Shown: positions 1 to 64,000 of the stretch, one piece after another | Layout: each line of letters begins with the position of its first letter | Numbering within the stretch: the stretch's first letter is position 1 | NCBI RefSeq assembly: GCF_900110855.1 | Contig: NZ_FOFA01000001.1 | Span: forward strand, 372,001-436,000 | Source: Microlunatus flavus | Lineage (GTDB): Bacteria > Actinomycetota > Actinomycetes > Propionibacteriales > Propionibacteriaceae | Direction of reading: 5' to 3' | DNA length: 64,000 bases | Translations under genes and position numbers: made by a program | The notes under the pieces: model-generated | What the model saw: only the letters and a program-made list of their open reading frames with translations | What the model was told of the DNA's origin: nothing | Databases searched by the model: none

Positions 1-1
1 G

Positions 2-391
2 GCCACGCTCGTGCCCCAGCAGGTCGCCCTGCACGTGCTGCTGGACGCCGCGGCCTCGGCCGCCGGGGGCTGCACCCCGGTCCAGGCCGCGCACCACGCG
101 ATGGCCACCCTGACCTGCATGCCGACCCACGGCATGGGCCCGATGGGCTACGCGTGGCCCATGTTCGTCGGTCACGTCGTCGCCACGCTGGGGACCGCCT
201 GGCTGCTCGCCCGCGGCGAGGCCTGGTGCTGGCGCCTGGCCGAGCGCGTCACCCGGGCCGCCCTCGTCCAGCCGGGCGCCCGTCCGAGCCGGCGCCGCGC
301 CCGACCGGTCGTCGAGGCCCTCGTGGGCGCCCTGCCCCGGCGTACGCCGGGCCCCCACGGCTCACGGGCCCCACCCCTGTCCTTCGCGTAG
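2..391 (+). CDS. C-terminal part of a hypothetical membrane protein (5' truncated)
   Basis: The reading frame is open from the left edge to a TAG stop, so the N-terminus lies outside the window. The visible 129 residues contain His- and Met-rich patches (AHHAMATL, TCMPTHGMGPMGY), one likely membrane helix (FVGHVVATLGTAWLLA) and a basic, proline-rich tail. I do not recognise a family. It lies 82 bp upstream of a copC-like gene on the same strand, and the His/Met richness would suit a copper-linked membrane protein, but that is inference. An internal GTG at position 11 is probably not the true start because the frame continues upstream. Confidence 0.6.
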   Translation, partial: ATLVPQQVALHVLLDAAASAAGGCTPVQAAHHAMATLTCMPTHGMGPMGYAWPMFVGHVVATLGTAWLLARGEAWCWRLAERVTRAALVQPGARPSRRRARPVVEALVGALPRRTPGPHGSRAPPLSFA

Positions 392-473
392 CCGACGTCC
401 GCCGTCCCGACGGCGGGCACCCACGCCCCTCCGGCCCTGCCGTGGGCGCCGACCGCTTCGACGAAGGATCCGC

Positions 474-1070
474 ATGCCTCGCTCCACGAGCTCCACCGCA
501 CCTCCCGGCCGGCCGCGGCCGGCCCGCCGCGTCCTCGCCACCCTGGGCGCCGGCCTCGCCCTCGCCCTCGCCCTCGGCGCGCCCGCGTACGCGCACGACG
601 AGCTCACCGCCAGCAACCCGACCGACGGCGACTCGCTCGGCCACCCGCCCGCGCAGGTCGTGCTGACCTTCGAGGAGGCGCCCGTCGACCTCGGCCTGCA
701 GGTCGTCGTGACCGGCCCCGACGGCCCCGTCTCCGCCGGCGCCCCGCGCATCGAGGGCACGACCGTCGTGCAGGACGTGCAACCCTCGGCCCCCGCCGGT
801 CGTTACACCGTGGAGTGGCGCGTGACGTCGGACGACGGGCACCCCGTGTCCGGGCGGTTCGGCTTCAGCGCGCAGGCCGCCGGCACCGGTGCGACGCCGG
901 GGGCCACGGCAGCGCCGACCTCGGCCGCGACCCCGGCACCCGCCGAGGCCCCTCGTCGCGAGCCGCTCATCCCGTCGTGGGCGTGGATCATCGGCGGCGT
1001 GATCGTCATCGTGGCCGCGGTCCGGCTCAACCGGCGCTCCGCCGCCGCGAACAAGCAGCAGGAGGACTGA
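474..1070 (+). CDS. copC: CopC-family copper resistance/transport protein
   Basis: This 198-aa exported protein has a twin-basic, hydrophobic signal peptide ending at AYA-H41. The mature chain therefore starts with His, as in CopC proteins where the N-terminal His forms the Cu(II) site. The second metal-binding motif is SDDGHPVSG around residues 119-127. After an Ala/Pro/Thr-rich linker, a C-terminal membrane helix (about 168-183) with a basic tail anchors it to the outer face of the membrane. The start is ATG with the RBS GAAGGAT 5-10 nt upstream. It is 3 bp from the downstream dsbA-like gene, so the two are co-transcribed. No CopD domain is fused or visible nearby. Its role is likely extracytoplasmic copper binding or delivery. 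Confidence 0.85.
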   Translation: MPRSTSSTAPPGRPRPARRVLATLGAGLALALALGAPAYAHDELTASNPTDGDSLGHPPAQVVLTFEEAPVDLGLQVVVTGPDGPVSAGAPRIEGTTVVQDVQPSAPAGRYTVEWRVTSDDGHPVSGRFGFSAQAAGTGATPGATAAPTSAATPAPAEAPRREPLIPSWAWIIGGVIVIVAAVRLNRRSAAANKQQED

Positions 1071-1073
1071 GAG

Positions 1074-1898
1074 ATGGCGAAGACCGCCAGCACCAAGCCG
1101 GGCGGCCGGAACGACCCCGCCGCCTCCGACCGCCGTCGCCAGGCCCGGGCCGCCCAGCAGGCCGCCCTGGCCCGGGCCAAGCGGCGCCGCACCCTCACCC
1201 AGGTGGCCATCATCGGCGGCGTCGCCGTCGTCGTCATCGCCATCGTCGCCACGGCGGTCCTGCTCGGCCGGCGGGGCTCGACCCCGGCCGCCGACGGCAC
1301 GGCCGGCGGTGCACCGTCCTTCAGCGGCACGACGAACGTCGGCTCCGGCGCCTCCGTGCCGCTCGCCATCGGGGGCAGCGACGTCCCGAACGGCGTCCGC
1401 GTCGGCAAGACGGACGCCAAGGTCACCATGGACCTCTGGGTCGACTACTCCTGCCCGCACTGCCAGGAGTTCGAGGGGCAGAACAACGCCACGATCACCG
1501 ACCTCGTCGCCTCCGGCAAGCTCGCGGTGACCTACCACAACATCCAGATCGTCACCGACTACGGCACCGAGGCCGGCAGCGCCTCGGCCTGCATGGCGGT
1601 GCACGACCCGGGCGCGTGGCCGGCCTTCAACGCGGCGCTGTACGCCAACCACACCGCCGGGACCGACGGTTGGGGGCCGAGCGACTTCGCCTCGTTCGCC
1701 GCCTCGAACGGCGCCGGCGACGCGACGCAGAAGTGCATCACCGACGCTCCGTACAAGGACTGGATCAGCCAGAACACGGCGGCCTCGGTGAAGGCCGGCG
1801 TGACGGGGACGCCGACGATGTTCATCGACGGCGCCAAGACCGACACCCTCTCCGGCCAGGCCCTCGTCGACCGCGTGAACTCGCTGGCCAGTGCCTGA
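1074..1898 (+). CDS. Membrane-anchored DsbA-like thiol oxidoreductase
   Basis: The 274-aa protein has a basic cytoplasmic head, one membrane helix (about 43-65) and an extracytoplasmic thioredoxin fold. The active-site motif is C127-P-H-C130, preceded by WVDYS, and the cis-proline motif is GTPTMFIDG near the C-terminus, both typical of DsbA/thioredoxin_4 family members. It should introduce or shuffle disulfides in secreted proteins. The next gene, which overlaps its end by 8 bp, encodes a VKOR-family quinone reductase. That is the expected partner that reoxidises DsbA in actinobacteria lacking DsbB. The start is ATG just after a GGAGGACTGAGAG sequence that overlaps the end of copC. Confidence 0.88.
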   Translation: MAKTASTKPGGRNDPAASDRRRQARAAQQAALARAKRRRTLTQVAIIGGVAVVVIAIVATAVLLGRRGSTPAADGTAGGAPSFSGTTNVGSGASVPLAIGGSDVPNGVRVGKTDAKVTMDLWVDYSCPHCQEFEGQNNATITDLVASGKLAVTYHNIQIVTDYGTEAGSASACMAVHDPGAWPAFNAALYANHTAGTDGWGPSDFASFAASNGAGDATQKCITDAPYKDWISQNTAASVKAGVTGTPTMFIDGAKTDTLSGQALVDRVNSLASA

Positions 1899-2634
1899 GC
1901 CCGAGACCCGCTCGACCCTGGTCGACCGGGAGGCCGCGCGCGTCGTCGAGCCGGAGCCCGCGGTCGAGCCGGAGCTCCCGGTCGAGCCCGACGACGAGGA
2001 CGAGGGCGTCGGACCGGCCGGCTCCGTCGGCCCCGTCCCCGCGGCGGGACGCGGCGTCGGCGTGCTCATGGTCGTGGCCGGGGCCCTCGGGCTGCTGGCG
2101 GCGATGGTGCTCACCATCGACCGGTTCAAGCTCCTGGAGGACCCGAACACGCAGCTGGCGTGCAACCTCAGCCCGTTCATCGCCTGCGGCCCGGTCATGC
2201 AGTCCCGGGCCGGTGCGCTGTTCGGCTTCCCCAACCCGCTGCTCGGCATCATCGGCTTCTCGGTCGTCCTGACGACCGGGGTGCTGCGCGCGGCCGGGGT
2301 GGCGCTGCCGCGGTGGTTCCACCGCGGGATGCAGGTCGGGGTGCTGCTGGCGGCCGTCTTCATCACGTGGCTGCAGACGCAGTCGCTCTACGTGATCGGC
2401 GCCCTGTGCCTGTGGTGCATGCTCGTCTGGTCGGTGACCATCCCGCTCGCCGTGGCCGTGACCCTCGAGAACGCGGCGACCGGCCGGCTCGGGACCGGCC
2501 TGCAGCGCCTCGGCACCCGGCTGCGGCCCTGGACGGTGACGGTCGTCGCGGTCTGGTACCTGGTGGTGCTCGCCGCGATCGGGCTGCGCTTCTACCGCGA
2601 GTTCGCCCTCTACTGGTTCGGGGTCGCGCTCTAG
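1891..2634 (+). CDS. Vitamin K epoxide reductase (VKOR) family protein
   Basis: This 247-aa integral membrane protein has an acidic, Glu/Pro-rich N-terminal extension of about 50 residues and then four to five membrane helices. The four conserved VKOR cysteines are present: loop cysteines C91 and C99, and the catalytic pair C173-L-W-C176. VKOR proteins pass electrons from DsbA-type oxidases to the quinone pool, which in actinobacteria is mainly menaquinone. The ATG overlaps the upstream dsbA-like gene by 8 bp, which fits translational coupling and a shared function in oxidative protein folding. A strong hairpin follows the stop codon. Confidence 0.88.
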   Translation: MPEPETRSTLVDREAARVVEPEPAVEPELPVEPDDEDEGVGPAGSVGPVPAAGRGVGVLMVVAGALGLLAAMVLTIDRFKLLEDPNTQLACNLSPFIACGPVMQSRAGALFGFPNPLLGIIGFSVVLTTGVLRAAGVALPRWFHRGMQVGVLLAAVFITWLQTQSLYVIGALCLWCMLVWSVTIPLAVAVTLENAATGRLGTGLQRLGTRLRPWTVTVVAVWYLVVLAAIGLRFYREFALYWFGVAL

Positions 2635-2668
2635 CCGCGCACCCGACGACCAGCCGTGCAGCTCATGG

Positions 2669-2700
2669 ACAGCCGCACACCCGGCAGGGTGTGCGGCTGT
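2669..2700 (+). terminator. Strong hairpin terminator after the copC-dsbA-VKOR operon
   Basis: A perfect 14-bp inverted repeat (ACAGCCGCACACCC and its complement) encloses a GGCA tetraloop 34 bp after the VKOR stop codon. There is no U-tract, which is common for terminators in high-GC actinobacteria. Confidence 0.75.
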
Positions 2701-2731
2701 CGGCTGCCCCCGTCCGGACGGCGCGGAAAAC

Positions 2732-2765
2732 CCTTTGCGAGGCCGTACGGCGCTCGCCTAACGTC
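2732..2765 (+). promoter_or_regulatory. Candidate sigma70-type promoter
   Basis: TTGCGA and TAACGT-like boxes are separated by about 18 bp just downstream of the VKOR terminator. This would start a transcript covering the short ORF at 2821 and the small gene at 3066. It was assigned by eye and is weak evidence on its own. Confidence 0.35.
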
Positions 2766-2820
2766 CTTCCTGACGCCGGACCGCGGCGTCACCCAGACGT
2801 CGAGGAGGTGAGCCCCGGGA

Positions 2821-2897
2821 TGCCGATGACCATCGTGCGTGGAGACCACGCCGCCCTCGTGACCCGGGCACCGTTCCTCGGCTGCCGCCGAGACTGA
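2821..2897 (+). CDS. Possible 25-codon leader peptide ORF
   Basis: An ATG preceded by a strong purine-rich RBS (GAGGAGGTGAG, about 10 nt upstream) opens a 25-codon frame ending TGA. The peptide starts MPMTIVRGDH and ends FLGCRRD. Two stable hairpins follow directly (2910-2930 and 2936-2952), and then an ORF of 64 codons. The order promoter, short ORF, paired hairpins, gene resembles attenuation leaders. I cannot match the peptide to a known amino-acid-run leader; the only notable residues are the C-R-R near the end. It could be a fortuitous ORF. Confidence 0.35.
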
Positions 2898-2909
2898 TCC
2901 GGCGCCACC

Positions 2910-2952
2910 CGCGCGGCTGACGGCCGCGCGCACCGGCGACCGCAACGGTCGC
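2910..2952 (+). promoter_or_regulatory. Tandem hairpins between short ORF and small gene
   Basis: Hairpin one is an 8-bp stem (CGCGCGGC paired with GCCGCGCG, 2910-2930). Hairpin two is a 7-bp stem (GCGACCG, loop CAA, CGGTCGC, 2936-2952). They lie 12 nt after the 25-codon ORF and about 113 nt before the next start codon. A role in attenuation is inference. The rest of 2953-3054 shows nothing I can identify. Confidence 0.35.
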
Positions 2953-3065
2953 CCTCGTCCTCGCGACGACTCGTCACACCGCTGACCTGGCGGGCGCACG
3001 CCCTGAGCCCGGTCGACCCCGCGCGCCCGGAGCCGCTCCTGCGCGCCTCCACGAAGGAACCTCAG

Positions 3066-3260
3066 ATGAACCCGCATGTCCCTCTCGGCAGCCTGGGCAC
3101 CCCCGGCCTGCCGCTGAGCTCGTACGAGCAGCTCGTGTCCCCGAGCCGCACCAACCTGCCCTGGCCGGCGGAGCGACCGCCGCGTCCGGGCCCGACCCCC
3201 CGTCGCGGCCTCCTGCGCCGCGTCGGCCGCCTGCCCCGGCTCGTCGTCGGGGCCCGCTGA
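3066..3260 (+). CDS. Small hypothetical protein (64 aa), Pro/Arg-rich
   Basis: The ATG has an RBS (GAAGGAAC) 5-11 nt upstream, and third codon positions are almost all G or C, as in real genes here. The product has a neutral N-terminal half containing SSYEQLVSPS and a basic C-terminal half rich in Pro and Arg. There is no membrane segment, signal peptide or cysteine. I do not recognise it. It is followed by a strong hairpin (3277-3320) and faces the HerA-like gene. It may be the target gene of the leader-like region upstream. Confidence 0.45.
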   Translation: MNPHVPLGSLGTPGLPLSSYEQLVSPSRTNLPWPAERPPRPGPTPRRGLLRRVGRLPRLVVGAR

Positions 3261-3276
3261 CCCGCTACCTCGGGAA

Positions 3277-3320
3277 GACGGCCCGGACCGCTCGGCCTCG
3301 CGCCGACGGTCCGGGCCGTC
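3277..3320. terminator. Bidirectional terminator between convergent genes
   Basis: A perfect 13-bp inverted repeat (GACGGCCCGGACC at 3277-3289, complement at 3308-3320) has an 18-nt loop that can form a small inner CGGC/GCCG stem. It lies between the small plus-strand gene and the end of the minus-strand HerA-like gene. Confidence 0.7.
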
Positions 3321-3326
3321 GTCGTC

Positions 3327-5045
3327 TCAGCGCTTGCGGGCGGCGCCGAACAGGCCGCGCACGATCTCGCGTCCCGCCGACCGCGCGAACTGGCGGAACA
3401 CCGTCGAGGACGCGATCTGCTCGACCATCCCCTTCTGCTGCCGGCTCGAGGTCCGCGAACGGCTGGACGACGGCGTCCGGGCGGCCCGCTCGGCCTCGGG
3501 CTGCGCGCGGGCGTCGTCCTTGGCCTGCTGCTCCGCCGCCTGCTGCGCACGCTGCGCCTCGTCGGCCCGCTGCCGCTCCTGCTCGGCCGCGGCCGCGCCC
3601 GCCTCGAGCTTGCGGGCGAGCATCTCCTGCGCCGAGTCGCGGTCGACGGCCTGGCCGTACTTGGCCATCAGCGACGACTGCGCCACGCCGGGGCGCAGCA
3701 CGTCCTCCGGGGTCGGGGCCATCAGGGACTGCGGGGCGATCATCCGGGTCCAGGCGACCGGCGTCGGTGCGCCGTCGGGGTCCATCACCGTGACGATCGC
3801 CTCGCCGATCCCCAGCTGCTGCAGCACCTCGGCGAGGTCGTAGCCCGACCTCGGGAAGGTGGCCACGGTCTGCTTGAGCGCCTTGGCGTCGTTCGGGGTG
3901 TGGGCGCGCAGCTGGTGCTGGACGCGTGACCCGAGCTGGGCGAGCACGTCGTCGGGGACGTCCTTCGGCGTCTGGGTGACGAAGAAGATGCCGACGCCCT
4001 TGGACCGGATGAGCCGTACGGTCTGCGCGATCGCGGTGAGGAACGCCTTGGACGCGTCGGCGAACAGCAGGTGCGCCTCGTCGAAGAAGAAGACGAGCTT
4101 GGGCTTGTCCACGTCGCCCACCTCGGGCAGGTCGTGGAAGAGGTCGGCCAGCAGCCACATCAGGAAGGTGGAGAAGACCGCTGGGCGGTCCTGCAGGTTG
4201 GGCAGCTCGAGCAGCGACACGACGCCGCGCCCGTCGCCGGTGACGCGCAGCAGGTCGGCGGTGTCGAACTCGGGCTCGCCGAAGAACGCGTCCGCCCCCT
4301 GGTCGGAGAAGGTGATCAGCGAGCGCAGGATCACCCCGACCGTCGCCGCGCTCAGGCCGCCGATGCTCTTCAGCTCGGCCTTGCCCTCGTCGCTGGTCAG
4401 GTGGGTGAGCACCGCCCGCAGGTCCTCGAGGTCGAGCAGCGGCAGGCCGGCCGTGTCGGCGTAGTGGAAGACGAGCCCGAGCGAGGACTCCTGCACGTCG
4501 TTGAGGCCGAGGACCTTCGACAGCAGCGTCGGCCCGAACGAGCTCATGGTGGCCCGCAGCGGGACGCCGACCCCCTGGCCACCGAGGGAGAAGAACTCGG
4601 TCGGGCAGCCCTGCGCGTGCCAGTCCTGGCCCAGCCTGGCCGTGCGCGCGGCGAGCTTGTCGCTCGACTGGCCCGGCGAGGCGATGCCCGACAGGTCGCC
4701 CTTGATGTCGGCCGCGAAGACCGGCACGCCGGCCGCGGAGATCTGCTCGGCCATGAGCTGCAGCGTCTTGGTCTTGCCGGTGCCGGTCGCCCCGGCGACC
4801 AGGCCGTGGCGGTTCAGCATGCTCAGCGGGATCCGGATCTGCGCGTCCGGCTCGGGGGTGTCGTCCTCCATGAGCACGCCGAGCTGGATGGAGGGCTCGT
4901 CGAAGGTGTAGCCCTTGGCGATCGCCTGGCCCGCCTCGCTCAGCGGGGGCGGCGGCGGTGGCGCGGGCGCGTCGCTCGCTGCAGGGGCGGGAGCGGCCGG
5001 CGCGGCGGCGGCGGTGGGCGGCACGTAGCCGGGACCCGAGGTCAT
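3327..5045 (-). CDS. HerA-like/DUF853 family ATPase
   Basis: This 572-aa protein belongs to the DUF853 group of HerA/FtsK-like P-loop ATPases. After a low-complexity Ala/Pro N-terminus (about 1-35) come the Walker A motif GATGTGKT (85-92), a Walker B-like FFFDEAHLLF, and a C-terminal Gln/Ala/Arg-rich coiled-coil region ending in a basic tail. These proteins are predicted DNA-translocating or processing ATPases, but their actinobacterial role is not established. I chose the ATG at 5045 over upstream in-frame codons because a TACGAT -10 box (5053-5058) ends 7 nt before it, giving a leaderless mRNA. It is divergent from the ParB-like gene. Confidence 0.85.
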   Translation of the reverse strand: MTSGPGYVPPTAAAAPAAPAPAASDAPAPPPPPPLSEAGQAIAKGYTFDEPSIQLGVLMEDDTPEPDAQIRIPLSMLNRHGLVAGATGTGKTKTLQLMAEQISAAGVPVFAADIKGDLSGIASPGQSSDKLAARTARLGQDWHAQGCPTEFFSLGGQGVGVPLRATMSSFGPTLLSKVLGLNDVQESSLGLVFHYADTAGLPLLDLEDLRAVLTHLTSDEGKAELKSIGGLSAATVGVILRSLITFSDQGADAFFGEPEFDTADLLRVTGDGRGVVSLLELPNLQDRPAVFSTFLMWLLADLFHDLPEVGDVDKPKLVFFFDEAHLLFADASKAFLTAIAQTVRLIRSKGVGIFFVTQTPKDVPDDVLAQLGSRVQHQLRAHTPNDAKALKQTVATFPRSGYDLAEVLQQLGIGEAIVTVMDPDGAPTPVAWTRMIAPQSLMAPTPEDVLRPGVAQSSLMAKYGQAVDRDSAQEMLARKLEAGAAAAEQERQRADEAQRAQQAAEQQAKDDARAQPEAERAARTPSSSRSRTSSRQQKGMVEQIASSTVFRQFARSAGREIVRGLFGAARKR

Positions 5046-5052
5046 AGACCGA

Positions 5053-5058
5053 ATCGTA
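5053..5058 (-). promoter_or_regulatory. -10 box of leaderless promoter (HerA-like gene)
   Basis: TACGAT on the minus strand is followed by 7 nt and the ATG of the HerA-like gene, so transcription should begin at or next to the start codon. Confidence 0.6.
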
Positions 5059-5093
5059 ACGATGCGGTCCGACGCCCCCGGAGGATCGTTGAC

Positions 5094-5099
5094 TAGTCT
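5094..5099 (+). promoter_or_regulatory. -10 box of leaderless promoter (5106 gene)
   Basis: TAGTCT is followed by 6 nt and the GTG at 5106, with no room for an RBS. Together with the box at 5053 it forms a compact divergent leaderless pair only 60 bp apart. Confidence 0.6.
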
Positions 5100-5105
5100 G
5101 ACCCG

Positions 5106-5399
5106 GTGATTTTCAAGCGCGTCGGGGACAGCCGCCCCTACCCCGACCACAGCTACGTCCAGAAGCAGTGGGCGGCCATCGCGCCGCACCAGGTGCGTCT
5201 GGACCAGCTCGTGACCACCAAGCGCACGCTCGACCTCGAGGCCCTCCTCGAGGAGGACTCCACCTTCTACGGCGACCTCTTCGCCCACGTCGTGTCCTGG
5301 CGCGGCGAGTACTACCTCGAGGACGGGCTGCACCGCGCGCTCCGTGCCGCGCTGCAGCAGCGCCAGACGATGCACGCCCGGGTCCTTGAGCTGCGGTGA
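5106..5399 (+). CDS. Conserved small ParB-like protein (often labelled VapB-family)
   Basis: This 97-aa protein has the order YPDHSYV, a LDQLVTTKRTLDLEALL segment, DSTFYGDLFAHV and YYLEDGLHRALRA. The G-x-H-R-A end motif and the preceding beta-rich segment look like a minimal ParB/sulfiredoxin-like nuclease fold. Orthologues in actinobacteria sit next to a LytR_C gene, as here, and are often labelled VapB-type antitoxin in automated annotation. No toxin gene adjoins it, so I do not support that name. It is translated from a leaderless GTG. Its function is unknown. Confidence 0.75.
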   Translation: MIFKRVGDSRPYPDHSYVQKQWAAIAPHQVRLDQLVTTKRTLDLEALLEEDSTFYGDLFAHVVSWRGEYYLEDGLHRALRAALQQRQTMHARVLELR

Positions 5400-5443
5400 C
5401 GCCGGCACCCTTCCGGATGGGCTGGACGCCCGCCACGTCGGGT

Positions 5444-5449
5444 TAGGCT
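5444..5449 (+). promoter_or_regulatory. Candidate -10 box upstream of LytR_C gene
   Basis: TAGGCT lies within TTAGGCTT, about 110 bp before the LytR_C start. The -35 region is weak, so this is tentative. Confidence 0.3.
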
Positions 5450-5558
5450 TCGCGCGCAGGCGCTCGGGGGTCCTCGGTCACGCCGACCGGACCGGCGCCG
5501 CGGCACGACGGGGTGCATCGGCGCACCCTCGTCGCGACACGGCAAGGAGCTCGCTGCG

Positions 5559-6089
5559 TTGATCGGACGCATCTTCCGGGTCATCCGGACGCCGGTCACG
5601 CTGATCATCCTGCTGGCGGCGCTGGTGTACGCGGCGTACTGGGGCTACACGAACGTGATCGCGCCCGTGCCCCCGCCGCCGCCCACCCCGTGCGTGGAGC
5701 AGTCGCTGCCCAAGCGCCAGCTCAGCACCAAGCAGGTCTACGTGAAGGTCTTCAACGGCGGCGACAGCCGCGGGCTCGCGGCCAACGTGAGCCGGTCGCT
5801 GCGCAGCAAGGGCTTCAAGGTCACCGGGACGTCGAACACGATCGAGAAGATCGACCAGACCGTGATCGTCGGCTCCGGCGAGGGCGACCCCGAGGTGCAG
5901 CTGGCGAAGCGCTTCTTCAAGGGTGCGACCGTACGCGCCGACGGCCGGGCCGACCACTCGGTCGACGTGCTCGTGGGCAACCGCTACGGCGGGTTCAACA
6001 AGAGCGCCAAGACCACGATCACGGTGGACGCCGACACCCTCTGCCTGCCCGCGCCCGAGAGCGCCTCCGCCTCACCGACCCCGGCCTGA
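5559..6089 (+). CDS. LytR C-terminal domain-containing membrane protein
   Basis: The 176-aa protein starts at TTG, preceded by the RBS AAGGAG. It has one membrane helix (about 12-34), a proline-rich linker and then an extracytoplasmic domain with VYVKVFNGGDSRGLA and LRSKGFKVTG. That pattern marks the LytR_C domain, where a V-x-V-x-N-G core is typical. Stand-alone LytR_C proteins are presumed cell-envelope factors; no catalytic LCP domain is present. It follows the ParB-like gene in the conserved order and is convergent with the antiporter gene. Confidence 0.82.
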   Translation: MIGRIFRVIRTPVTLIILLAALVYAAYWGYTNVIAPVPPPPPTPCVEQSLPKRQLSTKQVYVKVFNGGDSRGLAANVSRSLRSKGFKVTGTSNTIEKIDQTVIVGSGEGDPEVQLAKRFFKGATVRADGRADHSVDVLVGNRYGGFNKSAKTTITVDADTLCLPAPESASASPTPA

Positions 6090-6203
6090 CCCGCGGCCCC
6101 GGGGGTCGTGCGGTCCGGGCTCCCGCCGAGCGGTAGGCCGCCGCGGGTCCGGCTCGGCGTGTCGTCGCGGCAACCCACCGCTCGCGGGGAGCGGAGGGCG
6201 GAC

Positions 6204-7706
6204 TCAGGTCGCGCCGGCCCGCCTCCAGCGGGCGAGGCGCCCGCCCTGCGCGAGGTCGTGGAGACGCTGCTCGGCCAGCGAGCGGGTCACCGTGGGCGTC
6301 ACGATCAGCAGCTCGTCCCCGACCTTGATGCGCTCGCCCGGCGCCGGGTTGAAGGGCGACGTGCCGCGGATGATGAGCGAGACGACCGTGTTCGGCGGCA
6401 GCCGGAGCTCGCTCACCTCCAGCCCGGCGAGGCGCGACCGCGGCGGCACGCGGACCTGGAGCAGGTCCGCGGCGATCTGGTCGAGCGGCGCCGCCTCGAC
6501 GTCGACGTCGCGGGCCGCCCGCTCGTCGACGAGGCCGAGGCGCCGGGCCAGGAACGGCAGCGTCGGCGCCTGGAGGCAGGTGAACACGACGACGAAGACG
6601 AGCACGACGTCGAAGAAGAACAGCGCGCCCTCGATGCCGTCGGCCAGCGGGACCGTCGCCAGCACGATCGGCACGGCGCCGCGGAGCCCGGCCCAGGACA
6701 GGAAGGCCTGCTCCCGCAGCGGCACCTTGAACCAGGCGAGGCTGGCCCAGACCGACAGCGGCCGGGCCACGAAGGTCAGGAACAACCCGGCCGCGACCCC
6801 CACGAGCGCGGCCTCGAGCGTGACCCGGCTCGGCGTGGCGAGCAGGCCCAGCATCACGAACAGCCCGATCTGCGCGATCCAGCCGATGCCCTCCACGAAC
6901 GAGCGCATCGCGGCCCGGTGCGGCAGCTGGGCGTTCCCGAGCAGGACGGCGCAGACGTAGACGGCGGCGAACCCGCTCGCGTGCGCGGTCGACGTGATCC
7001 CGTAAGCGAGGACGGCCCAGCCCAGCGTGGCGAGCGGGTAGAGGCCGGACGACGGCAACGCGACCCGGCGAAGGATCTGCACGCCCAGCCACCCGAGCAC
7101 GGCCCCGATGACGACGCCGCCGACCAGCTCCAGGACCACGAGCGTGCCGACCAGCAGCGGCCCGCCGTCGGCCTCGTGCCCGGCGGCGAGCCCGCTGGCC
7201 AGCGTGACGAGCAGGACCGTCGGCGCGTCGTTCAGGCCGGACTCGGCCTCGAGCATGCCCCGCAGCCGGTGCGGGATCGGCACCCGCCGCAGCACCGAGA
7301 AGACCGCGGCCGCGTCGGTCGGCGAGATGACCGCGCCGAGCAGCACCGCGACCCAGAGGTCGAGCCCGAGCACGTAGTAGCCGAACGCGGTCACCGCGGC
7401 GACGCTGACCACGATCCCCACGGTGGCGAGGAGCAGCGCAGGTCCGACCACCGGTCTGATCTCGGACCACTTCGTGGTGAGCCCGCCCTCGGCGAGGATC
7501 AGCACGAGGGCGGCGAAGCCCAGCGCGTGCGCGAGGTCGGCGTCGTCGAAGGCCAGCCCTCCGGGCCCGTCCTGGCCCAGCAGCATCCCCAGGCCGAGGA
7601 ACAGCAGCAGGGACGGCAGCCCGAAGCCGGACCCCAGTCGGGCGGCGAGGATGGCCACGATCAGCACGACGGCACCCACGAGGAGGATGACGTCGAGGTC
7701 GATCAT
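6204..7706 (-). CDS. Potassium/proton antiporter, CPA1 type with TrkA-C domain
   Basis: This 500-aa protein has about 12 membrane helices of the Na+/H+ exchanger fold. It contains ISPTDAAAVFS, the conserved acidic ion-binding helix region, and GLRGAVPIVLATVP, typical of NhaP2/CvrA antiporters. The cytoplasmic C-terminus (about 400-490: LEVSELRLPPNTVVSLI, VGDELLIVTPT) is a TrkA-C/RCK_C regulatory domain. It should exchange K+ or Na+ for H+ across the membrane for pH or turgor control. The ATG at 7706 is followed by a typical hydrophobic N-terminus. It is monocistronic, between the convergent LytR_C gene and the divergent AAA ATPase. Confidence 0.88.
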   Translation of the reverse strand: MIDLDVILLVGAVVLIVAILAARLGSGFGLPSLLLFLGLGMLLGQDGPGGLAFDDADLAHALGFAALVLILAEGGLTTKWSEIRPVVGPALLLATVGIVVSVAAVTAFGYYVLGLDLWVAVLLGAVISPTDAAAVFSVLRRVPIPHRLRGMLEAESGLNDAPTVLLVTLASGLAAGHEADGGPLLVGTLVVLELVGGVVIGAVLGWLGVQILRRVALPSSGLYPLATLGWAVLAYGITSTAHASGFAAVYVCAVLLGNAQLPHRAAMRSFVEGIGWIAQIGLFVMLGLLATPSRVTLEAALVGVAAGLFLTFVARPLSVWASLAWFKVPLREQAFLSWAGLRGAVPIVLATVPLADGIEGALFFFDVVLVFVVVFTCLQAPTLPFLARRLGLVDERAARDVDVEAAPLDQIAADLLQVRVPPRSRLAGLEVSELRLPPNTVVSLIIRGTSPFNPAPGERIKVGDELLIVTPTVTRSLAEQRLHDLAQGGRLARWRRAGAT

Positions 7707-7781
7707 GGCGCCATCCTTCCGGACCCGGGCTACGGGCGTGCTACGGAGCGACCTTGGCGGCAGACCGATGATGACGATCTA

Positions 7782-7838
7782 TTGATCCGTATAGCGAACC
7801 CCTATAGTGCCCTACAGGTGCACATAGATCGCTACGAT
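7782..7838 (+). promoter_or_regulatory. AT-rich promoter region of the AAA ATPase gene
   Basis: Within a GC-rich genome this short stretch carries TTGATC (7782-7787), two TATAG motifs (TATAGC 7790-7795 and TATAGT 7803-7808) and TACGAT (7833-7838). TACGAT ends 6 nt before a GTG at 7845, and TATAGT ends 9 nt before a GTG at 7818. Either could give a leaderless or near-leaderless transcript. The base composition differs clearly from both flanks. Confidence 0.5.
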
Positions 7839-7844
7839 CGCGCT

Positions 7845-9026
7845 GTGGATCCTGTCCTCAACCCCTATTCGCCGGGTGCTGGGCGCCGTCCGGCTGCGCT
7901 GGTCGGTCGGGACGGCCAACGCGACGGCTGGGACGTCGCGCTCCGGCGGACGGAAGCTGGTCGTGGTGCCCGCTCGATGGTGCTCTACGGGCTTCGCGGC
8001 GTCGGGAAGACCGTGCTCCTCGCCGAGCTGGCCAAGCAGGCGCGCGATCGGGCCTGGGTCACGGCGAAGTTCGAGGCGGGCAGCGGGAAGGCCCTGCGGC
8101 CCTCGCTCGGAGAGGCGCTGCACGGTCCGCTCTCCGACCTGGCTCGACCGGGCGTGGGGACGCGGGTGCTCCGGGCCCTCAAGACGGCCCTGAGCTTCAA
8201 GGCGTCGTACGACACGGCCGGCACCTGGAACTTCGGCCTCGACCTCACGGGGCAACCCAGCGGAGGCGCCGATACGGGCAGCATCGAGGCGGACGTGTCC
8301 AAGCTGATGAGGGACGTGTCGGCTGCGGCCGGCGAGGAGGGGGTCGGGCTCGCACTGCTGGTGGACGAGGCGCAGGACCTCACCAGCGAGGAGCTGACGG
8401 CCCTGTGCGCGGCGATCCACCTCGCCGGGCAGGACGGGTGGCCGCTGCTCGTCGGGCTGGCCGGGCTGCCGAGCCTCCCCCGCATCCTGGCCGAGGCGAA
8501 GTCGTACTCCGAGAGACTGTTCGAGTTCGAGCACATCAGGGAGCTCGACGAGGACCTGGCCCGCAGCGCCGTCGTCGAGCCGGCGGAGGCCGAGGACGTG
8601 GCCTGGGAGCCCGACGCGCTCGCGCTGGTCATCCGCGAGACGTCGGGCTACCCCTACTTCCTGCAGCAGCTGGGTCAGGACACCTGGAACCTGGCCGAGG
8701 GCTCCCCGATCACCCTGGCCGATGCCCGGGCCGGAGCCGAGCGGGGACGAGCAGCGCTCGACACGGGGTTCTTCCGCGCGCGGTGGGACCGTGCGACCCG
8801 GGCGGAGCAGCGCTACCTGCGCGCCATGGCCCAGGACGGTGACGCAGGGAGCCAGTCGGGGACGGTCGCCGAGCGTCTCGGCCGGAAGGTCACCGCGCTC
8901 GGACCTGTGCGGGCCAGCTTGATCGCGAAGGGACTGGTGTACGCGCCCGAGCACGGCGTCGTCGCCTTCACCGTTCCGGGCATGGCGGCCTTCGTGACGC
9001 GCCAGTCGGCGGAGAACGGGGCTTAG
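7845..9026 (+). CDS. Orphan AAA ATPase (ORC1/Cdc6-like P-loop protein)
   Basis: This roughly 393-aa ATPase opens with PVLNPYSPGAG and a GRDGQRD motif resembling the N-terminal 'xGR-E' signature of STAND/ORC-type ATPases. Walker A is GLRGVGKT (49-56) and Walker B is LALLVDEAQDL. The C-terminal third (RATRAEQRYLRAMA to FVTRQ) looks like a winged-helix domain. The usual role of such solitary ATPases is unknown; some act in mobile or defence contexts. I chose GTG 7845 because of the TACGAT box 6 nt upstream; GTG 7818 is the alternative. No partner gene overlaps it, and its promoter is unusually AT-rich, so transfer is possible. Confidence 0.72.
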   Translation: MDPVLNPYSPGAGRRPAALVGRDGQRDGWDVALRRTEAGRGARSMVLYGLRGVGKTVLLAELAKQARDRAWVTAKFEAGSGKALRPSLGEALHGPLSDLARPGVGTRVLRALKTALSFKASYDTAGTWNFGLDLTGQPSGGADTGSIEADVSKLMRDVSAAAGEEGVGLALLVDEAQDLTSEELTALCAAIHLAGQDGWPLLVGLAGLPSLPRILAEAKSYSERLFEFEHIRELDEDLARSAVVEPAEAEDVAWEPDALALVIRETSGYPYFLQQLGQDTWNLAEGSPITLADARAGAERGRAALDTGFFRARWDRATRAEQRYLRAMAQDGDAGSQSGTVAERLGRKVTALGPVRASLIAKGLVYAPEHGVVAFTVPGMAAFVTRQSAENGA

Positions 9027-9082
9027 GCGACACCCGCGCGGCAATCCGCGGAACTGTCGGTTCCCGGCCCTACCGTGCGCTC

Positions 9083-9988
9083 ATGTCCGTCCGGACCGCG
9101 CCGCGCCCGTACCCCTCGCTGGGGTTCCGGCGGATGCGCGCCTTCACGATCCTCATGCTCGCCGTCGCCCTGGTGAACACCGTCGTGCACCTGCTCGACC
9201 GCCCGGACGCCCTCGTGACGCAGGCCGCGGCGCCGGTGACTGCGGCGGCCCCCGCGCAGGCGGCCCCGCCCCCGACGCCGGCGGCGGTCGTCGCCAGCGC
9301 CGTCTCCCGCTGGCACGACGACGAGTCGGGCCACCTGGCCGTCGTCGTCCAGGACCTCTCGACCGGGAGGTCCCACACGTACGGCGACACCGGGAAGGCG
9401 TTCGCGACCGCCAGCATCGTCAAGGTCGACATCCTCGCCACGCTCCTCCTGCAGGAGCAGGGCAAGCTGAGCAGCGCCCAGAAGGAGGTCGCGGCGCGGA
9501 TGATCCGGCAGAGCAGCAACGGCGCGGCCACCACGCTGTGGAAGGCGATCGGCCGGGAGAAGGGGCTGGCGGCCGCCAATGCGACGTTCGGGCTGACGCA
9601 GACCAAGGGCGGCACCAAGGGCCGCTGGGGAGCGACGACCACGACGACGGCCGACCAGCTGCGGCTGCTGCAGGTCGTCTTCACCGACGACTCGCCCCTG
9701 ACGCCCGACTCCCGCGCCTACCTGCAGTCCCTGATGGGCGGGGTGGCGCGCGACCAGAACTGGGGGGTCACCGCCGCGGACTCGCGCGGCGACACCCACG
9801 CGTTCGTCAAGAACGGCTGGCTCCCGCGCACCGGCGGCTGGGCCGTGACCAGCGTCGGCAAGGTCGAGCACGAGGGGCACCCCCTGCTCGTCGCCGCGCT
9901 GTCCGACGGGGGGTCCACGCAGAAGGAGGGCGTCGCCGTCGTCGAGCTCGTCGCCCAGAACGCCGCGAAGGACCTCGTCGGGGCCTGA
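9083..9988 (+). CDS. Exported serine hydrolase, class A beta-lactamase fold
   Basis: This 301-aa protein has an N-terminal membrane/signal segment (about 20-38), an Ala/Pro linker and a beta-lactamase_2-like domain. The catalytic S111-I-V-K114 tetrad and S144-S-N146 motifs are present. The usual KTG triad reads K-N-G (in HAFVKNGWLP), and no clear class A Glu166 loop is seen. Such proteins are more often D,D-peptidase- or esterase-like than true beta-lactamases, so I would not call resistance. It acts outside the membrane. A GGGGCC/GGCCCC inverted repeat (9980-9999) overlaps the stop codon. Confidence 0.8.
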   Translation: MSVRTAPRPYPSLGFRRMRAFTILMLAVALVNTVVHLLDRPDALVTQAAAPVTAAAPAQAAPPPTPAAVVASAVSRWHDDESGHLAVVVQDLSTGRSHTYGDTGKAFATASIVKVDILATLLLQEQGKLSSAQKEVAARMIRQSSNGAATTLWKAIGREKGLAAANATFGLTQTKGGTKGRWGATTTTTADQLRLLQVVFTDDSPLTPDSRAYLQSLMGGVARDQNWGVTAADSRGDTHAFVKNGWLPRTGGWAVTSVGKVEHEGHPLLVAALSDGGSTQKEGVAVVELVAQNAAKDLVGA

Positions 9989-10024
9989 CGACCGGCCCCC
10001 ACCGCGCTCCCGCACGCCCGGGTC

Positions 10025-10030
10025 GAGAAT
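10025..10030 (+). promoter_or_regulatory. Possible -10 box upstream of the acid-sugar operon
   Basis: GAGAAT is followed 7 nt later by a GTG that opens only a 7-codon frame (V-E-P-T-S-R-C). The transcript would reach the kinase start about 80 nt further on. It could be a promoter with a tiny leader ORF or chance. Confidence 0.25.
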
Positions 10031-10119
10031 GGGGGCGGTGGAGCCGACCTCGCGATGCTGACGGCTGCAGGGGCCCCACCGGTCTTTCGCACTCGCCTCG
10101 TCCCTCGGGGCGGGTCGCG

Positions 10120-11313
10120 GTGAGACCCTCCGTGCTCGGGCTCGTCGCCGACGACCTGACCGGGGCCGGGGACTCGGCCGTCGGGTTCGCGGCGGCGGGC
10201 TGGACCGCGGTCCTCGCCCTGCGCGCCACCCGCCTGCGCCTCCCTGCCGCGACCGGTCCCGTCGTCCTGGCCGTGAGCACCGGCGCCCGGGCCGCCCCGG
10301 ACGACGAGGCGGCCGCCCGTACGGCCGCCGCGGTCGACGCCCTGGTCGCGGCCGGCGCCGAACGCCTGTACGTCAAGATCGACTCGACCGTCCGGGGTTC
10401 GGTGGCCGGGCAGGTCGACGGCGCGCTCAGCGCCTGGTCAAGGCACCAGCCCGGGGCCCACGCCCTGGTGTGCCCGGCGTTCCCCGCGCAGCGTCGGACC
10501 GTCGTCGATGGGGAGGTCCTCGTCGCCGGGCGTCCGCTGGCCGAGTCGGCGGCCGCCCTGGACCCCGTGACACCGCGGCTCGACGGCGACCTCGGGCGCG
10601 TCGTGCCCGGAGCCGTGCGGCGTCCGGTCGGCGACCTCGGTGCGGCGGCACCCGGGACGCGGCTGGTCGTCGACGCGCGCGACGAGGACGAACTCGACCG
10701 CATCGCCCGCACGGCCGACGCCGCCGGGGCCGACCTCGTCCTCGTCGGCTCCGGTGGTCTGGCCGCGGCGCTGGGCCGGGTGTGGTCCTCTCCCCTGGCC
10801 CGTCCGACGACCCCACCGTTCGCGGGCCGTGTGCTGGTGGCCGTGAGCTCGCTCCACCCGGCGGCGCTGGACCAGGTCGGGTGGCTGCGGAACCTTGCAG
10901 CGGCCGGCGTGGACGTCCTCACCACGCCTCCCGAGGTCGTCAGCCCCCAAGCCGCCGCCCGCGACCTGGCCGGGCGGGTCGGCGACGCCCTGGCCACGAG
11001 GGCGTACGACGCGCTGGTCCTCGTCGGCGGGGACGGCGCCGCCGCCGTGCTCGACCGCCTCGAGGCCGACGGCGTGGACGTCGACGGCGCCGTCGTCCCC
11101 GGCTGCCCCACGGGCACGGTCACCGGCGGCCCCGCCCACGGGCTCCGGCTCGTGACGAAGTCGGGCGGCTTCGGCGACACGTCCGCCCTCGACGCGATCG
11201 TCCGGGGCCTGCGCGACCCGGCCGCGCCGCCGGCCCCGGCCGGCTCCGACCGGCCCCACCCGCTCCGCCACCCCGACGCCGCACCCCGGCCGACCCCGAA
11301 GGAAGCCCGATGA
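10120..11313 (+). CDS. Four-carbon acid sugar kinase (DUF1537/OtnK family)
   Basis: This roughly 397-aa protein belongs to the DUF1537 kinase family, which phosphorylates D-threonate, D-erythronate and related acid sugars at O4. The N-terminal sugar-binding domain starts GLVADDLTGAGDSAVGF, with the key Asp pair, and contains KIDSTVRG. The C-terminal nucleotide-binding domain has VLVGGDGAAAVLD and ends with TKSGGFGD. The GTG at 10120 fits the family N-terminus; the open frame runs much further upstream but is not coding there. Its stop overlaps the start of the pdxA-like gene (ATGA), so they are coupled. The expected product is the 4-phosphate substrate for the next enzyme. Confidence 0.88.
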   Translation: MRPSVLGLVADDLTGAGDSAVGFAAAGWTAVLALRATRLRLPAATGPVVLAVSTGARAAPDDEAAARTAAAVDALVAAGAERLYVKIDSTVRGSVAGQVDGALSAWSRHQPGAHALVCPAFPAQRRTVVDGEVLVAGRPLAESAAALDPVTPRLDGDLGRVVPGAVRRPVGDLGAAAPGTRLVVDARDEDELDRIARTADAAGADLVLVGSGGLAAALGRVWSSPLARPTTPPFAGRVLVAVSSLHPAALDQVGWLRNLAAAGVDVLTTPPEVVSPQAAARDLAGRVGDALATRAYDALVLVGGDGAAAVLDRLEADGVDVDGAVVPGCPTGTVTGGPAHGLRLVTKSGGFGDTSALDAIVRGLRDPAAPPAPAGSDRPHPLRHPDAAPRPTPKEAR

Positions 11314-12359
11314 CCACCGCACCCCTGCCCGTGCTCGCCCTCACCCTCGGCGACGTCGCCGGGATCGGCCCCGAGATCACCGCCAAGACGCTGCTGCTGC
11401 ACCCCGAGCTGCGCGAGGTCTGCGTCCCGGTGGTGGTCGGGGACGCGGACGCGATGCGCGCCGGCGCCGAGCGGGCCGGGCTGGACCCGGGCACCGTCCG
11501 CGTGGTCACCGACCCGCGCGCCACGACGAACGACCCCGCGCTCATCGAGCTCTGGCAGACGGGCCCGTCGCTGGCCGAGGTCGCGGTCGGCGAGCTCAGC
11601 CCGGTCGCGGGCGACGGGGCGTACCGGTTCGTCGTCGAAGCCTGCCGCCTCGCCCGCGACGGCGTGGTCGACGGCATCGTGACCGCGCCCCTGAACAAGG
11701 CGGCGATGCACGCCGCCGGGCACCGGTGGCCCGGCCACACCGAGCTGCTGGCGCACGAGTTCGGGGTCGAGAACTTCAGCCTCGTCCTGTCCGCCGGCGA
11801 CCTCTACGTCTTCCACCTCACCGCGCACGTCTCGCTCGCCCAGGCCGTCGCCGGCACCACGCCCGAGCGGACCGACGCCATCTTCACGCTGGCGTCCGCC
11901 TTCACCCGTGCCCTCGGGCGGCCGGACGAGGCCATCGGCCTGTGCGGGCTCAACCCGCACGCGGGCGAGAACCGGATCTTCGGCGACGAGGACGCCGACG
12001 TCCTGGAGCCGGCCGTGCGGCGCGCGGTCGCCCGCGGCATCAACGCCCACGGCCCGATCCCGGCGGACGCGCTCATCCCCGCCGCGGTGCGCGGGAAGTG
12101 GAACGTGGTGATCGCCTGCTACCACGACCAGGGCCACGCCCCCTTCAAGGCGGTGTACGGCGACGACGGCGTCAACATCACCATCGGCCTGCCGGTGGTC
12201 CGGGTGTCGGTCGACCACGGCACGGCGTTCGACATCGCCGGCCAGGGCGTCGCCCGCGAGTCGAGCCTCGTGCTGTCCTGCCGACGGGCGGCGGAGCTGG
12301 CGCTGGGCTGGGGCGACGTGTGGGAGGCTGCGCGGCAGAGCCAGGCCGTCTCGGCCTGA
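11310..12359 (+). CDS. pdxA2: PdxA2-type 4-phosphoerythronate/threonate dehydrogenase
   Basis: The 349-aa protein is a PdxA-family NAD-dependent dehydrogenase: it starts LTLGDVAGIGPEI and has the metal-binding HRWPGHTELLAHEF, GLNPHAGE and CYHDQGHAPFK motifs. PdxA itself works in vitamin B6 synthesis. When the gene follows a DUF1537 kinase, as here with an ATGA overlap, the family member (PdxA2) oxidises D-threonate or D-erythronate 4-phosphate and decarboxylates it to dihydroxyacetone phosphate. Catabolic assignment therefore rests on context. A biosynthetic PdxA role cannot be excluded, but no other B6 genes are nearby. Confidence 0.85.
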   Translation: MTTAPLPVLALTLGDVAGIGPEITAKTLLLHPELREVCVPVVVGDADAMRAGAERAGLDPGTVRVVTDPRATTNDPALIELWQTGPSLAEVAVGELSPVAGDGAYRFVVEACRLARDGVVDGIVTAPLNKAAMHAAGHRWPGHTELLAHEFGVENFSLVLSAGDLYVFHLTAHVSLAQAVAGTTPERTDAIFTLASAFTRALGRPDEAIGLCGLNPHAGENRIFGDEDADVLEPAVRRAVARGINAHGPIPADALIPAAVRGKWNVVIACYHDQGHAPFKAVYGDDGVNITIGLPVVRVSVDHGTAFDIAGQGVARESSLVLSCRRAAELALGWGDVWEAARQSQAVSA

Positions 12360-12395
12360 GCGACCCGCGGGGCCGAGGAGGAGCAGGGACCGTCC

Positions 12396-13412
12396 ATGCG
12401 CGCCTTCGTCGTCACCGCACCGGGCCACGCGGAGGTCCGGGACGTCGCCCCGCCCGAGGCGACCGCGGGGCTGGTCGTCGTCGACGTCGAGCGCGCGGGT
12501 GTGTGCGGCACCGACGCCGAGCTGTTCTCCGGGCAGATGGCCTACCTCGACTCCGGGGAGGCGCGCTACCCGCTGCGGCTCGGGCACGAGTGGTGCGGGC
12601 GCGTCAGCGCGGTGGGCGACGGCGTCGACCCCGGCTGGCTCGGGCGCCGGGTCACCGGCGACACGATGCTCGGCTGCGGGCACTGCCGGCGCTGCACGTC
12701 GGGGCGTCAGCACCTGTGCGCGGACCGCTACGAGATCGGCGTCCGCAACGGCTGGCCGGGCGCCCTGGCCGAGCAGCTGCCGGTGCCCGCGTCGGCGCTC
12801 GTCGCGCTGCCGGACGGGGTCGACGCCGCGCTCGGGGCGCTCGTCGAGCCGGGCGGCAACGCCCTGCGCAGCGTCCGGGCCGCCGACGTCGGGCCCGGCT
12901 CGCGCGTCCTCGTCCTCGGACCCGGGACCATCGGGCTGCTGGTCGCTCAGGTCGCCCGCGCCCACGGCGCCGAGGTCCACCTGCTCGGCAAGGACGACGG
13001 CTCCGGGGCCTTCGCCGCCACGCTCGGACTCGACCGCTTCTCCACGGCGGAGACCCTCGACCGCTCCCTGACCTTCGACGCGGTCGTGGACGCCTCGAAC
13101 GACCGCCGCCTCCCCGCCCTGGCCGTCGAGCTGGTCGAGCCGGGCGGACGCGTCGTCCTGATCGGCCTCTCCGGTGAGCCGAGCCCCGTCGACTCGCGCG
13201 CCCTGGTCCTCAAGGACGTGACCGCGGTCGGCGTGCTGAGCGCGTCGGGCGGTCTGACGGGAGCCGCGGACCTGTACGCGTCGGGCCGGGTCGACCCGCG
13301 TCCGCTCGTCGCCGCGACCGTGGGCCTGGACGAGGTGGCCGCGGTGCTCGCCGGCACCCGGCCGGCCGGTGCCGGACCGGGCCCGAAGGTGCACGTCGAC
13401 CCGCGCCGCTGA
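12396..13412 (+). CDS. Zinc-dependent alcohol/polyol dehydrogenase (MDR family)
   Basis: The 338-aa medium-chain dehydrogenase keeps both zinc sites: catalytic C37-G-T-D and H64-E65, and structural C94, C97, C100 and C108 (motif CGHCRRCTSGRQHLC). The Rossmann motif GPGTIG lies near the middle. It resembles L-threonine/sorbitol-type dehydrogenases, but a specific substrate cannot be read from sequence. The gene starts 36 bp after pdxA2 with an RBS (GAGGAGGAGCAGG), so it is very likely third in the acid-sugar operon. It may oxidise a sugar alcohol or aldonate that feeds the kinase. A strong hairpin ends the operon. Confidence 0.8.
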   Translation: MRAFVVTAPGHAEVRDVAPPEATAGLVVVDVERAGVCGTDAELFSGQMAYLDSGEARYPLRLGHEWCGRVSAVGDGVDPGWLGRRVTGDTMLGCGHCRRCTSGRQHLCADRYEIGVRNGWPGALAEQLPVPASALVALPDGVDAALGALVEPGGNALRSVRAADVGPGSRVLVLGPGTIGLLVAQVARAHGAEVHLLGKDDGSGAFAATLGLDRFSTAETLDRSLTFDAVVDASNDRRLPALAVELVEPGGRVVLIGLSGEPSPVDSRALVLKDVTAVGVLSASGGLTGAADLYASGRVDPRPLVAATVGLDEVAAVLAGTRPAGAGPGPKVHVDPRR

Positions 13413-13454
13413 GCTGTCCCGGACCACGTCGAGCGCCACGACCTCGGGAAGCAC

Positions 13455-13489
13455 GACGCCGACGCCGCCCCGAGGGCTGCGTCGGCGTC
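13455..13489 (+). terminator. Hairpin terminator after the acid-sugar operon
   Basis: A perfect 11-bp inverted repeat (GACGCCGACGC at 13455-13465, complement at 13479-13489) with a 13-nt loop lies 43 bp after the dehydrogenase stop. It is immediately before the 3' end of the opposite-strand tRNA gene. Confidence 0.65.
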
Positions 13490-13504
13490 TCGCCCGGACG
13501 GGCA

Positions 13505-13592
13505 TGGCGGTGGCGGAGGGATTTGAACCCTCGGAAGTTTTCACTTCACGCGCTTTCGAGGCGCGCTCTTTAGGCCGCTCAGACACGCCACC
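13505..13592 (-). tRNA. tRNA-Ser(CGA), CCA encoded
   Basis: On the minus strand the acceptor stem GGTGGCG (13592-13586) pairs with CGCCACC (13515-13509), the discriminator is G (13508), and CCA is genomically encoded (13507-13505). The anticodon arm has stem CGCGC/GCGCG and loop CTCGAAA with anticodon CGA (13558-13556), reading UCG serine codons. The extended variable arm (GAAGT, GAAA loop, ACTTC) and the T-arm sequence GGTTCAAATCC confirm a class II serine tRNA. Confidence 0.95.
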
Positions 13593-13625
13593 GCGGGAGA
13601 GATTACCGGGAGCGGGAGGGCGACG

Positions 13626-14132
13626 CTAATCCGTACCAGCGCCCGGCCCCGGGCCCCGGTGCGTGGTGAAGAAGTCGAGCAGCACCTGCCCGCAGTCCGC
13701 CTCGAGGATGCCCCCGCGCACGTCGACGCGGTGGTTGAGCCGGGGGTCGCGCAGCACGTCGAACAGCGACGCCACCGCCCCGGCCTTGGGGTCGTACGCG
13801 CCGAACACGCAGCGTTCGACGCGGGACAGGACCACGGCACCCGCGCACATCGTGCAGGGCTCGAGGGTGACGACCAGCGTGTGGCCGTCGAGGCGCCAGG
13901 TGCCGGCCGCGGCGGCCGCTCGGCGCAGCGCGAGGACCTCGGCGTGCGCCGTCGGGTCCTGCGTCGCCTCGCGCTCGTTGCCCGCCACGGCCACGACCGC
14001 GCCGTCGGGGCCGAGCACGACCGCGCCCACGGGGACGTCGCCGGCCGCGCCGACCCGGCGCGCCTCGGCCAGCGCGAGGCGCATGGCCTCGCCCCAGCGC
14101 CCCCCGGCCGCGCGCGACGGGCCCGTCGTCAC
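13626..14132 (-). CDS. tadA: tRNA adenosine(34) deaminase TadA
   Basis: The 168-aa zinc deaminase converts A34 to inosine in tRNA-Arg(ACG). The zinc ligands and catalytic Glu are in H63-A-E65-V and E91-P-C93-T-M-C96-A-G, with the upstream DVPVGAVVL strand typical of TadA. It lies next to a tRNA gene and just after the gene for the actinobacterial tRNA-adenosine-deaminase-associated protein, only 4 bp away. This conserved pairing supports TadA over a guanine or cytosine deaminase. Confidence 0.92.
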
Positions 14133-14136
14133 CGCG

Positions 14137-14745
14137 TCAGTCCCTGAACGCCGCCTCGGTCGCCCGCGAGAAGTCGGGGTTGATGTTGATGCGGTCGGCG
14201 ATGGCGCCGAGCATCTGGTCGCTGCCCAGGTCGAGGTCGTCGACGATCGTGCCGAGCTCGAACTCGCTGAGCCCCAGGTCGGTCAGCATGTCGAGGTCGC
14301 CGACCGGCTCGCCCTCCTCGTCGTCGAGGTCGTCGACGTCGATGTCCTCGCCGAGGAAGTCGAGGACGTCGTGCGCGATCGGGAAGTCCGCGGCCGCGGC
14401 CGAGTCGGACAGGATCGCCTGCACGCGCTGCCCCCGGACCCGCAGGATCACGAACACCTCGTCCACCAGGCTGACGAAGCCGAGCGAACCGGCGTCGCCG
14501 GGCAGGCGGCGCAGCTGCTCGATGAGCCCGTCGAGGTCGTTGGCGAGCTCGTCGTCGAGCGCCTGGACGTGGATCTGCCCGTCCTCACGGTAAGCCGCGA
14601 GCACGTAGTCGATCTCGTCCTCCGCCGCGTCCTCGAGGTCGTCGTCGGGGTCGGAGTCGTCCGGGTCGTCCGCCTCCATGGCTGCGGCCGGTGCCTTGTC
14701 GGCCTCCTCGAACGACACGTACTCCTCGTCGTCGAACCCCGCCAT
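14137..14745 (-). CDS. tRNA adenosine deaminase-associated protein
   Basis: This 202-aa protein is very acidic, with long Asp/Glu runs near residues 5-45 and again in [13 protein letters not shown]. It belongs to the actinobacterial family named for its constant linkage to tadA; its molecular role is not known. The predicted fold has an alternating beta/alpha region ([31 protein letters not shown]). The ATG at 14745 has the RBS GGGGAGGAC upstream. It is the first gene of a two-gene operon with tadA and is divergent from upp, about 150 bp away. Confidence 0.85.
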
Positions 14746-14885
14746 GATCTGTCCTCCCCGTACCTCCGGGCCGTCGCCGACGCGGCAGTGGCCCGGGCCG
14801 TCCCAACGTCCGGCTCCGGTGGGCCATGGTGTCAGACATCGCCCGGCTTCTTCTGTCCGGTCACGCCGCCAGCGGGGCCTGCCGA

Positions 14886-14891
14886 TAGCCT
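14886..14891 (+). promoter_or_regulatory. -10 box of leaderless upp promoter
   Basis: TAGCCT is followed by 7 nt and the GTG of upp at 14899, leaving no room for an RBS. Confidence 0.55.
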
Positions 14892-14898
14892 CACGGTC

Positions 14899-15537
14899 GT
14901 GGATGTCACGGTCATCGACCACCCGCTCGTCGCGCACAAGCTCACCGCCCTGCGCGACGTCGAGACCGACTCGCCCACGTTCCGGCGCCTCACCGAGGAG
15001 CTCGTGACGCTGCTGGCGTACGAGGCGACCCGCGAGGTCCGCGTCACCCCGACGCAGGTGCAGACCCCGGTCGCCCCGGCCGACGGCGTGCGCCTGGCGC
15101 TGCCGAAGCCGCTCGTGGTGCCGATCCTGCGGGCGGGGCTGGGGATGCTCGAGGGCATGACCCGGCTGGTGCCGACCGCCGAGGTCGGCTTCGTCGGCAT
15201 GGTGCGCAACGAGGAGACCCTCGAACCCTCGACGTACGCCGAGCGGCTGCCCGACGACCTGAGCGGTCGCCAGTGCTACGTCCTCGACCCCATGCTCGCC
15301 ACCGGGGGCACGCTCGCGGCCGCCGTGCGGTTCCTCGTCGACCGCGGCGCCGACCACATCACCTGCATCTGCCTGCTCGCCGCGCCGGAGGGCATCGAGC
15401 GCCTCACCACGCTGCTCGACGACCTGCACGTGCCCTGCACGCTCGTCCTCGCCGGCCTCGACGAGCGCCTCAACGAGAAGGGCTACATCGTCCCCGGCCT
15501 CGGCGACGCGGGCGACCGGCTCTACGGCGTGGTCTGA
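14899..15537 (+). CDS. upp: Uracil phosphoribosyltransferase
   Basis: The 212-aa enzyme makes UMP from uracil and PRPP in pyrimidine salvage. It begins [15 protein letters not shown], contains [13 protein letters not shown], and carries the PRPP-binding motif [15 protein letters not shown]. The C-terminal [16 protein letters not shown] is the uracil-binding signature of Upp. The length matches the family. The GTG at 14899 follows a leaderless -10 box; the frame is open further upstream without coding features. Its stop is 10 bp from that of the convergent nuclease gene. Confidence 0.95.
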
Positions 15538-15547
15538 GCGGGCTCGC

Positions 15548-16438
15548 CTACAGGCGCACGTCCGACGCGCGGGTGAGCCGGGTCCAGCGCGTCTCCAGCC
15601 CCGGCGCCCCGCGGCGCAGGTCGGCCGGCGTCGCCGTCGTCGGCACGGGCAGCCGGTCCGCCGCGACCAGCGGGGCGAGGTCGAGCCCGGTCAGCGTGGC
15701 GATGTCGACGACGGGCACCTGGTAGGTGAGGTAGGCACCCAGCGTCGGCGCGGCCGTCGTGGCGCCCGGCGGGTCGGACAGGTCGATGGCGTCGAGCTGC
15801 GCGGACTGGTCGAGCACGTAGCCGGTCGCAGCCAGCACCGGGTCGGTCGGATCGCCGTCGTTCCAGGCCGCGATCTTCCAGAAGCGGCGCGGGATCCGGG
15901 TCCCGCGGTAGGGCGGGTCGTCGTCGCCGAACACCGGAGCCGTCAGCACCGTCAGCCGCTGGGCGTACGTGCGGGCGTGCTCCAGGACGTAGTCCTCCAG
16001 CCCCGACCACAGCAGCTCGCCCTGGTTGAACAGCGCCGCCTGCGGTGCCGCGTTGACGTAGCTGAACGTGTCGACGTTCGCCTGCTCGGCGACGGCGCGC
16101 TCGCCCCAGACCGGGTCGCGCCGCCGCGTCAGGTGGCCGCGGTCGAGGTCGTTGCGCGCGTACACCTCCGGGCCCGTCTGGGCCTCGACGGGCACGCGCG
16201 GGTCGAGGTGCCAGTCGTCGCCGCGGTCGATCTCGACCAGGCTCGCGCCGTCGAGGTTCGCGGCGGTGACGATCGCCAGGCGCCGCTCGGGCGCAAGGAC
16301 GACGGTGAAGTGCGTGAACGGCAGCGTCGCCGTCTCCACCCCGTCCGGGGTGCCCGGCAACGGGAGCGGCGTGCCCAGGAACCAGGGGTCGTACGGTGCG
16401 GCGGGCGCGGTGCTCGAGGTCATGACCACGCCAAGCAT
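15548..16438 (-). CDS. DNA/RNA non-specific endonuclease (DRGH family)
   Basis: This 296-aa protein of the NUC1/Serratia-nuclease family has the motif ND-LDRGHLTRR with catalytic H102. The metal-ligand segment FSYVNAAPQAALFNQG (N129) follows about 25 residues later, then a W-x-x-LE-type helix. The usual signal peptide is missing: the N-terminus is MLGVVMTSSTAPAAP, with no hydrophobic stretch. Start 16438 or ATG 16423 are both possible and neither has a good RBS. A cytoplasmic or non-classically released nuclease is therefore suggested. No immunity gene adjoins it, although the EcsC-like gene lies 65 bp upstream. Confidence 0.82.
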   Translation of the reverse strand: MLGVVMTSSTAPAAPYDPWFLGTPLPLPGTPDGVETATLPFTHFTVVLAPERRLAIVTAANLDGASLVEIDRGDDWHLDPRVPVEAQTGPEVYARNDLDRGHLTRRRDPVWGERAVAEQANVDTFSYVNAAPQAALFNQGELLWSGLEDYVLEHARTYAQRLTVLTAPVFGDDDPPYRGTRIPRRFWKIAAWNDGDPTDPVLAATGYVLDQSAQLDAIDLSDPPGATTAAPTLGAYLTYQVPVVDIATLTGLDLAPLVAADRLPVPTTATPADLRRGAPGLETRWTRLTRASDVRL

Positions 16439-16475
16439 GCTGGCACTCCCACGACCTCAGCACCCAAGCCTGATG

Positions 16476-16493
16476 GCCGAGGCGCGCCTCGGC
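16476..16493 (-). terminator. Palindrome after the EcsC-like gene
   Basis: A perfect 18-bp palindrome, GCCGAGGCGCGCCTCGGC, can fold as a 7-bp stem with a CGCG loop 10 bp after the EcsC-like stop. It probably ends that transcript and separates it from the nuclease gene on the same strand. Confidence 0.5.
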
Positions 16494-16502
16494 GCCGACT
16501 CG

Positions 16503-17321
16503 TCAGGGCTTCGCGTCCTCGGCTGTTTCGGGCACGATGACCACGCTTTCCGCGCGTGCAGCGAATTCCGAGTTGAGGTCGAGCACGTCGTCGAACTCCC
16601 CATTCAAGTTCCGAACGAGCGTGTCCGCCAGGCGGTGACCCATGGGCCGGAAGGTCACGAAGGTCAGTCCCGCTGAAACGACACCGCCGACGACTGGCAC
16701 GGCCTTGGTGATCGCCTTCTCCACGGTCTTCTTCGTGATCTTCATCCCGATGATGGCTCCCACCTTCTTCACCAGCGGGTACCAAGCAGTCTTCGTCAAG
16801 GCTTGAGCTGCCACCTTCTTGCCTATGTTGGCCCCGGCGACCTTCGAGGTCTTCGCAACCAGGGACGCTGCCCCGGCGGCGCCGAACATCGCGCCGAGAA
16901 ATGCGATCACTCGCACCTGAGCCGCTTCGGACAGCTCGCCCCCGCCCTCGAAGAGCTCGTCCTCGCCGAAGAGGTAGGCAATCTGTTGCGCGAGGTTGAT
17001 GGCGAAGCCGAAGTACTGAACAACGTCTGCCCCTCCGGCCGCCACCATCACCGCGGGGTTCCCGGGGAGACCCGCGGCGAAAGAAACGGCCGAGGTCTTT
17101 GCCGTGCTATTCCTGATGAGGCTGTTCGCCTTCTTGCGCAGCGACTCAACCGAGTACACGGCTTGCGGCCCGCGCTCCAAGATCACGTCGAGGTGCTCGA
17201 AGTCACTGAACTGCTTGCGCAGGAAGGCCTCCCGGTCAACTCTCACCACCGGCAGCTTTGCCACGACACCGATGGTCCTCAGCGTGGTCGAATAAAGTTT
17301 GTCCTGGGAAGGCTCGGCCAT
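16503..17321 (-). CDS. EcsC-like membrane-associated protein
   Basis: The 272-aa protein resembles EcsC-family proteins: a central hydrophobic Ala/Gly-rich region (VIAFLGAMFGAAGAASLVA) and IPVVGG-like AVPVVGGVVSAGLTFVTF followed by GHRLADTL. EcsC's biochemical role is unknown. The N-terminal 90 residues are more charged (VDREAFLRKQF, SLRKKANSLIR). Codon use is less GC-rich than in neighbours (many AAG/TTC/GAA and mixed third positions), hinting at transfer. The ATG is leaderless: TACAGT (17329-17334) ends 7 nt upstream. Family assignment is moderate. Confidence 0.62.
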   Translation of the reverse strand: MAEPSQDKLYSTTLRTIGVVAKLPVVRVDREAFLRKQFSDFEHLDVILERGPQAVYSVESLRKKANSLIRNSTAKTSAVSFAAGLPGNPAVMVAAGGADVVQYFGFAINLAQQIAYLFGEDELFEGGGELSEAAQVRVIAFLGAMFGAAGAASLVAKTSKVAGANIGKKVAAQALTKTAWYPLVKKVGAIIGMKITKKTVEKAITKAVPVVGGVVSAGLTFVTFRPMGHRLADTLVRNLNGEFDDVLDLNSEFAARAESVVIVPETAEDAKP

Positions 17322-17328
17322 GTCGGGA

Positions 17329-17334
17329 ACTGTA
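17329..17334 (-). promoter_or_regulatory. -10 box of leaderless promoter (EcsC-like gene)
   Basis: TACAGT on the minus strand is separated by 7 nt from the ATG at 17321. The 17335-17486 stretch upstream holds no gene I can identify. Confidence 0.55.
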
Positions 17335-17486
17335 GCCGGGGATGCAGGCCGCCGCTGCTTGCTTGATCATCGGATGCGACCGCTGCGGAGACTCGACCTC
17401 GCCGAATTCTCGGTCAAGCACCGCTGACCCAAGCAGCCGTTCAGCGGCGAGCGGCGGGCGCGGCGCTCGAGGTCACGGCGGGGCCC

Positions 17487-18407
17487 TCAGTAGTAGTAGG
17501 GGAAGTCGGACCAGTCGGGCGCGCGCTTCTCGAGGAACGCGTCGCGGCCCTCCACGGCCTCGTCGGTCATGTACGCCAGGCGGGTCGCCTCGCCGGCGAA
17601 GAGCTGCTGGCCGACCAGGCCGTCGTCGACCGCGTTGAACGCGTACTTGAGCATCCGCTGCGCGGTCGGGCTCTTGCCGCAGACCTTCTCGCCCCACTCC
17701 AGGCCGACGCGCTCGAGGTCGGCGTGCGGGACGACGGCGTTCACCATGCCCATGCGGTGGGCCGCCTCGGCGTCGTAGGTGTCGCCGAGGAAGAAGATCT
17801 CGCGCGCGAACTTCTGCCCGACCTGGCGGGCGAGGTACGCCGAGCCGAACCCGCCGTCGAACGAACCGACGTCGGCGTCGGTCTGCTTGAACCGTGCGTG
17901 CTCGGCGCTGGCGATCGTCAGGTCGCAGACCACGTGCAGGCTGTGCCCGCCGCCGGCCGCCCAGCCCCCGACGAGGGCGATGACGACCTTGGGCATGAAC
18001 CGCACCAGCCGCTGCACCTCGAGGATGTGCAGCCGCCCCTGCTTGGCCGGGTCCACCCGCTCGGGCGCCTCGTCCTCGGCGTACGTGTAGCCCGAGCGGC
18101 CGCGGATCCGCTGGTCTCCCCCGCTGCAGAACGCCCAGCCGCCGTCCCTGGGCGACGGACCGTTGCCGGTGAGGAGCACGCAGCCGACGTCGGAGGACTG
18201 CCGGGCGTGGTCGAGGACGGCGACCAGCTCGTCGACGGTGTGCGGGCGGAAGGCGTTGCGCACCTCGGGCCGGTCGAACGCGACGCGCACCACGGGCGAG
18301 CGCCGCGCGCGGTGGTAGGTGACGTCGGTCAGCGCGAAGCCGGGGACCGGCTCCCACAGCTCGGGGTCGAAGGGCTGCTCTGCTGCCTCGTCCTGACGAT
18401 CGCCCAC
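17487..18407 (-). CDS. menB: 1,4-dihydroxy-2-naphthoyl-CoA synthase
   Basis: The 306-aa crotonase-fold enzyme closes the second ring in menaquinone synthesis, converting o-succinylbenzoyl-CoA to DHNA-CoA. Diagnostic features are RPEVRNAFRPHTVDEL, FCSGGDQRIRG, WAAGGGHSLHVVCDLTIAS and DVGSFDGGFGSAYLARQVG, ending in the typical PDWSDFPYYY tail. The GTG at 18407 is supported by a TACGGT box (18414-18419) 6 nt upstream, so it is leaderless; an upstream extension would lack homology. No other men gene is in the window. It is divergent from a small membrane protein gene. Confidence 0.94.
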   Translation of the reverse strand: MGDRQDEAAEQPFDPELWEPVPGFALTDVTYHRARRSPVVRVAFDRPEVRNAFRPHTVDELVAVLDHARQSSDVGCVLLTGNGPSPRDGGWAFCSGGDQRIRGRSGYTYAEDEAPERVDPAKQGRLHILEVQRLVRFMPKVVIALVGGWAAGGGHSLHVVCDLTIASAEHARFKQTDADVGSFDGGFGSAYLARQVGQKFAREIFFLGDTYDAEAAHRMGMVNAVVPHADLERVGLEWGEKVCGKSPTAQRMLKYAFNAVDDGLVGQQLFAGEATRLAYMTDEAVEGRDAFLEKRAPDWSDFPYYY

Positions 18408-18413
18408 GGGCTC

Positions 18414-18419
18414 ACCGTA
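18414..18419 (-). promoter_or_regulatory. -10 box of leaderless menB promoter
   Basis: TACGGT on the minus strand ends 6 nt before the menB GTG. Confidence 0.5.
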
Positions 18420-18475
18420 GTGCGGAGGAGTGACAAGTCTTCCCGCGCGAGCCGGTGCAACGGCATGCTGCTCCC

Positions 18476-19078
18476 GTGACGACGGCTGAGCGGGACCCCT
18501 GGACCGACGCCTGGGAAGCAGTGACCCAGCCCGTGCTCGCACCGCATCTCGCTCGGGTGCGTCGTGCGGTCTGGATGCGCGAGGTCCTGGTCCTGGTCGT
18601 CGGGTGCGCGGTCGTGCTCGTCGTGTCCCTCTGGCTGCCGCCCGGCGAGTTCCTGTGGGACGTCTCGCCCAGCCTGCGGCACGCGAGCCTGGCGCTGATG
18701 GTCGTCGGCCTCCTGCTGATCCTGGCGGGCAACGTGCGGTCGTCCACCAAGGGCCACGACCGGACCCTCGTCGGACCCGACGCCTACCTGCCGAAGAGCG
18801 AACGCACCTGGTTCCGCGAGCAGATCACCCACGGACGGGCCGTCCCCGCGGACAGGCGCTACGTCGTCATCGCCCTGGCCGACCGGATGCGCGGCGAAGG
18901 CGTCCAGGCGCTCGCCTACGTCGGGACGCTCTGCTTCTACGTCGGCATGCTCGTGGGGCTGCCCCTGCCGTCGACCGTGCTCGCCTTCACCGTGCTCATG
19001 GTGTGGATGACGGTGCGCCTGGTGCGGGCCCTGGTGTGGTCGCACCGCTCCGGCCGCTGGCTCGCCCAGCACGCCTGA
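18476..19078 (+). CDS. Hypothetical protein with two pairs of membrane helices
   Basis: This roughly 200-aa protein starts with an acidic segment (ERDPWTDAWEAV). Two helices follow (REVLVLVVGCAVVLVVSLW and HASLALMVVGLLLILAG), then a soluble middle region containing DRTLVGPDAYLPKSERTWF and ADRRYVVIALADRM, and two more helices near the C-terminus. I do not recognise the family. GTG 18476 is preferred because CATGCT ends 6 nt upstream; GTG 18455, in frame, is the alternative. It is convergent with the CAP-domain gene, with only 19 bp between stops. Confidence 0.65.
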   Translation: MTTAERDPWTDAWEAVTQPVLAPHLARVRRAVWMREVLVLVVGCAVVLVVSLWLPPGEFLWDVSPSLRHASLALMVVGLLLILAGNVRSSTKGHDRTLVGPDAYLPKSERTWFREQITHGRAVPADRRYVVIALADRMRGEGVQALAYVGTLCFYVGMLVGLPLPSTVLAFTVLMVWMTVRLVRALVWSHRSGRWLAQHA

Positions 19079-19097
19079 GCGCTCTCGTCGGAACCGC

Positions 19098-19652
19098 TCA
19101 GCGCGGCTTGCCGAAGTCGGTGGTCAGCCAGAGCTTGCCGTGCGTGGTGTCGTCGACGACGTCCACGCCGACGTCGACGTAGGTGGTGCTGAGGATGTTG
19201 CGGCGGTGCCCGTCGTTCGGGGGCGTCTCGTTCACCATCGACGTCTCCAGCGCCAGCGCGCCGGCCTGGGTGCGGTTGCTGTTCCAGCCAATGTTCTCCC
19301 CGCACGCCGACGAGGCGTAGAAGACGCCGACCCGGTCGCCGAGGGAGGCCTCGCCCGGCAGCTGGTGACTCAGGGAGTCCTGCTGCGCCATGGCCAGGTT
19401 GTGCCGGTGCGCCGAGTAGAAGAGCTTGTCGCTCCAGCGCAGCGGCTTGAGCCCGTTGCGGGCGCGCTCGCCGTTGAGCTGGGTGAACACCGCCGTCGCC
19501 CAGTCCTTGTGGTTGACCGTGGTGGCGGAGGCCAGCGCGGGAGCGACAGCCGGCGCGGGCGCGGCCTGGGCAGCGGGGGCGACCAGTGCGGCGGCGGCCA
19601 GTCCGAGACCGGCGACGCCGGCGACCAGGCGGGAGCGGGAGTGCGTGGGCAC
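19098..19652 (-). CDS. Secreted CAP-domain (SCP-like) protein
   Basis: The 184-aa protein has a classical signal peptide (RSRLVAGVAGLGLAAAALVAPAAQA) and one CAP domain. Its conserved pieces are VFTQLNGERARNGLKPLRW, SAHRHNLAMAQQDSLSHQL, GENIGWN and NDGHRRNILSTTYVDVGV. Bacterial CAP proteins are secreted and often stress- or sporulation-associated; their activity is mostly unknown. The GTG start has a GAGGTG RBS. The region upstream to 19767 shows no other gene. It is monocistronic. Confidence 0.85.
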   Translation of the reverse strand: MPTHSRSRLVAGVAGLGLAAAALVAPAAQAAPAPAVAPALASATTVNHKDWATAVFTQLNGERARNGLKPLRWSDKLFYSAHRHNLAMAQQDSLSHQLPGEASLGDRVGVFYASSACGENIGWNSNRTQAGALALETSMVNETPPNDGHRRNILSTTYVDVGVDVVDDTTHGKLWLTTDFGKPR

Positions 19653-19767
19653 GGGGCACCTCGTGGGGGTTCGGGGTCTGGGGTCACGTCCTCAAGGACG
19701 CTCGGCAGAGACAACCACACGACGCAGCCGTCTCCCAAGCCCCGGATCGACCCCCGCGCGCCACCCG

Positions 19768-20277
19768 TTACAGCTCGACGACCTTGCTCTCGCCCACGTC
19801 CGGGCGGCCACCGGTGACGGCGGCCTTGGCGTACTTGGCGAGGGTGACGACCATCGGCGCCTTCGAGGTCCAGTACTCCGCCGTCTGCGCCTCGACGCGC
19901 AGCAGCGCGACCGCCGGGTCGTCGCGACCCTGCTCGAACCACGCCTCCGCCCCGGCGTTCCACAGCGCCTCGATCTTCGCCGGGTCCTTGCTGACGCTCC
20001 CGCGGCCGCTGATCGACAGCCAGCCGTGGCCGGCCTGCAGCGCGACGTTGACCTGGTCGTTGGCCCGGACCTGGTCGGTCTTGGGCGACGGGTCCTCGGT
20101 GAAGAACCACAGGTCGCCGTCGAACTCGCGCTGCTGCACGGCCAGCGGGCGGCTCACCAGCGACCCGTCGGGCGCGACCGTCGTCACCAGCGCGATCGAG
20201 GCCTTCTCGACGAGCTTCGCGATCGTCTCGACGTCCTCGTCGGTGGCGGGCTGCTCGGTGTGCTCCGGGGTGCTCAT
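19768..20277 (-). CDS. Pyridoxamine 5'-phosphate oxidase-fold general stress protein
   Basis: This 169-aa split-barrel flavin-binding protein resembles general stress protein 26: IALVTTVAPDGSLVSRPLAV, DLWFFTEDPSPKTDQV, VNVALQAGHGWLSISGRGSV and TAEYWTSKAPMVVTLAKY. It probably binds FMN or F420-type cofactors rather than acting as true PNPOx. The ATG at 20277 (not 20295) is supported by TAGGGT (20285-20290) 7 nt upstream, giving a leaderless mRNA. The SDR gene lies just upstream on the same strand, 36 bp away. Confidence 0.85.
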   Translation of the reverse strand: MSTPEHTEQPATDEDVETIAKLVEKASIALVTTVAPDGSLVSRPLAVQQREFDGDLWFFTEDPSPKTDQVRANDQVNVALQAGHGWLSISGRGSVSKDPAKIEALWNAGAEAWFEQGRDDPAVALLRVEAQTAEYWTSKAPMVVTLAKYAKAAVTGGRPDVGESKVVEL

Positions 20278-20284
20278 GCTGCGG

Positions 20285-20290
20285 ACCCTA
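20285..20290 (-). promoter_or_regulatory. -10 box of leaderless promoter (20277 gene)
   Basis: TAGGGT on the minus strand is followed by 7 nt and the ATG at 20277. Confidence 0.55.
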
Positions 20291-20313
20291 CCCACGGGGG
20301 CTGAGCGGCCGCC

Positions 20314-21069
20314 CTAGCCGCGACCCACGTACGGCATGGTCGTGGCCATCACCGTCATGGTCGCGACGTTGCTGCCGGGCGGCAGGTCGGCCATGAGCAG
20401 CACGGCCCGGGCCACGTCGTCGACCGGCATGGTGGGCTCGGCCCGGACGCTGCCGTCGGCCTGAACCACGCCGGCGGCCTGGGCGGCCGCCATCGACGTC
20501 TCGGCGTTCCCGATGTCGATCTGACCGCAGGAGATGCCGTACGGTCGGCCGTCGAGCTGCACCTGCTTGGTCAGCCCGCTGACGGCGTGCTTGGTGGCGG
20601 TGTACGCGATCGAGCGCGGCCGCGGCGCGTAGGCGGCGATGGAGCCGTTGTTGATGATCCGGCCGCCCTGCGGCTCCTGCCGGCGCATCACGCGGAAGGC
20701 CTCGCGCAGGCACAGGAACATGCCGGTGAGGTTCACGTCGACGACCGCCTGCCAGTCCGCCAGCGACAGCTCGTCGATCTCGACGGCCGGCGCGCCCCGG
20801 CCGGCGTTGTTCACCAGCAGGTCGACCCGGCCGTGCCGCTCGACCGCGCCGTCGAACAGCGCCCGGACGGCCTCCGGGTCGGTGACGTCGGTGGGCACGA
20901 TGTCGAAGCCGCCGCCCTCGCCGGTCGGCGACCCCGCGACCTCCTCGAGGAGGTCGGTCCGCCGTGCGGCCAGCACCACCCACCAGCCCTCGGCGGCCAG
21001 CGCGAGCGCGACCGCACGTCCGATCCCGCTGCCCGCACCGGTAACCACCGCGACCCGCCTCACGTCCAC
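20314..21069 (-). CDS. SDR-family oxidoreductase
   Basis: The 251-aa classical short-chain dehydrogenase has the cofactor motif TGAGSGIG near residue 10, LVNNAG, a catalytic Ser in [10 protein letters not shown] and the YTATK active-site Tyr/Lys. The Asp in PTDVTDPEA fits NAD(P) binding. The substrate is unknown. The start is GTG 21069 or GTG 21063; the longer frame upstream belongs to shadow coding. The MFS efflux gene ends 66 bp upstream on the same strand, so they may be co-transcribed. Confidence 0.85.
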
Positions 21070-21134
21070 CGGCGACAGTCTGCCGCCGCGTCGTCCGGCG
21101 CGGGCCGCGGGCCCGCGCCGGACGAGGGCGCTGC

Positions 21135-22622
21135 TCAGTGGTGCGCGACCGCCGAGCCCTCGGGCGCCTCGGCACCCTCGGGCCGCTTGGCGTTGTGCAT
21201 GAAGGCGGCGAGGACGACCGTCGAGATCGAGATCAGCGCGGCGACGCCGAACGCGGTCCGGATCCCGCTCAGCTCGGCGTCGACCGCGCCGACCCCGGAC
21301 GCCTGCTGGGCTGCGGCGTGGCCGGAGTAGACCGCGACCAGCAGCGCGGTCCCGGCGGCGCCGGCGACCTGCTGGAGGGTGCTGAGGATCGCGCTGCCGT
21401 GGGAGTACAGCCTGGGCGGCAGCGGGTTGAGGCCGGTCGTGAAGCCCGGCGTGAAGAGGAAGGCCAAGCCGATCGAGAGCAGCACGTGGATCGCGATGAG
21501 CATCCAGATCGGCGTGCTGAGGTCGATGGTGCTGAGCCGCCACATCGAGATGACCAGCACGACCGAGCCGAACAGCGTCAGGCCGCGCGGGCCGTACCGG
21601 TCGTAGAGCTTGCCGACCTGCGGGCCGAGCAGACCCATCACCAGGCCACCGGGCAGCAGCATCAGACCGGTCTCGAGCGCCCCGATCCCCCGCACCTGCT
21701 GGAGGTAGATCGGCAGCAGGATCACCATGCCGAAGAGGGCCAGCATGGCGGCGCAGAGCAGCGCGACGCTGATGCTGAAGGCCGGGAACTTGAACGAGCG
21801 CAGGTCGAGCAGCGGGTTGTCGCTGCGGTAGAGCCGCGACTGGCGCCACCCGAAGACGAGCAGAGCGAGCGCGCCCACCCCGACGAAGGCCAGCGGCGGG
21901 ATGCCGCCCGGGCCCTCGGCGCCGAGCTGGCTGAGGCCGTAGACGATGCCGCCGAAGGCGGGGACGGTCAGGACCACCGACAGCACGTCGAGCTTGGCGG
22001 CGCCCGGGGTGCCGACGTTCACGAGCCTCTTGACCCCGAAGAACAGGGCGCCGAGCGCGATCGGCAGCACCAGGATGAACATGAAGCGCCACGGGAAGAA
22101 GTGCAGGACGACGCCGGAGACCGTCGGGCCGATGGCCGGGGCCACCGAGATCACCACCGTGACGTTGCCCATGACGACGCCGCGGCGCTCGACGGGGACC
22201 AGGGTCAGGATCGTGGTGATGAGCAGCGGCAGCATCATCGCGGTGCCGCTGGCCTGCACGACGCGGGCCGGCAGCAGCAGCCAGAAGGCGGGCGACACGG
22301 CGGCGAGCAGGGTGCCGGTGCTGAACAGGATCATCGCCGTCACGAAGACCTGGCGCGTCGTGAGGCGCTGCAGCAGGAAGCCGGTCGTCGGGATGACCAC
22401 GGCCAGCGTCAGCATGAAGACCGTCGCGAGCCACTGACCCGTACGGGCGTTGACGTCGAGGTCCTCCATGAGCCGCGGGAGGGCGACGTTCATGATCGTC
22501 TCGTTGAGGATCACGACGAAGGTCGCCACCAGCAGGATCGCGATGACGGCCCTGGTGCTGACGTCGGCGGGCGGCGCGGAGGCCGCGCCGGTGGTGGTCG
22601 TCGGGGTGCTCGTGGCGGTCAC
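21135..22622 (-). CDS. MFS drug efflux transporter, DHA2/EmrB-QacA type
   Basis: The 495-aa protein has 14 predicted membrane helices. Typical motifs are [19 protein letters not shown] in helix 1, [21 protein letters not shown] (motif D region) and the motif C-like [18 protein letters not shown] before helix 6. It should export drugs or metabolites using the proton gradient. GTG 22622 opens a Thr-rich N-terminal tail; an ATG further upstream adds a non-conserved segment. No regulator gene is adjacent, but a large inverted repeat lies in the divergent region toward the Nudix gene. Confidence 0.88.
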
Positions 22623-22784
22623 GGGTGTCCGTTCGTCGTGCTGCTGTGCTGGATCTGGTGAGGCGCCGGCGCCCTTGCCGCGGCGGTCGTCGTTCCGACC
22701 CTGCCAAGGCCGTGAACTCATCGCCCGCCGACGCTATTCCAGCCTCCGGGAACGTTCCACCGACTTTCTCCCGGCGCTCGCGCT

Positions 22785-22854
22785 CAGAAGGAAGCGCCAG
22801 TCGAGATCTCGTGCCCCGTACGGGGGTCGAGACACCGGCTGGCGCTTCCTTCTG
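22785..22854. repeat. 16-bp inverted repeat with nested palindrome between divergent genes
   Basis: CAGAAGGAAGCGCCAG (22785-22800) is perfectly repeated in inverse at 22839-22854. Inside are TCTCG/CGAGA arms and the palindrome CCCCGTACGGGG (22814-22825), so the 70-nt unit folds as one long interrupted stem. It lies in the 297-bp gap between the MFS and Nudix genes. It could be a dispersed palindromic element or an operator; I see nothing else in this gap. Confidence 0.7.
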
Positions 22855-22919
22855 CGCGGACCGCGTCCGGCACCGCACGGGCCGCGCCCTCGGACGAGGT
22901 GTCCTGCCACACTCGCCTC

Positions 22920-23378
22920 GTGCCCGACCAGCTCGTCGTCGCGGCCGTCCTCGTCGACGACCTCGTACGCCCCACCCGCGCCCTCGCCGCCCGCCGCACG
23001 CGGCCTCCCGAGCTCGCGGGCCGGTGGGAGCTCCCCGGCGGCAAGGTCGAGCCGGGCGAGGACCCCGTCGACGCGCTGCGGCGCGAGCTCGCCGAGGAAC
23101 TCGCCGTCGAGGTCGAGGTCGGCGAGGAGCTGGTCTCTCCCGGCGAGGCGCTCGTCGGCTGGCCCCTCACGGCCGGGCTGGTGATGCGGGTCTGGTGGTG
23201 CGCGATCAGCTCCGGCGAGGCTCACGTCGGGGAGGCCCATGACGCGCTCGCCTGGGTCGACGCCTCCTCGATCAACGACCTCGCGTGGCTCACGCCCGAC
23301 CTGCCCCTCGTCGACGCCGTCGTCGCCCGACTCGCCCCGGTGGCGCCGCCGCCCCCTCCGGGGACACTGGGGTCATGA
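22920..23378 (+). CDS. Nudix hydrolase, MutT-like NTP pyrophosphohydrolase
   Basis: The 152-aa protein carries a complete Nudix box from G41: [18 protein letters not shown] followed by AEEL, matching G-x5-E-x7-R-E-U-x-E-E-x-G-U. The surrounding VVAAVLVDD and WELPGGK are typical of MutT/CTP pyrophosphohydrolases that remove oxidised or non-canonical nucleotides. GTG 22920 is preferred over GTG 22899; a CACACT -10-like box ends 6 nt upstream. Its stop overlaps the next gene's ATG (ATGA). Confidence 0.88.
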
Positions 23379-24475
23379 CGCGGCGCCCGCTCGCCCCGAC
23401 CGTCCTGCTCGGCCTGATCGGCCTGCTCGCGGGGTGCAGCGGCGAGCCCGAGGCGCCGCAGGCATCCACCGCGACCTCGTCGGCGTCCACGTCCGTCGCG
23501 GCCAGCCCCTCGGCGACGCCCGCGCCCACCCCCACGCGCGCGACCAGCAGCCCGACGCCCAGCCCTACCCCGAGCCCGCGCACGAAGCCCGACCCGGTCT
23601 CGATGCAGGCGCTGATGGAGAAGCGCTACGACGGCCGTGACCTGACCCGGGGCCGGCTGCTGGCCGACCAGGGCTCGTACAAGCGCTACGCGGTGACCTA
23701 CCGCGGCGACGGCGAGAAGATCACCGGGATCATGAACGTCCCCGACGGCAAGGGGCCCTTCCCGGTCGTCGTCCTCAACCACGGCTACATCGACCCGGAC
23801 ACCTACTGGTCGGGTCAGGGGATGCCGCGGGAGCAGGACGTGCTGGCCCGGCGCGGCTTCGTGGTGCTGCACGTCGACTACCGCAACCACGCCGGCTCCA
23901 GCAACGACCCCGACGTCGACCTCGAGCTCCGCCTGCCCTACGTCGTCGACACGATCAACGCCGTCAAGGCGGTCAAGGGGGCGACCGGGTCGGCCTGGAA
24001 GGTCCTCGACCGCGAGCACGTGGGCTGGTTCGGCCGCTCGATGGGCGGGGGCGTGACCCTGCGCGCCCTGGTCGCGCAGCCCGGCCTCGTCGACGCCGCG
24101 GCCGTCTGGGCGTCGGTCAGCTCCCTCGAGGCCGACAACTGGGAGCGCTGGTTCGCCGACGACCCGGCGCGCCGGGCCACCAACCGCCGCATCGAGAAGA
24201 CCCACGGGCTGCCCGACGAGTCGCCGGGGTTCTGGCGCGCCGCCTCGGCCCGCCCCTACTTCGACCGGATCACCGAGCCCGTGCTCGTGCAGCACGGCGG
24301 CGCCGACCGCACCTGCCCGCCGCGCTGGGCCCGCGCCACCGTCGACGCCCTCGAGGACGCGGACGTGGACGTGCGCTCGAACGTCTACCACGGCGCCGAC
24401 CACACCTTCGAGGGCCGCACGTTCACCACCGCGATGGAGCGCACCGCCGACTTCTTCGACGACCACCTGCGCTGA
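23375..24475 (+). CDS. Alpha/beta-hydrolase lipoprotein, prolyl-oligopeptidase-like
   Basis: This 366-aa lipoprotein has a type II signal (LLGLIGLLAGC, lipidated C21), a long Ser/Thr/Pro linker and a dienelactone-hydrolase/S9-like alpha/beta-hydrolase domain. The nucleophile elbow is GWFGRSMGGG (Ser). The Asp is in VLVQHGGADRTCPP and the His in YHGADHTFEG, giving a full triad. It is anchored outside the membrane and probably acts as an esterase or peptidase. Translation is coupled to the Nudix gene by a 4-bp overlap. A strong hairpin follows. Confidence 0.85.
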   Translation: MTRRPLAPTVLLGLIGLLAGCSGEPEAPQASTATSSASTSVAASPSATPAPTPTRATSSPTPSPTPSPRTKPDPVSMQALMEKRYDGRDLTRGRLLADQGSYKRYAVTYRGDGEKITGIMNVPDGKGPFPVVVLNHGYIDPDTYWSGQGMPREQDVLARRGFVVLHVDYRNHAGSSNDPDVDLELRLPYVVDTINAVKAVKGATGSAWKVLDREHVGWFGRSMGGGVTLRALVAQPGLVDAAAVWASVSSLEADNWERWFADDPARRATNRRIEKTHGLPDESPGFWRAASARPYFDRITEPVLVQHGGADRTCPPRWARATVDALEDADVDVRSNVYHGADHTFEGRTFTTAMERTADFFDDHLR

Positions 24476-24486
24476 GCGCGGACCGT

Positions 24487-24525
24487 CCTGCGCCTGTCGA
24501 AGGGCAGCCCTCCGACAGGCGCAGG
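24487..24525. terminator. Bidirectional hairpin terminator
   Basis: A perfect 13-bp inverted repeat (CCTGCGCCTGTCG and complement) extends inward as AGGGC/GCCCT around a minimal loop. It lies between the convergent lipoprotein-hydrolase and transketolase genes. The CTGTCGAAGGG portion resembles the repeat unit at 47033-47227. Confidence 0.7.
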
Positions 24526-24556
24526 GGTCGTGATCGGCCCGGACGCCGGCGCCCGG

Positions 24557-25534
24557 TCAGAGCAGCGAACGCGCCGCCTCGGCGATGCCGTCGGGCGACA
24601 TGCCGGCCCGGTCGAGCAGGAAGCCGGCCGAACCGGTCGGCTGGAACGCGTCGAACCCGAGGATCCGCACCCGCGTCGGGTGGTGCGCGACGACGGTCTC
24701 GGCGACCGCGCCGCCCAGGCCGCCGGCCGTCGTGGACTCCTCCGCGGTCACGATGCCCCGCGTCTCGCGGGCCGCGGCCAGGACCGCGTCGACGTCGAGC
24801 GGCTTGACCGTCGGCATCGAGACGACCCGGGCGGAGACGCCCCCCGCCTCGAGCTGCTCGGCCGCGGCCAGCGCCCGCCACAGCACCGTGCCGTTGCTGA
24901 TGATCGTCACGTCGTCGCCCTCGCGCACGGTGGTCGCCCGACCGGGGACGAACGTGTACGACTCGTCGAAGATCGCCGGCACCGACATCCGGCTCACCCG
25001 GATGAAGGCGGGACCCTCGGTCGCCGCGGCCCAGCGCATCGCCGCGGCGGTCTCGACCGGGTCGGCCGGCACGACGATCGTCATGTTGTCGATCGCCCGG
25101 AGCCAGGCGATGTCCTCGATCGACTGGTGGGTCGGGCCGAGCTCGCCGTACGCGACGCCGGGGCTCATCCCGCAGAGCTTGACGTTGCGGTCGGAGTAGG
25201 AGACGTCGGCCTTGATCTGCTCCAGCGCGCGCGCCGTGAGGAAGCACGACGCGGCCGAGACGAACGGGATGCGCCCGCCGTTGGCCAGGCCCGCCGCGAC
25301 GCCGACCATGTCCTGCTCGGCGATGCCGACGTTGATGAGCCGGTCCGGGAAGGCCTTCTTGAACGCGTCGAGCTTGCTCGAGCCGACCGAGTCGTTGACG
25401 ACCCCGACGATCCGGTGGTCGCTCCGGGCCAGGTCCGCCAGCGTGTCGACGTAGGCGTTGCGGCAGTCGAAGCGCGGCTGGTCGGCGATGGGGCCCCGCT
25501 CCGCGAGCACCGGGGGTGCCGTCGTGGTGGTCAT
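24557..25534 (-). CDS. Split transketolase, C-terminal subunit (AptB-like)
   Basis: The 325-aa protein holds the pyrimidine-binding (Pyr) and C-terminal transketolase domains without the TPP pyrophosphate domain. The catalytic Glu is E73 in NVGIAEQDMVGVAAGLA; SAASCFLTARALEQIK and GELGPTHQSIEDIAWLR are typical. It must pair with the upstream N-terminal subunit, which overlaps it by 4 bp (ATGA). Split transketolases occur in several sugar pathways, among them apulose-4-phosphate transketolase (AptAB). In this operon, with an isomerase and a divergent FGGY kinase, that role is plausible. It is the last gene of the leftward operon. Confidence 0.88.
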   Translation of the reverse strand: MTTTTAPPVLAERGPIADQPRFDCRNAYVDTLADLARSDHRIVGVVNDSVGSSKLDAFKKAFPDRLINVGIAEQDMVGVAAGLANGGRIPFVSAASCFLTARALEQIKADVSYSDRNVKLCGMSPGVAYGELGPTHQSIEDIAWLRAIDNMTIVVPADPVETAAAMRWAAATEGPAFIRVSRMSVPAIFDESYTFVPGRATTVREGDDVTIISNGTVLWRALAAAEQLEAGGVSARVVSMPTVKPLDVDAVLAAARETRGIVTAEESTTAGGLGGAVAETVVAHHPTRVRILGFDAFQPTGSAGFLLDRAGMSPDGIAEAARSLL

Positions 25535-26475
25535 CGCTGCCTCTCGTCGCCGGTCGCGCGCGCGACCTCCTCGTGCTTCTGCTCGGCCTGGAGCCGGTCC
25601 AGCTCGGCCAGCGCCTGCTCCAGCTGGGCCTCGTCGGGGACCTTGTGGTGCCAGGCCACGTTGTTGCTCATGTAGGAGATCGGGTGGCCCTTGTGGGTGT
25701 GCGCGATGACGAAGGTCGGCTTGCCCGGCCTGAACGGCACCGCCGACAGCACGTCGAGCAGCTCGCCGTGGTCGTGCCCGTTCACCTCCACGACCGCGAA
25801 CCCGAACGCCGCGGCCTTCGCGTCGAGTGGGTCGAGGTCGTTGGTCTCCCTCGTCGTCGCGCCCTGCTGCAGCCGGTTGCGGTCGACGATCACCGTCAGC
25901 GAGTCGAGCTCGTGGTGCGAGGCGGCCATCATGGCCTCCCAGTTGCTGCCCTCCTGCAGCTCGCCGTCGCCGGTGAGGACGTACGTGCGACGCCGCGACA
26001 CGTCGAGCTTGGCCGAGAGCGCGTGCCCGACGGCGATCGGCAGGCCGTGGCCGAGCGGGCCGGTGTTCGCCTCGACGCCGCGGACGTAGTTGCGGTTCGG
26101 GTGGCCGTTGAGCTTCGACAGCGGCTTGAGGAACGTCGCGAGCTCCTCGACCGGGAGGAAGCCGAAGGCGGCGAGCGTCGTGTAGAGCGCGCCGGCCACG
26201 TGGCCCTTCGACAGGATGAACCGGTCGCGCTCCGGGTCGTCGGGGTGGTCCGGGTCGACGTTCAGCACCGCGCCGTAGAGCGTGGCGAGCACGTCGATCG
26301 CGGAGAAGTCGCCGCCGATGTGGCCGGCGCCCGCGTGGTGGACCAGCTTGAGGTCCTGGAGGCGGATCTGGCGGGCCGCCTCGGCGATGTGCGCGACCTG
26401 CTCGGCCCGGCTCGCGTGCGGCGAGAGCCGGCCGAGCACCGGCATCGTCACGTGCTCGGGGGCGAGGGCGGTCAC
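25531..26475 (-). CDS. Split transketolase, N-terminal TPP-binding subunit (AptA-like)
   Basis: The 314-aa protein is the TPP pyrophosphate-binding half of a transketolase: HHAGAGHIGGDFSAIDVL, the GDG (169-171) to N200 thiamine motif, and LGHGLPIAVGHALSAK. GTG 26475 overlaps the isomerase stop (GTGA), and its own stop overlaps the start of the C-terminal subunit, so the three genes are translationally coupled. The complex transfers two-carbon units between ketose and aldose phosphates. Whether it is specific for apulose 4-phosphate or for ordinary pentose phosphates cannot be told from sequence alone. Confidence 0.88.
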   Translation of the reverse strand: MTALAPEHVTMPVLGRLSPHASRAEQVAHIAEAARQIRLQDLKLVHHAGAGHIGGDFSAIDVLATLYGAVLNVDPDHPDDPERDRFILSKGHVAGALYTTLAAFGFLPVEELATFLKPLSKLNGHPNRNYVRGVEANTGPLGHGLPIAVGHALSAKLDVSRRRTYVLTGDGELQEGSNWEAMMAASHHELDSLTVIVDRNRLQQGATTRETNDLDPLDAKAAAFGFAVVEVNGHDHGELLDVLSAVPFRPGKPTFVIAHTHKGHPISYMSNNVAWHHKVPDEAQLEQALAELDRLQAEQKHEEVARATGDERQR

Positions 26476-27485
26476 TGCTCGTCCGCCTGGGACACGGAGT
26501 CGGCCATCGAGCTGAGCAGGACCTTCTGGACGAGCTTCTGCGCGGCGAGCGCGTCGTGACGCGACTGCGCCTCGGCGAGCGCGTCCTCGTCGAGGGCGTC
26601 GAGCGCGCGGTGGATCGCCTTGAGGAACGTGATGGCCTGCTTGGCCGCCTGCACCCGGTCCTCGCGGAAGGGGAACTGGTCGAGCTGCCAGACGCCGTCC
26701 CAGCCGTTCGCGCGGAGGGTGTGGAAGAACTCGAAGGTCTCCACGAGGTGCACCGATCCGACGACCATGTCGTCGTCCCAGCCGCGGAAGTTGTCGTTGA
26801 CGTCGATCGCGAAGAGCTTGCCGGCGTCGATGCAGAGCTGTGCGGCGTCGGCCGGTGTCTCCAGCCCGTACAGCGAGTGGCCGAAGTCGAGCAGCACGCC
26901 GAGGTTGTCGCAGCCGGTCTGCTGGATCGCCAGCAGCGTGCGGGCCGCGTTCGGGAAGATGATCTTGTTGCGCGGCTCGCGCGGCTTGTACTCGATCACG
27001 AACTTGATCTCCGGGTGCGCGCTGCACAGCTCGCGCAGCGCGTCGACCGCGTTCTTCCACACCGAGCGGTAGTCGACCTGGAACGGGTAGTCCCAGCCGT
27101 CCTGGCCGAACCAGAGCTTGACGTAGTCGCAGCCCAGCTCGAGCGCCAGCTCGGTCGCCTCGTGCAGCAGCGCGATCGCCTTCGCCCGGACCGCCGGGTC
27201 GGGGTTGGTGATCGAGCCGCGGATGTAGTCCTTGTTGTAGATCTCCGGCGTGATCGCGACGGCGCGCAGGCCGTTGCGCGCCAGCGCCGCCTTGACGTCG
27301 TCGGTCGTGCCGTCGAAGCCCGCGAACGGCCAGTTGAGGTCGACCACGGACAGGTCGCCGACCGAGCCGGCGAGGTCGATCTGCTCCAGCAGCCCGACCG
27401 GCTCGCCGTAGCCCTCGGTCGCGTAGCGGTCGACGTAGGTCGCGAAGTGCCAGATGCCGGCACCGAAGACCGGGAGGTCGCTCAT
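26472..27485 (-). CDS. TIM-barrel sugar isomerase (candidate D-apiose isomerase)
   Basis: The 337-aa protein is a xylose-isomerase-like TIM barrel. Candidate metal ligands are E165 (FVIEYKPREPRN), D200 and H203 (LLDFGHSLYG) and D228-D231 (AIDVNDN). Family members isomerise or epimerise sugars or sugar phosphates. Its neighbours are a sugar ABC transporter upstream and the coupled split transketolase downstream, with an FGGY kinase across the divergent promoter. That set suits an aldose-to-ketulose step before phosphorylation, and D-apiose to D-apulose is my favoured reaction. The ATG has the RBS AGAAGGAG. The 114-bp gap before it holds no gene. Confidence 0.82.
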   Translation of the reverse strand: MSDLPVFGAGIWHFATYVDRYATEGYGEPVGLLEQIDLAGSVGDLSVVDLNWPFAGFDGTTDDVKAALARNGLRAVAITPEIYNKDYIRGSITNPDPAVRAKAIALLHEATELALELGCDYVKLWFGQDGWDYPFQVDYRSVWKNAVDALRELCSAHPEIKFVIEYKPREPRNKIIFPNAARTLLAIQQTGCDNLGVLLDFGHSLYGLETPADAAQLCIDAGKLFAIDVNDNFRGWDDDMVVGSVHLVETFEFFHTLRANGWDGVWQLDQFPFREDRVQAAKQAITFLKAIHRALDALDEDALAEAQSRHDALAAQKLVQKVLLSSMADSVSQADEQ

Positions 27486-27599
27486 CGGGTGTGCTCCTTC
27501 TGTGGAAGTGCGTGTGCTGAGCCTGCCGACCGGCGAGGAGCCGGTCCAGGGGTGGGCCCGTCAGGGGCCAGGGGCGTACGGGCTGCGGAGCCGGTGAGG

Positions 27600-28508
27600 T
27601 CAGCCCTTCTCGGCGCCCGCGGTGAGGCCGCCGACGATCCAGCGCTGCAGCAGCGCGTAGGCGATCAGGATCGGCACGACGGCGATGAGGATGCCGGCGG
27701 CGAGCCCGGTGTTGTTGTTGGAGAACTGTCCCTGGAAGCTGAGCAGCCCCACGGGGATGGTCTTGTTCGTGTCCGAGCTCAGGATGATCAGGGCGAAGAG
27801 GAACTCGTTCCAGGTCGCCACCGCGTCGAGGATCGCCACGGTGATGAGTGCCGGCAGGGACAGGGGCAGCACGAGGGTGAAGAAGATCCGCCACTCCGAC
27901 GCCCCGTCGATGCGGGCCGACTCGATGATCGAGTCCGGGATCTGGCGGAAGAAGGACTGCAGGATCAGGGTCTCCAGCGGGATCCCGAAGGCCAGGTAGG
28001 GGCCGACGAGGCCGAAGATGTTGTCGGTCAGCCCCGCGCTGCGCAGCATGATGAAGACCGGCACGATCGTGATGTAGATCGGGATCGTGAGCCCGAGGAA
28101 CACCGCGAACATCACCGTCCGGCGGAAGCGCATGTTCAGCTTGGCCAGCGCGAAGGCCAGCAGCGCCGAGATCAGCACCCCGAGCGGCACCTTGACCAGC
28201 AGCAGGGTCGCGGAGTTGCGGTAGGTGTCGGCGAACTTGCCGATCCCCCACGCCTGGCGGAAGTTGTCCCAGGTCCACTCGGTGGGCCACGACAGCGGTC
28301 CGTGCGCGACGAAGTCCGACAGCGGCCGCAGCCCGGTGGTGACCAGGAGCAGCAGCGGCGAGATCCAGAAGAGCGCGACGACGGAGAGGATGATCGTGAC
28401 GACGACGCCCCCACGCCTGCGGGGCCGCTCGGCGAGCGGGTCGTGACCGCTGACGACGGCGTCGGGCAGGGCCGCGGCGGCGGCGAGCCCGGAGGCCGAG
28501 GCGCTCAT
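27600..28508 (-). CDS. Sugar ABC transporter permease, MalG/UgpE type
   Basis: The 302-aa protein has six membrane helices and the EAA loop ESARIDGASEWRIFFTLVLPLSLPAL that docks the ATPase. It is the CUT1-family second permease, and its ATG overlaps the stop of the first permease gene (ATGA). As usual for actinobacterial CUT1 systems, no ATPase gene is in the operon; a shared MsiK-like ATPase elsewhere probably energises it. Together with the binding protein it should import the sugar or glycoside used by the downstream enzymes. Confidence 0.9.
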   Translation of the reverse strand: MSASASGLAAAAALPDAVVSGHDPLAERPRRRGGVVVTIILSVVALFWISPLLLLVTTGLRPLSDFVAHGPLSWPTEWTWDNFRQAWGIGKFADTYRNSATLLLVKVPLGVLISALLAFALAKLNMRFRRTVMFAVFLGLTIPIYITIVPVFIMLRSAGLTDNIFGLVGPYLAFGIPLETLILQSFFRQIPDSIIESARIDGASEWRIFFTLVLPLSLPALITVAILDAVATWNEFLFALIILSSDTNKTIPVGLLSFQGQFSNNNTGLAAGILIAVVPILIAYALLQRWIVGGLTAGAEKG

Positions 28509-29437
28509 GCGTGCTCCTTGGTCTGGGAGAGGACGTACGGGATGCTGACGGCGATCGCGATCACCGTGATCACCACGGCGATGGCCGTGCCGTAACCCGC
28601 TTGGTAGTACTGGAAGACGTTGGCGTACATCCAGGTCCCCATGACCTGCGTCGCCGTGCCCGGCCCGCCGTAGGTCATCGCGTAGATCATGTCGAAGACC
28701 TTGAACGAGTCGATCAGGGACAGCGCGATGACGATGTAGTGCGCCTGGCGCAGGCTCGGCAGCGTGATGAACCACAGCTGCTGGGACCGCGAGGCGCCGT
28801 CGACCGTGGCCGCCTCGTACAGCTCGGCGGGGATGCCCTGCAGAGCCGCGAGGTAGAGCAGCATCGGGAAGCCGACGCGGAGCCAGATCGCCGGGACCAT
28901 CACGGCCCACAGGGCCGTCGAGTCCTGCCCCAGCCACGGCTGGGCCAGGTCGCCGAGGCCGACGGCACGCAGCGTCTCGTTGATCACGCCGGAGTCGGGG
29001 TTGTAGAGCCAGCCCCAGATCGAGGCGATGGACACCAGCGGCAGGACGCAGGGGGTGTAGAAGAGCAGCCGCAGCGGCGTCTTGCCGCGCACCTTGCCGT
29101 TCAACAGGATCGCCAGCGTCAGCCCGATCAGGACCGGCACGACGATGGTGACGACGGTCCAGATCAGGTTGTTGAGCAGGGCCTGGATGACCACCGGGTC
29201 CTGGGCCATCGCCGTGTAGTTCGCCAGCCCGACGATGTTGTACGTGGGGCTCAGGCCGTCCCAGTCGGTGAAGCTGAAGAACAGCGACGTGGCGGCCGGG
29301 TAGACGAGGAAGGTCGCGTACACGGCGAGGGCCGGGAGCGCGAACAGCCACGGGCGCAGGCCGCCGTACCTCTTCTTGTTCTGCCGGACCCCGGCCACCC
29401 GTGAGGTGGCCGGGGCGACAGCGGTCGCGGTCGCCAT
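28505..29437 (-). CDS. Sugar ABC transporter permease, MalF/UgpA type
   Basis: The 310-aa CUT1-family permease has six helices and the EAA motif (YEAATVDGASRSQQLWFITLPSLR). The N-terminal basic segment NKKRYGGLRPWLFALPALAVY is typical. It lies 4 bp downstream of the solute-binding protein gene and overlaps the MalG-type gene, so all three are one transcription unit. Confidence 0.9.
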   Translation of the reverse strand: MATATAVAPATSRVAGVRQNKKRYGGLRPWLFALPALAVYATFLVYPAATSLFFSFTDWDGLSPTYNIVGLANYTAMAQDPVVIQALLNNLIWTVVTIVVPVLIGLTLAILLNGKVRGKTPLRLLFYTPCVLPLVSIASIWGWLYNPDSGVINETLRAVGLGDLAQPWLGQDSTALWAVMVPAIWLRVGFPMLLYLAALQGIPAELYEAATVDGASRSQQLWFITLPSLRQAHYIVIALSLIDSFKVFDMIYAMTYGGPGTATQVMGTWMYANVFQYYQAGYGTAIAVVITVIAIAVSIPYVLSQTKEHA

Positions 29438-29441
29438 CAGG

Positions 29442-30746
29442 TCAGGACTTCGGGAGCCCGGCCGCGACGGTCTGCATCTGCTTGGCCGCGTCGGCCGGCG
29501 ACATCTTGCCCTGCAGGACGTCGCTCTGGACCGAGAAGTACTGGTCGGCCTGCTTCTTCGGGAACGCCTGGTCCTGGATCGTGTAGAACGGGCTCGTCTT
29601 GCTGATCTCGGACCACTCGTACGACAGCGGCAGCTTGGACTTGTCGGGCTCCGCGCCCGTCACGGTCGAGGCGGTGATCGACAGCGCCTTCTGCGAGTCG
29701 GGCTGCAGGATGTGGTCGATCAGCGCCGCCGCCTTGTCGGGGTTGCCGGACTTGGAACTGATCATGTAGCCCTCGACGAAGCCGGAGTGCCGCGCCGGGG
29801 TCTGGTCGGTCGGCAGCAGGAACGTCCCGAAGTCGCTCGAGCTCTTCTTCGCCGCCTGGATGCCGGCCGCCTCGGTCCAGGTGCCGGTCAGGGTGTAGGC
29901 GGCCTTGCCCGAGACGTAGTCGGTCTCGACGTCGCTGGGGTCCAGACCGAGGGCGCCGTTGGGCAGCCACTTGCTGTCCTGCCACTTCTTGAAGTTCGTG
30001 AACGCGGTCACGACCTCCGGCCGGTCCCACGACTCGGCGCCGGTCAGGAGCTTGTCGTGCAGGTCCGGGCCGGCGGAGGTCTCGAGCAGGTACTCGAAGA
30101 GGCGCATGATGTCCCAGCCGTACTTGCCGCCGAGGGTGCAGGGCGTGATGCCGGCCGCGACCAGCTTGGTGTTGGCCTCCTCCAGCTCGGCGTAGGTCTT
30201 CGGCGGCGCGCTGATGCCGGCCTTGGAGAAGGCGGCCTTGGAGTACCAGCCGCCGATCGCGTTGGCGACGAAGGGCGCCCCGGCCTTGACGCCGTCGAAG
30301 GTCATGCCGTCGATGGCGTTGCTGTTGAGCCGGGAGTCCCAGCCGAACTTCGAGTAGTACGGGCTCAGGTCCATCGCCTGCTTCGCCTTGGCGAAGGGGG
30401 CGCCGATCTGGCCGCCCCAGATGCGCCAGATGTCGGGGCCGGAGCCGCCGAGCAGCTCGGCGCGGAGCTTGTCGGGGTAGACCGCCGCGCCCGAGCCGGG
30501 AAGGCTGTCGACGCGCGTGGTCGTGCCGTTCTGGCTGTCGAACTTCGCGACCAGGTCCTTGAGCAGGCCGATGGTCGTGTCGTCCTCGTAGGTGAAGAGG
30601 CGCAGGTTGTTCGAGGCGGGGCCGCTGCTGGCGGCGGTCCCGCCGCTGGGCGCGGTGCCGGTGCCCGTGCAGGCGGCGGTCCCGGCGACGGCCGCGGCGG
30701 CGGACAGTCCGAGGAATCCACGGCGGGTCCAGGTCGAGCGGGTCAT
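29442..30746 (-). CDS. Extracellular sugar-binding lipoprotein, ABC type
   Basis: This 434-aa CUT1 solute-binding protein has a Tat-like signal (TRRGFLGLSAAAAV) and lipobox AGTAAC with C26 as the lipidated residue. The mature protein has the family 1 fold: DSQNGTTTRVDSLPG, GGSGPDIWRIWGG, AAYTLTGTWTEA and FVEGYMISSKSGNPDKAAALI. It is the most abundant component expected and determines ligand choice. The ATG has a strong RBS (AAAGGAG). The ligand is unknown; context suggests apiose or an apioside. Confidence 0.9.
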   Translation of the reverse strand: MTRSTWTRRGFLGLSAAAAVAGTAACTGTGTAPSGGTAASSGPASNNLRLFTYEDDTTIGLLKDLVAKFDSQNGTTTRVDSLPGSGAAVYPDKLRAELLGGSGPDIWRIWGGQIGAPFAKAKQAMDLSPYYSKFGWDSRLNSNAIDGMTFDGVKAGAPFVANAIGGWYSKAAFSKAGISAPPKTYAELEEANTKLVAAGITPCTLGGKYGWDIMRLFEYLLETSAGPDLHDKLLTGAESWDRPEVVTAFTNFKKWQDSKWLPNGALGLDPSDVETDYVSGKAAYTLTGTWTEAAGIQAAKKSSSDFGTFLLPTDQTPARHSGFVEGYMISSKSGNPDKAAALIDHILQPDSQKALSITASTVTGAEPDKSKLPLSYEWSEISKTSPFYTIQDQAFPKKQADQYFSVQSDVLQGKMSPADAAKQMQTVAAGLPKS

Positions 30747-30824
30747 GCCAATCTCCTTTGATCGCGGTGCGGGGCGGAGCGGGTGGGGCTGAGCGGGTCG
30801 AGCGGGGTACGGGGCCCGGCGGGG

Positions 30825-31721
30825 TCAGGAGGTGCGGGCGGGGTGCTCGCGGCCGAAGCGGCGGATCTTGGCGAACATGTCCTCGAGCAGGTAGCGGATG
30901 TCGACCTGCTCGAAGACCTTGACCGGGTGGCCGGCGCCGGGCAGGTAGCCGCCGTCGACGCCGAAGCGGCGCGACGGGATGGTGCGCGAGACGCTGCCGC
31001 GCGGGTTGAGGACGAGCGAGATCGCGGGCGAGTCACCCAGCGAGCGCGACTCGATCGGCTCGCCGTGGTGGGCCTCGTTGAACTCGACCAGCTGGGCGAT
31101 CAGGTAGTCGGCCAGCTCGCTGGTGCCGGCGATCTTCTCCTCGAGCTCGGCGTAGCCGACCGACACCATCGAGTAGATGGGCGCGGGCACCTGCCAGAGG
31201 GTGATGCCGGAGTCGAAGACGACGTTGGCCGCGGCGATGTCGTTGCGCAGGTTGAACTCGACGGCCGGGTAGGACCAGTCGACGTCGTAGCCCATCCCTC
31301 CGATCCAGACCACGACGACGTCGCGGTCGACGATCGCGGGATCGGTGAGGATCGCCGTCGCCATGTCGGTGAGCGGGCCGAGGAAGGTCACGAACAGCGG
31401 GTCGTCGGCCGAGGCGAGCTTGCTCTCGGCCACGATCAGGTCCGCGCCGGGCGACGGCGCCGGCGTCGACTCGTCGGCGATGCCGCGCTCCGCCCCGTTG
31501 GCCACGGTCACGTCGTCGCGCCCGAGCAGCCGCAGCAGCAGGTCCACCTCGGCCCGGGAGTCGAGCATCGACGTCTGGCTGCGCTCGGCGCCGAAGTGCG
31601 CGGGCACGATGCCCCGCACGTCGAGCGTCGGGGAGAGCAGCGCGTGGACGATCGCGTACTGGTCGTCGGCCTCGTTCTTGGCGTCGGTGTCGACGATCAG
31701 GCGGCGACGGGTGGCCGTCAT
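30825..31721 (-). CDS. Nucleoside hydrolase-like protein, first gene of the leftward operon
   Basis: The 298-aa protein has the Asp cluster of IU-nucleoside hydrolases in the form D11-T-D13-x-x-N-E-x-D19-D20-Q, plus FLGPLTDMATAIL, VWIGGMGYDVDW, EFNLRNDIAAANVVFDSG and a late Asp near VFEQVDIRYLL. Family members cleave N-glycosidic bonds of ribofuranosides using a Ca2+-bound water. The early motif departs from the classical DTDPGxDDA, so a changed substrate is likely. It leads the operon that encodes a sugar transporter, an isomerase and a transketolase. It may hydrolyse imported furanosides; that is inference. Confidence 0.82.
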   Translation of the reverse strand: MTATRRRLIVDTDAKNEADDQYAIVHALLSPTLDVRGIVPAHFGAERSQTSMLDSRAEVDLLLRLLGRDDVTVANGAERGIADESTPAPSPGADLIVAESKLASADDPLFVTFLGPLTDMATAILTDPAIVDRDVVVVWIGGMGYDVDWSYPAVEFNLRNDIAAANVVFDSGITLWQVPAPIYSMVSVGYAELEEKIAGTSELADYLIAQLVEFNEAHHGEPIESRSLGDSPAISLVLNPRGSVSRTIPSRRFGVDGGYLPGAGHPVKVFEQVDIRYLLEDMFAKIRRFGREHPARTS

Positions 31722-31760
31722 CGGTCTCCTCGGGCTCCGGGCACCTTCGTCGGTGCCACT

Positions 31761-31787
31761 TCTTGCAGTACCGTATAGTCTTGCAGT
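31761..31787. promoter_or_regulatory. Twin operator repeats TCTTGCAGT around a shared -10
   Basis: TCTTGCAGT occurs at 31761-31769 and again, same orientation, at 31779-31787, 18 bp apart. Between and partly under them lies CCGTATAGT, which reads as TATAGT rightward and TATACG leftward. The two divergent sugar operons start on either side. The arrangement suits a regulator such as the SorC-family protein encoded at 34980, but binding is inference. Confidence 0.55.
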
Positions 31788-31799
31788 GCGAGGGGTCAA
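31772..31799 (-). promoter_or_regulatory. Leftward promoter of the candidate apiose operon
   Basis: On the minus strand TTGACC (31799-31794) is followed by 16 bp and TATACG (31777-31772). This is the best sigma70-like promoter in the region and would start transcription about 40 bp before the nucleoside-hydrolase-like gene. Confidence 0.6.
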
Positions 31800-31851
31800 G
31801 GCCCCCCGAGACGTCTCTGAGAACCTGTCACCTCATCGCCGAGGAGCGCCC

Positions 31852-33339
31852 GTGGACCGTCGACCTCCCGTGGTCCTGGCCGTCGACCAGGGCACCACGA
31901 ACACCAAGGCCGTGCTCGTCGACGCGACCGGCCACGTCGCCGGCGTCGGCTCGGCGCCGGTCGGCGTCACCTCCCCCTGGCCGGGCTGGGTGGAGCAGGA
32001 CGCCGAGCGGATCTGGCGGAGCGTGCTCGACGCCACCGGCGGCGCGCTGGCCGCCGCCGGCGGGGTCGACGGCGGACCGGTCGCCGCGGTGGCGCTCTCC
32101 ACCCAACGTGAGTCGGTGGTGGCCTGGCGCGCGAGCACCGGCGAGCCCCTCGGCCCGGTGCTCGGATGGCAGGACAGCCGGACGGCCGCCTGGTGCGCCG
32201 CCCACGTCGACGAGGCCGCCCGTACGGAGGTCCGCGTCCGGACGGGCCTGCGCGTCGACGCGATGTTCTCGGCCCCCAAGCTGCGCTGGCTGCTCGACCA
32301 CGTGCCCGACGGAGTTCCGCGTGACGACGTCCGCGTCGGCACGGTCGACTCCTGGCTGGTCTGGCGCCTCACCGGCGGTCGGGAGCACCTGACCGAGGCC
32401 GGGAACGCGTCGCGCACCCTGCTGTACGACGTCACCGGGCTGGGGTGGTCGGAGCCGCTGCTCGACGTCTTCGGCGTGCCCCGTCACGTCCTGGCCGACC
32501 CCCGGGCGTCCGACGCCGGCTTCGGCACCTGCGCGGGCGTCGGGCTCGTCGTGGACGGCACCCCGGTCGCCGCGGTCCTGGCCGACTCGCACGCGGCCCT
32601 GTTCGGCCACGGCTGCACGGAGCCCGGCATGGCGAAGGCGACCTACGGGACCGGCTCGTCGGTCATGACGCCGGTCGCCGCGCTGCCCGGCCGCGGGTCG
32701 TCCGTCCCGACGACCCTGGCCTGGCTGCTCGACGCGACGCCCACGTACGCGCTCGAGGGCAACATCCTCTCCTCCGGCGCGACGCTGGCCTGGGCGGCCG
32801 GGCTCCTCACGGCGGGCGACGTCGAGCGCCTCGTCGCCCTCGCCGGCACCGTCGCGGACGCGGGCGGCGTGAGCCTCGTGCCGGCCTTCTCGGGCCTGGG
32901 TGCGCCGCACTGGGACCGGGAGGCGACCGCCGTGCTGTCCGGCATGACCCCCGCGACGTCGCCGGCCCACGTCGCGCGCGCCGCGGTCGAGTCGGTGGCC
33001 CACCAGATCGCCGACGTCGTCGACGTCGTCGAGGCCACGACCGGTCCGCTGCGCACGTTCCGCGCCGACGGGGGCGCGACCGCCGCCGACGCGCTGATGC
33101 AGGACCAGGCCGACCTGACCGGGCGCACCGTCGAGGTGACCGACGTCGCCGAGGTCTCCGCGCTCGGGGCGGCCAAGCTGGCCTGGCGCTCGCTCGGCGA
33201 GGCCGACGCCTGGCTGCCGCCCCGGGTCCGGCGCCGGCTCACCCCGCAGGAGACGCGGCCCGACCGGGCGGAGCGCCGCGCGCGCTGGGCCGGCGAGGTC
33301 GAACGGGCCCGGTTCCGCCCCGGCGGGACGTCGCGGTGA
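31852..33339 (+). CDS. FGGY-family carbohydrate kinase (candidate apulose kinase)
   Basis: The 495-aa FGGY kinase has the N-terminal phosphate motif VLAVDQGTTNTKAVLVD, WVEQDAERIW, GWQDSRTAAW, and the C-terminal ATP-domain motifs TYGTGSSVMTP and FRADGGATAADALMQDQADL. It is closest in layout to glycerol/xylulo-kinases. The GTG has an RBS (GAGGAGCG) 4-11 nt upstream. Its stop overlaps the DUF4038 gene (GTGA). Sharing a promoter region with the isomerase/transketolase operon suggests it phosphorylates the ketose made there, which I take to be D-apulose. D-xylulose remains an alternative. Confidence 0.86.
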   Translation: MDRRPPVVLAVDQGTTNTKAVLVDATGHVAGVGSAPVGVTSPWPGWVEQDAERIWRSVLDATGGALAAAGGVDGGPVAAVALSTQRESVVAWRASTGEPLGPVLGWQDSRTAAWCAAHVDEAARTEVRVRTGLRVDAMFSAPKLRWLLDHVPDGVPRDDVRVGTVDSWLVWRLTGGREHLTEAGNASRTLLYDVTGLGWSEPLLDVFGVPRHVLADPRASDAGFGTCAGVGLVVDGTPVAAVLADSHAALFGHGCTEPGMAKATYGTGSSVMTPVAALPGRGSSVPTTLAWLLDATPTYALEGNILSSGATLAWAAGLLTAGDVERLVALAGTVADAGGVSLVPAFSGLGAPHWDREATAVLSGMTPATSPAHVARAAVESVAHQIADVVDVVEATTGPLRTFRADGGATAADALMQDQADLTGRTVEVTDVAEVSALGAAKLAWRSLGEADAWLPPRVRRRLTPQETRPDRAERRARWAGEVERARFRPGGTSR

Positions 33340-34904
33340 GCACGGCGGCGCAGTGGCGCCAGGTCGAGGTCGCGTTCTCCGGTCCGGCGGTCGACCGCCC
33401 GTACGTCGAGGTCGAGGCCTGGGTCGAGCTCGTGCACGACGACGGCACCCGTCTCGTACGGCCGCTGTTCTGGGACGGCGCCACCACCTGGCGGCTGCGG
33501 TTCAGCTCTCCGCTGCCGCACGGTCGCTGGACCTGGACGGTCGCGGGGCCGGACGCCGACCGGCTCACCCCGACCGCCGGAACCTTCGACGCCGCGCCCG
33601 CCCAGACCGGGCACGCCCACCCGGGCCTGGTCCACGGCTTCCCGCGCCTGTCGCCGGAGGGCCGCTCGCTGGTGCACCCGGACGGCCGGGACTGGTTCAT
33701 GGTCGTCGACACCGCGTGGGCGATGCCCTGGCGGGCGGGCGTCGAGGACGTGGAGGCGTACGCGCGCGACCGGGCGGCCAAGGGCTTCGACGCCGTCCTG
33801 CTGATGAGCGTCCAGCCCGACATGCGCGCGGTCGGGCCCGACGCGCGCGGCGTCGACGAGGGGTTCGCCGTCGGGTTCCGCGACCTGCCCGACGGCCGCC
33901 TGACCGACCTGGTCCCCGACTACTTCGCGCACCTCGACCTCCTCGTCGAGGTCCTCCTGCGCCACGGCATCACCCCGGTCCTGCAGCCGCTGTTCTTCGG
34001 CTTCGGCTGGAAGGGCCTCGACGTCGCCGGCCCCGTCGTCCCCCCGGACGAGCTTGCGCGCTACGCCCGCTACCTCGTCGCGCGCTACGGCGCGCAGCCG
34101 GTGGTCTGGCTGCCGGGCGCCGACGGCGCCGGCGACGAGCCGGGGATCGAGGCGGCCGGGCGCGAGATCGAGGCCTGGGACGCCTACGAGCACCCGACCG
34201 GCATCCACTACCGCCCGCACCACCGCAACGACGTCCACCAGGACGCGCCGTGGCTCGACTTCCAGGCGTGCCAGACCGGCCACGGCGGGGACCACGTCCC
34301 CGACCGGGTCGCGACGATGTGGGCCGCCCGTCCGGTCAAGGCGGTCATGAACCTCGAGCCGACCTACGAGCACACCGGCCGCCCCGGCGTGGCGGAGGGC
34401 TGGTGGCAGGGCCACGAGGCGTGGAGCAACCTCTGCGCGGGTGCGCTGCTCGGGGTCGCGTACGGGGCGGCGAGCCTGTGGCAGTGGCGCCTCCACCCGG
34501 GCGAGCCGGGCCACGCGCCCTTCTTCCTCGCCGCCGACGCCGGCTGGCGCGAGGCGCTCGACTTCGAGGGCAGCCGCTACGTCGGGCTGGTCGGGCGCAT
34601 CCTCGAGGGGCTGCCGCTGCGCGGCGCCGCGCCGTGCTGGGACGTCGGCCTGACCGCCCGGGGCCTCCTCGACCCCGGCGTGCTCTACCTCGCGTACGCC
34701 GAGCACGGCGGTCCCTTCGTCCTGCTGGACGGCGAGGGCCGGGTGCCCGGCCGCTGGTGGCTGGTCGACCCGCGCGACGGCTCGGTGCTCGGCAGCGGCG
34801 CCACGCCGCCGGACGGGACGCCGATCGAGCACGCGTACGACCAGCCCGCGGTGCTCATCTGCGTCGCCGAGGAGCCCGCGATCGCCCGGCGTGCAGCAGA
34901 ATGA
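33336..34904 (+). CDS. DUF4038-domain glycoside hydrolase (apiosidase-like)
   Basis: The 522-aa protein has an N-terminal DUF5060-type beta-sandwich (about 1-88) and a DUF4038 TIM barrel (about 95-440), the domain found in GH140 apiosidases. Candidate catalytic acids are D263 in VVWLPGADGAGDE and E341 in AVMNLEPTYEHTG. The C-terminal part looks like a small beta domain. No signal peptide is present, so it should act in the cytoplasm on an imported glycoside. GTG 33336 overlaps the kinase stop by 4 bp. Other DUF4038 proteins act on different sugars, so apiose specificity is inference. Confidence 0.8.
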   Translation: MSTAAQWRQVEVAFSGPAVDRPYVEVEAWVELVHDDGTRLVRPLFWDGATTWRLRFSSPLPHGRWTWTVAGPDADRLTPTAGTFDAAPAQTGHAHPGLVHGFPRLSPEGRSLVHPDGRDWFMVVDTAWAMPWRAGVEDVEAYARDRAAKGFDAVLLMSVQPDMRAVGPDARGVDEGFAVGFRDLPDGRLTDLVPDYFAHLDLLVEVLLRHGITPVLQPLFFGFGWKGLDVAGPVVPPDELARYARYLVARYGAQPVVWLPGADGAGDEPGIEAAGREIEAWDAYEHPTGIHYRPHHRNDVHQDAPWLDFQACQTGHGGDHVPDRVATMWAARPVKAVMNLEPTYEHTGRPGVAEGWWQGHEAWSNLCAGALLGVAYGAASLWQWRLHPGEPGHAPFFLAADAGWREALDFEGSRYVGLVGRILEGLPLRGAAPCWDVGLTARGLLDPGVLYLAYAEHGGPFVLLDGEGRVPGRWWLVDPRDGSVLGSGATPPDGTPIEHAYDQPAVLICVAEEPAIARRAAE

Positions 34905-34979
34905 CCACCCGCACCTGACGACGCTCATCCGCGGCCCGGACGCCGGCGGCCAGAGCCCGACCTCGAGGAGGCGCACGGC

Positions 34980-35966
34980 ATGACCGCCTCCGCGCGTCCG
35001 GCGCCCCGCGCCGTCCCCGACGGGCAGCTGCGGCTGATCACGAAGGTCGCCCGGATGTACCACGAGCGCGGCATCCGCCAGGTCGAGATCGCCGAGACCC
35101 TGCACCTGTCCCAGGCGCGGGTCTCCCGGCTGCTCAAGCGCGCAGCCGAGCTGGGGATCGTCCGGACCGTCGTGGTGGTCGCGCAGGGCGTGCACACCGA
35201 GCTGGAGGAGGCGCTCGAGGAGCGCTACGGGCTAGCCGAGGCCCTGGTGGTCGACGTCGAGGGCAGCGAGGCCGACATCCTGGCCGGGCTCGGCTCGGCC
35301 GGCGCCACCTACCTCGAGGCGACCCTCACCGGCGGCGAGCGGATCGGCATCGCCCCGTGGAGCCAGACGCTGCTCTCCATCGTCGAGCGGATGCGCCCGC
35401 TGCGCCTGGCGGGCGCGGACAACGTCGTCCAGCTGATCGGCGGCATCGGCCAGCACTCCGCGCAGGCGCAGGCCAACCGCCTGCTCGGCGACCTCGCCGG
35501 GCTGCTGGGCGCGAACGCGACGTTCGTCGCCGCGCCGGGCCTGGTGGCCAACGCCGCCGTGCGCGACTCCCTGTTCGGCGAGCCGGGCATGCGGGCCATC
35601 CGCGACCAGTGGGCCGCGCTCACCATGTGCCTGGTCGGCATCGGCCGGCTGCCGCCGTCGGAGTTCCTGCGCGCGAGCGGCAACGCCGTGGACCCGCAGG
35701 ACCAGGCGCGCCTCACCGCGGCCGGCGCCGTCGGCGACGTCTGCCACCGCTTCTTCGACGCGTCCGGCGCCCCCGTCGTCACCGAGCTCGACGACCGGGT
35801 GGTCGGCATCGACGCCGACACCCTGCGGGCCGTGCCGCGCCGCATCGGCATCGCCGGCGGGCCGGCCAAGCGGGACGCCGTGCGCGCCGCCGTGGTCGGC
35901 GGCTGGGTCAACGTCCTCGTCACCGACATCGGGACGGCCCACGCCCTGCTCGACCCCGCGCCCTGA
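34980..35966 (+). CDS. SorC/DeoR-type sugar-binding transcriptional regulator
   Basis: The 328-aa protein has an N-terminal helix-turn-helix (about 22-55: RQVEIAETLHLSQARVSRLLKRA) and a C-terminal sugar-binding SorC domain with IGIAPWSQTLLSIVERM, VVQLIGGIGQHSAQ, ALTMCLVGIG and GIAGGPAKRDAVRAAV. SorC regulators respond to phosphorylated sugars. The gene lies 75 bp after the DUF4038 gene, with its own RBS (GAGGAGGCG). It probably controls the divergent sugar operons through the TCTTGCAGT repeats. I see no copy of that repeat directly upstream of its own start. Confidence 0.88.
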   Translation: MTASARPAPRAVPDGQLRLITKVARMYHERGIRQVEIAETLHLSQARVSRLLKRAAELGIVRTVVVVAQGVHTELEEALEERYGLAEALVVDVEGSEADILAGLGSAGATYLEATLTGGERIGIAPWSQTLLSIVERMRPLRLAGADNVVQLIGGIGQHSAQAQANRLLGDLAGLLGANATFVAAPGLVANAAVRDSLFGEPGMRAIRDQWAALTMCLVGIGRLPPSEFLRASGNAVDPQDQARLTAAGAVGDVCHRFFDASGAPVVTELDDRVVGIDADTLRAVPRRIGIAGGPAKRDAVRAAVVGGWVNVLVTDIGTAHALLDPAP

Positions 35967-35978
35967 CCGCGGCCCCAC

Positions 35979-36013
35979 GAACTTCTCGCCCTTCGACCAC
36001 CGTGGAGGTGGTC
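35979..36013. repeat. Degenerate palindromic repeat/terminator (GAACTTCT...GACCACC family)
   Basis: GAACTTCT (35979-35986), 8 nt, then GACCACC (35995-36001), a 5-nt loop and GGTGGTC (36007-36013). The inner 7-bp stem probably terminates both convergent genes. The layout matches the perfect palindrome at 53775-53823. Confidence 0.55.
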
Positions 36014-36050
36014 AGCTGGCGAAGACGTCGCCGAGCCTCCTCCCCCGCGT

Positions 36051-37373
36051 TCAGCCCGCGACGACGGCCCAGCCGTGCGGAGCGACCTGGCCCTGCACCG
36101 GGGCGGGCTCGGCGGTGAGCACCTCGCCCGGGGGCAGCGCGTACGGGGCGTCGCCGAGGTTGAGCGCCAGCACCAGCGAACCGTCGCCCTGGCGCGCGCG
36201 CGACCGCACGAGCAGGTGGTCGTTGGTCACCTGCTCGGTCGAGACCACCCCGTCGACGAGCCAGGGGTGCCGACGGCGCAGCGACAGCACGCGGCGGTAG
36301 ACCTCCTCGACCTCGGGGTGCCGGTCCTCGAACAGCCCGCGCTCGGCCGGCATCTCCGGCCGCACGGCGTCGTCGCCGTCCACGCGGTCCTCCTTGACCC
36401 CCTCCAGCCCGAACTCGTCGCCGTAGTAGACGCACGGGACGCCGGGCGCGAAGCCGAGCAGCGCGACGGCGTGCGAGCGGTGCCGCTCGTCGTGGACCTG
36501 GCTGGCGATGCGGGTGACGTCGTGGTTGGACAGGAACGTCGTCGGCGTGAAGTGCTCGACGAAGCCCGCGTGCCGGCCCAGCGTCCACTCCAGCTCGTGG
36601 AGGTTCACGGTGTCGAGGGAGGACCAGACCGCCTTCCACAGCTCGTACGCGGTGACCGAGTCGAGGCCCGACTCGTCCACGTACGTCACGTAGTCGCCGT
36701 GGATCATCTCCCCCACGAACCACGCCTCGCCGAACTCCGCCCGCACGGCCGGGAGCACCGCCGCCCAGAACGAGGCCGGGACGGCGTACGCGGCGTCGAG
36801 CCGCCAGCCGTCGGCGCCGCGCCGGAGCCAGTGCAGCATCACGTCGCGCACGTGGTCGCGCACGACCGGCGCGTCGTGGTTCAGCGTGACGAGGGTGTCG
36901 TGGCCCTCGAAGTAGTCGGCGGTGATCATCCCGTCGTTGTCGTAGAGCTGCTGCACCCACTCCGCGCCCGGGGACCCGGGACCCTCGGCGAGCGCCTGCG
37001 CGACCGGCGCGAAGTCGCGGCCGACGTGGTTGAAGACGCCGTCGAGCAGCACCCGGATCCCCCGCTCGTGGCAGGCGGCGACGAGGGCGTCGAAGTCGGC
37101 GTCGTCGCCCAGGCGCGGGTCGATGCGGAAGTGGTCGACGGTGTCGTAGCCGTGGCTCGCCGAGGCGAAGACCGGGCCCAGCAGCAGGCCGTTGCAGCCC
37201 AGCGAGACCAGGTGGTCGAGCCAGCCGGTCAGGCGGCCGAGCCGGTGCTCGACGTGGCCGTCCGCGGCCCCCTCGAGGTCGGCCAGCGCGCGCTCCGCAC
37301 CGACGAAGCCCAACGGGTAGACCTGCCACCAGACGACGTGCTCGACCCAGTCCGGACTCTCGTGGCGTTCCAT
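36051..37373 (-). CDS. Alpha-amylase family GH13 hydrolase
   Basis: The 440-aa GH13 protein has the four conserved regions: DGVFNHVG, GWRLDAAYAVP with nucleophile D193, FVGEMIHGDY with acid/base E222, and FLSNHDVTRI with D285. The N-terminus (WVEHVVWWQVYPLGFVGAE) and short C-terminal beta domain fit intracellular neopullulanase- or trehalose-hydrolase-like enzymes. No signal peptide is present. ATG 37373 is preferred. It is convergent with the SorC gene and separated from the downstream block by an 11-bp inverted repeat in its upstream region. Confidence 0.88.
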   Translation of the reverse strand: MERHESPDWVEHVVWWQVYPLGFVGAERALADLEGAADGHVEHRLGRLTGWLDHLVSLGCNGLLLGPVFASASHGYDTVDHFRIDPRLGDDADFDALVAACHERGIRVLLDGVFNHVGRDFAPVAQALAEGPGSPGAEWVQQLYDNDGMITADYFEGHDTLVTLNHDAPVVRDHVRDVMLHWLRRGADGWRLDAAYAVPASFWAAVLPAVRAEFGEAWFVGEMIHGDYVTYVDESGLDSVTAYELWKAVWSSLDTVNLHELEWTLGRHAGFVEHFTPTTFLSNHDVTRIASQVHDERHRSHAVALLGFAPGVPCVYYGDEFGLEGVKEDRVDGDDAVRPEMPAERGLFEDRHPEVEEVYRRVLSLRRRHPWLVDGVVSTEQVTNDHLLVRSRARQGDGSLVLALNLGDAPYALPPGEVLTAEPAPVQGQVAPHGWAVVAG

Positions 37374-37416
37374 CACCCCACCCTGGCAGACGCGCCGACG
37401 GGTCCTGCGGGTGTGG

Positions 37417-37456
37417 GGACGTCGGCGCCCAACCCCCCAGCCGATCGCCGACGTCC
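37417..37456. promoter_or_regulatory. 11-bp inverted repeat upstream of the GH13 gene
   Basis: GGACGTCGGCG (37417-37427) and its exact complement (37446-37456) are separated by 18 bp, about 45 bp before the GH13 start. The spacing suits an operator or a hairpin; the rest of 37374-37507 shows no gene. Confidence 0.4.
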
Positions 37457-37507
37457 TGGGGGTCAAGGGTATCGAGCCACGCTGAGCGCCTCGTCGGCCC
37501 CTCGTCC

Positions 37508-37513
37508 TAGAGT
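37508..37513 (+). promoter_or_regulatory. Candidate -10 box for the 58-aa gene
   Basis: TAGAGT lies about 65 bp before the ATG at 37578, which has its own RBS. The -35 region is weak. Confidence 0.35.
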
Positions 37514-37577
37514 GGGTTCCCGGTGGCGCAACCGCGCGGCCGACGCCGTCGTCAAGCCGTAGATCGAGGAGACCGCC

Positions 37578-37754
37578 ATGTCGTCCCAGGCCCAGGAGCC
37601 CGACGTCCCCGCGACCGAGACCGAGCAGAGCCAGGAGGCCGTGGACCCCGCGTCGACGATCGGCAACCTGACCGTCGAGGACGACCCCGAGGGCACCGTC
37701 GACCCGTCCGAGCTCGCCGGCACGGCCAGCGAGGACGACGAGGACGTCAGCTAG
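37578..37754 (+). CDS. Small acidic hypothetical protein (58 aa)
   Basis: An ATG with the RBS GAGGAGACC 4-12 nt upstream opens a 58-codon frame rich in Glu, Asp, Ser and Thr. It runs from SSQAQEPDVPATETEQSQEA to ASEDDEDVS. No Cys, His or Trp and no hydrophobic segment is present, so it is probably intrinsically disordered. I do not recognise it. It lies between two minus-strand genes and is convergent with the GH25 gene. Confidence 0.55.
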   Translation: MSSQAQEPDVPATETEQSQEAVDPASTIGNLTVEDDPEGTVDPSELAGTASEDDEDVS

Positions 37755-37790
37755 TCCTCGGCCGCCCTCTGGAGTCCGGTCCGGGGACGC

Positions 37791-38789
37791 TCAGATCTCG
37801 GTCGCCAGCACCTTGAGGCGCTTGCGCTTGCTCGGGAAGACGTCCTGGTCGATCGGGTTGGAGCTGTACTGCCAGAAGGTCGCGACCTTCCAGCCCTTCG
37901 GGAGCTCGCCCGGGTCCTTGGTGCCGTAGCGCGCGATCCACAGCGGGTTGGTCGTCGCGAACTTGCCGCTGTTGCCCGTGCACTGCGTCCACCAGTCCGT
38001 GGTGGTGTAGATGACGGCGTCCTTCTTGGTCAGCTTCTTGTACTCACGGGTGAAGGAGCTGATCCACTTGACCATCTTCTTCTTGCTGACGCCGTAGCAG
38101 GTCTTGCCGTACGGGTTGTACTCGATGTCGAGCACGCCCGGCAGGGTGTGGCCGTCCGCGCTCCAGCCGCCGCCGTTCTTCACGAAGTAGCGGGCCTGCT
38201 TGTAGCCGGCCTTCCCCGCGGGGTTCGCGAAGTGGTAGGCGCCGCGGACCATGCCCGCCTTCTTCGCGCCGCCGTACTGGTTCTTGAAGTAGGGGTTCTT
38301 GTACGAGGACCCCTCCGTCGCCTTGACGTAGGCGAAGTCACGGTCCTTCTTCGTCCAGGTCGACCACTTCAGCTTGCCCTGGTAGCTGGAGACGTCCACG
38401 CCCAGCACGCCCTTCGGGGTGAACGAGTCCGAGGAGGACGCCCGCGCGGCGAGCCCGTAGCGCAGCAGGCCCGAGCCCGGCTCGGCGAGCTCCGGCCGCG
38501 CGGTGCCCCGCTGGCGCCAGCCCATGGTCGCGTTGCCGACCTCGAGGCCGGCCTCGCGCGCCTCGGCGGTCAGGTGGCGCCCCTTGGCGCCGCCGGCCTT
38601 GGCCGCGCCGCTCTTCGCCGACGCGGTGGCGCCGGAGGTCGGGGCGTCCGCCGGACCGCCGGGCGCCGCGCTCGCGGGGAGGGTGGTCGGCACGGCAAGC
38701 GCGAGGGCGCTCACGCCGAGCAGCAGGGCGGGGACCGCCCTGCGCGCGGTGCGCCGCGGGCTGCGGGAGATCGGGTGGCGGACGAGCAT
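37791..38789 (-). CDS. Secreted GH25 muramidase (lysozyme)
   Basis: This 332-aa secreted protein has a twin-Arg-rich signal peptide (about 1-42), a low-complexity Ala/Gly/Lys region, and a GH25 domain from about residue 125. Acidic active-site residues are D132 (GVDVSSYQG), and D221 and E223 (LPGVLDIEYN). AYVKATEGSSYKNPYF and the C-terminal FWQYSSN are diagnostic. It cleaves the beta-1,4 bond of peptidoglycan, in growth or autolysis. The ATG follows a weak GAGGAC RBS. It is divergent from ilvA, with a 7-bp inverted repeat in the gap. Confidence 0.92.
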   Translation of the reverse strand: MLVRHPISRSPRRTARRAVPALLLGVSALALAVPTTLPASAAPGGPADAPTSGATASAKSGAAKAGGAKGRHLTAEAREAGLEVGNATMGWRQRGTARPELAEPGSGLLRYGLAARASSSDSFTPKGVLGVDVSSYQGKLKWSTWTKKDRDFAYVKATEGSSYKNPYFKNQYGGAKKAGMVRGAYHFANPAGKAGYKQARYFVKNGGGWSADGHTLPGVLDIEYNPYGKTCYGVSKKKMVKWISSFTREYKKLTKKDAVIYTTTDWWTQCTGNSGKFATTNPLWIARYGTKDPGELPKGWKVATFWQYSSNPIDQDVFPSKRKRLKVLATEI

Positions 38790-38917
38790 GTGAGGTCCTC
38801 GTGGTCGACGGCGGCTCCGGTGCCCGCCGGCCTTCCCCCCGGCTCGTCCCGCGGACCCGGGAACCTTAAGCACCGCCTGAGGACCTCGGGAAGGGGTCGG
38901 GCCGAGTTGACAGGCAA

Positions 38918-38949
38918 AACTCTCGTCCCTCTCGTCACACTTGAGAGTT
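38918..38949. promoter_or_regulatory. Inverted repeat AACTCTC/GAGAGTT upstream of ilvA
   Basis: AACTCTC (38918-38924) and GAGAGTT (38943-38949) flank 18 nt. TTGACA (38907-38912) lies just before. The position about 20 bp before the ilvA start would suit a repressor site; no regulator can be named. Confidence 0.35.
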
Positions 38950-38970
38950 GCCGTGCGTCATGATCGGAGG

Positions 38971-40293
38971 GTGGGCGTGCGGGTGTCAGCAGGGCTCGAG
39001 GACGCGGCGGCGGACCTCCGCCGGGTGGCGCCGCCACCCGGCGCCGAGCAGGTCGAGGAGGCCGCGGCGCGCCTGGCCGGAGTGGTCGACCGGACGCCGC
39101 TGCAGCGCAACGCCCGGCTCTCGGCCGGCGGCGCCGAGGTCTGGCTCAAGCGCGAGGACCTGCAGGTCGTCCGCTCCTACAAGGTGCGCGGCGCCTACAA
39201 CGTCATCGCCCAGCTCGGCGAGACCGAGAGGGCTCGCGGCGTCGTCTGCGCGAGCGCGGGCAACCACGGGCAGGGGCTGGCGTACGCGTGCGCCGCGCTG
39301 GGCGTGCAGGGCCGGGTGTTCCTGCCGCGCAACACGCCGCGGCAGAAGCGCGAGCGCATCGACGCCATCGGCGGCGACCACGTGCAGGTGGTCGTGACCG
39401 GCGCGACCTACGACGAGGCCGCCGTCGCCGCGGCGGCGGACGCGGTGCGCACCGGCGCGACGGTCGTCCCGGCCTTCGACGACCTGCGGACGATCGCCGG
39501 GCAGGGCACGGTCGCGCTCGAGGTGGTCGAGCAGCTGCGCGAGCAGACCGGCCACCTCCCCGACGTGCTCGTGGTCCCGGTCGGCGGCGGCGGGCTGCTG
39601 GCCGGCTGCCTCGCCTGGCTTCGCCAGCGGCACCCCGGGGTGCGCGTCGTGGGCGTCGAGCCGCAGGGTGCGGCCAGCGTCGCCGCCGCCCTCGCCGCGG
39701 GGCACCCGGTCGACCTGCTCGACCTGGACACCTTCGTCGACGGGGCGTCCGTGCGCCGCGCGGGCGCGCTGACGACACCGGTCGTCGCCGCCGCCGGGGC
39801 CGAGCTCGTGCAGGTGCCCGAGGGCGCCGTCTGCGTCGAGCTGCTCGCCATGTACGCGGCCGACGGCATCGTCGCCGAGCCAGCCGGCGCCCTCGCCTCG
39901 ACCGCGCTGACCACCGGCGTCGTCCGCGTCGAGCCGGGCCAGCGCGTGGTCTGCGTCCTCTCCGGGGGCAACAACGACGTCAGCCGCTACGACGACATCG
40001 CCGAGCGCGCCGCCGTCCACGAGGGCCGCAAGCACTACTTCCTCGTGGAGTTCCCGCAGCAGCCGGGCGCGCTGCGCCACTTCCTCGACGAGGTCCTCGG
40101 CCCCGACGACGACATCACGCTGTTCGAGTACGTCAAGCGCAGCAACCGCGAGACCGGGCCGGCGCTCGTGGGCGTGGAGCTGACGCGCCGCGAGGACCTG
40201 CCGCCGCTGCTGGAGAGGATGGCCGCCGCTCCCGTGCAGGTCGAGCCGATCCCCAGCGACAGCCCGATGTTCCGCTTCCTGCTGTCGGGGTAA
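38971..40293 (+). CDS. ilvA: Threonine ammonia-lyase (PLP) with ACT-like C-terminus
   Basis: The 440-aa enzyme deaminates L-threonine to 2-oxobutanoate. The PLP Lys is K71 in VRSYKVRGAYNVI; SAGNHGQGLAYAC and the Gly-rich VGGGGLLAG phosphate-binding loop are present. The last 90 residues (KHYFLVEFPQQPGALRHFL onward) form an ACT-like regulatory domain, typical of the shorter actinobacterial IlvA. Several in-frame GTGs exist (38971, 38977, 38983). I chose 38971 because CATGAT ends 6 nt upstream. The length fits biosynthetic/catabolic IlvA of about 400-440 aa. Confidence 0.92.
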   Translation: MGVRVSAGLEDAAADLRRVAPPPGAEQVEEAAARLAGVVDRTPLQRNARLSAGGAEVWLKREDLQVVRSYKVRGAYNVIAQLGETERARGVVCASAGNHGQGLAYACAALGVQGRVFLPRNTPRQKRERIDAIGGDHVQVVVTGATYDEAAVAAAADAVRTGATVVPAFDDLRTIAGQGTVALEVVEQLREQTGHLPDVLVVPVGGGGLLAGCLAWLRQRHPGVRVVGVEPQGAASVAAALAAGHPVDLLDLDTFVDGASVRRAGALTTPVVAAAGAELVQVPEGAVCVELLAMYAADGIVAEPAGALASTALTTGVVRVEPGQRVVCVLSGGNNDVSRYDDIAERAAVHEGRKHYFLVEFPQQPGALRHFLDEVLGPDDDITLFEYVKRSNRETGPALVGVELTRREDLPPLLERMAAAPVQVEPIPSDSPMFRFLLSG

Positions 40294-40429
40294 AGAACAA
40301 CGCCACCTCGCGCGTTCGTCCTAGTCAGGGCGATGTTCGTCACCGGGGGAGGTGCATCCGACCCCACCTGGAGCCGGGAAGGCAGGGTGCCTGTCATTAT
40401 CGGCAGCACTCGAGGGAGAGGAACGGCCC

Positions 40430-41749
40430 ATGTCTTTGAACCGTCGACAGGTCCTGGCAGGCGGCCTCGGTCTCGGCGCCGCCGTCGGGCTCGGCGCGTG
40501 CTCCGGGCTCACCAGCAAGGCGGGCAGCACCGCCCCGTCCTCCGGCGCCAGCGGTGGCTCGGGCCCCGTCGAGCTGACCTTCGTCAACTGGTCCGGCGAC
40601 GCGGAGAAGGCGGCGTTCGACGCCGTCATCGCGAAGTTCCAGCAGGCCAACCCCGGCATCACGATCAAGACCGACACGGTCCCGTACGCGAGCGTCCAGA
40701 CCAACCTGGACACCCGCTTCCAGGCGGGCAACCCGCCGGACCTGTTCCGCGTCTCCTACATCGACATGGGGCAGTACACGAGCCAGGACGTCCTGCTCGA
40801 CCTGTCCGACAGCCTCGACGCGAACGCCTTCGAGCCGGGCCTGTTCCAGGCCGTCGTCGCCAACGGCAAGCCGTACGGCGCGCCGCACCAGATCGACACC
40901 ACCGCGATCCTCTACCGCAAGGACGCCTTCGAGGCCGCCGGCATCACCGACGTGCCGACGACGCTGGAGGAGGCCTGGACCTGGGAGCAGTTCAGCGAGG
41001 CGGCGGACAAGCTGGCCAAGGTCACCAAGAAGGGTCAGTCGGCCTTCATCTACGACTGGCAGAGCGCGGGTGCGTACCGCTGGCTCTCCTGGCTCTTCGA
41101 GGCCGGCGGCGCGCTGCTGACCCCCGACCTCAAGTCGGCGGCGATCGACTCCGACGCGGGCCGCAAGGCGCTCGACTTCACCAAGGGCTTCTTCGACAAG
41201 GGCTGGGTCGCCAAGAACACCTCGGTCAAGAGCACGACCTACCCCGACAGCGCGTTCATCTCGGGCACGGTCGCGATGGCCTTCGCGGGCAGCTTCCTCG
41301 TGCCGGCCGTCGACGTCGGGGTGAAGAAGAAGTTCGAGTACGGCGCGATGCCGCAGCCGCGTGACGTCGCCGCCTCCACCGACCTCGGCGGCAACGCGGT
41401 CGTGGCGCCGAAGGACGGCAAGAACACCGAGGCCGCGGCCAAGTTCCTGCAGTTCCTCGTCAGCGAGGAGTCCATGCGGACCTACTGCCAGGCCACCAAC
41501 GAGCTGCCGACGCTGAAGAGCCTGACCTCCGCGCAGCTCGACTTCGACATCCGTCCCGACCTGATGGCGCCCTTCGTGCTGCAGGCCAAGACGCTCACCC
41601 CGGAGCAGGTCTCGCAGGTCACGGTGCCGCAGTTCGCCGACCTCAACCTGGCGCTGCAGAACGAGCTGGAGAAGGCCTTCCTCGGTGGAAGGTCGTCGGC
41701 CGACACCGCCACCGCGCTGGCCGCGGCGGTGCAGAAGGCCCTGCAGTGA
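40430..41749 (+). CDS. Extracellular sugar-binding lipoprotein, ABC type (second system)
   Basis: This 439-aa CUT1-type solute-binding protein has N-terminal NRRQVLAGG and lipobox GLGAC with C24 lipidated. The mature part has PVELTFVNWSGDAEKAAFDAVI, RFQAGNPPDLFRVSYIDMGQ, GKPYGAPHQIDTTAILYRKD and GTVAMAFAGSFLVPA. The ATG has a strong RBS (GAGGGAGAGGAAC). Its stop overlaps the first permease GTG (GTGA). The ligand is unknown. It is not closely similar to the binding protein at 29442. Confidence 0.9.
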   Translation: MSLNRRQVLAGGLGLGAAVGLGACSGLTSKAGSTAPSSGASGGSGPVELTFVNWSGDAEKAAFDAVIAKFQQANPGITIKTDTVPYASVQTNLDTRFQAGNPPDLFRVSYIDMGQYTSQDVLLDLSDSLDANAFEPGLFQAVVANGKPYGAPHQIDTTAILYRKDAFEAAGITDVPTTLEEAWTWEQFSEAADKLAKVTKKGQSAFIYDWQSAGAYRWLSWLFEAGGALLTPDLKSAAIDSDAGRKALDFTKGFFDKGWVAKNTSVKSTTYPDSAFISGTVAMAFAGSFLVPAVDVGVKKKFEYGAMPQPRDVAASTDLGGNAVVAPKDGKNTEAAAKFLQFLVSEESMRTYCQATNELPTLKSLTSAQLDFDIRPDLMAPFVLQAKTLTPEQVSQVTVPQFADLNLALQNELEKAFLGGRSSADTATALAAAVQKALQ

Positions 41750-42702
41750 GCTCGGCGGCCGCGCTGGCCGCCGGTGAGTCTCCCGTCGCCCCGGCGGGAG
41801 GCTCCGCCTCGCGCCGACGTCGTCGGGGGGCGATCTGGGAGCCCTCGGCGCTGTTGTTCGTCGGGCCGTCGGTGCTGCTCGCGGTCGCGTTCCTGATCCT
41901 GCCGATGCTCGGGTCGTTCTACTACTCGACCCGCAAAGTCTCGCCGCTGTCGGGGACGAGCACCCCGCGCGGGCTCGACAACTACACGACCATGCTGTCG
42001 GACCCGACGTTCCTGCGGGCCCTGCTCAACACCGCGCTGTTCACGGTGATCACAGTGCCGCTGAGCATGGGCCTCGGGCTCGCGCTCGCGGTGCTCATGA
42101 ACTCGGTGCTGCCCTGGCGCAAGGTCTGGCGCACCGTCGTCTACCTGCCCCTGGTGATCTCCGGCGTCTCGGTCGGGCTGATCGGCACCTTCCTCTACAA
42201 CGAGGTCATCGGCGTGGTGAACAAGCTGCTGCTCGCGCTCGGCGCGAACGGCGGCATCCCCTGGCAGTCGAACGGCTTCTGGGCCTTCACCTCGGTCGTG
42301 CTGGTGACCATCTGGATCCGCGTCGGGTTCAGCATGATCATCTACCTCGCGGCGCTGCAGGCGGTGCCCGGCGACCTGTACGAGGCGGCCTCGCTCGAGG
42401 GCGCGAACGGCTGGCAGCAGTTCCGCCACATCACGTTCCCGCTCGTCGGCCCGGCGACGTTCTTCCTCATCATCATGAACGTGATCTACAGCTTCCAGGT
42501 CTTCGACACGATCTTCGTGCTGACCAACGGCGGCCCCGGCAACAGCACCGAGGTGCTCGGCACCTGGGCGTACAAGGTCGCCTTCGGGCCCACCCGCGAC
42601 CAGGGCTACGGCGCCGCGATCGGCGTCGTGATCTTCGTCCTGACGTTGATCTTCACCATCGTGCAGTGGCGCGCGAACCGCAACCGGGACGTCGTCGCAT
42701 GA
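41746..42702 (+). CDS. Sugar ABC transporter permease, MalF type
   Basis: The 318-aa permease has six helices and the EAA loop (YEAASLEGANGWQQFRHITFPLVGP). The basic N-terminal segment SRRRRRGAIWE precedes helix 1. GTG 41746 overlaps the binding-protein stop by 4 bp, and the second permease starts about 60 bp downstream. No ATPase is encoded nearby. Confidence 0.9.
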   Translation: MSSAAALAAGESPVAPAGGSASRRRRRGAIWEPSALLFVGPSVLLAVAFLILPMLGSFYYSTRKVSPLSGTSTPRGLDNYTTMLSDPTFLRALLNTALFTVITVPLSMGLGLALAVLMNSVLPWRKVWRTVVYLPLVISGVSVGLIGTFLYNEVIGVVNKLLLALGANGGIPWQSNGFWAFTSVVLVTIWIRVGFSMIIYLAALQAVPGDLYEAASLEGANGWQQFRHITFPLVGPATFFLIIMNVIYSFQVFDTIFVLTNGGPGNSTEVLGTWAYKVAFGPTRDQGYGAAIGVVIFVLTLIFTIVQWRANRNRDVVA

Positions 42703-42760
42703 CGGGGACCAGGACCGCCGGTCAGAGCACCAGCGGCACCGACCAGACCAGGAGCCGTTG

Positions 42761-43660
42761 ATGGCCGTCACCACGAGCCAGGCCCGGGCGATCGGGCGTC
42801 CGACAGAGCGCTCGACCACCGCGCGGGGTCCGATGTCGCGGCGTTCGCGCTCCAGGGTCGCGGTCGTCGTCCGCGTCGTCGTGTCGGTCGTCGTGTCGGT
42901 GATCATGGCGTTCCCCCTGTGGGTCATGGTCGTGACCGCCGTGTCGGGCCAGTCGGTGTTCTCCTCCCAGCTGGACCTCTGGCCGGGGAGCTTCACGCTG
43001 TCCAACTTCGCGCGGGTCTTCCAGGCCTGGCCGGTCACCGCCTGGTTCTCCAACTCGGTCACCGTCACCGCGCTGACGACGATCATCTCCGTGGTCGTCA
43101 GCGTCATGGCGGGCTACGGCTTCGCCAAGCTCCGCTTCCCGCTGAAGACGCCGCTGTTCCTGCTGCTCCTGTCGACGATGATGATCCCGACGCAGGCGAT
43201 CCTCGTGCCGCAGTTCCGGCTCGTGAACGCCATGGGCCTGGTCGGCACCTTCTGGGCCGTGATCATCCCGGGCGCGGCCGCGACCTTCGGGATCTTCCTC
43301 GCCCGCCAGTTCATGCTGGCCATCCCCAACGAGCTGATCGAGGCCGCGAAGATCGACGGTGCCGGGCCGGTGCGGATCTTCTGGAGCATCGTGCTGCCGC
43401 TGTCGAAGCCGCTGCTCGCGGTGCTGACCCTGCTCAGCCTCATGTACCAGTGGAACGACTTCCTCTGGCCCCTCATCGTGCTGCGCGACCCGAGCCTCTA
43501 CACGCTGCCGATCGGGCTGCAGTTCCTGCAGGGCCAGTACCAGACCGACTACGGCGCCCTGATGGCGATGACGCTGATCACCGTCGGCCCGCTCGTCGTG
43601 CTGTTCCTGGTCTTCCAGCGCTGGTTCGTGCAGGGGTTCGCGACCTCCGGCATCCGCTGA
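42761..43660 (+). CDS. Sugar ABC transporter permease, MalG type
   Basis: The 299-aa permease has six helices and the EAA motif IEAAKIDGAGPVRIFWSIVLPLSKPLL. ATG 42761 has the RBS AGGAGC; a TTG three nt upstream is less likely. With the two preceding genes it completes a CUT1 importer lacking an ATPase. The Gfo/Idh/MocA gene 445 bp downstream could act on the imported sugar, but an opposite-strand gene lies in between. Confidence 0.9.
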   Translation: MAVTTSQARAIGRPTERSTTARGPMSRRSRSRVAVVVRVVVSVVVSVIMAFPLWVMVVTAVSGQSVFSSQLDLWPGSFTLSNFARVFQAWPVTAWFSNSVTVTALTTIISVVVSVMAGYGFAKLRFPLKTPLFLLLLSTMMIPTQAILVPQFRLVNAMGLVGTFWAVIIPGAAATFGIFLARQFMLAIPNELIEAAKIDGAGPVRIFWSIVLPLSKPLLAVLTLLSLMYQWNDFLWPLIVLRDPSLYTLPIGLQFLQGQYQTDYGALMAMTLITVGPLVVLFLVFQRWFVQGFATSGIR

Positions 43661-43699
43661 CCTCCGCGCCCCGAGCCCGTCCTGGCGTGAGGTGCCGAG

Positions 43700-44020
43700 T
43701 CAGGCGCGGTAGCGCGCCCCGCTGAGGCCGCGCTGCTGGCCGACCGTGATCCAGTGCAGGAGGACGTCGAGGTCGAGGCGGGGGACGCTGCCCACGAGCA
43801 GCCCGGCGGCGAGGATGTCGGTCGGCAGTCCCGGGTTGACCGACCAGGCGCCGACGCCGAGCCCCGCCCCCTGCACGAGCAGGTCGTCGTGCGGGCCCGC
43901 GGTCCGGCGGATCGCCGTGATCGCGTCGGCGATGGAACCCTGGTCGGCCGCCAGCCGCCGGGCCGTCCCGACGAGCTGGCCGAAGAAGAGGCGTTCCGGG
44001 TCCGGACCGTGGCGCGACAT
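43700..44020 (-). CDS. Orphan 106-aa protein under a candidate SOS box
   Basis: The 106-aa protein starts SRHGPDPERLFFGQLVGTARRL and has a central ITAIRRTAGPHDDLLVQGAGLGV. It ends in a hydrophobic helix-like segment (LDLDVLLHWITVGQQ). No signal peptide or known motif is recognised. ATG 44020 is leaderless: TCTAAT (44027-44032, minus strand) ends 6 nt upstream. That -10 box is overlapped by a LexA-type sequence, TCGAACACATGTTCTA. DNA-damage induction is therefore likely if LexA binds. The function is unknown. Confidence 0.6.
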   Translation of the reverse strand: MSRHGPDPERLFFGQLVGTARRLAADQGSIADAITAIRRTAGPHDDLLVQGAGLGVGAWSVNPGLPTDILAAGLLVGSVPRLDLDVLLHWITVGQQRGLSGARYRA

Positions 44021-44026
44021 GCCCTT

Positions 44027-44032
44027 ATTAGA
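44027..44032 (-). promoter_or_regulatory. -10 box of leaderless promoter (43700 gene)
   Basis: TCTAAT on the minus strand ends 6 nt before the ATG at 44020 and overlaps the end of the candidate SOS box. Confidence 0.5.
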
Positions 44033-44044
44033 ACATGTGTTCGA
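44029..44044. promoter_or_regulatory. Candidate LexA (SOS) box
   Basis: Read on the minus strand the site is TCGAACACATGTTCTA. It matches the actinobacterial LexA pattern TCGAAC-N4-GTTCGA at all but one position (T for G near the 3' end) and has the full GAAC-N4-GTTC core. It overlaps the leftward -10 and lies about 60 bp before the rightward Gfo/Idh/MocA gene. Confidence 0.6.
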
Positions 44045-44104
44045 GCACTAGCGTCAGGGCCCGAGGGCGTCGGCCGGCGTCCTCCTCGACGACGAAGGAG
44101 CCTC

Positions 44105-45103
44105 GTGGCGCGACGGATCGGACTGCTCGGCTGCGGACGGATCGGCCGGGTGCACGCGGCCTCGATCGCCGCCAACCCCCGGGCGGAGCTCGCGGTGGCG
44201 TACGACCCCTTCGAGGCGGCGGCCGGCGAGGTCGCCGCGCAGCACGGGGGCGTCGCCGCCACCGACGCGCGGGTGGTCCTCGACGACGACTCGATCGACG
44301 CGGTCGTCATCGCCTCGCCGACGCCCACCCACGTCGAGCTGCTGACGCAGGCGGTGCGGGCGGGCAAGGCGGTCCTCTGCGAGAAGCCGATCGACCTCGA
44401 CCTCGCGCGCGTCGACGCCTGCGCGGCTGAGCTCGCCGGGGCCGAGGCGGGCGTGATGATCGGCTTCAACCGCCGCTTCGACCCGTCGATCCGTCAGGTG
44501 CAGGAGCGGGTCGCCGCGGGCGAGATCGGCCGGCTCGAGCAGCTGACCATCATCAGCCGCGACCCCGCGCCGCCGCCGCTGTCGTACGTCCGCGAGTCCG
44601 GCGGGCTGTTCCGCGACATGACGATCCACGACTTCGACCTGGCGCGCTTCTTCCTCGGCGAGGTCGTCGAGGTCACCGCGACCGGCGCCAACCTCGTCGA
44701 CCCGGCCATCGGCGAGGCGGGCGACATCGACTCGGCCGTGGTCGTCCTGCGCGGCCGCGAGGGCGCCCTCGCGAGCATCACCAACAGCCGCCGCGCCACC
44801 TACGGCTACGACCAGCGCGTCGAGGCGTTCGGCTCCGACGCGACGCTCAGCGTGGTCAACCAGCGCCCGACGAGCGTGCTCTACTCCGACGCCGGCGTGA
44901 CCGACGTGGCCGCGCCCTACCTGAACTTCTTCCTCGACCGCTACGCCGCCGCGTACGCCGCCGAGCTCGACCACCTGCTCGACCGCATGGACGACGGCGC
45001 GGCCCCCTCCCCCGCCTTCGCCGACGGCCGCGCCGCCCTCGTCCTCGCCGACGCCGCCCTCGAGAGCCTCCGCACCGGCCGCACGGTCAAGGTTCCCGCC
45101 TGA
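44105..45103 (+). CDS. Gfo/Idh/MocA oxidoreductase, inositol 2-dehydrogenase-like
   Basis: This 332-aa NAD-dependent dehydrogenase has the Rossmann motif GLLGCGRIGRVHAASI, the catalytic-Lys motif CEKPIDLDL, GFNRRFDPSIRQV and FRDMTIHDFDLARFFLGE. These resemble myo-inositol 2-dehydrogenase (IolG), but the substrate cannot be fixed and no other iol gene is present. GTG 44105 has the RBS GAAGGAG. It follows the second sugar ABC transporter, which may supply its substrate. A TAGCGT box at 44049-44054 may be its -10. Confidence 0.82.
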   Translation: MARRIGLLGCGRIGRVHAASIAANPRAELAVAYDPFEAAAGEVAAQHGGVAATDARVVLDDDSIDAVVIASPTPTHVELLTQAVRAGKAVLCEKPIDLDLARVDACAAELAGAEAGVMIGFNRRFDPSIRQVQERVAAGEIGRLEQLTIISRDPAPPPLSYVRESGGLFRDMTIHDFDLARFFLGEVVEVTATGANLVDPAIGEAGDIDSAVVVLRGREGALASITNSRRATYGYDQRVEAFGSDATLSVVNQRPTSVLYSDAGVTDVAAPYLNFFLDRYAAAYAAELDHLLDRMDDGAAPSPAFADGRAALVLADAALESLRTGRTVKVPA

Positions 45104-45177
45104 CGGACCGACCGTCGAGTCACCGGTTCACCTGAGGTCAGGCCCGGGCTGGATCGACCTAGGGGGCGTCGGGGAGC

Positions 45178-46017
45178 TCAGGCGTCCGGCGGAACCGTCG
45201 TGCCGGCGAGGCTGAACTTGTGGCGGCGCCGGGCCGTCCAGTCCACGGCGCGCTGCTCGCGCTCGAGCTCGCCGGCGGCGATGAGCTGGACCTGGCGGGG
45301 CCGGCCGAGGGCGGCGAGGTCGATCATCATCTGCACGCCGGCCTGCTGCGAGGCGACGACCGCGTCCACGAGGTCCTCGTCGAGCCGGACGCCGTACGCC
45401 TCGGCGAAGACCGCCATCCGGTGCCGGCGGCGCGGCTTGCGGGGCATGCCGAGCACGCCGTGCCAGTAGCTGCGGTCGCGCAGCGGCGCGAGGTAGTGCA
45501 GCGCGTAGCCGATGTCGGTCAGGCGCGTGCCGACCGACGCGTACTCCCAGTCGATGAGCCCCACGAGCTGCTGCCCGACCGGGCGGCAGAGGTCCCAGAC
45601 GAGGTTCCAGGGCCCGGGGTCGCCGTGGCAGACGAGCTGGCCGGGCATGCCGCCCGTACCGCGCTGGCCGTCGAACCACACCGGCTCCACCTCGGGCTGC
45701 CACGCCTCGACGACGTCGTGGTAGCGGCGCAGCAGCTGGGCGACCTCGGCCACCGCCTCGTCGCTCTGCACCAGGGTGCAGGCCTCGTCGCCGGAGATGC
45801 CCTCGATGTAGCTGACGTCGTCGTGCTCACCGACCACGCCGCCCGGCCGGGGCGCGGCGTCGAAGCCGGACTCGGCCAGGTGGGCGAGCAGCGCCTGGAC
45901 GGACTCCGACCACGGGTTGCGGGGATGGCGGACCTGGTCGCCGTGGCGGACGACGGGACGGTCCTCCCGCGCCTGGAGGACGACGTCCCCCGGCTCCGCG
46001 GTCACGGCGACTGACAC
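45178..46017 (-). CDS. Aminoglycoside phosphotransferase/choline-kinase-like protein
   Basis: The roughly 279-aa protein has a kinase-like fold with the catalytic loop LVCHGDPGPWNLVWD (Brenner motif H-x-D-x-x-x-x-N) and metal Asp in VGLIDWEYASVG. A substrate-binding C-terminal half follows (MPRKPRRRHRMAVFAEAYGV). Members phosphorylate small hydroxyl compounds. GTG 46017 is chosen over upstream ATGs because TACGCT (46025-46030) ends 7 nt before it, giving a leaderless mRNA. It is convergent with the Gfo/Idh/MocA gene and divergent from the pyrimidine cluster. Confidence 0.78.
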   Translation of the reverse strand: MSVAVTAEPGDVVLQAREDRPVVRHGDQVRHPRNPWSESVQALLAHLAESGFDAAPRPGGVVGEHDDVSYIEGISGDEACTLVQSDEAVAEVAQLLRRYHDVVEAWQPEVEPVWFDGQRGTGGMPGQLVCHGDPGPWNLVWDLCRPVGQQLVGLIDWEYASVGTRLTDIGYALHYLAPLRDRSYWHGVLGMPRKPRRRHRMAVFAEAYGVRLDEDLVDAVVASQQAGVQMMIDLAALGRPRQVQLIAAGELEREQRAVDWTARRRHKFSLAGTTVPPDA

Positions 46018-46024
46018 GCGCGGC

Positions 46025-46030
46025 AGCGTA
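46025..46030 (-). promoter_or_regulatory. -10 box of leaderless promoter (45178 gene)
   Basis: TACGCT on the minus strand is followed by 7 nt and the GTG at 46017. Confidence 0.55.
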
Positions 46031-46157
46031 GAGGACGGCCCAAGGTCACGTTGTTCTGTCATCTGAGCGTCATCCGTTGACACAGCCCCGGAACTCCGGT
46101 CATGTTCACTTCCTCACCCCGAGAGGGGCACCCACCGGCGGGACGGAGAGATCAGCA

Positions 46158-47006
46158 GTGACCATCGTTCGGGCAGCGATCACGCAGACGACCTGGACGG
46201 GCGACAAGGACTCGATGCTGGACAAGCACGAGCAGTTCGCCCGCGACGCGGCCGCCGACGGCGCCCAGATCATCTGCTTCCAGGAGCTCTTCTACGGGCC
46301 CTACTTCGGCATCACCGAGGACGCGAAGTACTACGACTACGCCGAGCCGGCGGACGGGCCGATCGTCCAGCGGTTCGCGGCGCTGGCCCGCGAGCTCGGG
46401 ATCGTCATGGTCCTCCCGATCTACGAGGAGGAGCAGCCCGGCGTGTACTACAACACCGCCGTGGTGGTCGACGCCGACGGGACGGTCCTCGGCAAGTACC
46501 GCAAGCACCACATCCCGAACCTCGAGAAGTTCTGGGAGAAGTTCTACTTCCGCCCCGGCAACCTCGGCTACCCCGTCTTCCAGACCAAGGTCGGCCCGGT
46601 CGGGGTCTACATCTGCTACGACCGGCACTTCCCGGAGGGCTGGCGCGAGCTCGGCCTCAACGGCGCGCAGATCGTCTTCAACCCGAACGCCACCAAGCCC
46701 GGCCTGTCGAACCGCCTGTGGGAGATCGAGCAGCCCGCGGCAGCGGCCGCGAACGGCTACTTCGTCGCCGCGCCCAACCGGGTCGGGCGCGAGGACAACG
46801 AGTACGGCGACGAGGCGGTCACGTTCTACGGCTCGAGCCAGTTCGTCGACCCGCGCGGCAACCTCGTCGGCCCGATGGGCAGCGACGAGAAGGAGGAGGT
46901 CGTGATCCGCGACCTCGACCTCGACCTGATCCGCGAGGTCCGCAACGCCTGGCAGTTCTACCGCGACCGCCGCCCGGACTCCTACACGAGTATCCCGAAG
47001 CCGTGA
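46158..47006 (+). CDS. Nitrilase-superfamily amidohydrolase (beta-ureidopropionase-like)
   Basis: The 282-aa protein has the nitrilase Glu-Lys-Cys triad: E43 (FQELFYGPYF), K116 (YRKHHIPN) and C153 (YICYDRHFPEGWR). These match N-carbamoyl-beta-alanine amidohydrolases that release beta-alanine, CO2 and NH3 in reductive pyrimidine breakdown. A dihydropyrimidinase gene follows, which produces its substrate. GTG 46158 has the RBS GGAGAG; an upstream frame adds only non-conserved residues. A run of tandem repeats fills the 241-bp gap to the next gene. Confidence 0.88.
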   Translation: MTIVRAAITQTTWTGDKDSMLDKHEQFARDAAADGAQIICFQELFYGPYFGITEDAKYYDYAEPADGPIVQRFAALARELGIVMVLPIYEEEQPGVYYNTAVVVDADGTVLGKYRKHHIPNLEKFWEKFYFRPGNLGYPVFQTKVGPVGVYICYDRHFPEGWRELGLNGAQIVFNPNATKPGLSNRLWEIEQPAAAAANGYFVAAPNRVGREDNEYGDEAVTFYGSSQFVDPRGNLVGPMGSDEKEEVVIRDLDLDLIREVRNAWQFYRDRRPDSYTSIPKP

Positions 47007-47032
47007 GCGCCGTGATGACGTCGCCGCAGACC

Positions 47033-47227
47033 CTCCCTGAGCTCGTCGAAGGGCCGAAGACGCTCCCTGAGCTCGTCGAAGGGCCGAAGACGCTCCCTGA
47101 GCTCGTCGAAGGGCCGAAGACGCTCCCTGAGCTCGTCGAAGGGCATCGAAGAGGTCAGCGTCTTTCCTCGATCTCGATCACCAGTTCGACGCCAACCCGT
47201 CCCGGGCCCTTCGACAAGCTCAGGGAG
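47033..47227. repeat. Four tandem 30-bp repeats plus one inverted copy
   Basis: The core CCCTGAGCTCGTCGAAGGG is repeated four times with a strict 30-bp period (copies ending 47053, 47083, 47113 and 47143; spacer CCGAAGACG). One inverted copy at 47207-47227 differs at one base (AAGCT for GAGCT). The copies are in frame and would encode LPELVEG repeats in an ORF continuing past the amidohydrolase stop, but there is no RBS or family for such a protein. The inverted copy could pair with any direct copy to form a hairpin just before the dihydropyrimidinase start. Confidence 0.85.
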
Positions 47228-47247
47228 CGTTGCGCGGCGGTGGCCGC

Positions 47248-48684
47248 ATGAGCACCACGCTGGTCACCGGCGGAACCGTCGTCAACGCGACCGGGACCGC
47301 GCAGGCGGACGTGCTCGTCGACGGCGAGACGATCGCGGCCGTTCTGGCGCCCGGCTCCCGGCTCCTCGGGACCGACCTCAAGGCCACGGTCGACCAGGTG
47401 GTCGACGCGACCGGCCGGTACGTCATCCCCGGCGGCATCGACGCGCACACGCACATGCAGATGCCGTTCGGCGGGACCGAGGCGTCGGACACGTTCGAGA
47501 CCGGGACGCGCGCCGCGGCCTGGGGCGGGACGACGAGCATCATCGACTTCGCCATCCAGCGCTACGGCGAGCGGGTCGAGGACGGGCTCGCCGCCTGGCA
47601 CGAGAAGGCGGCCGGGCAGTGCGCGGTCGACTACGGCTTCCACCAGATCGTCGGCGGCGTCGACGAGTTCTCACTCAAGGCGATGGATTCGCTGGTCGAC
47701 GAGGGCATCACGAGCTTCAAGCTCTTCATGGCCTACCCCGGCGTCTTCTACTCCGACGACGCCCAGATCCTCCGCGCGATGCAGAAGTCGCGCGAGACCG
47801 GTCTGCTGACGATGATGCACGCCGAGAACGGCCCGGCGATCGACGTCCTCGCCGAGCAGCTCTACAACGCCGGCAAGACGACGCCGTTCTTCCACGGCAT
47901 CGCCCGCGCCTGGCAGCTGGAGGAGGAGGCCACGCACCGGGCGATCATGCTGGCCGACCTCACCGGGGCCCCGCTCTACGTCGTGCACGTCAGCGCCAAG
48001 CAGGCGGTCGAGCAGCTCGCCGCCGCCCGTGACCGCGGCCAGAACGTGTTCGGCGAGACCTGCCCGCAGTACCTCTACCTGTCCCTGGAGGACCAGCTCG
48101 GGGCCACGAGCGAGGAGTGGGGCGACCTCGAGGGGGCCAAGTGGGTCTGCTCGACGCCGCTGCGCTCGCGGGCCGACGGCCACCAGGACGCGATGTGGCG
48201 CGCGCTGCGGACCAACGACCTGCAGACGGTGTCGACCGACCACTGCCCCTTCTGCATGAAGGGCCAGAAGGACATGGGCGCGGGTGACTTCCGCGCCATC
48301 CCCAACGGCATCGGCTCGATCGAGCACCGCGTCGACCTGCTCTACCAGGGCGTCGTCACCGGCGAGATCACCCTGTCGCGGTGGGTGGAGCTGATCTCGA
48401 CGACCCCGGCGCGCATGTTCGGCCTGTACGGGCGCAAGGGCGTCGTCCAGCCGGGCGCGGACGCCGACCTCGTCGTCTACGACCCCGCCGGCCACACGTC
48501 CATCGGGCTCGGCAAGAGCCACCACATGAACATGGACTACTCCGCCTGGGAGGGCTACGAGATCGACGGCCACGTCGACTGGGTCATGTCGCGCGGCTCG
48601 GTCCTCGTCGACGAGAGCGGCTACGTGGGGTCGAAGACCCACGGCAAGTTCCTCAAGCGCGACCTGACGCAGTACCTCGTATGA
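47248..48684 (+). CDS. hydA: Dihydropyrimidinase/D-hydantoinase
   Basis: The 478-aa cyclic amidohydrolase has metal ligands H67 and H69 (IDAHTHMQMPF), the carboxylated lysine K158 (SFKLFMAYPG), MHAENG, VVHVSAKQAVEQ and STDHCPFCMKGQK. These are the dihydropyrimidinase family landmarks. It opens 5,6-dihydrouracil or dihydrothymine to N-carbamoyl amino acids, substrates of the preceding amidohydrolase. ATG 47248 follows directly on the repeat region with only a weak RBS, so the repeat hairpin may influence its expression. Confidence 0.93.
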   Translation: MSTTLVTGGTVVNATGTAQADVLVDGETIAAVLAPGSRLLGTDLKATVDQVVDATGRYVIPGGIDAHTHMQMPFGGTEASDTFETGTRAAAWGGTTSIIDFAIQRYGERVEDGLAAWHEKAAGQCAVDYGFHQIVGGVDEFSLKAMDSLVDEGITSFKLFMAYPGVFYSDDAQILRAMQKSRETGLLTMMHAENGPAIDVLAEQLYNAGKTTPFFHGIARAWQLEEEATHRAIMLADLTGAPLYVVHVSAKQAVEQLAAARDRGQNVFGETCPQYLYLSLEDQLGATSEEWGDLEGAKWVCSTPLRSRADGHQDAMWRALRTNDLQTVSTDHCPFCMKGQKDMGAGDFRAIPNGIGSIEHRVDLLYQGVVTGEITLSRWVELISTTPARMFGLYGRKGVVQPGADADLVVYDPAGHTSIGLGKSHHMNMDYSAWEGYEIDGHVDWVMSRGSVLVDESGYVGSKTHGKFLKRDLTQYLV

Positions 48685-48706
48685 GGGGCGCGGCGTACGG
48701 GGGCCT

Positions 48707-48732
48707 TGCATTTCACGACAACGTGAAATGCA
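48707..48732. terminator. Perfect hairpin after hydA
   Basis: TGCATTTCACG (48707-48717), loop ACAA and its exact 11-nt complement to 48732 form a very stable, unusually AT-containing hairpin 23 bp after the hydA stop. It could terminate or attenuate transcription before the LLM gene. Confidence 0.6.
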
Positions 48733-48864
48733 CATGCTCAGCCACCTCTGCAGGACGGGACAAGCATGTGGAACCTCGGCCAAGTGATCGAGTGGTGGCG
48801 CTTGTGAGCAGCCCACGCCACGCGGCGCGCTGCCGAGCGGAGGAGGAGCGAGTGACGTCGCGCC

Positions 48865-48951
48865 GCGAGCGGAGCGAGCCATGGGCGCGGCGTCGCGAGT
48901 CGACGACGATGCCGGCGGGTCGGAGCGGAACCTGCGCGCGAGCGGAGCGAG
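48865..48951 (+). repeat. Direct repeat GCGAGCGGAGCGAG upstream of the LLM gene
   Basis: The 14-bp GCGAGCGGAGCGAG occurs at 48865-48878 and 48938-48951, and a related GAGCGGAGGAGGAGCGAG lies at about 48835. The second copy also supplies the purine-rich RBS (GGAGCGAG) for the gene at 48956. The stretch 48733-48955 contains no other gene I can support. Confidence 0.55.
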
Positions 48952-48955
48952 TGCA

Positions 48956-49972
48956 ATGAAGTTCGGCGTGGTCTTGCAGACGAATCCACCCGCGTGGCGG
49001 ACGGTCCAGCTCGCGGAGCTGGCGGAGGCGCACGGGTTCGAGTACGTGTGGACGTTCGACTCCCACCTGCTGTGGCAGGAGCCGTACGTCATCTACAGCC
49101 AGATCCTCAGCCGGACGAACCGCGTCGTCGTCGGCCCGATGGTGACCAACCCGGCGACCCGGGACTGGACGGTGACCGCGTCGGTCTTCGCGACGCTGAA
49201 CGAGATGTTCGGCAACCGGACCGTCTGCGGCATCGGCCGCGGCGACTCGGCGGTCCGCGTCACCAACGGCAAGCCGACGACGGTGCGCGACATGCGCGAG
49301 GCGACGCACGTCATCCGCGAGCTCGCGAACTGCCGCGCGGTCGAGTACCACGGCTCGACGATCCGCTTCCCGTGGGCGAGCACGTCGGAGCTCGAGGTGT
49401 GGATCGCCGCGTACGGCCCGCTCGCGCTCAAGGCGGCCGGCGAGGTCGGCGACGGCTTCATCCTGCAGCTGGCCGACGTCGACATCGCCCGCTGGATGAT
49501 CGAGGCCGTCCGCACGGCGGCGAGCAACGCGGGGCGCGACCCCGACACGCTCACCTTCTGCGTCGCCGCGCCCGCGTACGTCGGCACCGACGTGGCGCAC
49601 ATGCGCGACCAGAGCCGCTGGTTCGGCGGGATGGTCGGCAACCACGTGGCCGACATCGTCGCGAAGTACGGGGCCGACTCGTCGGTGCCGCACGCCCTGA
49701 CCGACTACATCAAGGCGCGCGAGGGCTACGACTACAACGAGCACGGCCGCGCGGGGAACACGCACACGGCCTTCGTGCCGGACGAGATCGTCGACCGCTT
49801 CTGCCTGCTCGGCACGCCCGACGAGCACATCGCCAAGCTGCACGAGCTCAAGGCGCTCGGCGTCGACCAGTTCTCGGTCTACCTCCAGCACGACAACAAG
49901 GAGGAGACGCTGCGCGCGTACGGCGAGACGATCATCCCGGCGCTGCGCGACGCCGTCACGGCGAGATCATGA
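48956..49972 (+). CDS. LLM-class F420-dependent oxidoreductase (TIGR03842-like)
   Basis: The 338-aa luciferase-like TIM-barrel oxidoreductase begins MKFGVVLQTNPPAWRTVQL and has GFEYVWTFDSHLLWQEPYVI, VGPMVTNPATRDWTV and GIGRGDSAVRVTNGKP, close to the LLM F420 family often found beside hydantoinase genes. It should bind F420 (or FMN). Here it lies between dihydropyrimidinase and a pyrimidine-type ABC transporter, so it may act on pyrimidine rings; a role in uracil reduction is speculative. ATG 48956 starts right after the GGAGCGAG RBS. Confidence 0.85.
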   Translation: MKFGVVLQTNPPAWRTVQLAELAEAHGFEYVWTFDSHLLWQEPYVIYSQILSRTNRVVVGPMVTNPATRDWTVTASVFATLNEMFGNRTVCGIGRGDSAVRVTNGKPTTVRDMREATHVIRELANCRAVEYHGSTIRFPWASTSELEVWIAAYGPLALKAAGEVGDGFILQLADVDIARWMIEAVRTAASNAGRDPDTLTFCVAAPAYVGTDVAHMRDQSRWFGGMVGNHVADIVAKYGADSSVPHALTDYIKAREGYDYNEHGRAGNTHTAFVPDEIVDRFCLLGTPDEHIAKLHELKALGVDQFSVYLQHDNKEETLRAYGETIIPALRDAVTARS

Positions 49973-49979
49973 GCCGCGG

Positions 49980-50846
49980 GTGACGCGCGTCCGTTCCTGG
50001 GGGCTCGGCCTGCTCGGTCTCGTGGTCCTGGGCGTGGTGTGGGAGGTCTACAAGGCGGTCGGCCCGGACGCCGGGGTCAAGCTCGGCGACCGCCTCGTGC
50101 TGCCGCGCACGAGCGACCGGGCGATGCCGCACCTGTGGGACATCGCGTCGCGCCTCACCGAACCCGCCCTCGGCCGCTCCGGCGCCCCGCTGTGGGAGGT
50201 CGTCGGGCAGGCGTGCCTGTTCACGCTCAAGATCGCCGCGATCGGGTGGGTCGTCGGCGTGGTCGTCGGGCTGCTGCTCGCCCTGCTGATGCAGCGGTTC
50301 CGCCTGGCCGAGGCCGCGGTGCTGCCCTGGGTCGTGCTGAGCCAGACCGTCCCGCTGATCGCGATCGCCCCGCTCGTGCGGCGCTGGGGCTCGCAGCTGC
50401 GGATCGGCAGCTGGGCCTGGGACAGCCAGGACTCGGTCGCGGTCATCGCGGCCTACCTGGCCTTCTTCCCCGTCGCCGTCGGCATGCTGCGCGGGCTCAA
50501 GGCGCCCGACGCGACGCACCTCGACCTGATGCGGACGTACGGCGTCGGCTGGCGGACCACCCTGCTGCGCCTGCGGCTCCCCGCCAGCGTGCCGTTCCTG
50601 CTGCCGGCGCTCCGGCTCGCGGCGGCCGCGGCCGTCATCGGCACGGTGGTCGCGGAGGTGTCGATCGGCCTGCGCGGCGGCATCGGGCGGCTCGTCATCG
50701 AGTACGCCCAGGCCGCCGGCGGCGACCCGGCCAAGCCGTGGGCCCCGATCCTCGGCGCGATCGTCGTCGGCCTCGTGGCGGCCGGGTTCGTGGCGCTGCT
50801 CGGGCTGAGCCTGAAGACGTACCGACGAGGAGAGGTGGGCGCGTGA
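49980..50846 (+). CDS. ABC transporter permease, nitrate/taurine/pyrimidine type (1)
   Basis: The 288-aa permease of the SsuC/TauC/ThiX-like family has six helices and the coupling loop LDLMRTYGVGWRTTLLRLRLPASVPFLLPALRLA. The GTG start comes just after the LLM stop. It belongs to an operon with an ATPase, a second, different permease and a binding protein, all linked by GTGA overlaps. The transporter probably takes up a pyrimidine base, dihydropyrimidine or hydantoin-like compound. Confidence 0.87.
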   Translation: MTRVRSWGLGLLGLVVLGVVWEVYKAVGPDAGVKLGDRLVLPRTSDRAMPHLWDIASRLTEPALGRSGAPLWEVVGQACLFTLKIAAIGWVVGVVVGLLLALLMQRFRLAEAAVLPWVVLSQTVPLIAIAPLVRRWGSQLRIGSWAWDSQDSVAVIAAYLAFFPVAVGMLRGLKAPDATHLDLMRTYGVGWRTTLLRLRLPASVPFLLPALRLAAAAAVIGTVVAEVSIGLRGGIGRLVIEYAQAAGGDPAKPWAPILGAIVVGLVAAGFVALLGLSLKTYRRGEVGA

Positions 50847-51694
50847 CCGCGGCCGAGACCCGCACGAGCACCACTGCTACCCACGCATCGGCGCCGACGC
50901 CGGCCGTGCACGTCGCCGGGCTCGACCGGGTGTTCACGAGCAAGCAGGGCAGCGTGACGGCGCTGAGCGGGGTCGACCTCGACGTGGCGCCGGGCGAGTT
51001 CGTCTCGCTCATCGGGCCCAGCGGCTGCGGCAAGAGCACGCTGCTGCGCCTGATCGGCGACCTCGACCAGGCGACGTCCGGCACGTTGGAGGTGTTCGGC
51101 AAGAGGGCCCGCCAGGCCCGGCTCGACCAGGACTACGGCATCGCGTTCCAGCAGGCGGGGCTGCTCCCCTGGCGGACCGTCGCCAAGAACATCGAGCTGC
51201 CGCTCGCCCTGCACAAGGTGGGCAAGGCCGACCGCGAGGCGCGGGTGCGCGAGCTCGTCGAGCTCATCGGGCTGGGCGACTTCGCCGGCTCCTACCCCGA
51301 CCAGCTCTCCGGCGGCATGCAGCAGCGGGTCGCGATCGCCCGCGCGCTCGCCGAACGTCCGCGGCTGCTGCTCATGGACGAGCCGTTCGGCGCGCTGGAC
51401 GAGATGACGCGCGAGCGCATGCAGAACGAGCTGGTCCGCATCAGCGCCGAGACCGGCGCCGCCGTCGTCTTCGTCACCCACTCGATCCCGGAGGCGGTGT
51501 TCCTGTCCGACCGGGTGGTCGTCATGTCCCCGCGGCCCGGGCGGATCGTCGACGTCGTGGACGTCCGGCTGCCCGGCACCGGCCGCGACGACGCGCTGCG
51601 CGAGGACCAGGCGTTCTTCGACGCGGTCGCCGCCGTCCGCGAGGCCCTGCACGGCGCTCCGCCGCCCGCCGCTCGTGGCGTGGAGAACCGGTGA
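50843..51694 (+). CDS. ABC transporter ATP-binding protein
   Basis: The 283-aa ATPase has Walker A GPSGCGKST, Q-loop FQQAGLLPWRTV, signature LSGGMQQR, Walker B LLLMDEPFGALDE and the His-loop FVTHSIPEAV. It belongs to the nitrate/sulfonate/taurine-type subfamily. GTG 50843 overlaps the preceding permease, and its stop overlaps the following one, so three transporter genes are coupled. Confidence 0.93.
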   Translation: MTAAETRTSTTATHASAPTPAVHVAGLDRVFTSKQGSVTALSGVDLDVAPGEFVSLIGPSGCGKSTLLRLIGDLDQATSGTLEVFGKRARQARLDQDYGIAFQQAGLLPWRTVAKNIELPLALHKVGKADREARVRELVELIGLGDFAGSYPDQLSGGMQQRVAIARALAERPRLLLMDEPFGALDEMTRERMQNELVRISAETGAAVVFVTHSIPEAVFLSDRVVVMSPRPGRIVDVVDVRLPGTGRDDALREDQAFFDAVAAVREALHGAPPPAARGVENR

Positions 51695-52539
51695 CCGCCA
51701 CGGCGGAGGCCCCGGCGCCCGTCGACGGCGTGCCGGCCGGCACGCCCACGGTCCCCAGCCGGGTGCTCGCGCCCGGCCGCTCGGCGTTGACCGTCGCCGC
51801 GCCGATCGCCCTCGGCGTCGTGCTCGTCGGGCTCTGGCAGCTGCTGGTCACCGCCCTCGACATCGACCCGTACGTCGTCCCCGCGCCCTCGGCGATCCTG
51901 GCCGAGCTGGGCGACAACCTCGGCTCCGTCACCTCCGGCGCCCTGCACACGGGGGCGAACGCGCTGCTCGGCCTCGTGATCGGCACCGTCGTGGCCGTCG
52001 TCGCGGCGGTGCTGGCCAGCGTGGTCAAGGTCCTGGACTCCCTCGCCGCGCCCGTCGTCGCCGCCCTGTCGGTGATGCCCATCGTCGCTCTCGCGCCGGT
52101 GCTCTACACGCTCTACGGCGCCAGCGTCGAGACCGCGCGCGTGCTCGTCGCCGCCCTCGCCGTGCTCATCCCCGTCTACGTCAACACGCTCCGCGGCCTG
52201 CGCCAGACCCGCGCCGTGCACCGCGACCTGATGCGCGCGTACGCGGCGACCCCGGCCCAGCAGCAGTGGGCCGTCACCCTGCCGACGGCGGCGCCGTACC
52301 TGTTCACCGGCCTGCGCATCGCGTCCTCGCTCGCCGTCATCTCCGCGCTCGTGGCGGAGTACTTCGGCGGTCCCATCGGCGGGCTCGGCAAGTCGATCAC
52401 CTCCGCCGCGTCGTCGAGCAACTACCCGCTCGCCTGGGCGTACGTGCTCGGCGCGATCGTGCTCGGCCTCGTCTTCTACTGCGTCGCGCTCCTCGTCGAG
52501 AGGGTCGCGACGCGCCACCAGCCCGGGGCGACGACGTAG
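51691..52539 (+). CDS. ABC transporter permease, nitrate/taurine/pyrimidine type (2)
   Basis: The 282-aa permease has six helices, an acidic, Ala-rich N-terminal tail, and the coupling loop RDLMRAYAATPAQQQWAVTLPTAAPYLFTGLRIA. It differs from the permease at 49980, so the channel is probably a heterodimer around a shared ATPase. GTG 51691 overlaps the ATPase stop by 4 bp. Confidence 0.9.
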   Translation: MTATAEAPAPVDGVPAGTPTVPSRVLAPGRSALTVAAPIALGVVLVGLWQLLVTALDIDPYVVPAPSAILAELGDNLGSVTSGALHTGANALLGLVIGTVVAVVAAVLASVVKVLDSLAAPVVAALSVMPIVALAPVLYTLYGASVETARVLVAALAVLIPVYVNTLRGLRQTRAVHRDLMRAYAATPAQQQWAVTLPTAAPYLFTGLRIASSLAVISALVAEYFGGPIGGLGKSITSAASSSNYPLAWAYVLGAIVLGLVFYCVALLVERVATRHQPGATT

Positions 52540-52587
52540 CGCCCTGACCCAGGCAGCACCCACACCACCACGAGGATGGAGGAGCCG

Positions 52588-53763
52588 ATGGGCTCACCGA
52601 AGATCACCCGCCGGACGATGCTCGGCCGAACCGGGCTCGCGGCGGCCGCCGTCGGGCTCACGCTCGCCGGCTGCGGCTCCTCGGGCGACGCCGCGCCGGG
52701 CGCGAGCGCGTCCGGCAGCGGCGAGGCGTCGCTCACCCCGGTCAAGCTGCAGCTGCAGTGGGTCGCGCAGGCGCAGTTCGCCGGCTACTACGCCGCGCTC
52801 GACCAGGGTTACTACAAGGAGCAGGGCCTCGACGTGTCGATCGTCGAGGGCGGGCCCGACATCGTCCCGCAGGACGTGCTGTCGGCCGGCGACGTGGACT
52901 ACGCGATCTCGTGGGTGCCCAAGGTGCTCGGCTCGATCGAGAAGGGCGCCAAGATCACCAACGTCGCCCAGATCTTCGAGCGCAGCGGGACGACGCAGAT
53001 CTCGTTCAAGAGCAAGGGCATCACCTCACCCGCCGACCTCAAGGGCAAGAACGTCGGCAGCTGGGGCTACGGGAACGAGTGGGAGCTCTTCGCCGGCATG
53101 CAGAAGGCGGGCGTGGCCGTCGGCGACATCAAGCTCGTGCAGCAGGCCTTCGACATGAACGGCTTCCTCGCCGGCGACATCGACGCGGCGCAGGCGATGA
53201 CCTACAACGAGTACGCGCAGGTGCTGGAGTCGGAGAACCCGGACACGGGGCAGCTCTACACGCCGGCCGACCTCAACGTGATCAGCTGGAACGACGTCGG
53301 CACGAACATGCTGCAGGACGCGATCTGGGCCAACTCGGAGAAGCTGAGCAGCGACACCGCCTACCAGGACCAGACGACCAAGTTCATCAAGGCGTCGATC
53401 AAGGGCTGGGTGTACGCCCGCGACAACGCCCAGGCCGCCGCCGACGTCGTCACGAACGCCGGCTCCCAGCTCGGCAAGAGCCACCAGCTGTGGCAGACGA
53501 ACGAGGTCAACAAGCTGATCTGGCCGTCCACGAGCGGCGGCATCGGCATGATCAGCGACGTCGCCTGGAGCCGGACGGTCGGCATCGCCAAGGGCACCAA
53601 GAACGAGACGGGCGCGACGATCATCAGCGCCGACCCGCCCGAGACCGCCAAGAACATGACCTACGTCGAGAAGGCGCTCACCGAGCTGAAGTCCGAGGGC
53701 GTCGACGTCGAGGGCAAGGGCTTCACCCCCGTCACCGTGACGCTGGAGAAGGGCGGCGCCTGA
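52588..53763 (+). CDS. NMT1/THI5-like substrate-binding lipoprotein
   Basis: The 391-aa protein has a Tat-type signal (KITRRTMLGRTG) and lipobox TLAGC with C29. The mature part has the NMT1/THI5 fold: LQLQWVAQAQFAGYYAALDQGYYKEQGLDVSIVEGG and KGKNVGSWGYGNEW. Family members bind hydroxymethylpyrimidine, pyrimidines or sulfonates, which fits the surrounding degradation genes. ATG 52588 has a strong GGAGG; an upstream ATG at 52576 lies before this RBS. A 23-bp palindrome follows the stop. Confidence 0.88.
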   Translation: MGSPKITRRTMLGRTGLAAAAVGLTLAGCGSSGDAAPGASASGSGEASLTPVKLQLQWVAQAQFAGYYAALDQGYYKEQGLDVSIVEGGPDIVPQDVLSAGDVDYAISWVPKVLGSIEKGAKITNVAQIFERSGTTQISFKSKGITSPADLKGKNVGSWGYGNEWELFAGMQKAGVAVGDIKLVQQAFDMNGFLAGDIDAAQAMTYNEYAQVLESENPDTGQLYTPADLNVISWNDVGTNMLQDAIWANSEKLSSDTAYQDQTTKFIKASIKGWVYARDNAQAAADVVTNAGSQLGKSHQLWQTNEVNKLIWPSTSGGIGMISDVAWSRTVGIAKGTKNETGATIISADPPETAKNMTYVEKALTELKSEGVDVEGKGFTPVTVTLEKGGA

Positions 53764-53774
53764 GGGTTCCGCTG

Positions 53775-53823
53775 AACTTCTGTGCGGTTGACCACCTCAT
53801 AGGTGGTCAACCGCACAGAAGTT
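53775..53823. repeat. Perfect 23-bp palindrome with CAT loop
   Basis: The left arm (53775-53797) begins AACTTCTGTGCGGTTGACC and is perfectly mirrored at 53801-53823 around a 3-nt CAT loop. It starts 11 bp after the binding-protein stop and ends 3 bp before the UDG-fold gene's -10 box. It is likely a terminator or REP-like element; a second, degenerate copy lies at 35979-36013. Confidence 0.85.
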
Positions 53824-53826
53824 TCG

Positions 53827-53832
53827 TAGCGT
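53827..53832 (+). promoter_or_regulatory. -10 box of leaderless promoter (UDG-fold gene)
   Basis: TAGCGT ends 7 nt before the GTG at 53840. The palindrome at 53775-53823 occupies its -35 region. Confidence 0.55.
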
Positions 53833-53839
53833 CGGTGAG

Positions 53840-54487
53840 GTGACGGCAGGCCCTCGCGCGCACGCCGACCCTGCCTTCCTCGCGGCCAGGCTCGCCCGCC
53901 TCGAGGAACCGCACGTCGCCGGCCTGAACGCCCTCGCTGAGCAGATCGAGCGCACCACCCGCCGGCCCGCGCCGCGGGTCGACCCCGACTCGGGCGGCAC
54001 GGGCGCGCGCGTCCTGCTGCTGCTCGAGACGCCGTCGGTCGCCGGCACGTACGGCTCCGGGCTCATCTCGCTCGACAACGACGACGCGACCGCCGCGAAC
54101 CTCCTCCGCGCGGTCGAGGCGTCCGGGCTCGCCCGCACCGACCTCGTCGTCTGGAACGCGGTGCCGTGGTTCGTCGGGACGGCGGAGCGCGGCGTCGCAC
54201 CGAGCGCCGGCGAGCTGCGGCTGGGCCAGACCTGGCTGGTCCCCTTCCTCACCCTGCTGCCCCGGCTCGAGGTCGTCGTGGCCCTGGGGCGCAGCGCCCA
54301 GGCGGCGGTCACCCACCTCTCCACGGCGACCCCGGCGCTGGGCGGGCGACGGTTCACGGTGCTGCTCGCCCCGCACCCGAGCCAGCGCGTCTACAACCGG
54401 CCGGGGTACGAGGGCCGGGAGCGCGTGCACGCCGCGCTCGCCGAGGCCGCCGGCGTCCTGCGCCCACCCGGGGGTCAGGGCCGCTGA
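53840..54487 (+). CDS. Uracil-DNA glycosylase superfamily protein
   Basis: The 215-aa protein has the UDG-like motifs VLLLLETPSVAGTYGSG (motif 1 region), NDDATAANLLRAVEASGL, LVVWNAVPWFVG and the C-terminal LLAPHPSQRVYNRPG with the H-P-S motif. The catalytic Asp/Asn of true UDGs is not at its usual place in the GETPG-like loop (here LETPS), so activity is uncertain. The GTG is leaderless. It interrupts the pyrimidine cluster, but its own promoter and the palindrome suggest it is independent of the transporter operon. Confidence 0.75.
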   Translation: MTAGPRAHADPAFLAARLARLEEPHVAGLNALAEQIERTTRRPAPRVDPDSGGTGARVLLLLETPSVAGTYGSGLISLDNDDATAANLLRAVEASGLARTDLVVWNAVPWFVGTAERGVAPSAGELRLGQTWLVPFLTLLPRLEVVVALGRSAQAAVTHLSTATPALGGRRFTVLLAPHPSQRVYNRPGYEGRERVHAALAEAAGVLRPPGGQGR

Positions 54488-54501
54488 CGCAGGATGGGCG
54501 C

Positions 54502-55251
54502 ATGGCCACCATCTGCATCACCGGCGCGACCGACGGCATCGGTCTCGCGACCACGGAACGCCTCCTCGCGGCCGGGCACCGCGTCCTCGTCCACGCCCGG
54601 AGCGAGGAGCGCGGCGCCGCCGTCGTCGACCGGCTGGAGGGCGACGCCGTCCTCGTCACCGGAGACCTCGCCTCGCTCGCCGAGGTCGAGGGGCTGGCGA
54701 CGCAGGTCCGTGAGCAGGGCCCGCTCGACGTACTCGTGAACAACGCCGGCGTCTGGGTGCGGGGCAGCACGCCACCCACCAGTGTCGACGGCTTCGAGAC
54801 GACGTTCGCCGTCAACGTCCTCGCGCCGCACCTGCTCACCGCCCGCCTGGCCGAGCACCTGACCGGCCGGGTGCTCTTCCTCGGCTCCGGCATGGCCGGC
54901 AGCGGTCACCCGGACCCGGCCGACCCAGGCGCGAAGACCGACCCGAGCCGGGCGTACGCCGACAGCAAGGCCGCCGACGTCCTGCTGGCGAACGCCTGGA
55001 GCCGTCGCCTCCCCACGATCGGTTCCGCCGTCGTCGACCCGGGCTGGGTCAAGACCAAGCTCGCCTCCGCCGGCGCCCCCGGAACCGTCGACACCTCGGC
55101 CGACTCGCTCACCTACCTGTGCACGGAGGCCGACCTCGACCAGGGCCTCTACTGGCGCGGGCGCCGCACGATCACGGTTCCGAAGCACCTGCGCGACGAC
55201 GCGTACGCCGACGCCCTCGCGGCGACGTGCGACCGGCTGGCCGGGGCGTGA
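54502..55251 (+). CDS. SDR-family oxidoreductase, short-chain dehydrogenase
   Basis: The 249-aa SDR has the cofactor motif TGATDGIGLAT, LVNNAGVWV and YADSK as the active-site Tyr/Lys. The expected catalytic Ser lies in FLGSGMAGS. It resembles retinol-dehydrogenase- or WWOX-like SDRs. ATG 54502 follows the UDG-fold gene by 14 bp, and a CAGGAT box 6 nt upstream may give a separate leaderless transcript. The substrate is unknown. Confidence 0.82.
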   Translation: MATICITGATDGIGLATTERLLAAGHRVLVHARSEERGAAVVDRLEGDAVLVTGDLASLAEVEGLATQVREQGPLDVLVNNAGVWVRGSTPPTSVDGFETTFAVNVLAPHLLTARLAEHLTGRVLFLGSGMAGSGHPDPADPGAKTDPSRAYADSKAADVLLANAWSRRLPTIGSAVVDPGWVKTKLASAGAPGTVDTSADSLTYLCTEADLDQGLYWRGRRTITVPKHLRDDAYADALAATCDRLAGA

Positions 55252-55330
55252 ACCGTCCGGCGTCAGCCGTAAACGACCCGTAACGGGACGTGGCTGTCCG
55301 ACGGCTGTCCATAGGGCGAGAATGCGCAGC

Positions 55331-56722
55331 ATGACGGTCACCGACCCGGACATCACGCAGGCGCAGCTGGCGTACGGCACGAAGGTCGTGGCCGTCGAGC
55401 CCGGCGGCGTCGAGCCGATCCCCGAGGGGGAGCGGCACGGGCGGCCGGTGCAGCTGCTGTGGACCTGGGCCTCGCCGAACTTCGAGTTCGCGACCATCGC
55501 CGTCGGCATCCTCAGCGTGCTCGCGTTCGGGCTGACGTTCTGGCAGGCGGTCGGGGCGATCGTGCTCGGCACCCTGCTGGGCTCGGTGTCGCTCGGCGTG
55601 CTGTCGACGTGGGGCCCGCGCGAGGGCCTGGCGCAGATGGTGCTGAGCCGGACCGCGTTCGGCTACCGCGGCAACGTCCTCCCCGCCGGCCTCAACGCGC
55701 TCACCGCCGGCATCGGCTGGTTCGCGGTCAACAGCATCAGCGGCGCGCTCGCCCTGAACGCGCTGACCGGCCTGCCGGCCTTCGTCTCCCTCGTGATCGT
55801 CGTCGCCGCCCAGCTGGTCGTCGCCTTCTTCGGCCACAACCTCGTGCACGCCTTCGAGCGCTACGCCTTCCCCGTGCTGGCGATCATCTTCGTCATCGGC
55901 TCGGTCATCGTCCTGTCGCACGCCAACCCCGGCGCACCGGCGATGGACGGCCCGCCGCCGCTCGGCGGGTTCCTCATCACCGCCGGCGCCGCGTTCGGCT
56001 ACGCCGCCGGCTGGAACCCGTACTCCTCCGACTACACGCGCTACCTGCCCAAGGCGACGAAGCGGCTCCCGATCGCGCTGTTCGCCGGGCTCGGCTGCTT
56101 CCTGTCCTGCTGCCTGCTCGAGATCGCCGGCGCCGCGGTCGTCACCGCCGGGCAGACCGAGGTCAACCCGTCGTCGTTCACGGCCCTGCTGCCCTCGTTC
56201 CTCGGCAAGCTCACGCTGCTCGCCGTCTGCCTCGGCGCCGTCGCGGCCAACGTGCTGAACGTCTACTCCGGCGCCATGTCCTTCATGGCCCTCGGCGTCA
56301 GGCTCGGGCTCAAGCAGGCGCGCGCGGTCGTCGCCGTGGTGTTCGGGATCCTCGGCCTGGTCGTCGCCAGCTTCGGCCTGCGCAACGCCGGCGCCAGCTA
56401 CGAGGCGTTCCTGCTCGTGATCGCGTACTGGATCGCCCCGTGGCTCGGGGTCGTGTACGCCGACCGGCTGCTGCGGCGCGGCCAGGAGATCGCCGTCGTC
56501 GCCCAGGACACGGCGCACCGCAACCTGGCCGGCGTCGTCGCGATGGTCCTCGGCCTCGTCGTCTCCATCCCGCTGTTCTCCAACCAGGAGCTCTACACCG
56601 GCCCCGTGCCCAAGGCCAACGGGAACGCCGGCGACCTCACCGCCCTCGTCGGGTTCGTCGTGGCCGCGGTGGCGTACGTGCTGCTGTTCCGGGCGCTCGG
56701 CCGCCGTAAGGTCGCCGCGTGA
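55331..56722 (+). CDS. NCS1-family nucleobase:cation symporter
   Basis: The 463-aa protein has about 12 helices of the NCS1 purine-cytosine permease family: VQLLWTWASPNFEFATIAVG at the first helix, GWNPYSSDYTRYLP in the conserved helix 6-7 loop, and AVCLGAVAANVLNVYSGAMSF. It should import cytosine, uracil or related bases with H+ or Na+. ATG 55331 is preferred over 55322. The stop overlaps the cytosine deaminase GTG (GTGA), so import and deamination are coupled. A GGCTGTCC direct repeat and CCCGTAACGGG palindrome in the upstream region may be regulatory. Confidence 0.9.
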   Translation: MTVTDPDITQAQLAYGTKVVAVEPGGVEPIPEGERHGRPVQLLWTWASPNFEFATIAVGILSVLAFGLTFWQAVGAIVLGTLLGSVSLGVLSTWGPREGLAQMVLSRTAFGYRGNVLPAGLNALTAGIGWFAVNSISGALALNALTGLPAFVSLVIVVAAQLVVAFFGHNLVHAFERYAFPVLAIIFVIGSVIVLSHANPGAPAMDGPPPLGGFLITAGAAFGYAAGWNPYSSDYTRYLPKATKRLPIALFAGLGCFLSCCLLEIAGAAVVTAGQTEVNPSSFTALLPSFLGKLTLLAVCLGAVAANVLNVYSGAMSFMALGVRLGLKQARAVVAVVFGILGLVVASFGLRNAGASYEAFLLVIAYWIAPWLGVVYADRLLRRGQEIAVVAQDTAHRNLAGVVAMVLGLVVSIPLFSNQELYTGPVPKANGNAGDLTALVGFVVAAVAYVLLFRALGRRKVAA

Positions 56723-57171
56723 CGCGTCCCGACGACCGCCAGCTGCTCGCCGTCGCCCTCGAGGAGGCCCGCGCGGGGCTCGCCGAGGGCGGCATCCCGA
56801 TCGGTGCCGCCCTGTTCGACGCCGAGGGGACGCTGCTCGGCCGCGGCCACAACCGGCGCGTGCAGGACGACGATCCCTCGGTGCACGGCGAGACCGACGC
56901 GTTCCGCCGGGCCGGGCGCCAGCGCAGCTACCGCGGCTCCACCATGGTCACCACGCTGTCACCGTGCTGGTTCTGCAGCGGCCTGGTGCGGCAGTTCGGC
57001 ATCAGCCGCCTCGTCGTGGGCGAGGCGCAGACGTTCCACGGCGGCCACGACTGGCTCGCCGAGCACGGAGTCGAGGTCGTCGTCCTCGACGACCCCACCT
57101 GCGTGGCGATGATGACCGACTTCATCGCCGCCAACCCCGCGCTGTGGAACGAGGACATCGGCGAGGAGTAG
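56719..57171 (+). CDS. Cytosine deaminase, yeast Fcy1-like
   Basis: The 150-aa zinc deaminase has H56-G-E58 and S81-P-C83-W-F-C86-S-G, the small (Fcy1-type) cytosine/nucleoside deaminase arrangement. The C-terminal NPALWNEDIGE resembles the closing helix of yeast cytosine deaminase. Translational coupling to the NCS1 permease supports cytosine as substrate, producing uracil for the degradation enzymes upstream or for Upp. A guanine-type deaminase is less likely. Confidence 0.87.
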   Translation: MTRPDDRQLLAVALEEARAGLAEGGIPIGAALFDAEGTLLGRGHNRRVQDDDPSVHGETDAFRRAGRQRSYRGSTMVTTLSPCWFCSGLVRQFGISRLVVGEAQTFHGGHDWLAEHGVEVVVLDDPTCVAMMTDFIAANPALWNEDIGEE

Positions 57172-57206
57172 CGCGCGGACCGACCGCCCGTGCACCTCGC
57201 TGCCCC

Positions 57207-57212
57207 TAGGGT
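57207..57212 (+). promoter_or_regulatory. -10 box of leaderless promoter (VWA gene)
   Basis: TAGGGT ends 7 nt before the GTG at 57220. Confidence 0.55.
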
Positions 57213-57219
57213 GTCGCCG

Positions 57220-59097
57220 GTGATGATCACCGGCGGTGCGCGGCGGCTCGTGCTCGGCCTGGTCGGCCTCGTCCTCCTCGGCTCCGGCCTGCTCGCCGCC
57301 GGTCCCGCCGCGGCCGACGAGGCTCCGAAGATCCTCCTGCTGCTCGACACCTCCGGCTCGATGGGCGACAAGCTGCCGTCGGGCGGGACGAAGTTCGCCG
57401 CCGCCAAGAAGGCGCTCAAGTCGGTCGCGGCCTCGCTCCCGCCCGGCACCCAGGTGGGCCTGCGGGTCTACGGGTCCGAGGTCACCGAGCCGCAGGCGAA
57501 GAACCCGGCCGCCTGCAAGGACAGCAAGCTGGTGCTGCCGATCGGGCCGCTGGACGAGGCCACGATGAACCGTGCCGTCGACTCGTTCTCTCCCAACGGC
57601 GAGACCCCGATCGCCTACTCGATGGGCCAGGCCGTCGACGACCTCGGCGACAGCGGCAAGCGGGTGCTGATCCTCATCTCCGACGGGCGCGAGAACTGCG
57701 CCGGCGACCCCTGCCCGGTCGCCCGGAAGCTCGCCGACCGCGGCGTCGACCTGCAGTTCAACGCCGTCGGCCTCGCGGTGGACGCCACAGCCCGCAAGCA
57801 GCTGCAGTGCATCGCCGGGGCCGGTCGCGGCGCCTACTACGACGCGGACGACACGACCTCCCTCGACCGCTCGCTCCGCAAGCTCACCCAGCGGGCGCTG
57901 CGGCCCTTCGAGGCGAGCGGCACGCCCGTGCGGGGCACCTCCGACCCGGCGAGCGCCCCGCAGGTCGGTCCCGGGCAGTACCTCGACCGCTACGACGCGG
58001 GCACCGCACCGCACTACTACACGATCAACCGCACGCCGGGCTCGACCGTCACCGCGTCGGTCGACAGCGTCGTCCGCAACGTCGGGATCCTGGGCGTCCG
58101 GACCGAGAAGCTGGACATGGTGCTGTCCACGACGTCGGGCGAGGAGTGCTCCTCGCCGTCGCTCTACACCGTCGTGGAGAACGCGGACGTCGTCGTCAGC
58201 GCGGTGGCCAGGTCCGCGCGCTCGGAGGGGGTGCCCGAGCCGCCGCCCGGCTGCGCCGACGACCCGCAGCTGCTCCTCGAGGTCGTCCGGAACAGCTTCG
58301 ACGGCACCGGCGGCACCATCCCCGTCGAGCTGCTCGTCAGCGAGCAGCCCGAGGTGACCAACCGCGCCCAGCTGCCCCCGGACGTCGCGGGGTACGACGG
58401 CAAGGCCGACGCGGTCGCCCGGACGTCCCCCGTGCGCGACGTGATCGGCGGATCGGGCTTCTCGAACGCCGCCGAGATCGGCCCGGGGTCCTGGGCCGAC
58501 TCCGTCGCCTTCGGCGAGACGGTGCTCTACCGCACCCACCTCGACGAGGGGCAGCGCGTCCGGGTGACCGCGACGCTGCCGGCGTCGAACCGCGTCGCCC
58601 TCGACAAGTACGACCTCTGGATCGCACGGCTGAAGATCTACACCCCGGCGCGGCTGAGCGCGGTGGGCGTGCAGCAGAAGACCACCGGTGACCAGCCCGT
58701 CGAGCCCATGACCGTCGCCGGGCCCGAGGTCCGGGTGAACAACGACGAGATCGCGGTCCCGGGCTTCCAGGACGGGACGACCCCCGACGCGAGCACCGCC
58801 TCGGTCGCGGGCGACTACTACGTCGCGGTGCAGCTGCAGCCGCAGGGCGACACGCTCAAGGGCGTCGACGTCCCCGTACGCCTCGACGTCGCGATCGACG
58901 GCGTCGCCGAGGGGAAGCCCGAGTTCGCCTCTCCCCCGAGCTCGTCCGCCACCCCGTCGCCGAGCGCTCCTCCCGCTGCCGGCGCCGATTCGGGCTCCAC
59001 GACCACCACGCTGCTGCTCGGCATCGGCCTCGGCCTGGTCGTCGCGGCCGCGGTGGCCGGCGCCGTGGTGCTCCTCCGACGGCGCCGCCGGAGCTAG
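57220..59097 (+). CDS. Exported VWA-domain protein with C-terminal membrane anchor
   Basis: This 625-aa protein has an N-terminal signal peptide (RRLVLGLVGLVLLGSGLLAAGPAAADE), a von Willebrand factor A domain with the metal-binding DTSGSM motif and PIAYSMGQAVDDLG, a long beta-rich region (about 210-590), a Ser/Pro linker and a C-terminal helix followed by RRRRRS. It is an envelope protein probably binding other proteins or ligands; the role is unknown. The GTG at 57220 is leaderless; ATG 57223 is the next codon. It is convergent with an SDR gene. Confidence 0.85.
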   Translation: MMITGGARRLVLGLVGLVLLGSGLLAAGPAAADEAPKILLLLDTSGSMGDKLPSGGTKFAAAKKALKSVAASLPPGTQVGLRVYGSEVTEPQAKNPAACKDSKLVLPIGPLDEATMNRAVDSFSPNGETPIAYSMGQAVDDLGDSGKRVLILISDGRENCAGDPCPVARKLADRGVDLQFNAVGLAVDATARKQLQCIAGAGRGAYYDADDTTSLDRSLRKLTQRALRPFEASGTPVRGTSDPASAPQVGPGQYLDRYDAGTAPHYYTINRTPGSTVTASVDSVVRNVGILGVRTEKLDMVLSTTSGEECSSPSLYTVVENADVVVSAVARSARSEGVPEPPPGCADDPQLLLEVVRNSFDGTGGTIPVELLVSEQPEVTNRAQLPPDVAGYDGKADAVARTSPVRDVIGGSGFSNAAEIGPGSWADSVAFGETVLYRTHLDEGQRVRVTATLPASNRVALDKYDLWIARLKIYTPARLSAVGVQQKTTGDQPVEPMTVAGPEVRVNNDEIAVPGFQDGTTPDASTASVAGDYYVAVQLQPQGDTLKGVDVPVRLDVAIDGVAEGKPEFASPPSSSATPSPSAPPAAGADSGSTTTTLLLGIGLGLVVAAAVAGAVVLLRRRRRS

Positions 59098-59117
59098 ACC
59101 GGGCCTCTCGACAGGAC

Positions 59118-59891
59118 CTAGTGCGACTGGCCCGTCGCCGCGGTCGTGCCGCCGTCGACGGGCAGGACAGCGCCGGTGATGTACGCCGCGTCGTCGCTGG
59201 CGAGGAACAGCACCGCGCGCGCCACGTCCTCCGGCTGACCGGGACGGCCGAGGGTGACCCGGTTGGCGAACGCCTCCTCGAAGCCGGGGCTCTCGAGCGC
59301 GCCCTCGGTGATCCGGGTGACGGTGAAGGCCGGGGCGACCATGTTCACGCGGACGCCGTCCGGGCCGAGGTCGAGGGCCAGGGACTGCAGCATCGTCTTG
59401 CCGGCGCCCTTGGTGGCGTTGTACGCGAACTGGCCCCAGTCGCCGCGCAGCGCCGACACCGAGGAGACGGCGACGACGTTCCCGCGGGAACGCTTCAGGT
59501 GCGGCACCGTCACCTGCAGCACGTGGAACAGCCCGTCGACGTTGACCGCCTGCAGCTGGCGCCACTGCTCCTGGGTGAGGTCGAGGATCCCACCGTTCTC
59601 GTACACCGCGGCGTTGGGCACCACGACGTCGAGCTGGCCGAACGTCTCGATCGTCTGCGTCACCGCCGCCTCGACGTCAGCCCGCTGCGACACGTCGGCC
59701 CGGATCACGAGCTTGCGCTCGTCGGGGACGTCGGTCAGCGCGTCGGCCACGGTCTCGGGGTGCCGCCCGAGCCCGACGACGCGGGCGCCCTGCTCGGCGA
59801 AGGCCCGCGCGATCGCGCGGCCGATGCCGTCGCCGGCTCCGGCGACGAGGACGACGAGGTCGTCGTAGGGGTAGGTGAGGGTGCTGATCAC
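59118..59891 (-). CDS. SDR-family oxidoreductase
   Basis: The 257-aa SDR has GAGDGIGRAIA, the NAAVYENGG segment, catalytic Ser in AVSSVSALRG and YNATKGAGK. NRVTLGRPGQPEDVARAVLFLASDD and TGAVLPVDGG are typical of FabG-like enzymes. GTG 59891 is supported by TAGCGT (59899-59904) 7 nt upstream. The substrate is unknown. The XRE-MmyB gene ends 27 bp upstream on the same strand. Confidence 0.86.
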   Translation of the reverse strand: MISTLTYPYDDLVVLVAGAGDGIGRAIARAFAEQGARVVGLGRHPETVADALTDVPDERKLVIRADVSQRADVEAAVTQTIETFGQLDVVVPNAAVYENGGILDLTQEQWRQLQAVNVDGLFHVLQVTVPHLKRSRGNVVAVSSVSALRGDWGQFAYNATKGAGKTMLQSLALDLGPDGVRVNMVAPAFTVTRITEGALESPGFEEAFANRVTLGRPGQPEDVARAVLFLASDDAAYITGAVLPVDGGTTAATGQSH

Positions 59892-59898
59892 CTGGCCA

Positions 59899-59904
59899 AC
59901 GCTA
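59899..59904 (-). promoter_or_regulatory. -10 box of leaderless promoter (59118 gene)
   Basis: TAGCGT on the minus strand is followed by 7 nt and the GTG at 59891. Confidence 0.55.
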
Positions 59905-59917
59905 GTCGCGCGCCGCG

Positions 59918-60766
59918 TCACTCCGCCGGGGCCAGCTCCTGGGTCCCGAGGACGGCGAGGAGGGCGAGCCGCTCCGCCGTGCCGGTGCCGGGTTGCGGCC
60001 GGAACAGGACGAGGTGCTGCCCCGACGGCGGGCTGACGACGACGTCGCACTCCAGCTCGAGGCGGCCGACCTGCTCGTGGTCGAGGACCTTGCGCGTCAC
60101 CCGCTTGGTCCGGACCTCCTGCAGGGCCCAGACGGCGCGGAACTCCTCGCTGGCCTCGCTCAGCGCGGCGACGAGCGCGAGCGACTCCGCGTCGGAACCG
60201 CGCCGGGCGACGGCCGCGCGCAGGTCGGCGACGTAGCCGCGGCTCAGCTCGTCGCGGTCGTTCTCGGCGTAGAGCCGGCGGTACCGGTCGTCGGTGAACC
60301 AGTGCCACAGGAAGCTCGAACTCTGCTCGCCGTGCCCGGTCAGGCGGCCGAGGAGGGCGACACCGAGCGCGTTCTGCGCGACGACCCCCTCGAGGTCGTC
60401 GGTGACCATGGCCGGGACGGTCGGGGCGAGCGCGTCGAGGATCGTCATCAGCCCGGGGTCGGCGTAGCCGAGCGCGACGTGCGCCGGCGGCGGCTGGTGG
60501 CCGGCGAGCAGGTAGACGTGGTCGCGCTCGTCGCGGGTCAGGCGCAGCGCTCGGGCGATGGCGCCGAGCATCGCCGGCGAGGGCTGCGGGCCGCGGGCCT
60601 GCTCGATGCGCTCGTAGTAGTCGGTCGACATCGCGGCGAGCAGGGCCACCTCGTCGCGCCGCAGGCCGGGCGTACGCCGGCGCGGCCCCGGCACCAGGCC
60701 GACGTCCTCCGGGCGCAGCCGCTCGCGGCGGGATCTCAGGAAGTCGCCCAGCGCCTCACGGTCCAC
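59918..60766 (-). CDS. XRE-family regulator with MmyB-like ligand-binding domain
   Basis: The 282-aa regulator has an N-terminal helix-turn-helix (about 30-60: TPGLRRDEVALLAAMSTDYYERIEQ) and an MmyB-type PAS-like domain (about 105-265) with VAQNALGVALLG, FLWHWFTDDRYRRLY and a C-terminal VVVSPPSGQHLVLFRPQPGT. Such proteins in actinobacteria usually sit divergent from an SDR gene that they regulate, as here (SDR at 60868). The GTG at 60766 begins the usual DREALGDFLRSRRERL start. The ligand may be a fatty-acid-like molecule. Confidence 0.88.
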   Translation of the reverse strand: MDREALGDFLRSRRERLRPEDVGLVPGPRRRTPGLRRDEVALLAAMSTDYYERIEQARGPQPSPAMLGAIARALRLTRDERDHVYLLAGHQPPPAHVALGYADPGLMTILDALAPTVPAMVTDDLEGVVAQNALGVALLGRLTGHGEQSSSFLWHWFTDDRYRRLYAENDRDELSRGYVADLRAAVARRGSDAESLALVAALSEASEEFRAVWALQEVRTKRVTRKVLDHEQVGRLELECDVVVSPPSGQHLVLFRPQPGTGTAERLALLAVLGTQELAPAE

Positions 60767-60867
60767 GGGGTCAAGCCTGCCTCGTCGGCCGCCGCGGATC
60801 CCCGCCCTGCCGGTCCGGGGATACGCCGGGCGTGGTCCCGTCGCGCTGCCCGGCGCACGCTCGAGGC

Positions 60868-61668
60868 ATGACCACCACGAGCACCACCACCGCCACCTCC
60901 TCCACCGAGCAGCCCAGCCGGATCGCCGTCGTCACCGGGGCCAGCCGGGGCCTCGGCCGCAGCATGGCCCTGCACCTCGCCGCCCGCGGCTGGGGCGTCG
61001 TCGGGACCTACCAGAGCCGGCCCGACGCCGCCGACGAGGTCGTCGAGGCCGTCCGCGCCGCAGGCGGGACGGCCACCTTCCTGCCGCTCGACGCCGGCGA
61101 CCCGTCGTCGGCGCCGGCCTTCGCCGACGCGCTGCGTGCCCGCCTGCAGGAGACGTTCGGCCGCGACACCTTCGACGCCCTCGTGAACAACGCCGGCGTC
61201 GGCCTCAGCAAGCCGTTCGTGGAGACGACCGAGGAGGACCTCGACCGGCTGCTGGCCATCCACGTCAAGACGCCGTACCTGCTGACCCAGCAGCTGCTGG
61301 CGCTGCTCGTCGACGGCGGCCAGGTCCTCAACGTGTCGTCCGGCCTGACCCGCTTCGCCGGGCCGGGGAGCTCGGCGTACGCGGCCGCCAAGGGGGCGGT
61401 CGAGGTGCTGACGCGCTACCAGGCCCAGGAGCTCGGCGCCCGCCGCATCCGCGTGAACGTCCTGCGTCCTGGCGCCATCGCCACCGACTTCAACGGCGGC
61501 GCGGTGCGCGACAACGCCCAGTACAACGCGGCGGTGTCGGCGATGATCGCGCTCGGCCGGCCGGGCGAGGCCGACGAGATCGGCGCGGGGGTCGCGGCGA
61601 TCCTGTCCGACGACCTCCGCTGGGCCGACGGCGCGGCCATCGAGCTGTCGGGCGGCCAGCGGCTCTAG
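60868..61668 (+). CDS. SDR-family oxidoreductase, divergent to XRE-MmyB
   Basis: The 266-aa SDR has a Thr-rich N-terminal tail, TGASRGLGRSMAL, LVNNAGVGL, Ser in NVSSGLTRFA and YAAAKGAVE. VLRPGAIATDFNGG and the WADGAAIELSGGQRL end are typical of the family. ATG 60868 has a possible leaderless box (CACGCT, 6 nt gap). The 101-bp gap to the divergent XRE-MmyB gene is presumably where that regulator binds. Confidence 0.86.
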   Translation: MTTTSTTTATSSTEQPSRIAVVTGASRGLGRSMALHLAARGWGVVGTYQSRPDAADEVVEAVRAAGGTATFLPLDAGDPSSAPAFADALRARLQETFGRDTFDALVNNAGVGLSKPFVETTEEDLDRLLAIHVKTPYLLTQQLLALLVDGGQVLNVSSGLTRFAGPGSSAYAAAKGAVEVLTRYQAQELGARRIRVNVLRPGAIATDFNGGAVRDNAQYNAAVSAMIALGRPGEADEIGAGVAAILSDDLRWADGAAIELSGGQRL

Positions 61669-61750
61669 CCCGGGAGCTCGTCCTCCGGCTCGTCGCGGGC
61701 TCACCGGCGGCGGCGGAAACGTTCGGTCCGGCGTGAGCGATCATGACGGG

Positions 61751-62695
61751 GTGGAACCAGTCGTCGTCGTCGGTGCCGGCATCTCCGGGATCGCAGCTGC
61801 TCGTGCCCTGACCTCCCGCGGTGCGCGGGTCGTCGTCCTCGACCGCGGTCACCGCCTGGGTGGCCGGATGGCCAGCCGTCGGGTCGACGGGCGGGTCGTC
61901 GACACCGGGGCCTCCTACTTCACGGTGTCCGACGACGGGTTCGGCAAGGTCGTCGAGGGCTGGCGGACGCGCGGGCTCGCCCGTCCCTGGACCGACACGC
62001 TGGTCGTGTCGCACGAGGGCGACCTCGAGCCCAAGCCGGGTCCGGTCCGCTGGGCGGCCCCGGGCGGCCTGCGGAGCCTCGTCGAGGACTTGGCCAAGGG
62101 CCTCGACGTCCGCCACACCACCGTCGAGCACGTCGGCCCCGGTCCGGAGGTCGACGGCCTGCCGGCCTCCGCCGTGGTGCTCGCGATGCCCGACCCGCAG
62201 GCGGTCCGGCTCCTCGACCCCGCGTACGAGGACCTGCGCCAGACGCTGCACGACCCGTTCGAGCCGGTGCTCGCGCTGACGGCCCGGTGGGCCGAGCGCT
62301 CGTGGCCCGACGTCCAGGGCGCCTTCGTCGCGGGCGACCCGGTGATCAGCTGGGTCGCCGATGACGGCCGTCGCCGCGGTGACGGTGCGCCTGTGCTCGT
62401 GGCGCACTCGACCCCGGAGTTCGCGGCCGAGCACCTCGACGCGCCGGACGAGGCCGCCGGACCGATGGCGGTCGCGGTGCGCGACGCGCTCGGCATCGAG
62501 ACCGAGCCGGAGTCGACCCACGTGCACCGCTGGACGTTCGGCAAGCCGTCCGGCAGCCGCGAGGAGCCGTTCGCCCTCGACGACGCCCTCGTCGGGGTGT
62601 GCGGCGACGCGTTCTCCGACCGTCCGCGGGTCGAGGCCGCCTACCTGTCGGGCACCGCGCTCGGCGAGGCCCTGGCCGACCGGCTGAAGCCCTAG
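61751..62695 (+). CDS. FAD/NAD(P)-dependent oxidoreductase, amine-oxidase-like
   Basis: The roughly 314-aa protein has the dinucleotide motif VVVGAGISGIAAARALTSRG followed by VVVLDRGHRLGGRMASRR (FAD-binding Rossmann) and DTGASYFTVSD. The C-terminal GVCGDAFSDRPRVEAAYLSGTALGEAL closes the FAD domain, as in renalase-like oxidases. Start 61751 (GTG) fits the usual short distance to the glycine motif and a GATCAT box 6 nt upstream; GTG 61733 is an alternative. The substrate is unknown. Its stop overlaps the convergent DUF192 gene. Confidence 0.82.
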   Translation: MEPVVVVGAGISGIAAARALTSRGARVVVLDRGHRLGGRMASRRVDGRVVDTGASYFTVSDDGFGKVVEGWRTRGLARPWTDTLVVSHEGDLEPKPGPVRWAAPGGLRSLVEDLAKGLDVRHTTVEHVGPGPEVDGLPASAVVLAMPDPQAVRLLDPAYEDLRQTLHDPFEPVLALTARWAERSWPDVQGAFVAGDPVISWVADDGRRRGDGAPVLVAHSTPEFAAEHLDAPDEAAGPMAVAVRDALGIETEPESTHVHRWTFGKPSGSREEPFALDDALVGVCGDAFSDRPRVEAAYLSGTALGEALADRLKP

Positions 62696-63087
62696 CGGTC
62701 CTCGCCCGAGGCGTGGGCGCGGCTCCGGTCCACCGCGAGCCGGCTGCCCGGCACCACGCCCCAGCTCGCCATCGCTCCGGCCGGAGCCTCGACCGTCGCC
62801 GACGCGTGCCGGCGGAACCAGGTCCCGCCCGTCCACGGCTTGATCGTCTTCACCAGCAGCACGACGCCGTCGCGGTCGACGACCGCGACGTCGATCGGGT
62901 AGCGCATGCCGACCATGTGCACCGAGGGGCAGCGGGTGATCCAGAGCGCCCCCTCGACGCGGTCGGTCCCGGACAGGCCCTTGCCCCGCGTTGCGCTGGT
63001 CTCCGCCACCGCGACCGGGGCCACGGCCCGACCGTCGCAGGTGAGCGTGTGGGGACCCGGGCCGAAGACCCGCTCGGCCCTGCTCAC
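62692..63087 (-). CDS. DUF192-family small protein
   Basis: The 131-aa protein has the DUF192 core: ATRGKGLSGTDRVEGALWI, HMVGMRYPIDVAVVDRDGVV and ATVEAPAGAMASWGVVPG. Members are found in bacteria and archaea without a known activity. The GTG start at 63087 lies 8 bp after the stop of the upstream minus-strand gene, so the two are probably co-transcribed. Its stop overlaps the end of the convergent FAD oxidoreductase gene. Confidence 0.82.
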   Translation of the reverse strand: MSRAERVFGPGPHTLTCDGRAVAPVAVAETSATRGKGLSGTDRVEGALWITRCPSVHMVGMRYPIDVAVVDRDGVVLLVKTIKPWTGGTWFRRHASATVEAPAGAMASWGVVPGSRLAVDRSRAHASGEDR

Positions 63088-63094
63088 GCCGGGC

Positions 63095-64000
63095 TCACTT
63101 CGCCAGGCACTCGGGGAAGTCGACCGGCGCCCGGGTCGTGCCGCCCTCGGCGGGCGCCCCCAGGTAGGTCGCGTCGACGGCCTTGGAGTCGCTGGTCTCG
63201 AGGCTGAAGTCGACGCCGAGCGCGATCCCCACCTTGACCTCGGCCGCGAAGCCCTGCTTGTCAGAGACGTTGTCGTACTGGACGTTGCTCACGGTCGCGT
63301 TCGTGTACATGAGGTTCTGGAAGGGGTCGGAGTCGACGAGCTTGTCGGGGTAGAAGGTCTCGGGCGAGACGTACGCGTCCGGGTCGCTCGCCTGCTCGGC
63401 CAGCCAGGCGTCGGCCAGCGCGCGCTGCTCCGGCGTCGACACGTCGAGCGAGGCGGTGGAGACCGTCACGTGGCTGGCGCTGTCCGCGTCCGAGCCCTTG
63501 CCGCCGAGGTCCTTCTGCCCGAAGTTCACCGTGCTCGTCGCCTTGCCCTCGCGGGTGGTCGTCAGCGTGATCTTCGTGACCTGGTTGTCCTTGTCGCGCG
63601 TCACCGACATGCTCGAGCCGAGCACGCCCTTGAGCTCTCCGGCGTACGGGCCGACGGTCCCGTTGACCTGGCCGTAGCCCTCGCCGGTGGTCGTGTACGT
63701 CTTCGTGCCCGCCACGTTGTCGGTGATCTGCGTCCACTTCTCGCTGCCGCCGAACTTGAGGCCGAAGTCGGCCAGGGCGAGGTTCGGGACGCCGGACGTG
63801 GAGCCGGGGTCCTGCTTCCAGGGCAGGCTGAGGCCCACCTTGCCCTCGACGCTGCCGGCGACCTCGATCGTGCTCACCGTCTGCTGCGGCGGCTTCGGCG
63901 GCTCCTTGGGATCGCTCCACAGGAACTTGATCGCGTACATCGGGTCGTGCTTGATGATCTCCTGCTCGGCCAGGTAGTCGTCGAGCTGCTTGCGCATCTT
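63095..64000 (-). CDS. Hypothetical protein, right-edge partial
   Basis: The frame is open to the right edge, so the N-terminus is probably outside the window; an ATG at 63997 is only the first visible Met. The 300 visible residues contain VSTIEVAGSVEGKVGLSLPW, a Thr-rich region with alternating charged strands (TKITLTTTREGKATSTVNF), STPEQRALADAWLAEQ and a C-terminal FPECLAK. It is polar and beta-rich, without a visible membrane segment. I do not recognise it. It may form an operon with the DUF192 gene. Confidence 0.6.
   Translation of the reverse strand, partial: KMRKQLDDYLAEQEIIKHDPMYAIKFLWSDPKEPPKPPQQTVSTIEVAGSVEGKVGLSLPWKQDPGSTSGVPNLALADFGLKFGGSEKWTQITDNVAGTKTYTTTGEGYGQVNGTVGPYAGELKGVLGSSMSVTRDKDNQVTKITLTTTREGKATSTVNFGQKDLGGKGSDADSASHVTVSTASLDVSTPEQRALADAWLAEQASDPDAYVSPETFYPDKLVDSDPFQNLMYTNATVSNVQYDNVSDKQGFAAEVKVGIALGVDFSLETSDSKAVDATYLGAPAEGGTTRAPVDFPECLAK

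Follow-up and report, generated by a model that had tools for sequence, protein, structure and literature searches.

The window analysed here is a 64,000-nt stretch of contig NZ_FOFA01000001.1 of Microlunatus flavus (assembly GCF_900110855.1). Its positions 24557..35966 hold ten genes, all of them intact open reading frames, and every gene named in the original prediction was found intact in its place (Pfam), within the two divergent operons described there. The Pfam families are Transket_pyr/C, Transketolase_N, an AP_endonuc_2 TIM barrel, two BPD_transp_1, SBP_bac_1, IU_nuc_hydro, FGGY_N/C, Apiosidase (PF13204) with DUF5060, and Sugar-bind. The features, in window positions, are the following:

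24557..25534, minus strand: transketolase C-terminal half, AptB-like, 325 aa (PF02779/PF02780)
25531..26475, minus strand: transketolase N-terminal half, AptA-like, 314 aa, GTG start (PF00456)
26472..27485, minus strand: D-apiose isomerase-like TIM barrel, ApsI-like, 337 aa (similarity to 3ktc_A)
27600..28508, minus strand: CUT1 ABC permease 2, 302 aa (PF00528; GlcU/UgpE/MalG NCBIfam matches below cut-off)
28505..29437, minus strand: CUT1 ABC permease 1, 310 aa (PF00528; GlcT/UgpA/MalF NCBIfam matches below cut-off)
29442..30746, minus strand: solute-binding lipoprotein, 434 aa (PF01547; twin-arginine/lipobox-like N-terminus, by eye)
30825..31721, minus strand: nucleoside-hydrolase (NH)-like protein, 298 aa (PF01156, NH fold)
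31722..31851, no strand: divergent promoter/operator region between the NH and kinase genes, 130 bp (gene coordinates)
31852..33339, plus strand: FGGY kinase, AplK-like, GlpK-related branch, 495 aa, GTG start (FGGY_N/C)
33336..34904, plus strand: GH140-like hydrolase with N-terminal DUF5060, 522 aa, GTG start (PF13204)
34980..35966, plus strand: SorC-family sugar-responsive regulator, 328 aa (PF04198)

The minus-strand operon opens with the NH gene, the likely start of which is 31721, and continues with the binding protein, the two permeases, the isomerase and the transketolase halves tktA and tktB. The plus-strand operon runs from the kinase through the GH140-like hydrolase to the SorC regulator. 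Starts and stops overlap by 4 bp each between permeases 1 and 2, isomerase and tktA, tktA and tktB, and kinase and hydrolase. The word CTTGCAGT is present twice in the divergent region, as judged by eye; no shared SorC operator emerged from 8-mer counts in 41 upstream regions, where no word occurred in more than 17 of the 41. The regulator is 52% identical to its Streptomyces counterpart and 35% to that of the E. coli SE15 cluster. The window also carries a cytosine permease/deaminase-type pair (Pfam).

The isomerase, the kinase and the split transketolase

In the known route D-apiose is converted to D-apulose, then to apulose 4-phosphate and, with glyceraldehyde 3-phosphate, to dihydroxyacetone phosphate (DHAP) and xylulose 5-phosphate. 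The isomerase of the locus matches 3ktc_A with 443 bits over residues 4-328, the next solved structure scoring 81 bits, and is 60-62% identical to the isomerases of Rhizobium and Streptomyces clusters. We take 3ktc to be ApsI of Pectobacterium, a proven D-apiose isomerase, and on that identity the protein is by sequence an ApsI-type isomerase. The two transketolase genes are adjacent and overlapping, as expected of a split enzyme. The AptB-like half is 41% identical to AptB of E. coli SE15 and 60-61% to the proteins of Rhizobium SL42 and Streptomyces NBC_00184, and the AptA-like half is 48% identical to AptA of E. coli SE15 and 56% to the protein of Rhizobium SL42.

The FGGY kinase is 39% identical to AplK of E. 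coli SE15 (501 columns), 43% to the Rhizobium and 48% to the Streptomyces protein. In the tree it groups with AplK and GlpK, which are not cleanly separated from each other, and away from XylB/LyxK, so that identity and tree position both agree with the AplK type. Its predicted membership of the FGGY family is thus borne out and the XylB/LyxK type is excluded, but the top-scoring models are glycerol kinases, not pentulokinases. A housekeeping glycerol kinase is rejected: the protein reaches 401 bits against a cut-off of 590 for the GlpK equivalog model TIGR01311 (NCBIfam), and a separate paralogue elsewhere in the genome, 42% identical to the locus kinase, pairs with E. coli GlpK. A canonical pentose locus is ruled out as well, the isomerase being far from xylose and L-rhamnose isomerases and the kinase far from XylB/LyxK. 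Grouping of these two enzymes with D-xylose-type enzymes, which the original prediction had named as evidence against itself, was not found by sequence.

The best 80 of 342 isomerase matches in named genomes were taken, and all 80 are actinobacterial by name; no named Pectobacterium cluster that would correspond to 3ktc is among them. The 66 loci of these 80 that are at least 20 kb long contain tktA (64), tktB (64), the kinase (65) and SorC (60), and 11 of the 66 have the full content of core, NH, CUT1 and GH140. With the core found again in dozens of named genomes and the full content in these 11, the locus is beyond a chance assembly. Similarity and conserved linkage together support well the D-apiose route through isomerase, kinase and split transketolase. 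A Streptomyces relative of the locus sits among pectin-degradation genes. Of 11 Pantoea records, three plasmids with isomerase orthologues were examined; the orthologues are single genes there, and no transketolase gene was found near them.

The two hydrolases and the importer

The GH140-like hydrolase matches PF13204 (formerly DUF4038) with 216 bits, the curated cut-off being 26.5. Its D263 and E341 line up with Asp187/Glu284, the putative catalytic residues of BT_1012, and are kept in 8 of 8 aligned sequences; chain positions were converted to residue numbers with a fixed, hand-counted offset of 20. Among its nearest folds are 5msy and 8t9w, both GH140 apiosidases, and its identity to proven apiosidases is about 20% in the structural match. 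The assignment to the DUF4038/GH140 group thus holds: the locus protein has the catalytic domain, the Asp/Glu pair and the fold in common with BT_1012 (3kzs/5msy) and 8t9w. It differs from these in its N-terminal DUF5060, the lack of a PF12904 C-terminal match and the lack of an evident signal peptide. As had been predicted, a simple, crude hydropathy check revealed no export signal in it, nor in 13 relatives longer than 480 aa. The protein is a candidate beta-D-apiofuranosidase, distantly related to the proven ones.

The NH-like protein matches PF01156 with 75 bits (cut-off 34), and its AF2 model (pLDDT 89.7) has the fold of nucleoside hydrolases by Foldseek, with a TM-score of 0.78 (query length) to plant NRh2b, 6zk1. 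With RihA and plant NRh it shares Asp-Asp, Glu-x-Asn and the last Asp. It differs from them in three respects. The first motif of the subfamily is DTDAKNEADD, whereas the usual DxDxxxDD is two residues shorter. In 15 of 15 subfamily sequences, Gly takes the position of the active-site His that precedes the last Asp, which is the H in the LHD of RihA and presumably His241 in Crithidia numbering. The Asn of the GN motif is absent, and two canonical positions have no conserved Asn. The protein appears to retain the sugar-diol ligands without the base-side residues and may be a new type of apiosidase. A literature search with partial coverage found no paper mentioning both apiose and nucleoside hydrolase, nor one mentioning apiose together with apulose.

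Binding protein and permeases of the predicted CUT1 importer were found by Pfam, but there is no ATP-binding subunit among the ten genes. The best solved relative of the binding protein is the chitin-oligosaccharide-binding NagB2 (99 bits). A GH140-like gene occurs in 14 of the 66 loci, and all 14 have a CUT1 binding protein, which is close in 12 of them and distant in 2. A CUT2 binding protein is present in 0 of these 14 versus 38 of the other 52, an exclusion that comes down to four independent pairs and few independent origins and is not significant. One locus of 11.7 kb, L091, which falls below the length rule, is an exception in carrying both GH and CUT2. The pairing of GH140 with CUT1 and the absence of any clear export signal from the hydrolase favour the import of intact apiosides and, in agreement with the original prediction, their cleavage in the cytoplasm.

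Modules in related genomes and competing readings

Judged from sequence and gene neighborhood, the locus most probably serves the utilisation of D-apiose and apiosides, with a probability of roughly 0.77. Comparison with relatives shows it to be a fusion of two modules that are separate in other genomes: the apiose core, and an NH-CUT1-GH140 module for uptake and hydrolysis. The latter also occurs without the core, and next to genes assigned, in part presumptively, to oxidative apiose routes. In one genome, G003, core and module lie in separate places.

As the 80 loci fetched with the isomerase are biased for NH linkage, this was counted over the places found with NH itself. Apart from the window, 18 of 27 places in relatives lie by apiose-type genes and 9 do not. 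In three genomes (G006, G024, G377) NH is accompanied by PF16896 and a small TIM barrel; PF16896 has no match in the source genome. NH matches occur in 58 plasmid records, six of which were inspected. Two Microvirga plasmids combine NH with RuBisCO-like, four-carbon acid sugar kinase and PF16896-type genes, and those of Paenarthrobacter and Nonomuraea gerenzanensis have a partial set and no marker. The Mesorhizobium and Ensifer plasmids carry a distant NH (~30%) beside ABC transporters, without apiose genes. The nine places without an apiose-type marker, and the 95% complete genome G015, in which the module is complete and neither an isomerase orthologue nor a PF16896 gene is present, are what would be expected if the module imported an unrelated glycoside and lay beside apiose genes by chance. 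This is unlikely, since NH linkage recurs with differing downstream apiose-type genes in two phyla and the module's hydrolase belongs to the apiosidase family.

It is also possible, at about one chance in ten by our estimate, that split transketolase, FGGY kinase and SorC form a general cassette for various ketose phosphates, and that the isomerase acts on another aldose. Sets of AptAB and kinase do occur with other front ends: with SDRs and CUT2-type importers on plasmids of Sinorhizobium, Shinella and Deinococcus, and, in Rahnella, with a gene that carries a fucose isomerase annotation; the closeness of the kinase to glycerol kinase points the same way. Against such a cassette, the isomerase, the pathway-specific part, is accompanied by both transketolase genes in 64 of 66 loci, a PF13204 gene has joined isomerase loci on more than one branch of the tree (4 changes), and the two-SDR cluster type of E. 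coli is itself described as supporting D-apiose growth (PMC13001218). Nucleoside salvage, in which NH would cleave ribonucleosides, the importer carry nucleosides and isomerase and kinase take ribose, accords with the NH fold and family, with a 67% identical NH adjoining cytosine-permease-like and deaminase-like genes in another genome (G071, by eye) and with the similar pair in the window, but is highly improbable given the Gly in place of the RihA His, the missing GN-motif Asn, a binding protein resembling oligosaccharide-binding ones and a GH140-like hydrolase with no evident role in salvage.

Proposed pathway and comparison with known apiose systems

If the locus serves D-apiose and apioside utilisation, the process can be described as follows. 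Together with an ATPase encoded elsewhere in the genome, the binding protein and both CUT1 permeases would import small apiose-bearing glycosides, from which D-apiose would be released inside the cell by the GH140-like hydrolase and, probably, by the NH-like protein as well. The ApsI-like isomerase would then make D-apulose, the AplK-like kinase would turn it into apulose 4-phosphate, and AptAB, with glyceraldehyde 3-phosphate, would yield DHAP and xylulose 5-phosphate. SorC would sense a pathway compound and control both operons. The claim that every step is encoded here was too strong, as the ATPase is absent, the hydrolase is only distantly like proven apiosidases and the prediction assigned no role to the NH-like protein.

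A more far-reaching proposal, which we hold to be rather doubtful, is that the NH-like subfamily is an unrecognised intracellular beta-D-apiofuranosidase. It would then be the common entry enzyme of three apiose routes (isomerase/transketolase, apionate decarboxylase and apionate RuBisCO-like), recognising apiofuranose by its 2,3-cis-diol at the ribose calcium site, after losing the residues that recognise a base or a 5'-hydroxyl. In that case a branch of the proteins called nucleoside hydrolases would be misannotated, and a new furanoside glycosidase fold would be at hand for trimming flavonoid and saponin apiosides.

To our knowledge, little is known about the harvest of apiose from glycosides by soil bacteria. 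Judging by this locus, actinobacteria may take up apiosides whole and cleave them in the cell, unlike the rhamnogalacturonan II machinery of Bacteroides, which is export-directed. According to PMC10602602, rhamnogalacturonan II and more than 1,200 plant metabolites contain apiose.

The D-apionate routes have as enzymes D-apionate oxidoisomerase, 3-oxoisoapionate kinase and a RuBisCO-like protein, which are named in PMC11747546 and PMC6302742. Their genes are absent from the window; in relatives, probable members, taken by the Pfam families presumed for each step, neighbour the NH-like protein and in places a CUT1 importer or GH140. PMC13001218 gives the names aplK, aptA and aptB to genes of the E. 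coli SE15 cluster, which has homologues of AplK, AptA, AptB and the regulator in common with the locus (39%, 48%, 41% and 35%). This cluster differs in having two SDRs and no ApsI, an importer with a D-ribose-type binding protein and DUF2291, and no annotated glycosidase. Growth on D-apiose is reported there for three E. coli strains, one E. fergusonii and P. carotovorum with the cluster type, not for SE15 itself. The ApsI/AplK/AptA/AptB pathway, credited in the same source to Carter et al. 2018 and MetaCyc PWY-8089, is the closest in content: in both systems an isomerase, an FGGY kinase, a split transketolase and a sugar-binding regulator are clustered, whereas the Microlunatus locus has a CUT1 importer in place of CUT2, adds the probably cytoplasmic GH140-like hydrolase and the NH-like protein, and is laid out as two divergent operons.

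Layout of the locus and its catabolic core

Ten intact genes occupy positions 24557-35966 of the window, in a genome of 4.79 Mb. They form two divergent operons flanking a 130-bp gap, and four adjacent gene pairs overlap by 4 bp:

Minus strand, in order: nucleoside-hydrolase-like protein (NH; 30825..31721), solute-binding lipoprotein, permease, permease, TIM-barrel isomerase, transketolase N-half (tktA), transketolase C-half (tktB)
Plus strand, in order: FGGY kinase, PF13204 hydrolase (GH140; 33336..34904), SorC regulator

The locus is flanked by genes for an alpha/beta-hydrolase-type protein and an alpha-amylase-family protein, and the borders set by the original prediction therefore look right. 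Just past the locus, at 40352-43660, there are a second binding protein of the CUT1 type of ABC sugar importer (by Pfam) and probable permeases.

The isomerase, the transketolase halves, the kinase and the SorC regulator constitute a catabolic core, which can be placed with high confidence in the known D-apiose isomerase/transketolase pathway as a further member. The isomerase has a single close solved relative, 3ktc (443 bits), presumably the protein from Pectobacterium to which the role of D-apiose isomerase was subsequently given; a xylose isomerase comes next among solved structures, with 81 bits. In a kinase tree with 36 members, of which 24 were selected from the 85 found in loci, the window kinase clusters with AplK proteins and GlpK (SH-aLRT 99), separate from XylB and LyxK; the tree does not resolve AplK from GlpK. 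The host genome's own GlpK-type gene is a distinct paralogue, 42% identical to the window kinase.

Named genomes were scanned with the isomerase alignment, and the best 80 of 342 relatives, all actinobacterial by name, were kept. The counts cover the 66 of these 80 loci that are at least 20 kb long, with 14 shorter loci excluded. The core is present almost throughout: transketolase N-half 64/66, C-half 64/66, kinase 65/66 and SorC 60/66. NH is found in 21 of the 66 loci and GH140 in 14. A CUT1 binding protein occurs in 20 (close in 17, distant in the rest) and a binding protein of the other importer type, CUT2, in 38; the complete gene content of the window locus occurs in 11. Among the 22 loci whose isomerase is at least 74% identical to that of the window, NH is present in 20, GH140 in 12, CUT1 in 16 and CUT2 in 5, and the remaining 44 have NH once, GH140 twice and CUT2 33 times.

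Two isomerase matches contain one internal stop codon each (G009:C1:5268436-5269428 and G083:C2:514160-515116). In Kribbella, 10 of the 11 apiose loci have a RibB-type gene (3,4-dihydroxy-2-butanone-4-phosphate synthase) downstream of tktB, as judged by sequence clustering, with Pfam applied to locus L040 only. A ribB gene adjoins the apiose kinase gene in Rhizobium SL42 (50% identical), and a lumazine synthase gene adjoins an apionate-type cluster in Pantoea. Coordinates for these genes are:

L040:12820-13434
L035:14673-15317
L159:9982-10419

The GH140-like hydrolase and substrate import

The hydrolase is the sole PF13204 match in the genome (216 bits), and there is good support for its membership in the PF13204/GH140 family, linkage specificity aside. 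BT_1012 is given as a beta-apiosidase of RG-II in PMC7939467, and PMC4032388 proposes Asp187 and Glu284 as its catalytic pair. D263 and E341 of the window hydrolase align with these two residues (hand count, constant offset 20) and are identical in 8/8 aligned sequences. The folds nearest to its AF2 model (pLDDT 73) are 5msy, 8t9w, 4qfu and 3kzs, at about 20% identity. Genome G024 encodes two PF13204 proteins in one gene run; the second (L146:12483-13811) scores 207 bits and shares 26% identity with the hydrolase of the window. In Kribbella L040 the GH140 match, counted as present, is in two pieces in different open frames (G100:C8:103171-104140); the gene may be broken, or this may be a sequencing error.

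GH140 and CUT2 are mutually exclusive in the 66 loci, CUT2 being found in 0/14 loci with GH140 and in 38/52 without it, and a CUT1 binding protein accompanies GH140 in 14/14 (12 close, 2 distant). Fisher tests, which ignore descent, give p = 5e-7 for the exclusion of CUT2 by GH140 and p = 5e-10 for the association of GH140 and CUT1. The isomerase tree offers only 4 independent pairs, too few to reach significance; on average, CUT2 goes opposite to GH140 in 1.5 of them and never in the same direction, and CUT1 goes in the same direction in 3.4. Locus L091, a shorter locus outside the 66, carries GH140 and CUT2 together, which speaks against exclusion as a strict rule. NH occurs without CUT1 in 5 of 21 NH loci.

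No export signal was found by a hydropathy check in the window GH140 and 13 relatives longer than 480 aa, with starts taken from the analysis's own gene calls. The closest solved relative of the binding protein binds chitin oligosaccharides. The arrangement is read as one in which small apiosides would be imported intact and then cleaved within the cell. The importer ATPase would be supplied from another place in the genome; CUT1 systems of actinobacteria usually use an ATPase encoded elsewhere.

The nucleoside-hydrolase-like protein and its genomic contexts

The protein adopts the nucleoside-hydrolase fold: its model (pLDDT 89.7) has a TM score of 0.78 to plant NRh2b. All 15 subfamily members in the alignment retain the Asp-Asp pair, Glu-x-Asn and the last Asp, and have Gly at the position aligned to the RihA His that precedes this Asp. 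Where the GN motif has Asn, these 15 have Ala, Ser, Thr, Phe or Met, and their alignment has no conserved Asn upstream of Glu155. The residues kept are presumably those that ligate calcium and the ribose 2,3-diol in known enzymes, and those lost presumably contact the base or the 5-hydroxyl. The diol is present in apiofuranose, which lacks a corresponding 5-hydroxyl, and classical nucleoside hydrolases cleave nitrophenyl ribofuranoside, an O-glycoside. Four of the 15 members come from surroundings that lack apiose genes, so the two contexts cannot be told apart by the active site.

An NH-based search of 96 genomes found 28 places (E<=1e-80), spread over 27 genomes with the window counted, and 6 weaker places at 35-38%. 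Apiose-type markers were sought within 9 kb of NH or to the end of the fetched stretch (often 6-7 kb). Fifteen of the 28 places are by isomerase, transketolase or apionate-type genes, four by GH140 or kinase genes and nine by none; with the window excluded, 18/27 are near markers. No marker was seen at the 6 weaker places (5 stretches). The isomerase orthologue (E<1e-90) is present in 17 of the 96 genomes, NH in 27 and both in 15. The nine marker-free places are in these genomes:

G071, G012, G059, G062, G065, G068, G074, G077, G080

The NH neighbours in G071 resemble, by eye, a cytosine permease and a deaminase. The window has nucleobase permease and deaminase genes at 55322-57171, and it is a similar-looking pair that immediately precedes the NH orthologue in G071.

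The apionate-type neighbours include a PF16896 protein, presumably D-apionate oxidoisomerase, and a small TIM barrel beside it, presumably 3-oxoisoapionate decarboxylase. This pair adjoins NH in G006 and G024. Phylum-wide, among 396 genomes with at most 6 candidates scored per genome, NH at E<=1e-50 occurs in one further genome only, G377, where a small TIM barrel is nearby, as is a protein that shares 73% identity with the G024 PF16896 protein. On Pantoea and Erwinia plasmids the pair occurs with MFS, dihydroxyacetone-kinase-family and triose-phosphate-isomerase genes. In Microvirga ossetica, NH comes after genes for RuBisCO-like protein, four-carbon acid sugar kinase, PF16896-type protein and CUT1-type importer, and M. 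lotononidis carries the same markers. PMC11747546 and PMC6302742 give, respectively, the enzyme names of one apionate-type route and the RuBisCO-like step. In an NH tree (quick method), the clade of the window comprises 37 rows and 36 distinct genes, of which 34 adjoin apiose-type genes, a linkage that is biased because most of the clade was gathered via the isomerase. Judged by eye, a distant NH branch (L104, L171, L172; motifs such as DNDFSGDPD; about 33-36%) adjoins CUT1-like importers or genes resembling glycoside hydrolases; one of these cases lies within an apiose locus.

It is gene context and active-site reasoning alone that make the NH-like protein a candidate new enzyme; the literature searched held no paper that combines 'apiose' with 'nucleoside hydrolase'.

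Two modules and comparison with known apiose systems

Of the relatives, G003 is closest by its isomerase (98%). Its core is ordered tktB-tktA-SDR-kinase/SorC-isomerase, and the uptake-and-hydrolysis module of NH, CUT1 and GH140, with a LacI regulator, lies more than 1 Mb away on the same single contig. In the window, core and module are fused as one divergent operon pair. G015 (95% complete) carries the module alone, and neither an isomerase orthologue nor PF16896 was found in it. This speaks against the apiose reading and is the main fact which that reading leaves unexplained.

Split transketolase genes also occur in other surroundings. A Rahnella plasmid (L190:11001-15741) carries AptAB-like genes (AptA 79% identical to that of E. 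coli) with an annotated fucose isomerase and another kinase, which makes this a third type of front end for AptAB. On one plasmid of Erwinia sp. E602 (L160, L191), about 23 kb separates an AptAB pair from an apionate-type cluster. Plasmids of Sinorhizobium, Deinococcus and Shinella (L192, L193, L194) bear clusters in which split transketolase, FGGY kinase and sugar-binding regulator are accompanied by SDRs and a sugar ABC importer; no annotated isomerase of the ApsI-like kind is present in these three clusters, nor in that of E. coli.

PMC13001218 gives aplK, aptA and aptB by locus tag for E. coli SE15, places apsI in the Pectobacterium carotovorum cluster and not in the Escherichia cluster, and reports growth on D-apiose for three E. 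coli strains, one E. fergusonii and P. carotovorum, all with such clusters. The SE15 proteins are 39% (kinase), 48% and 41% (transketolase halves) and 35% (regulator) identical to those of the window. In the E. coli cluster two SDRs take the place of the isomerase; G003 also has one SDR (L142:3909-4676) in its core operon, where it separates the transketolase from the kinase. Compared with these systems, the import-and-cut-inside layout would be a new variation on the known pathway. The isomerase, tktA, tktB and kinase genes are contiguous on plasmids of Rhizobium SL42 and Streptomyces NBC_00184, with isomerases 60-62% identical to that of the window, and the Streptomyces set is surrounded by pectinesterase, GH28, GH95 and beta-L-arabinofuranosidase genes.
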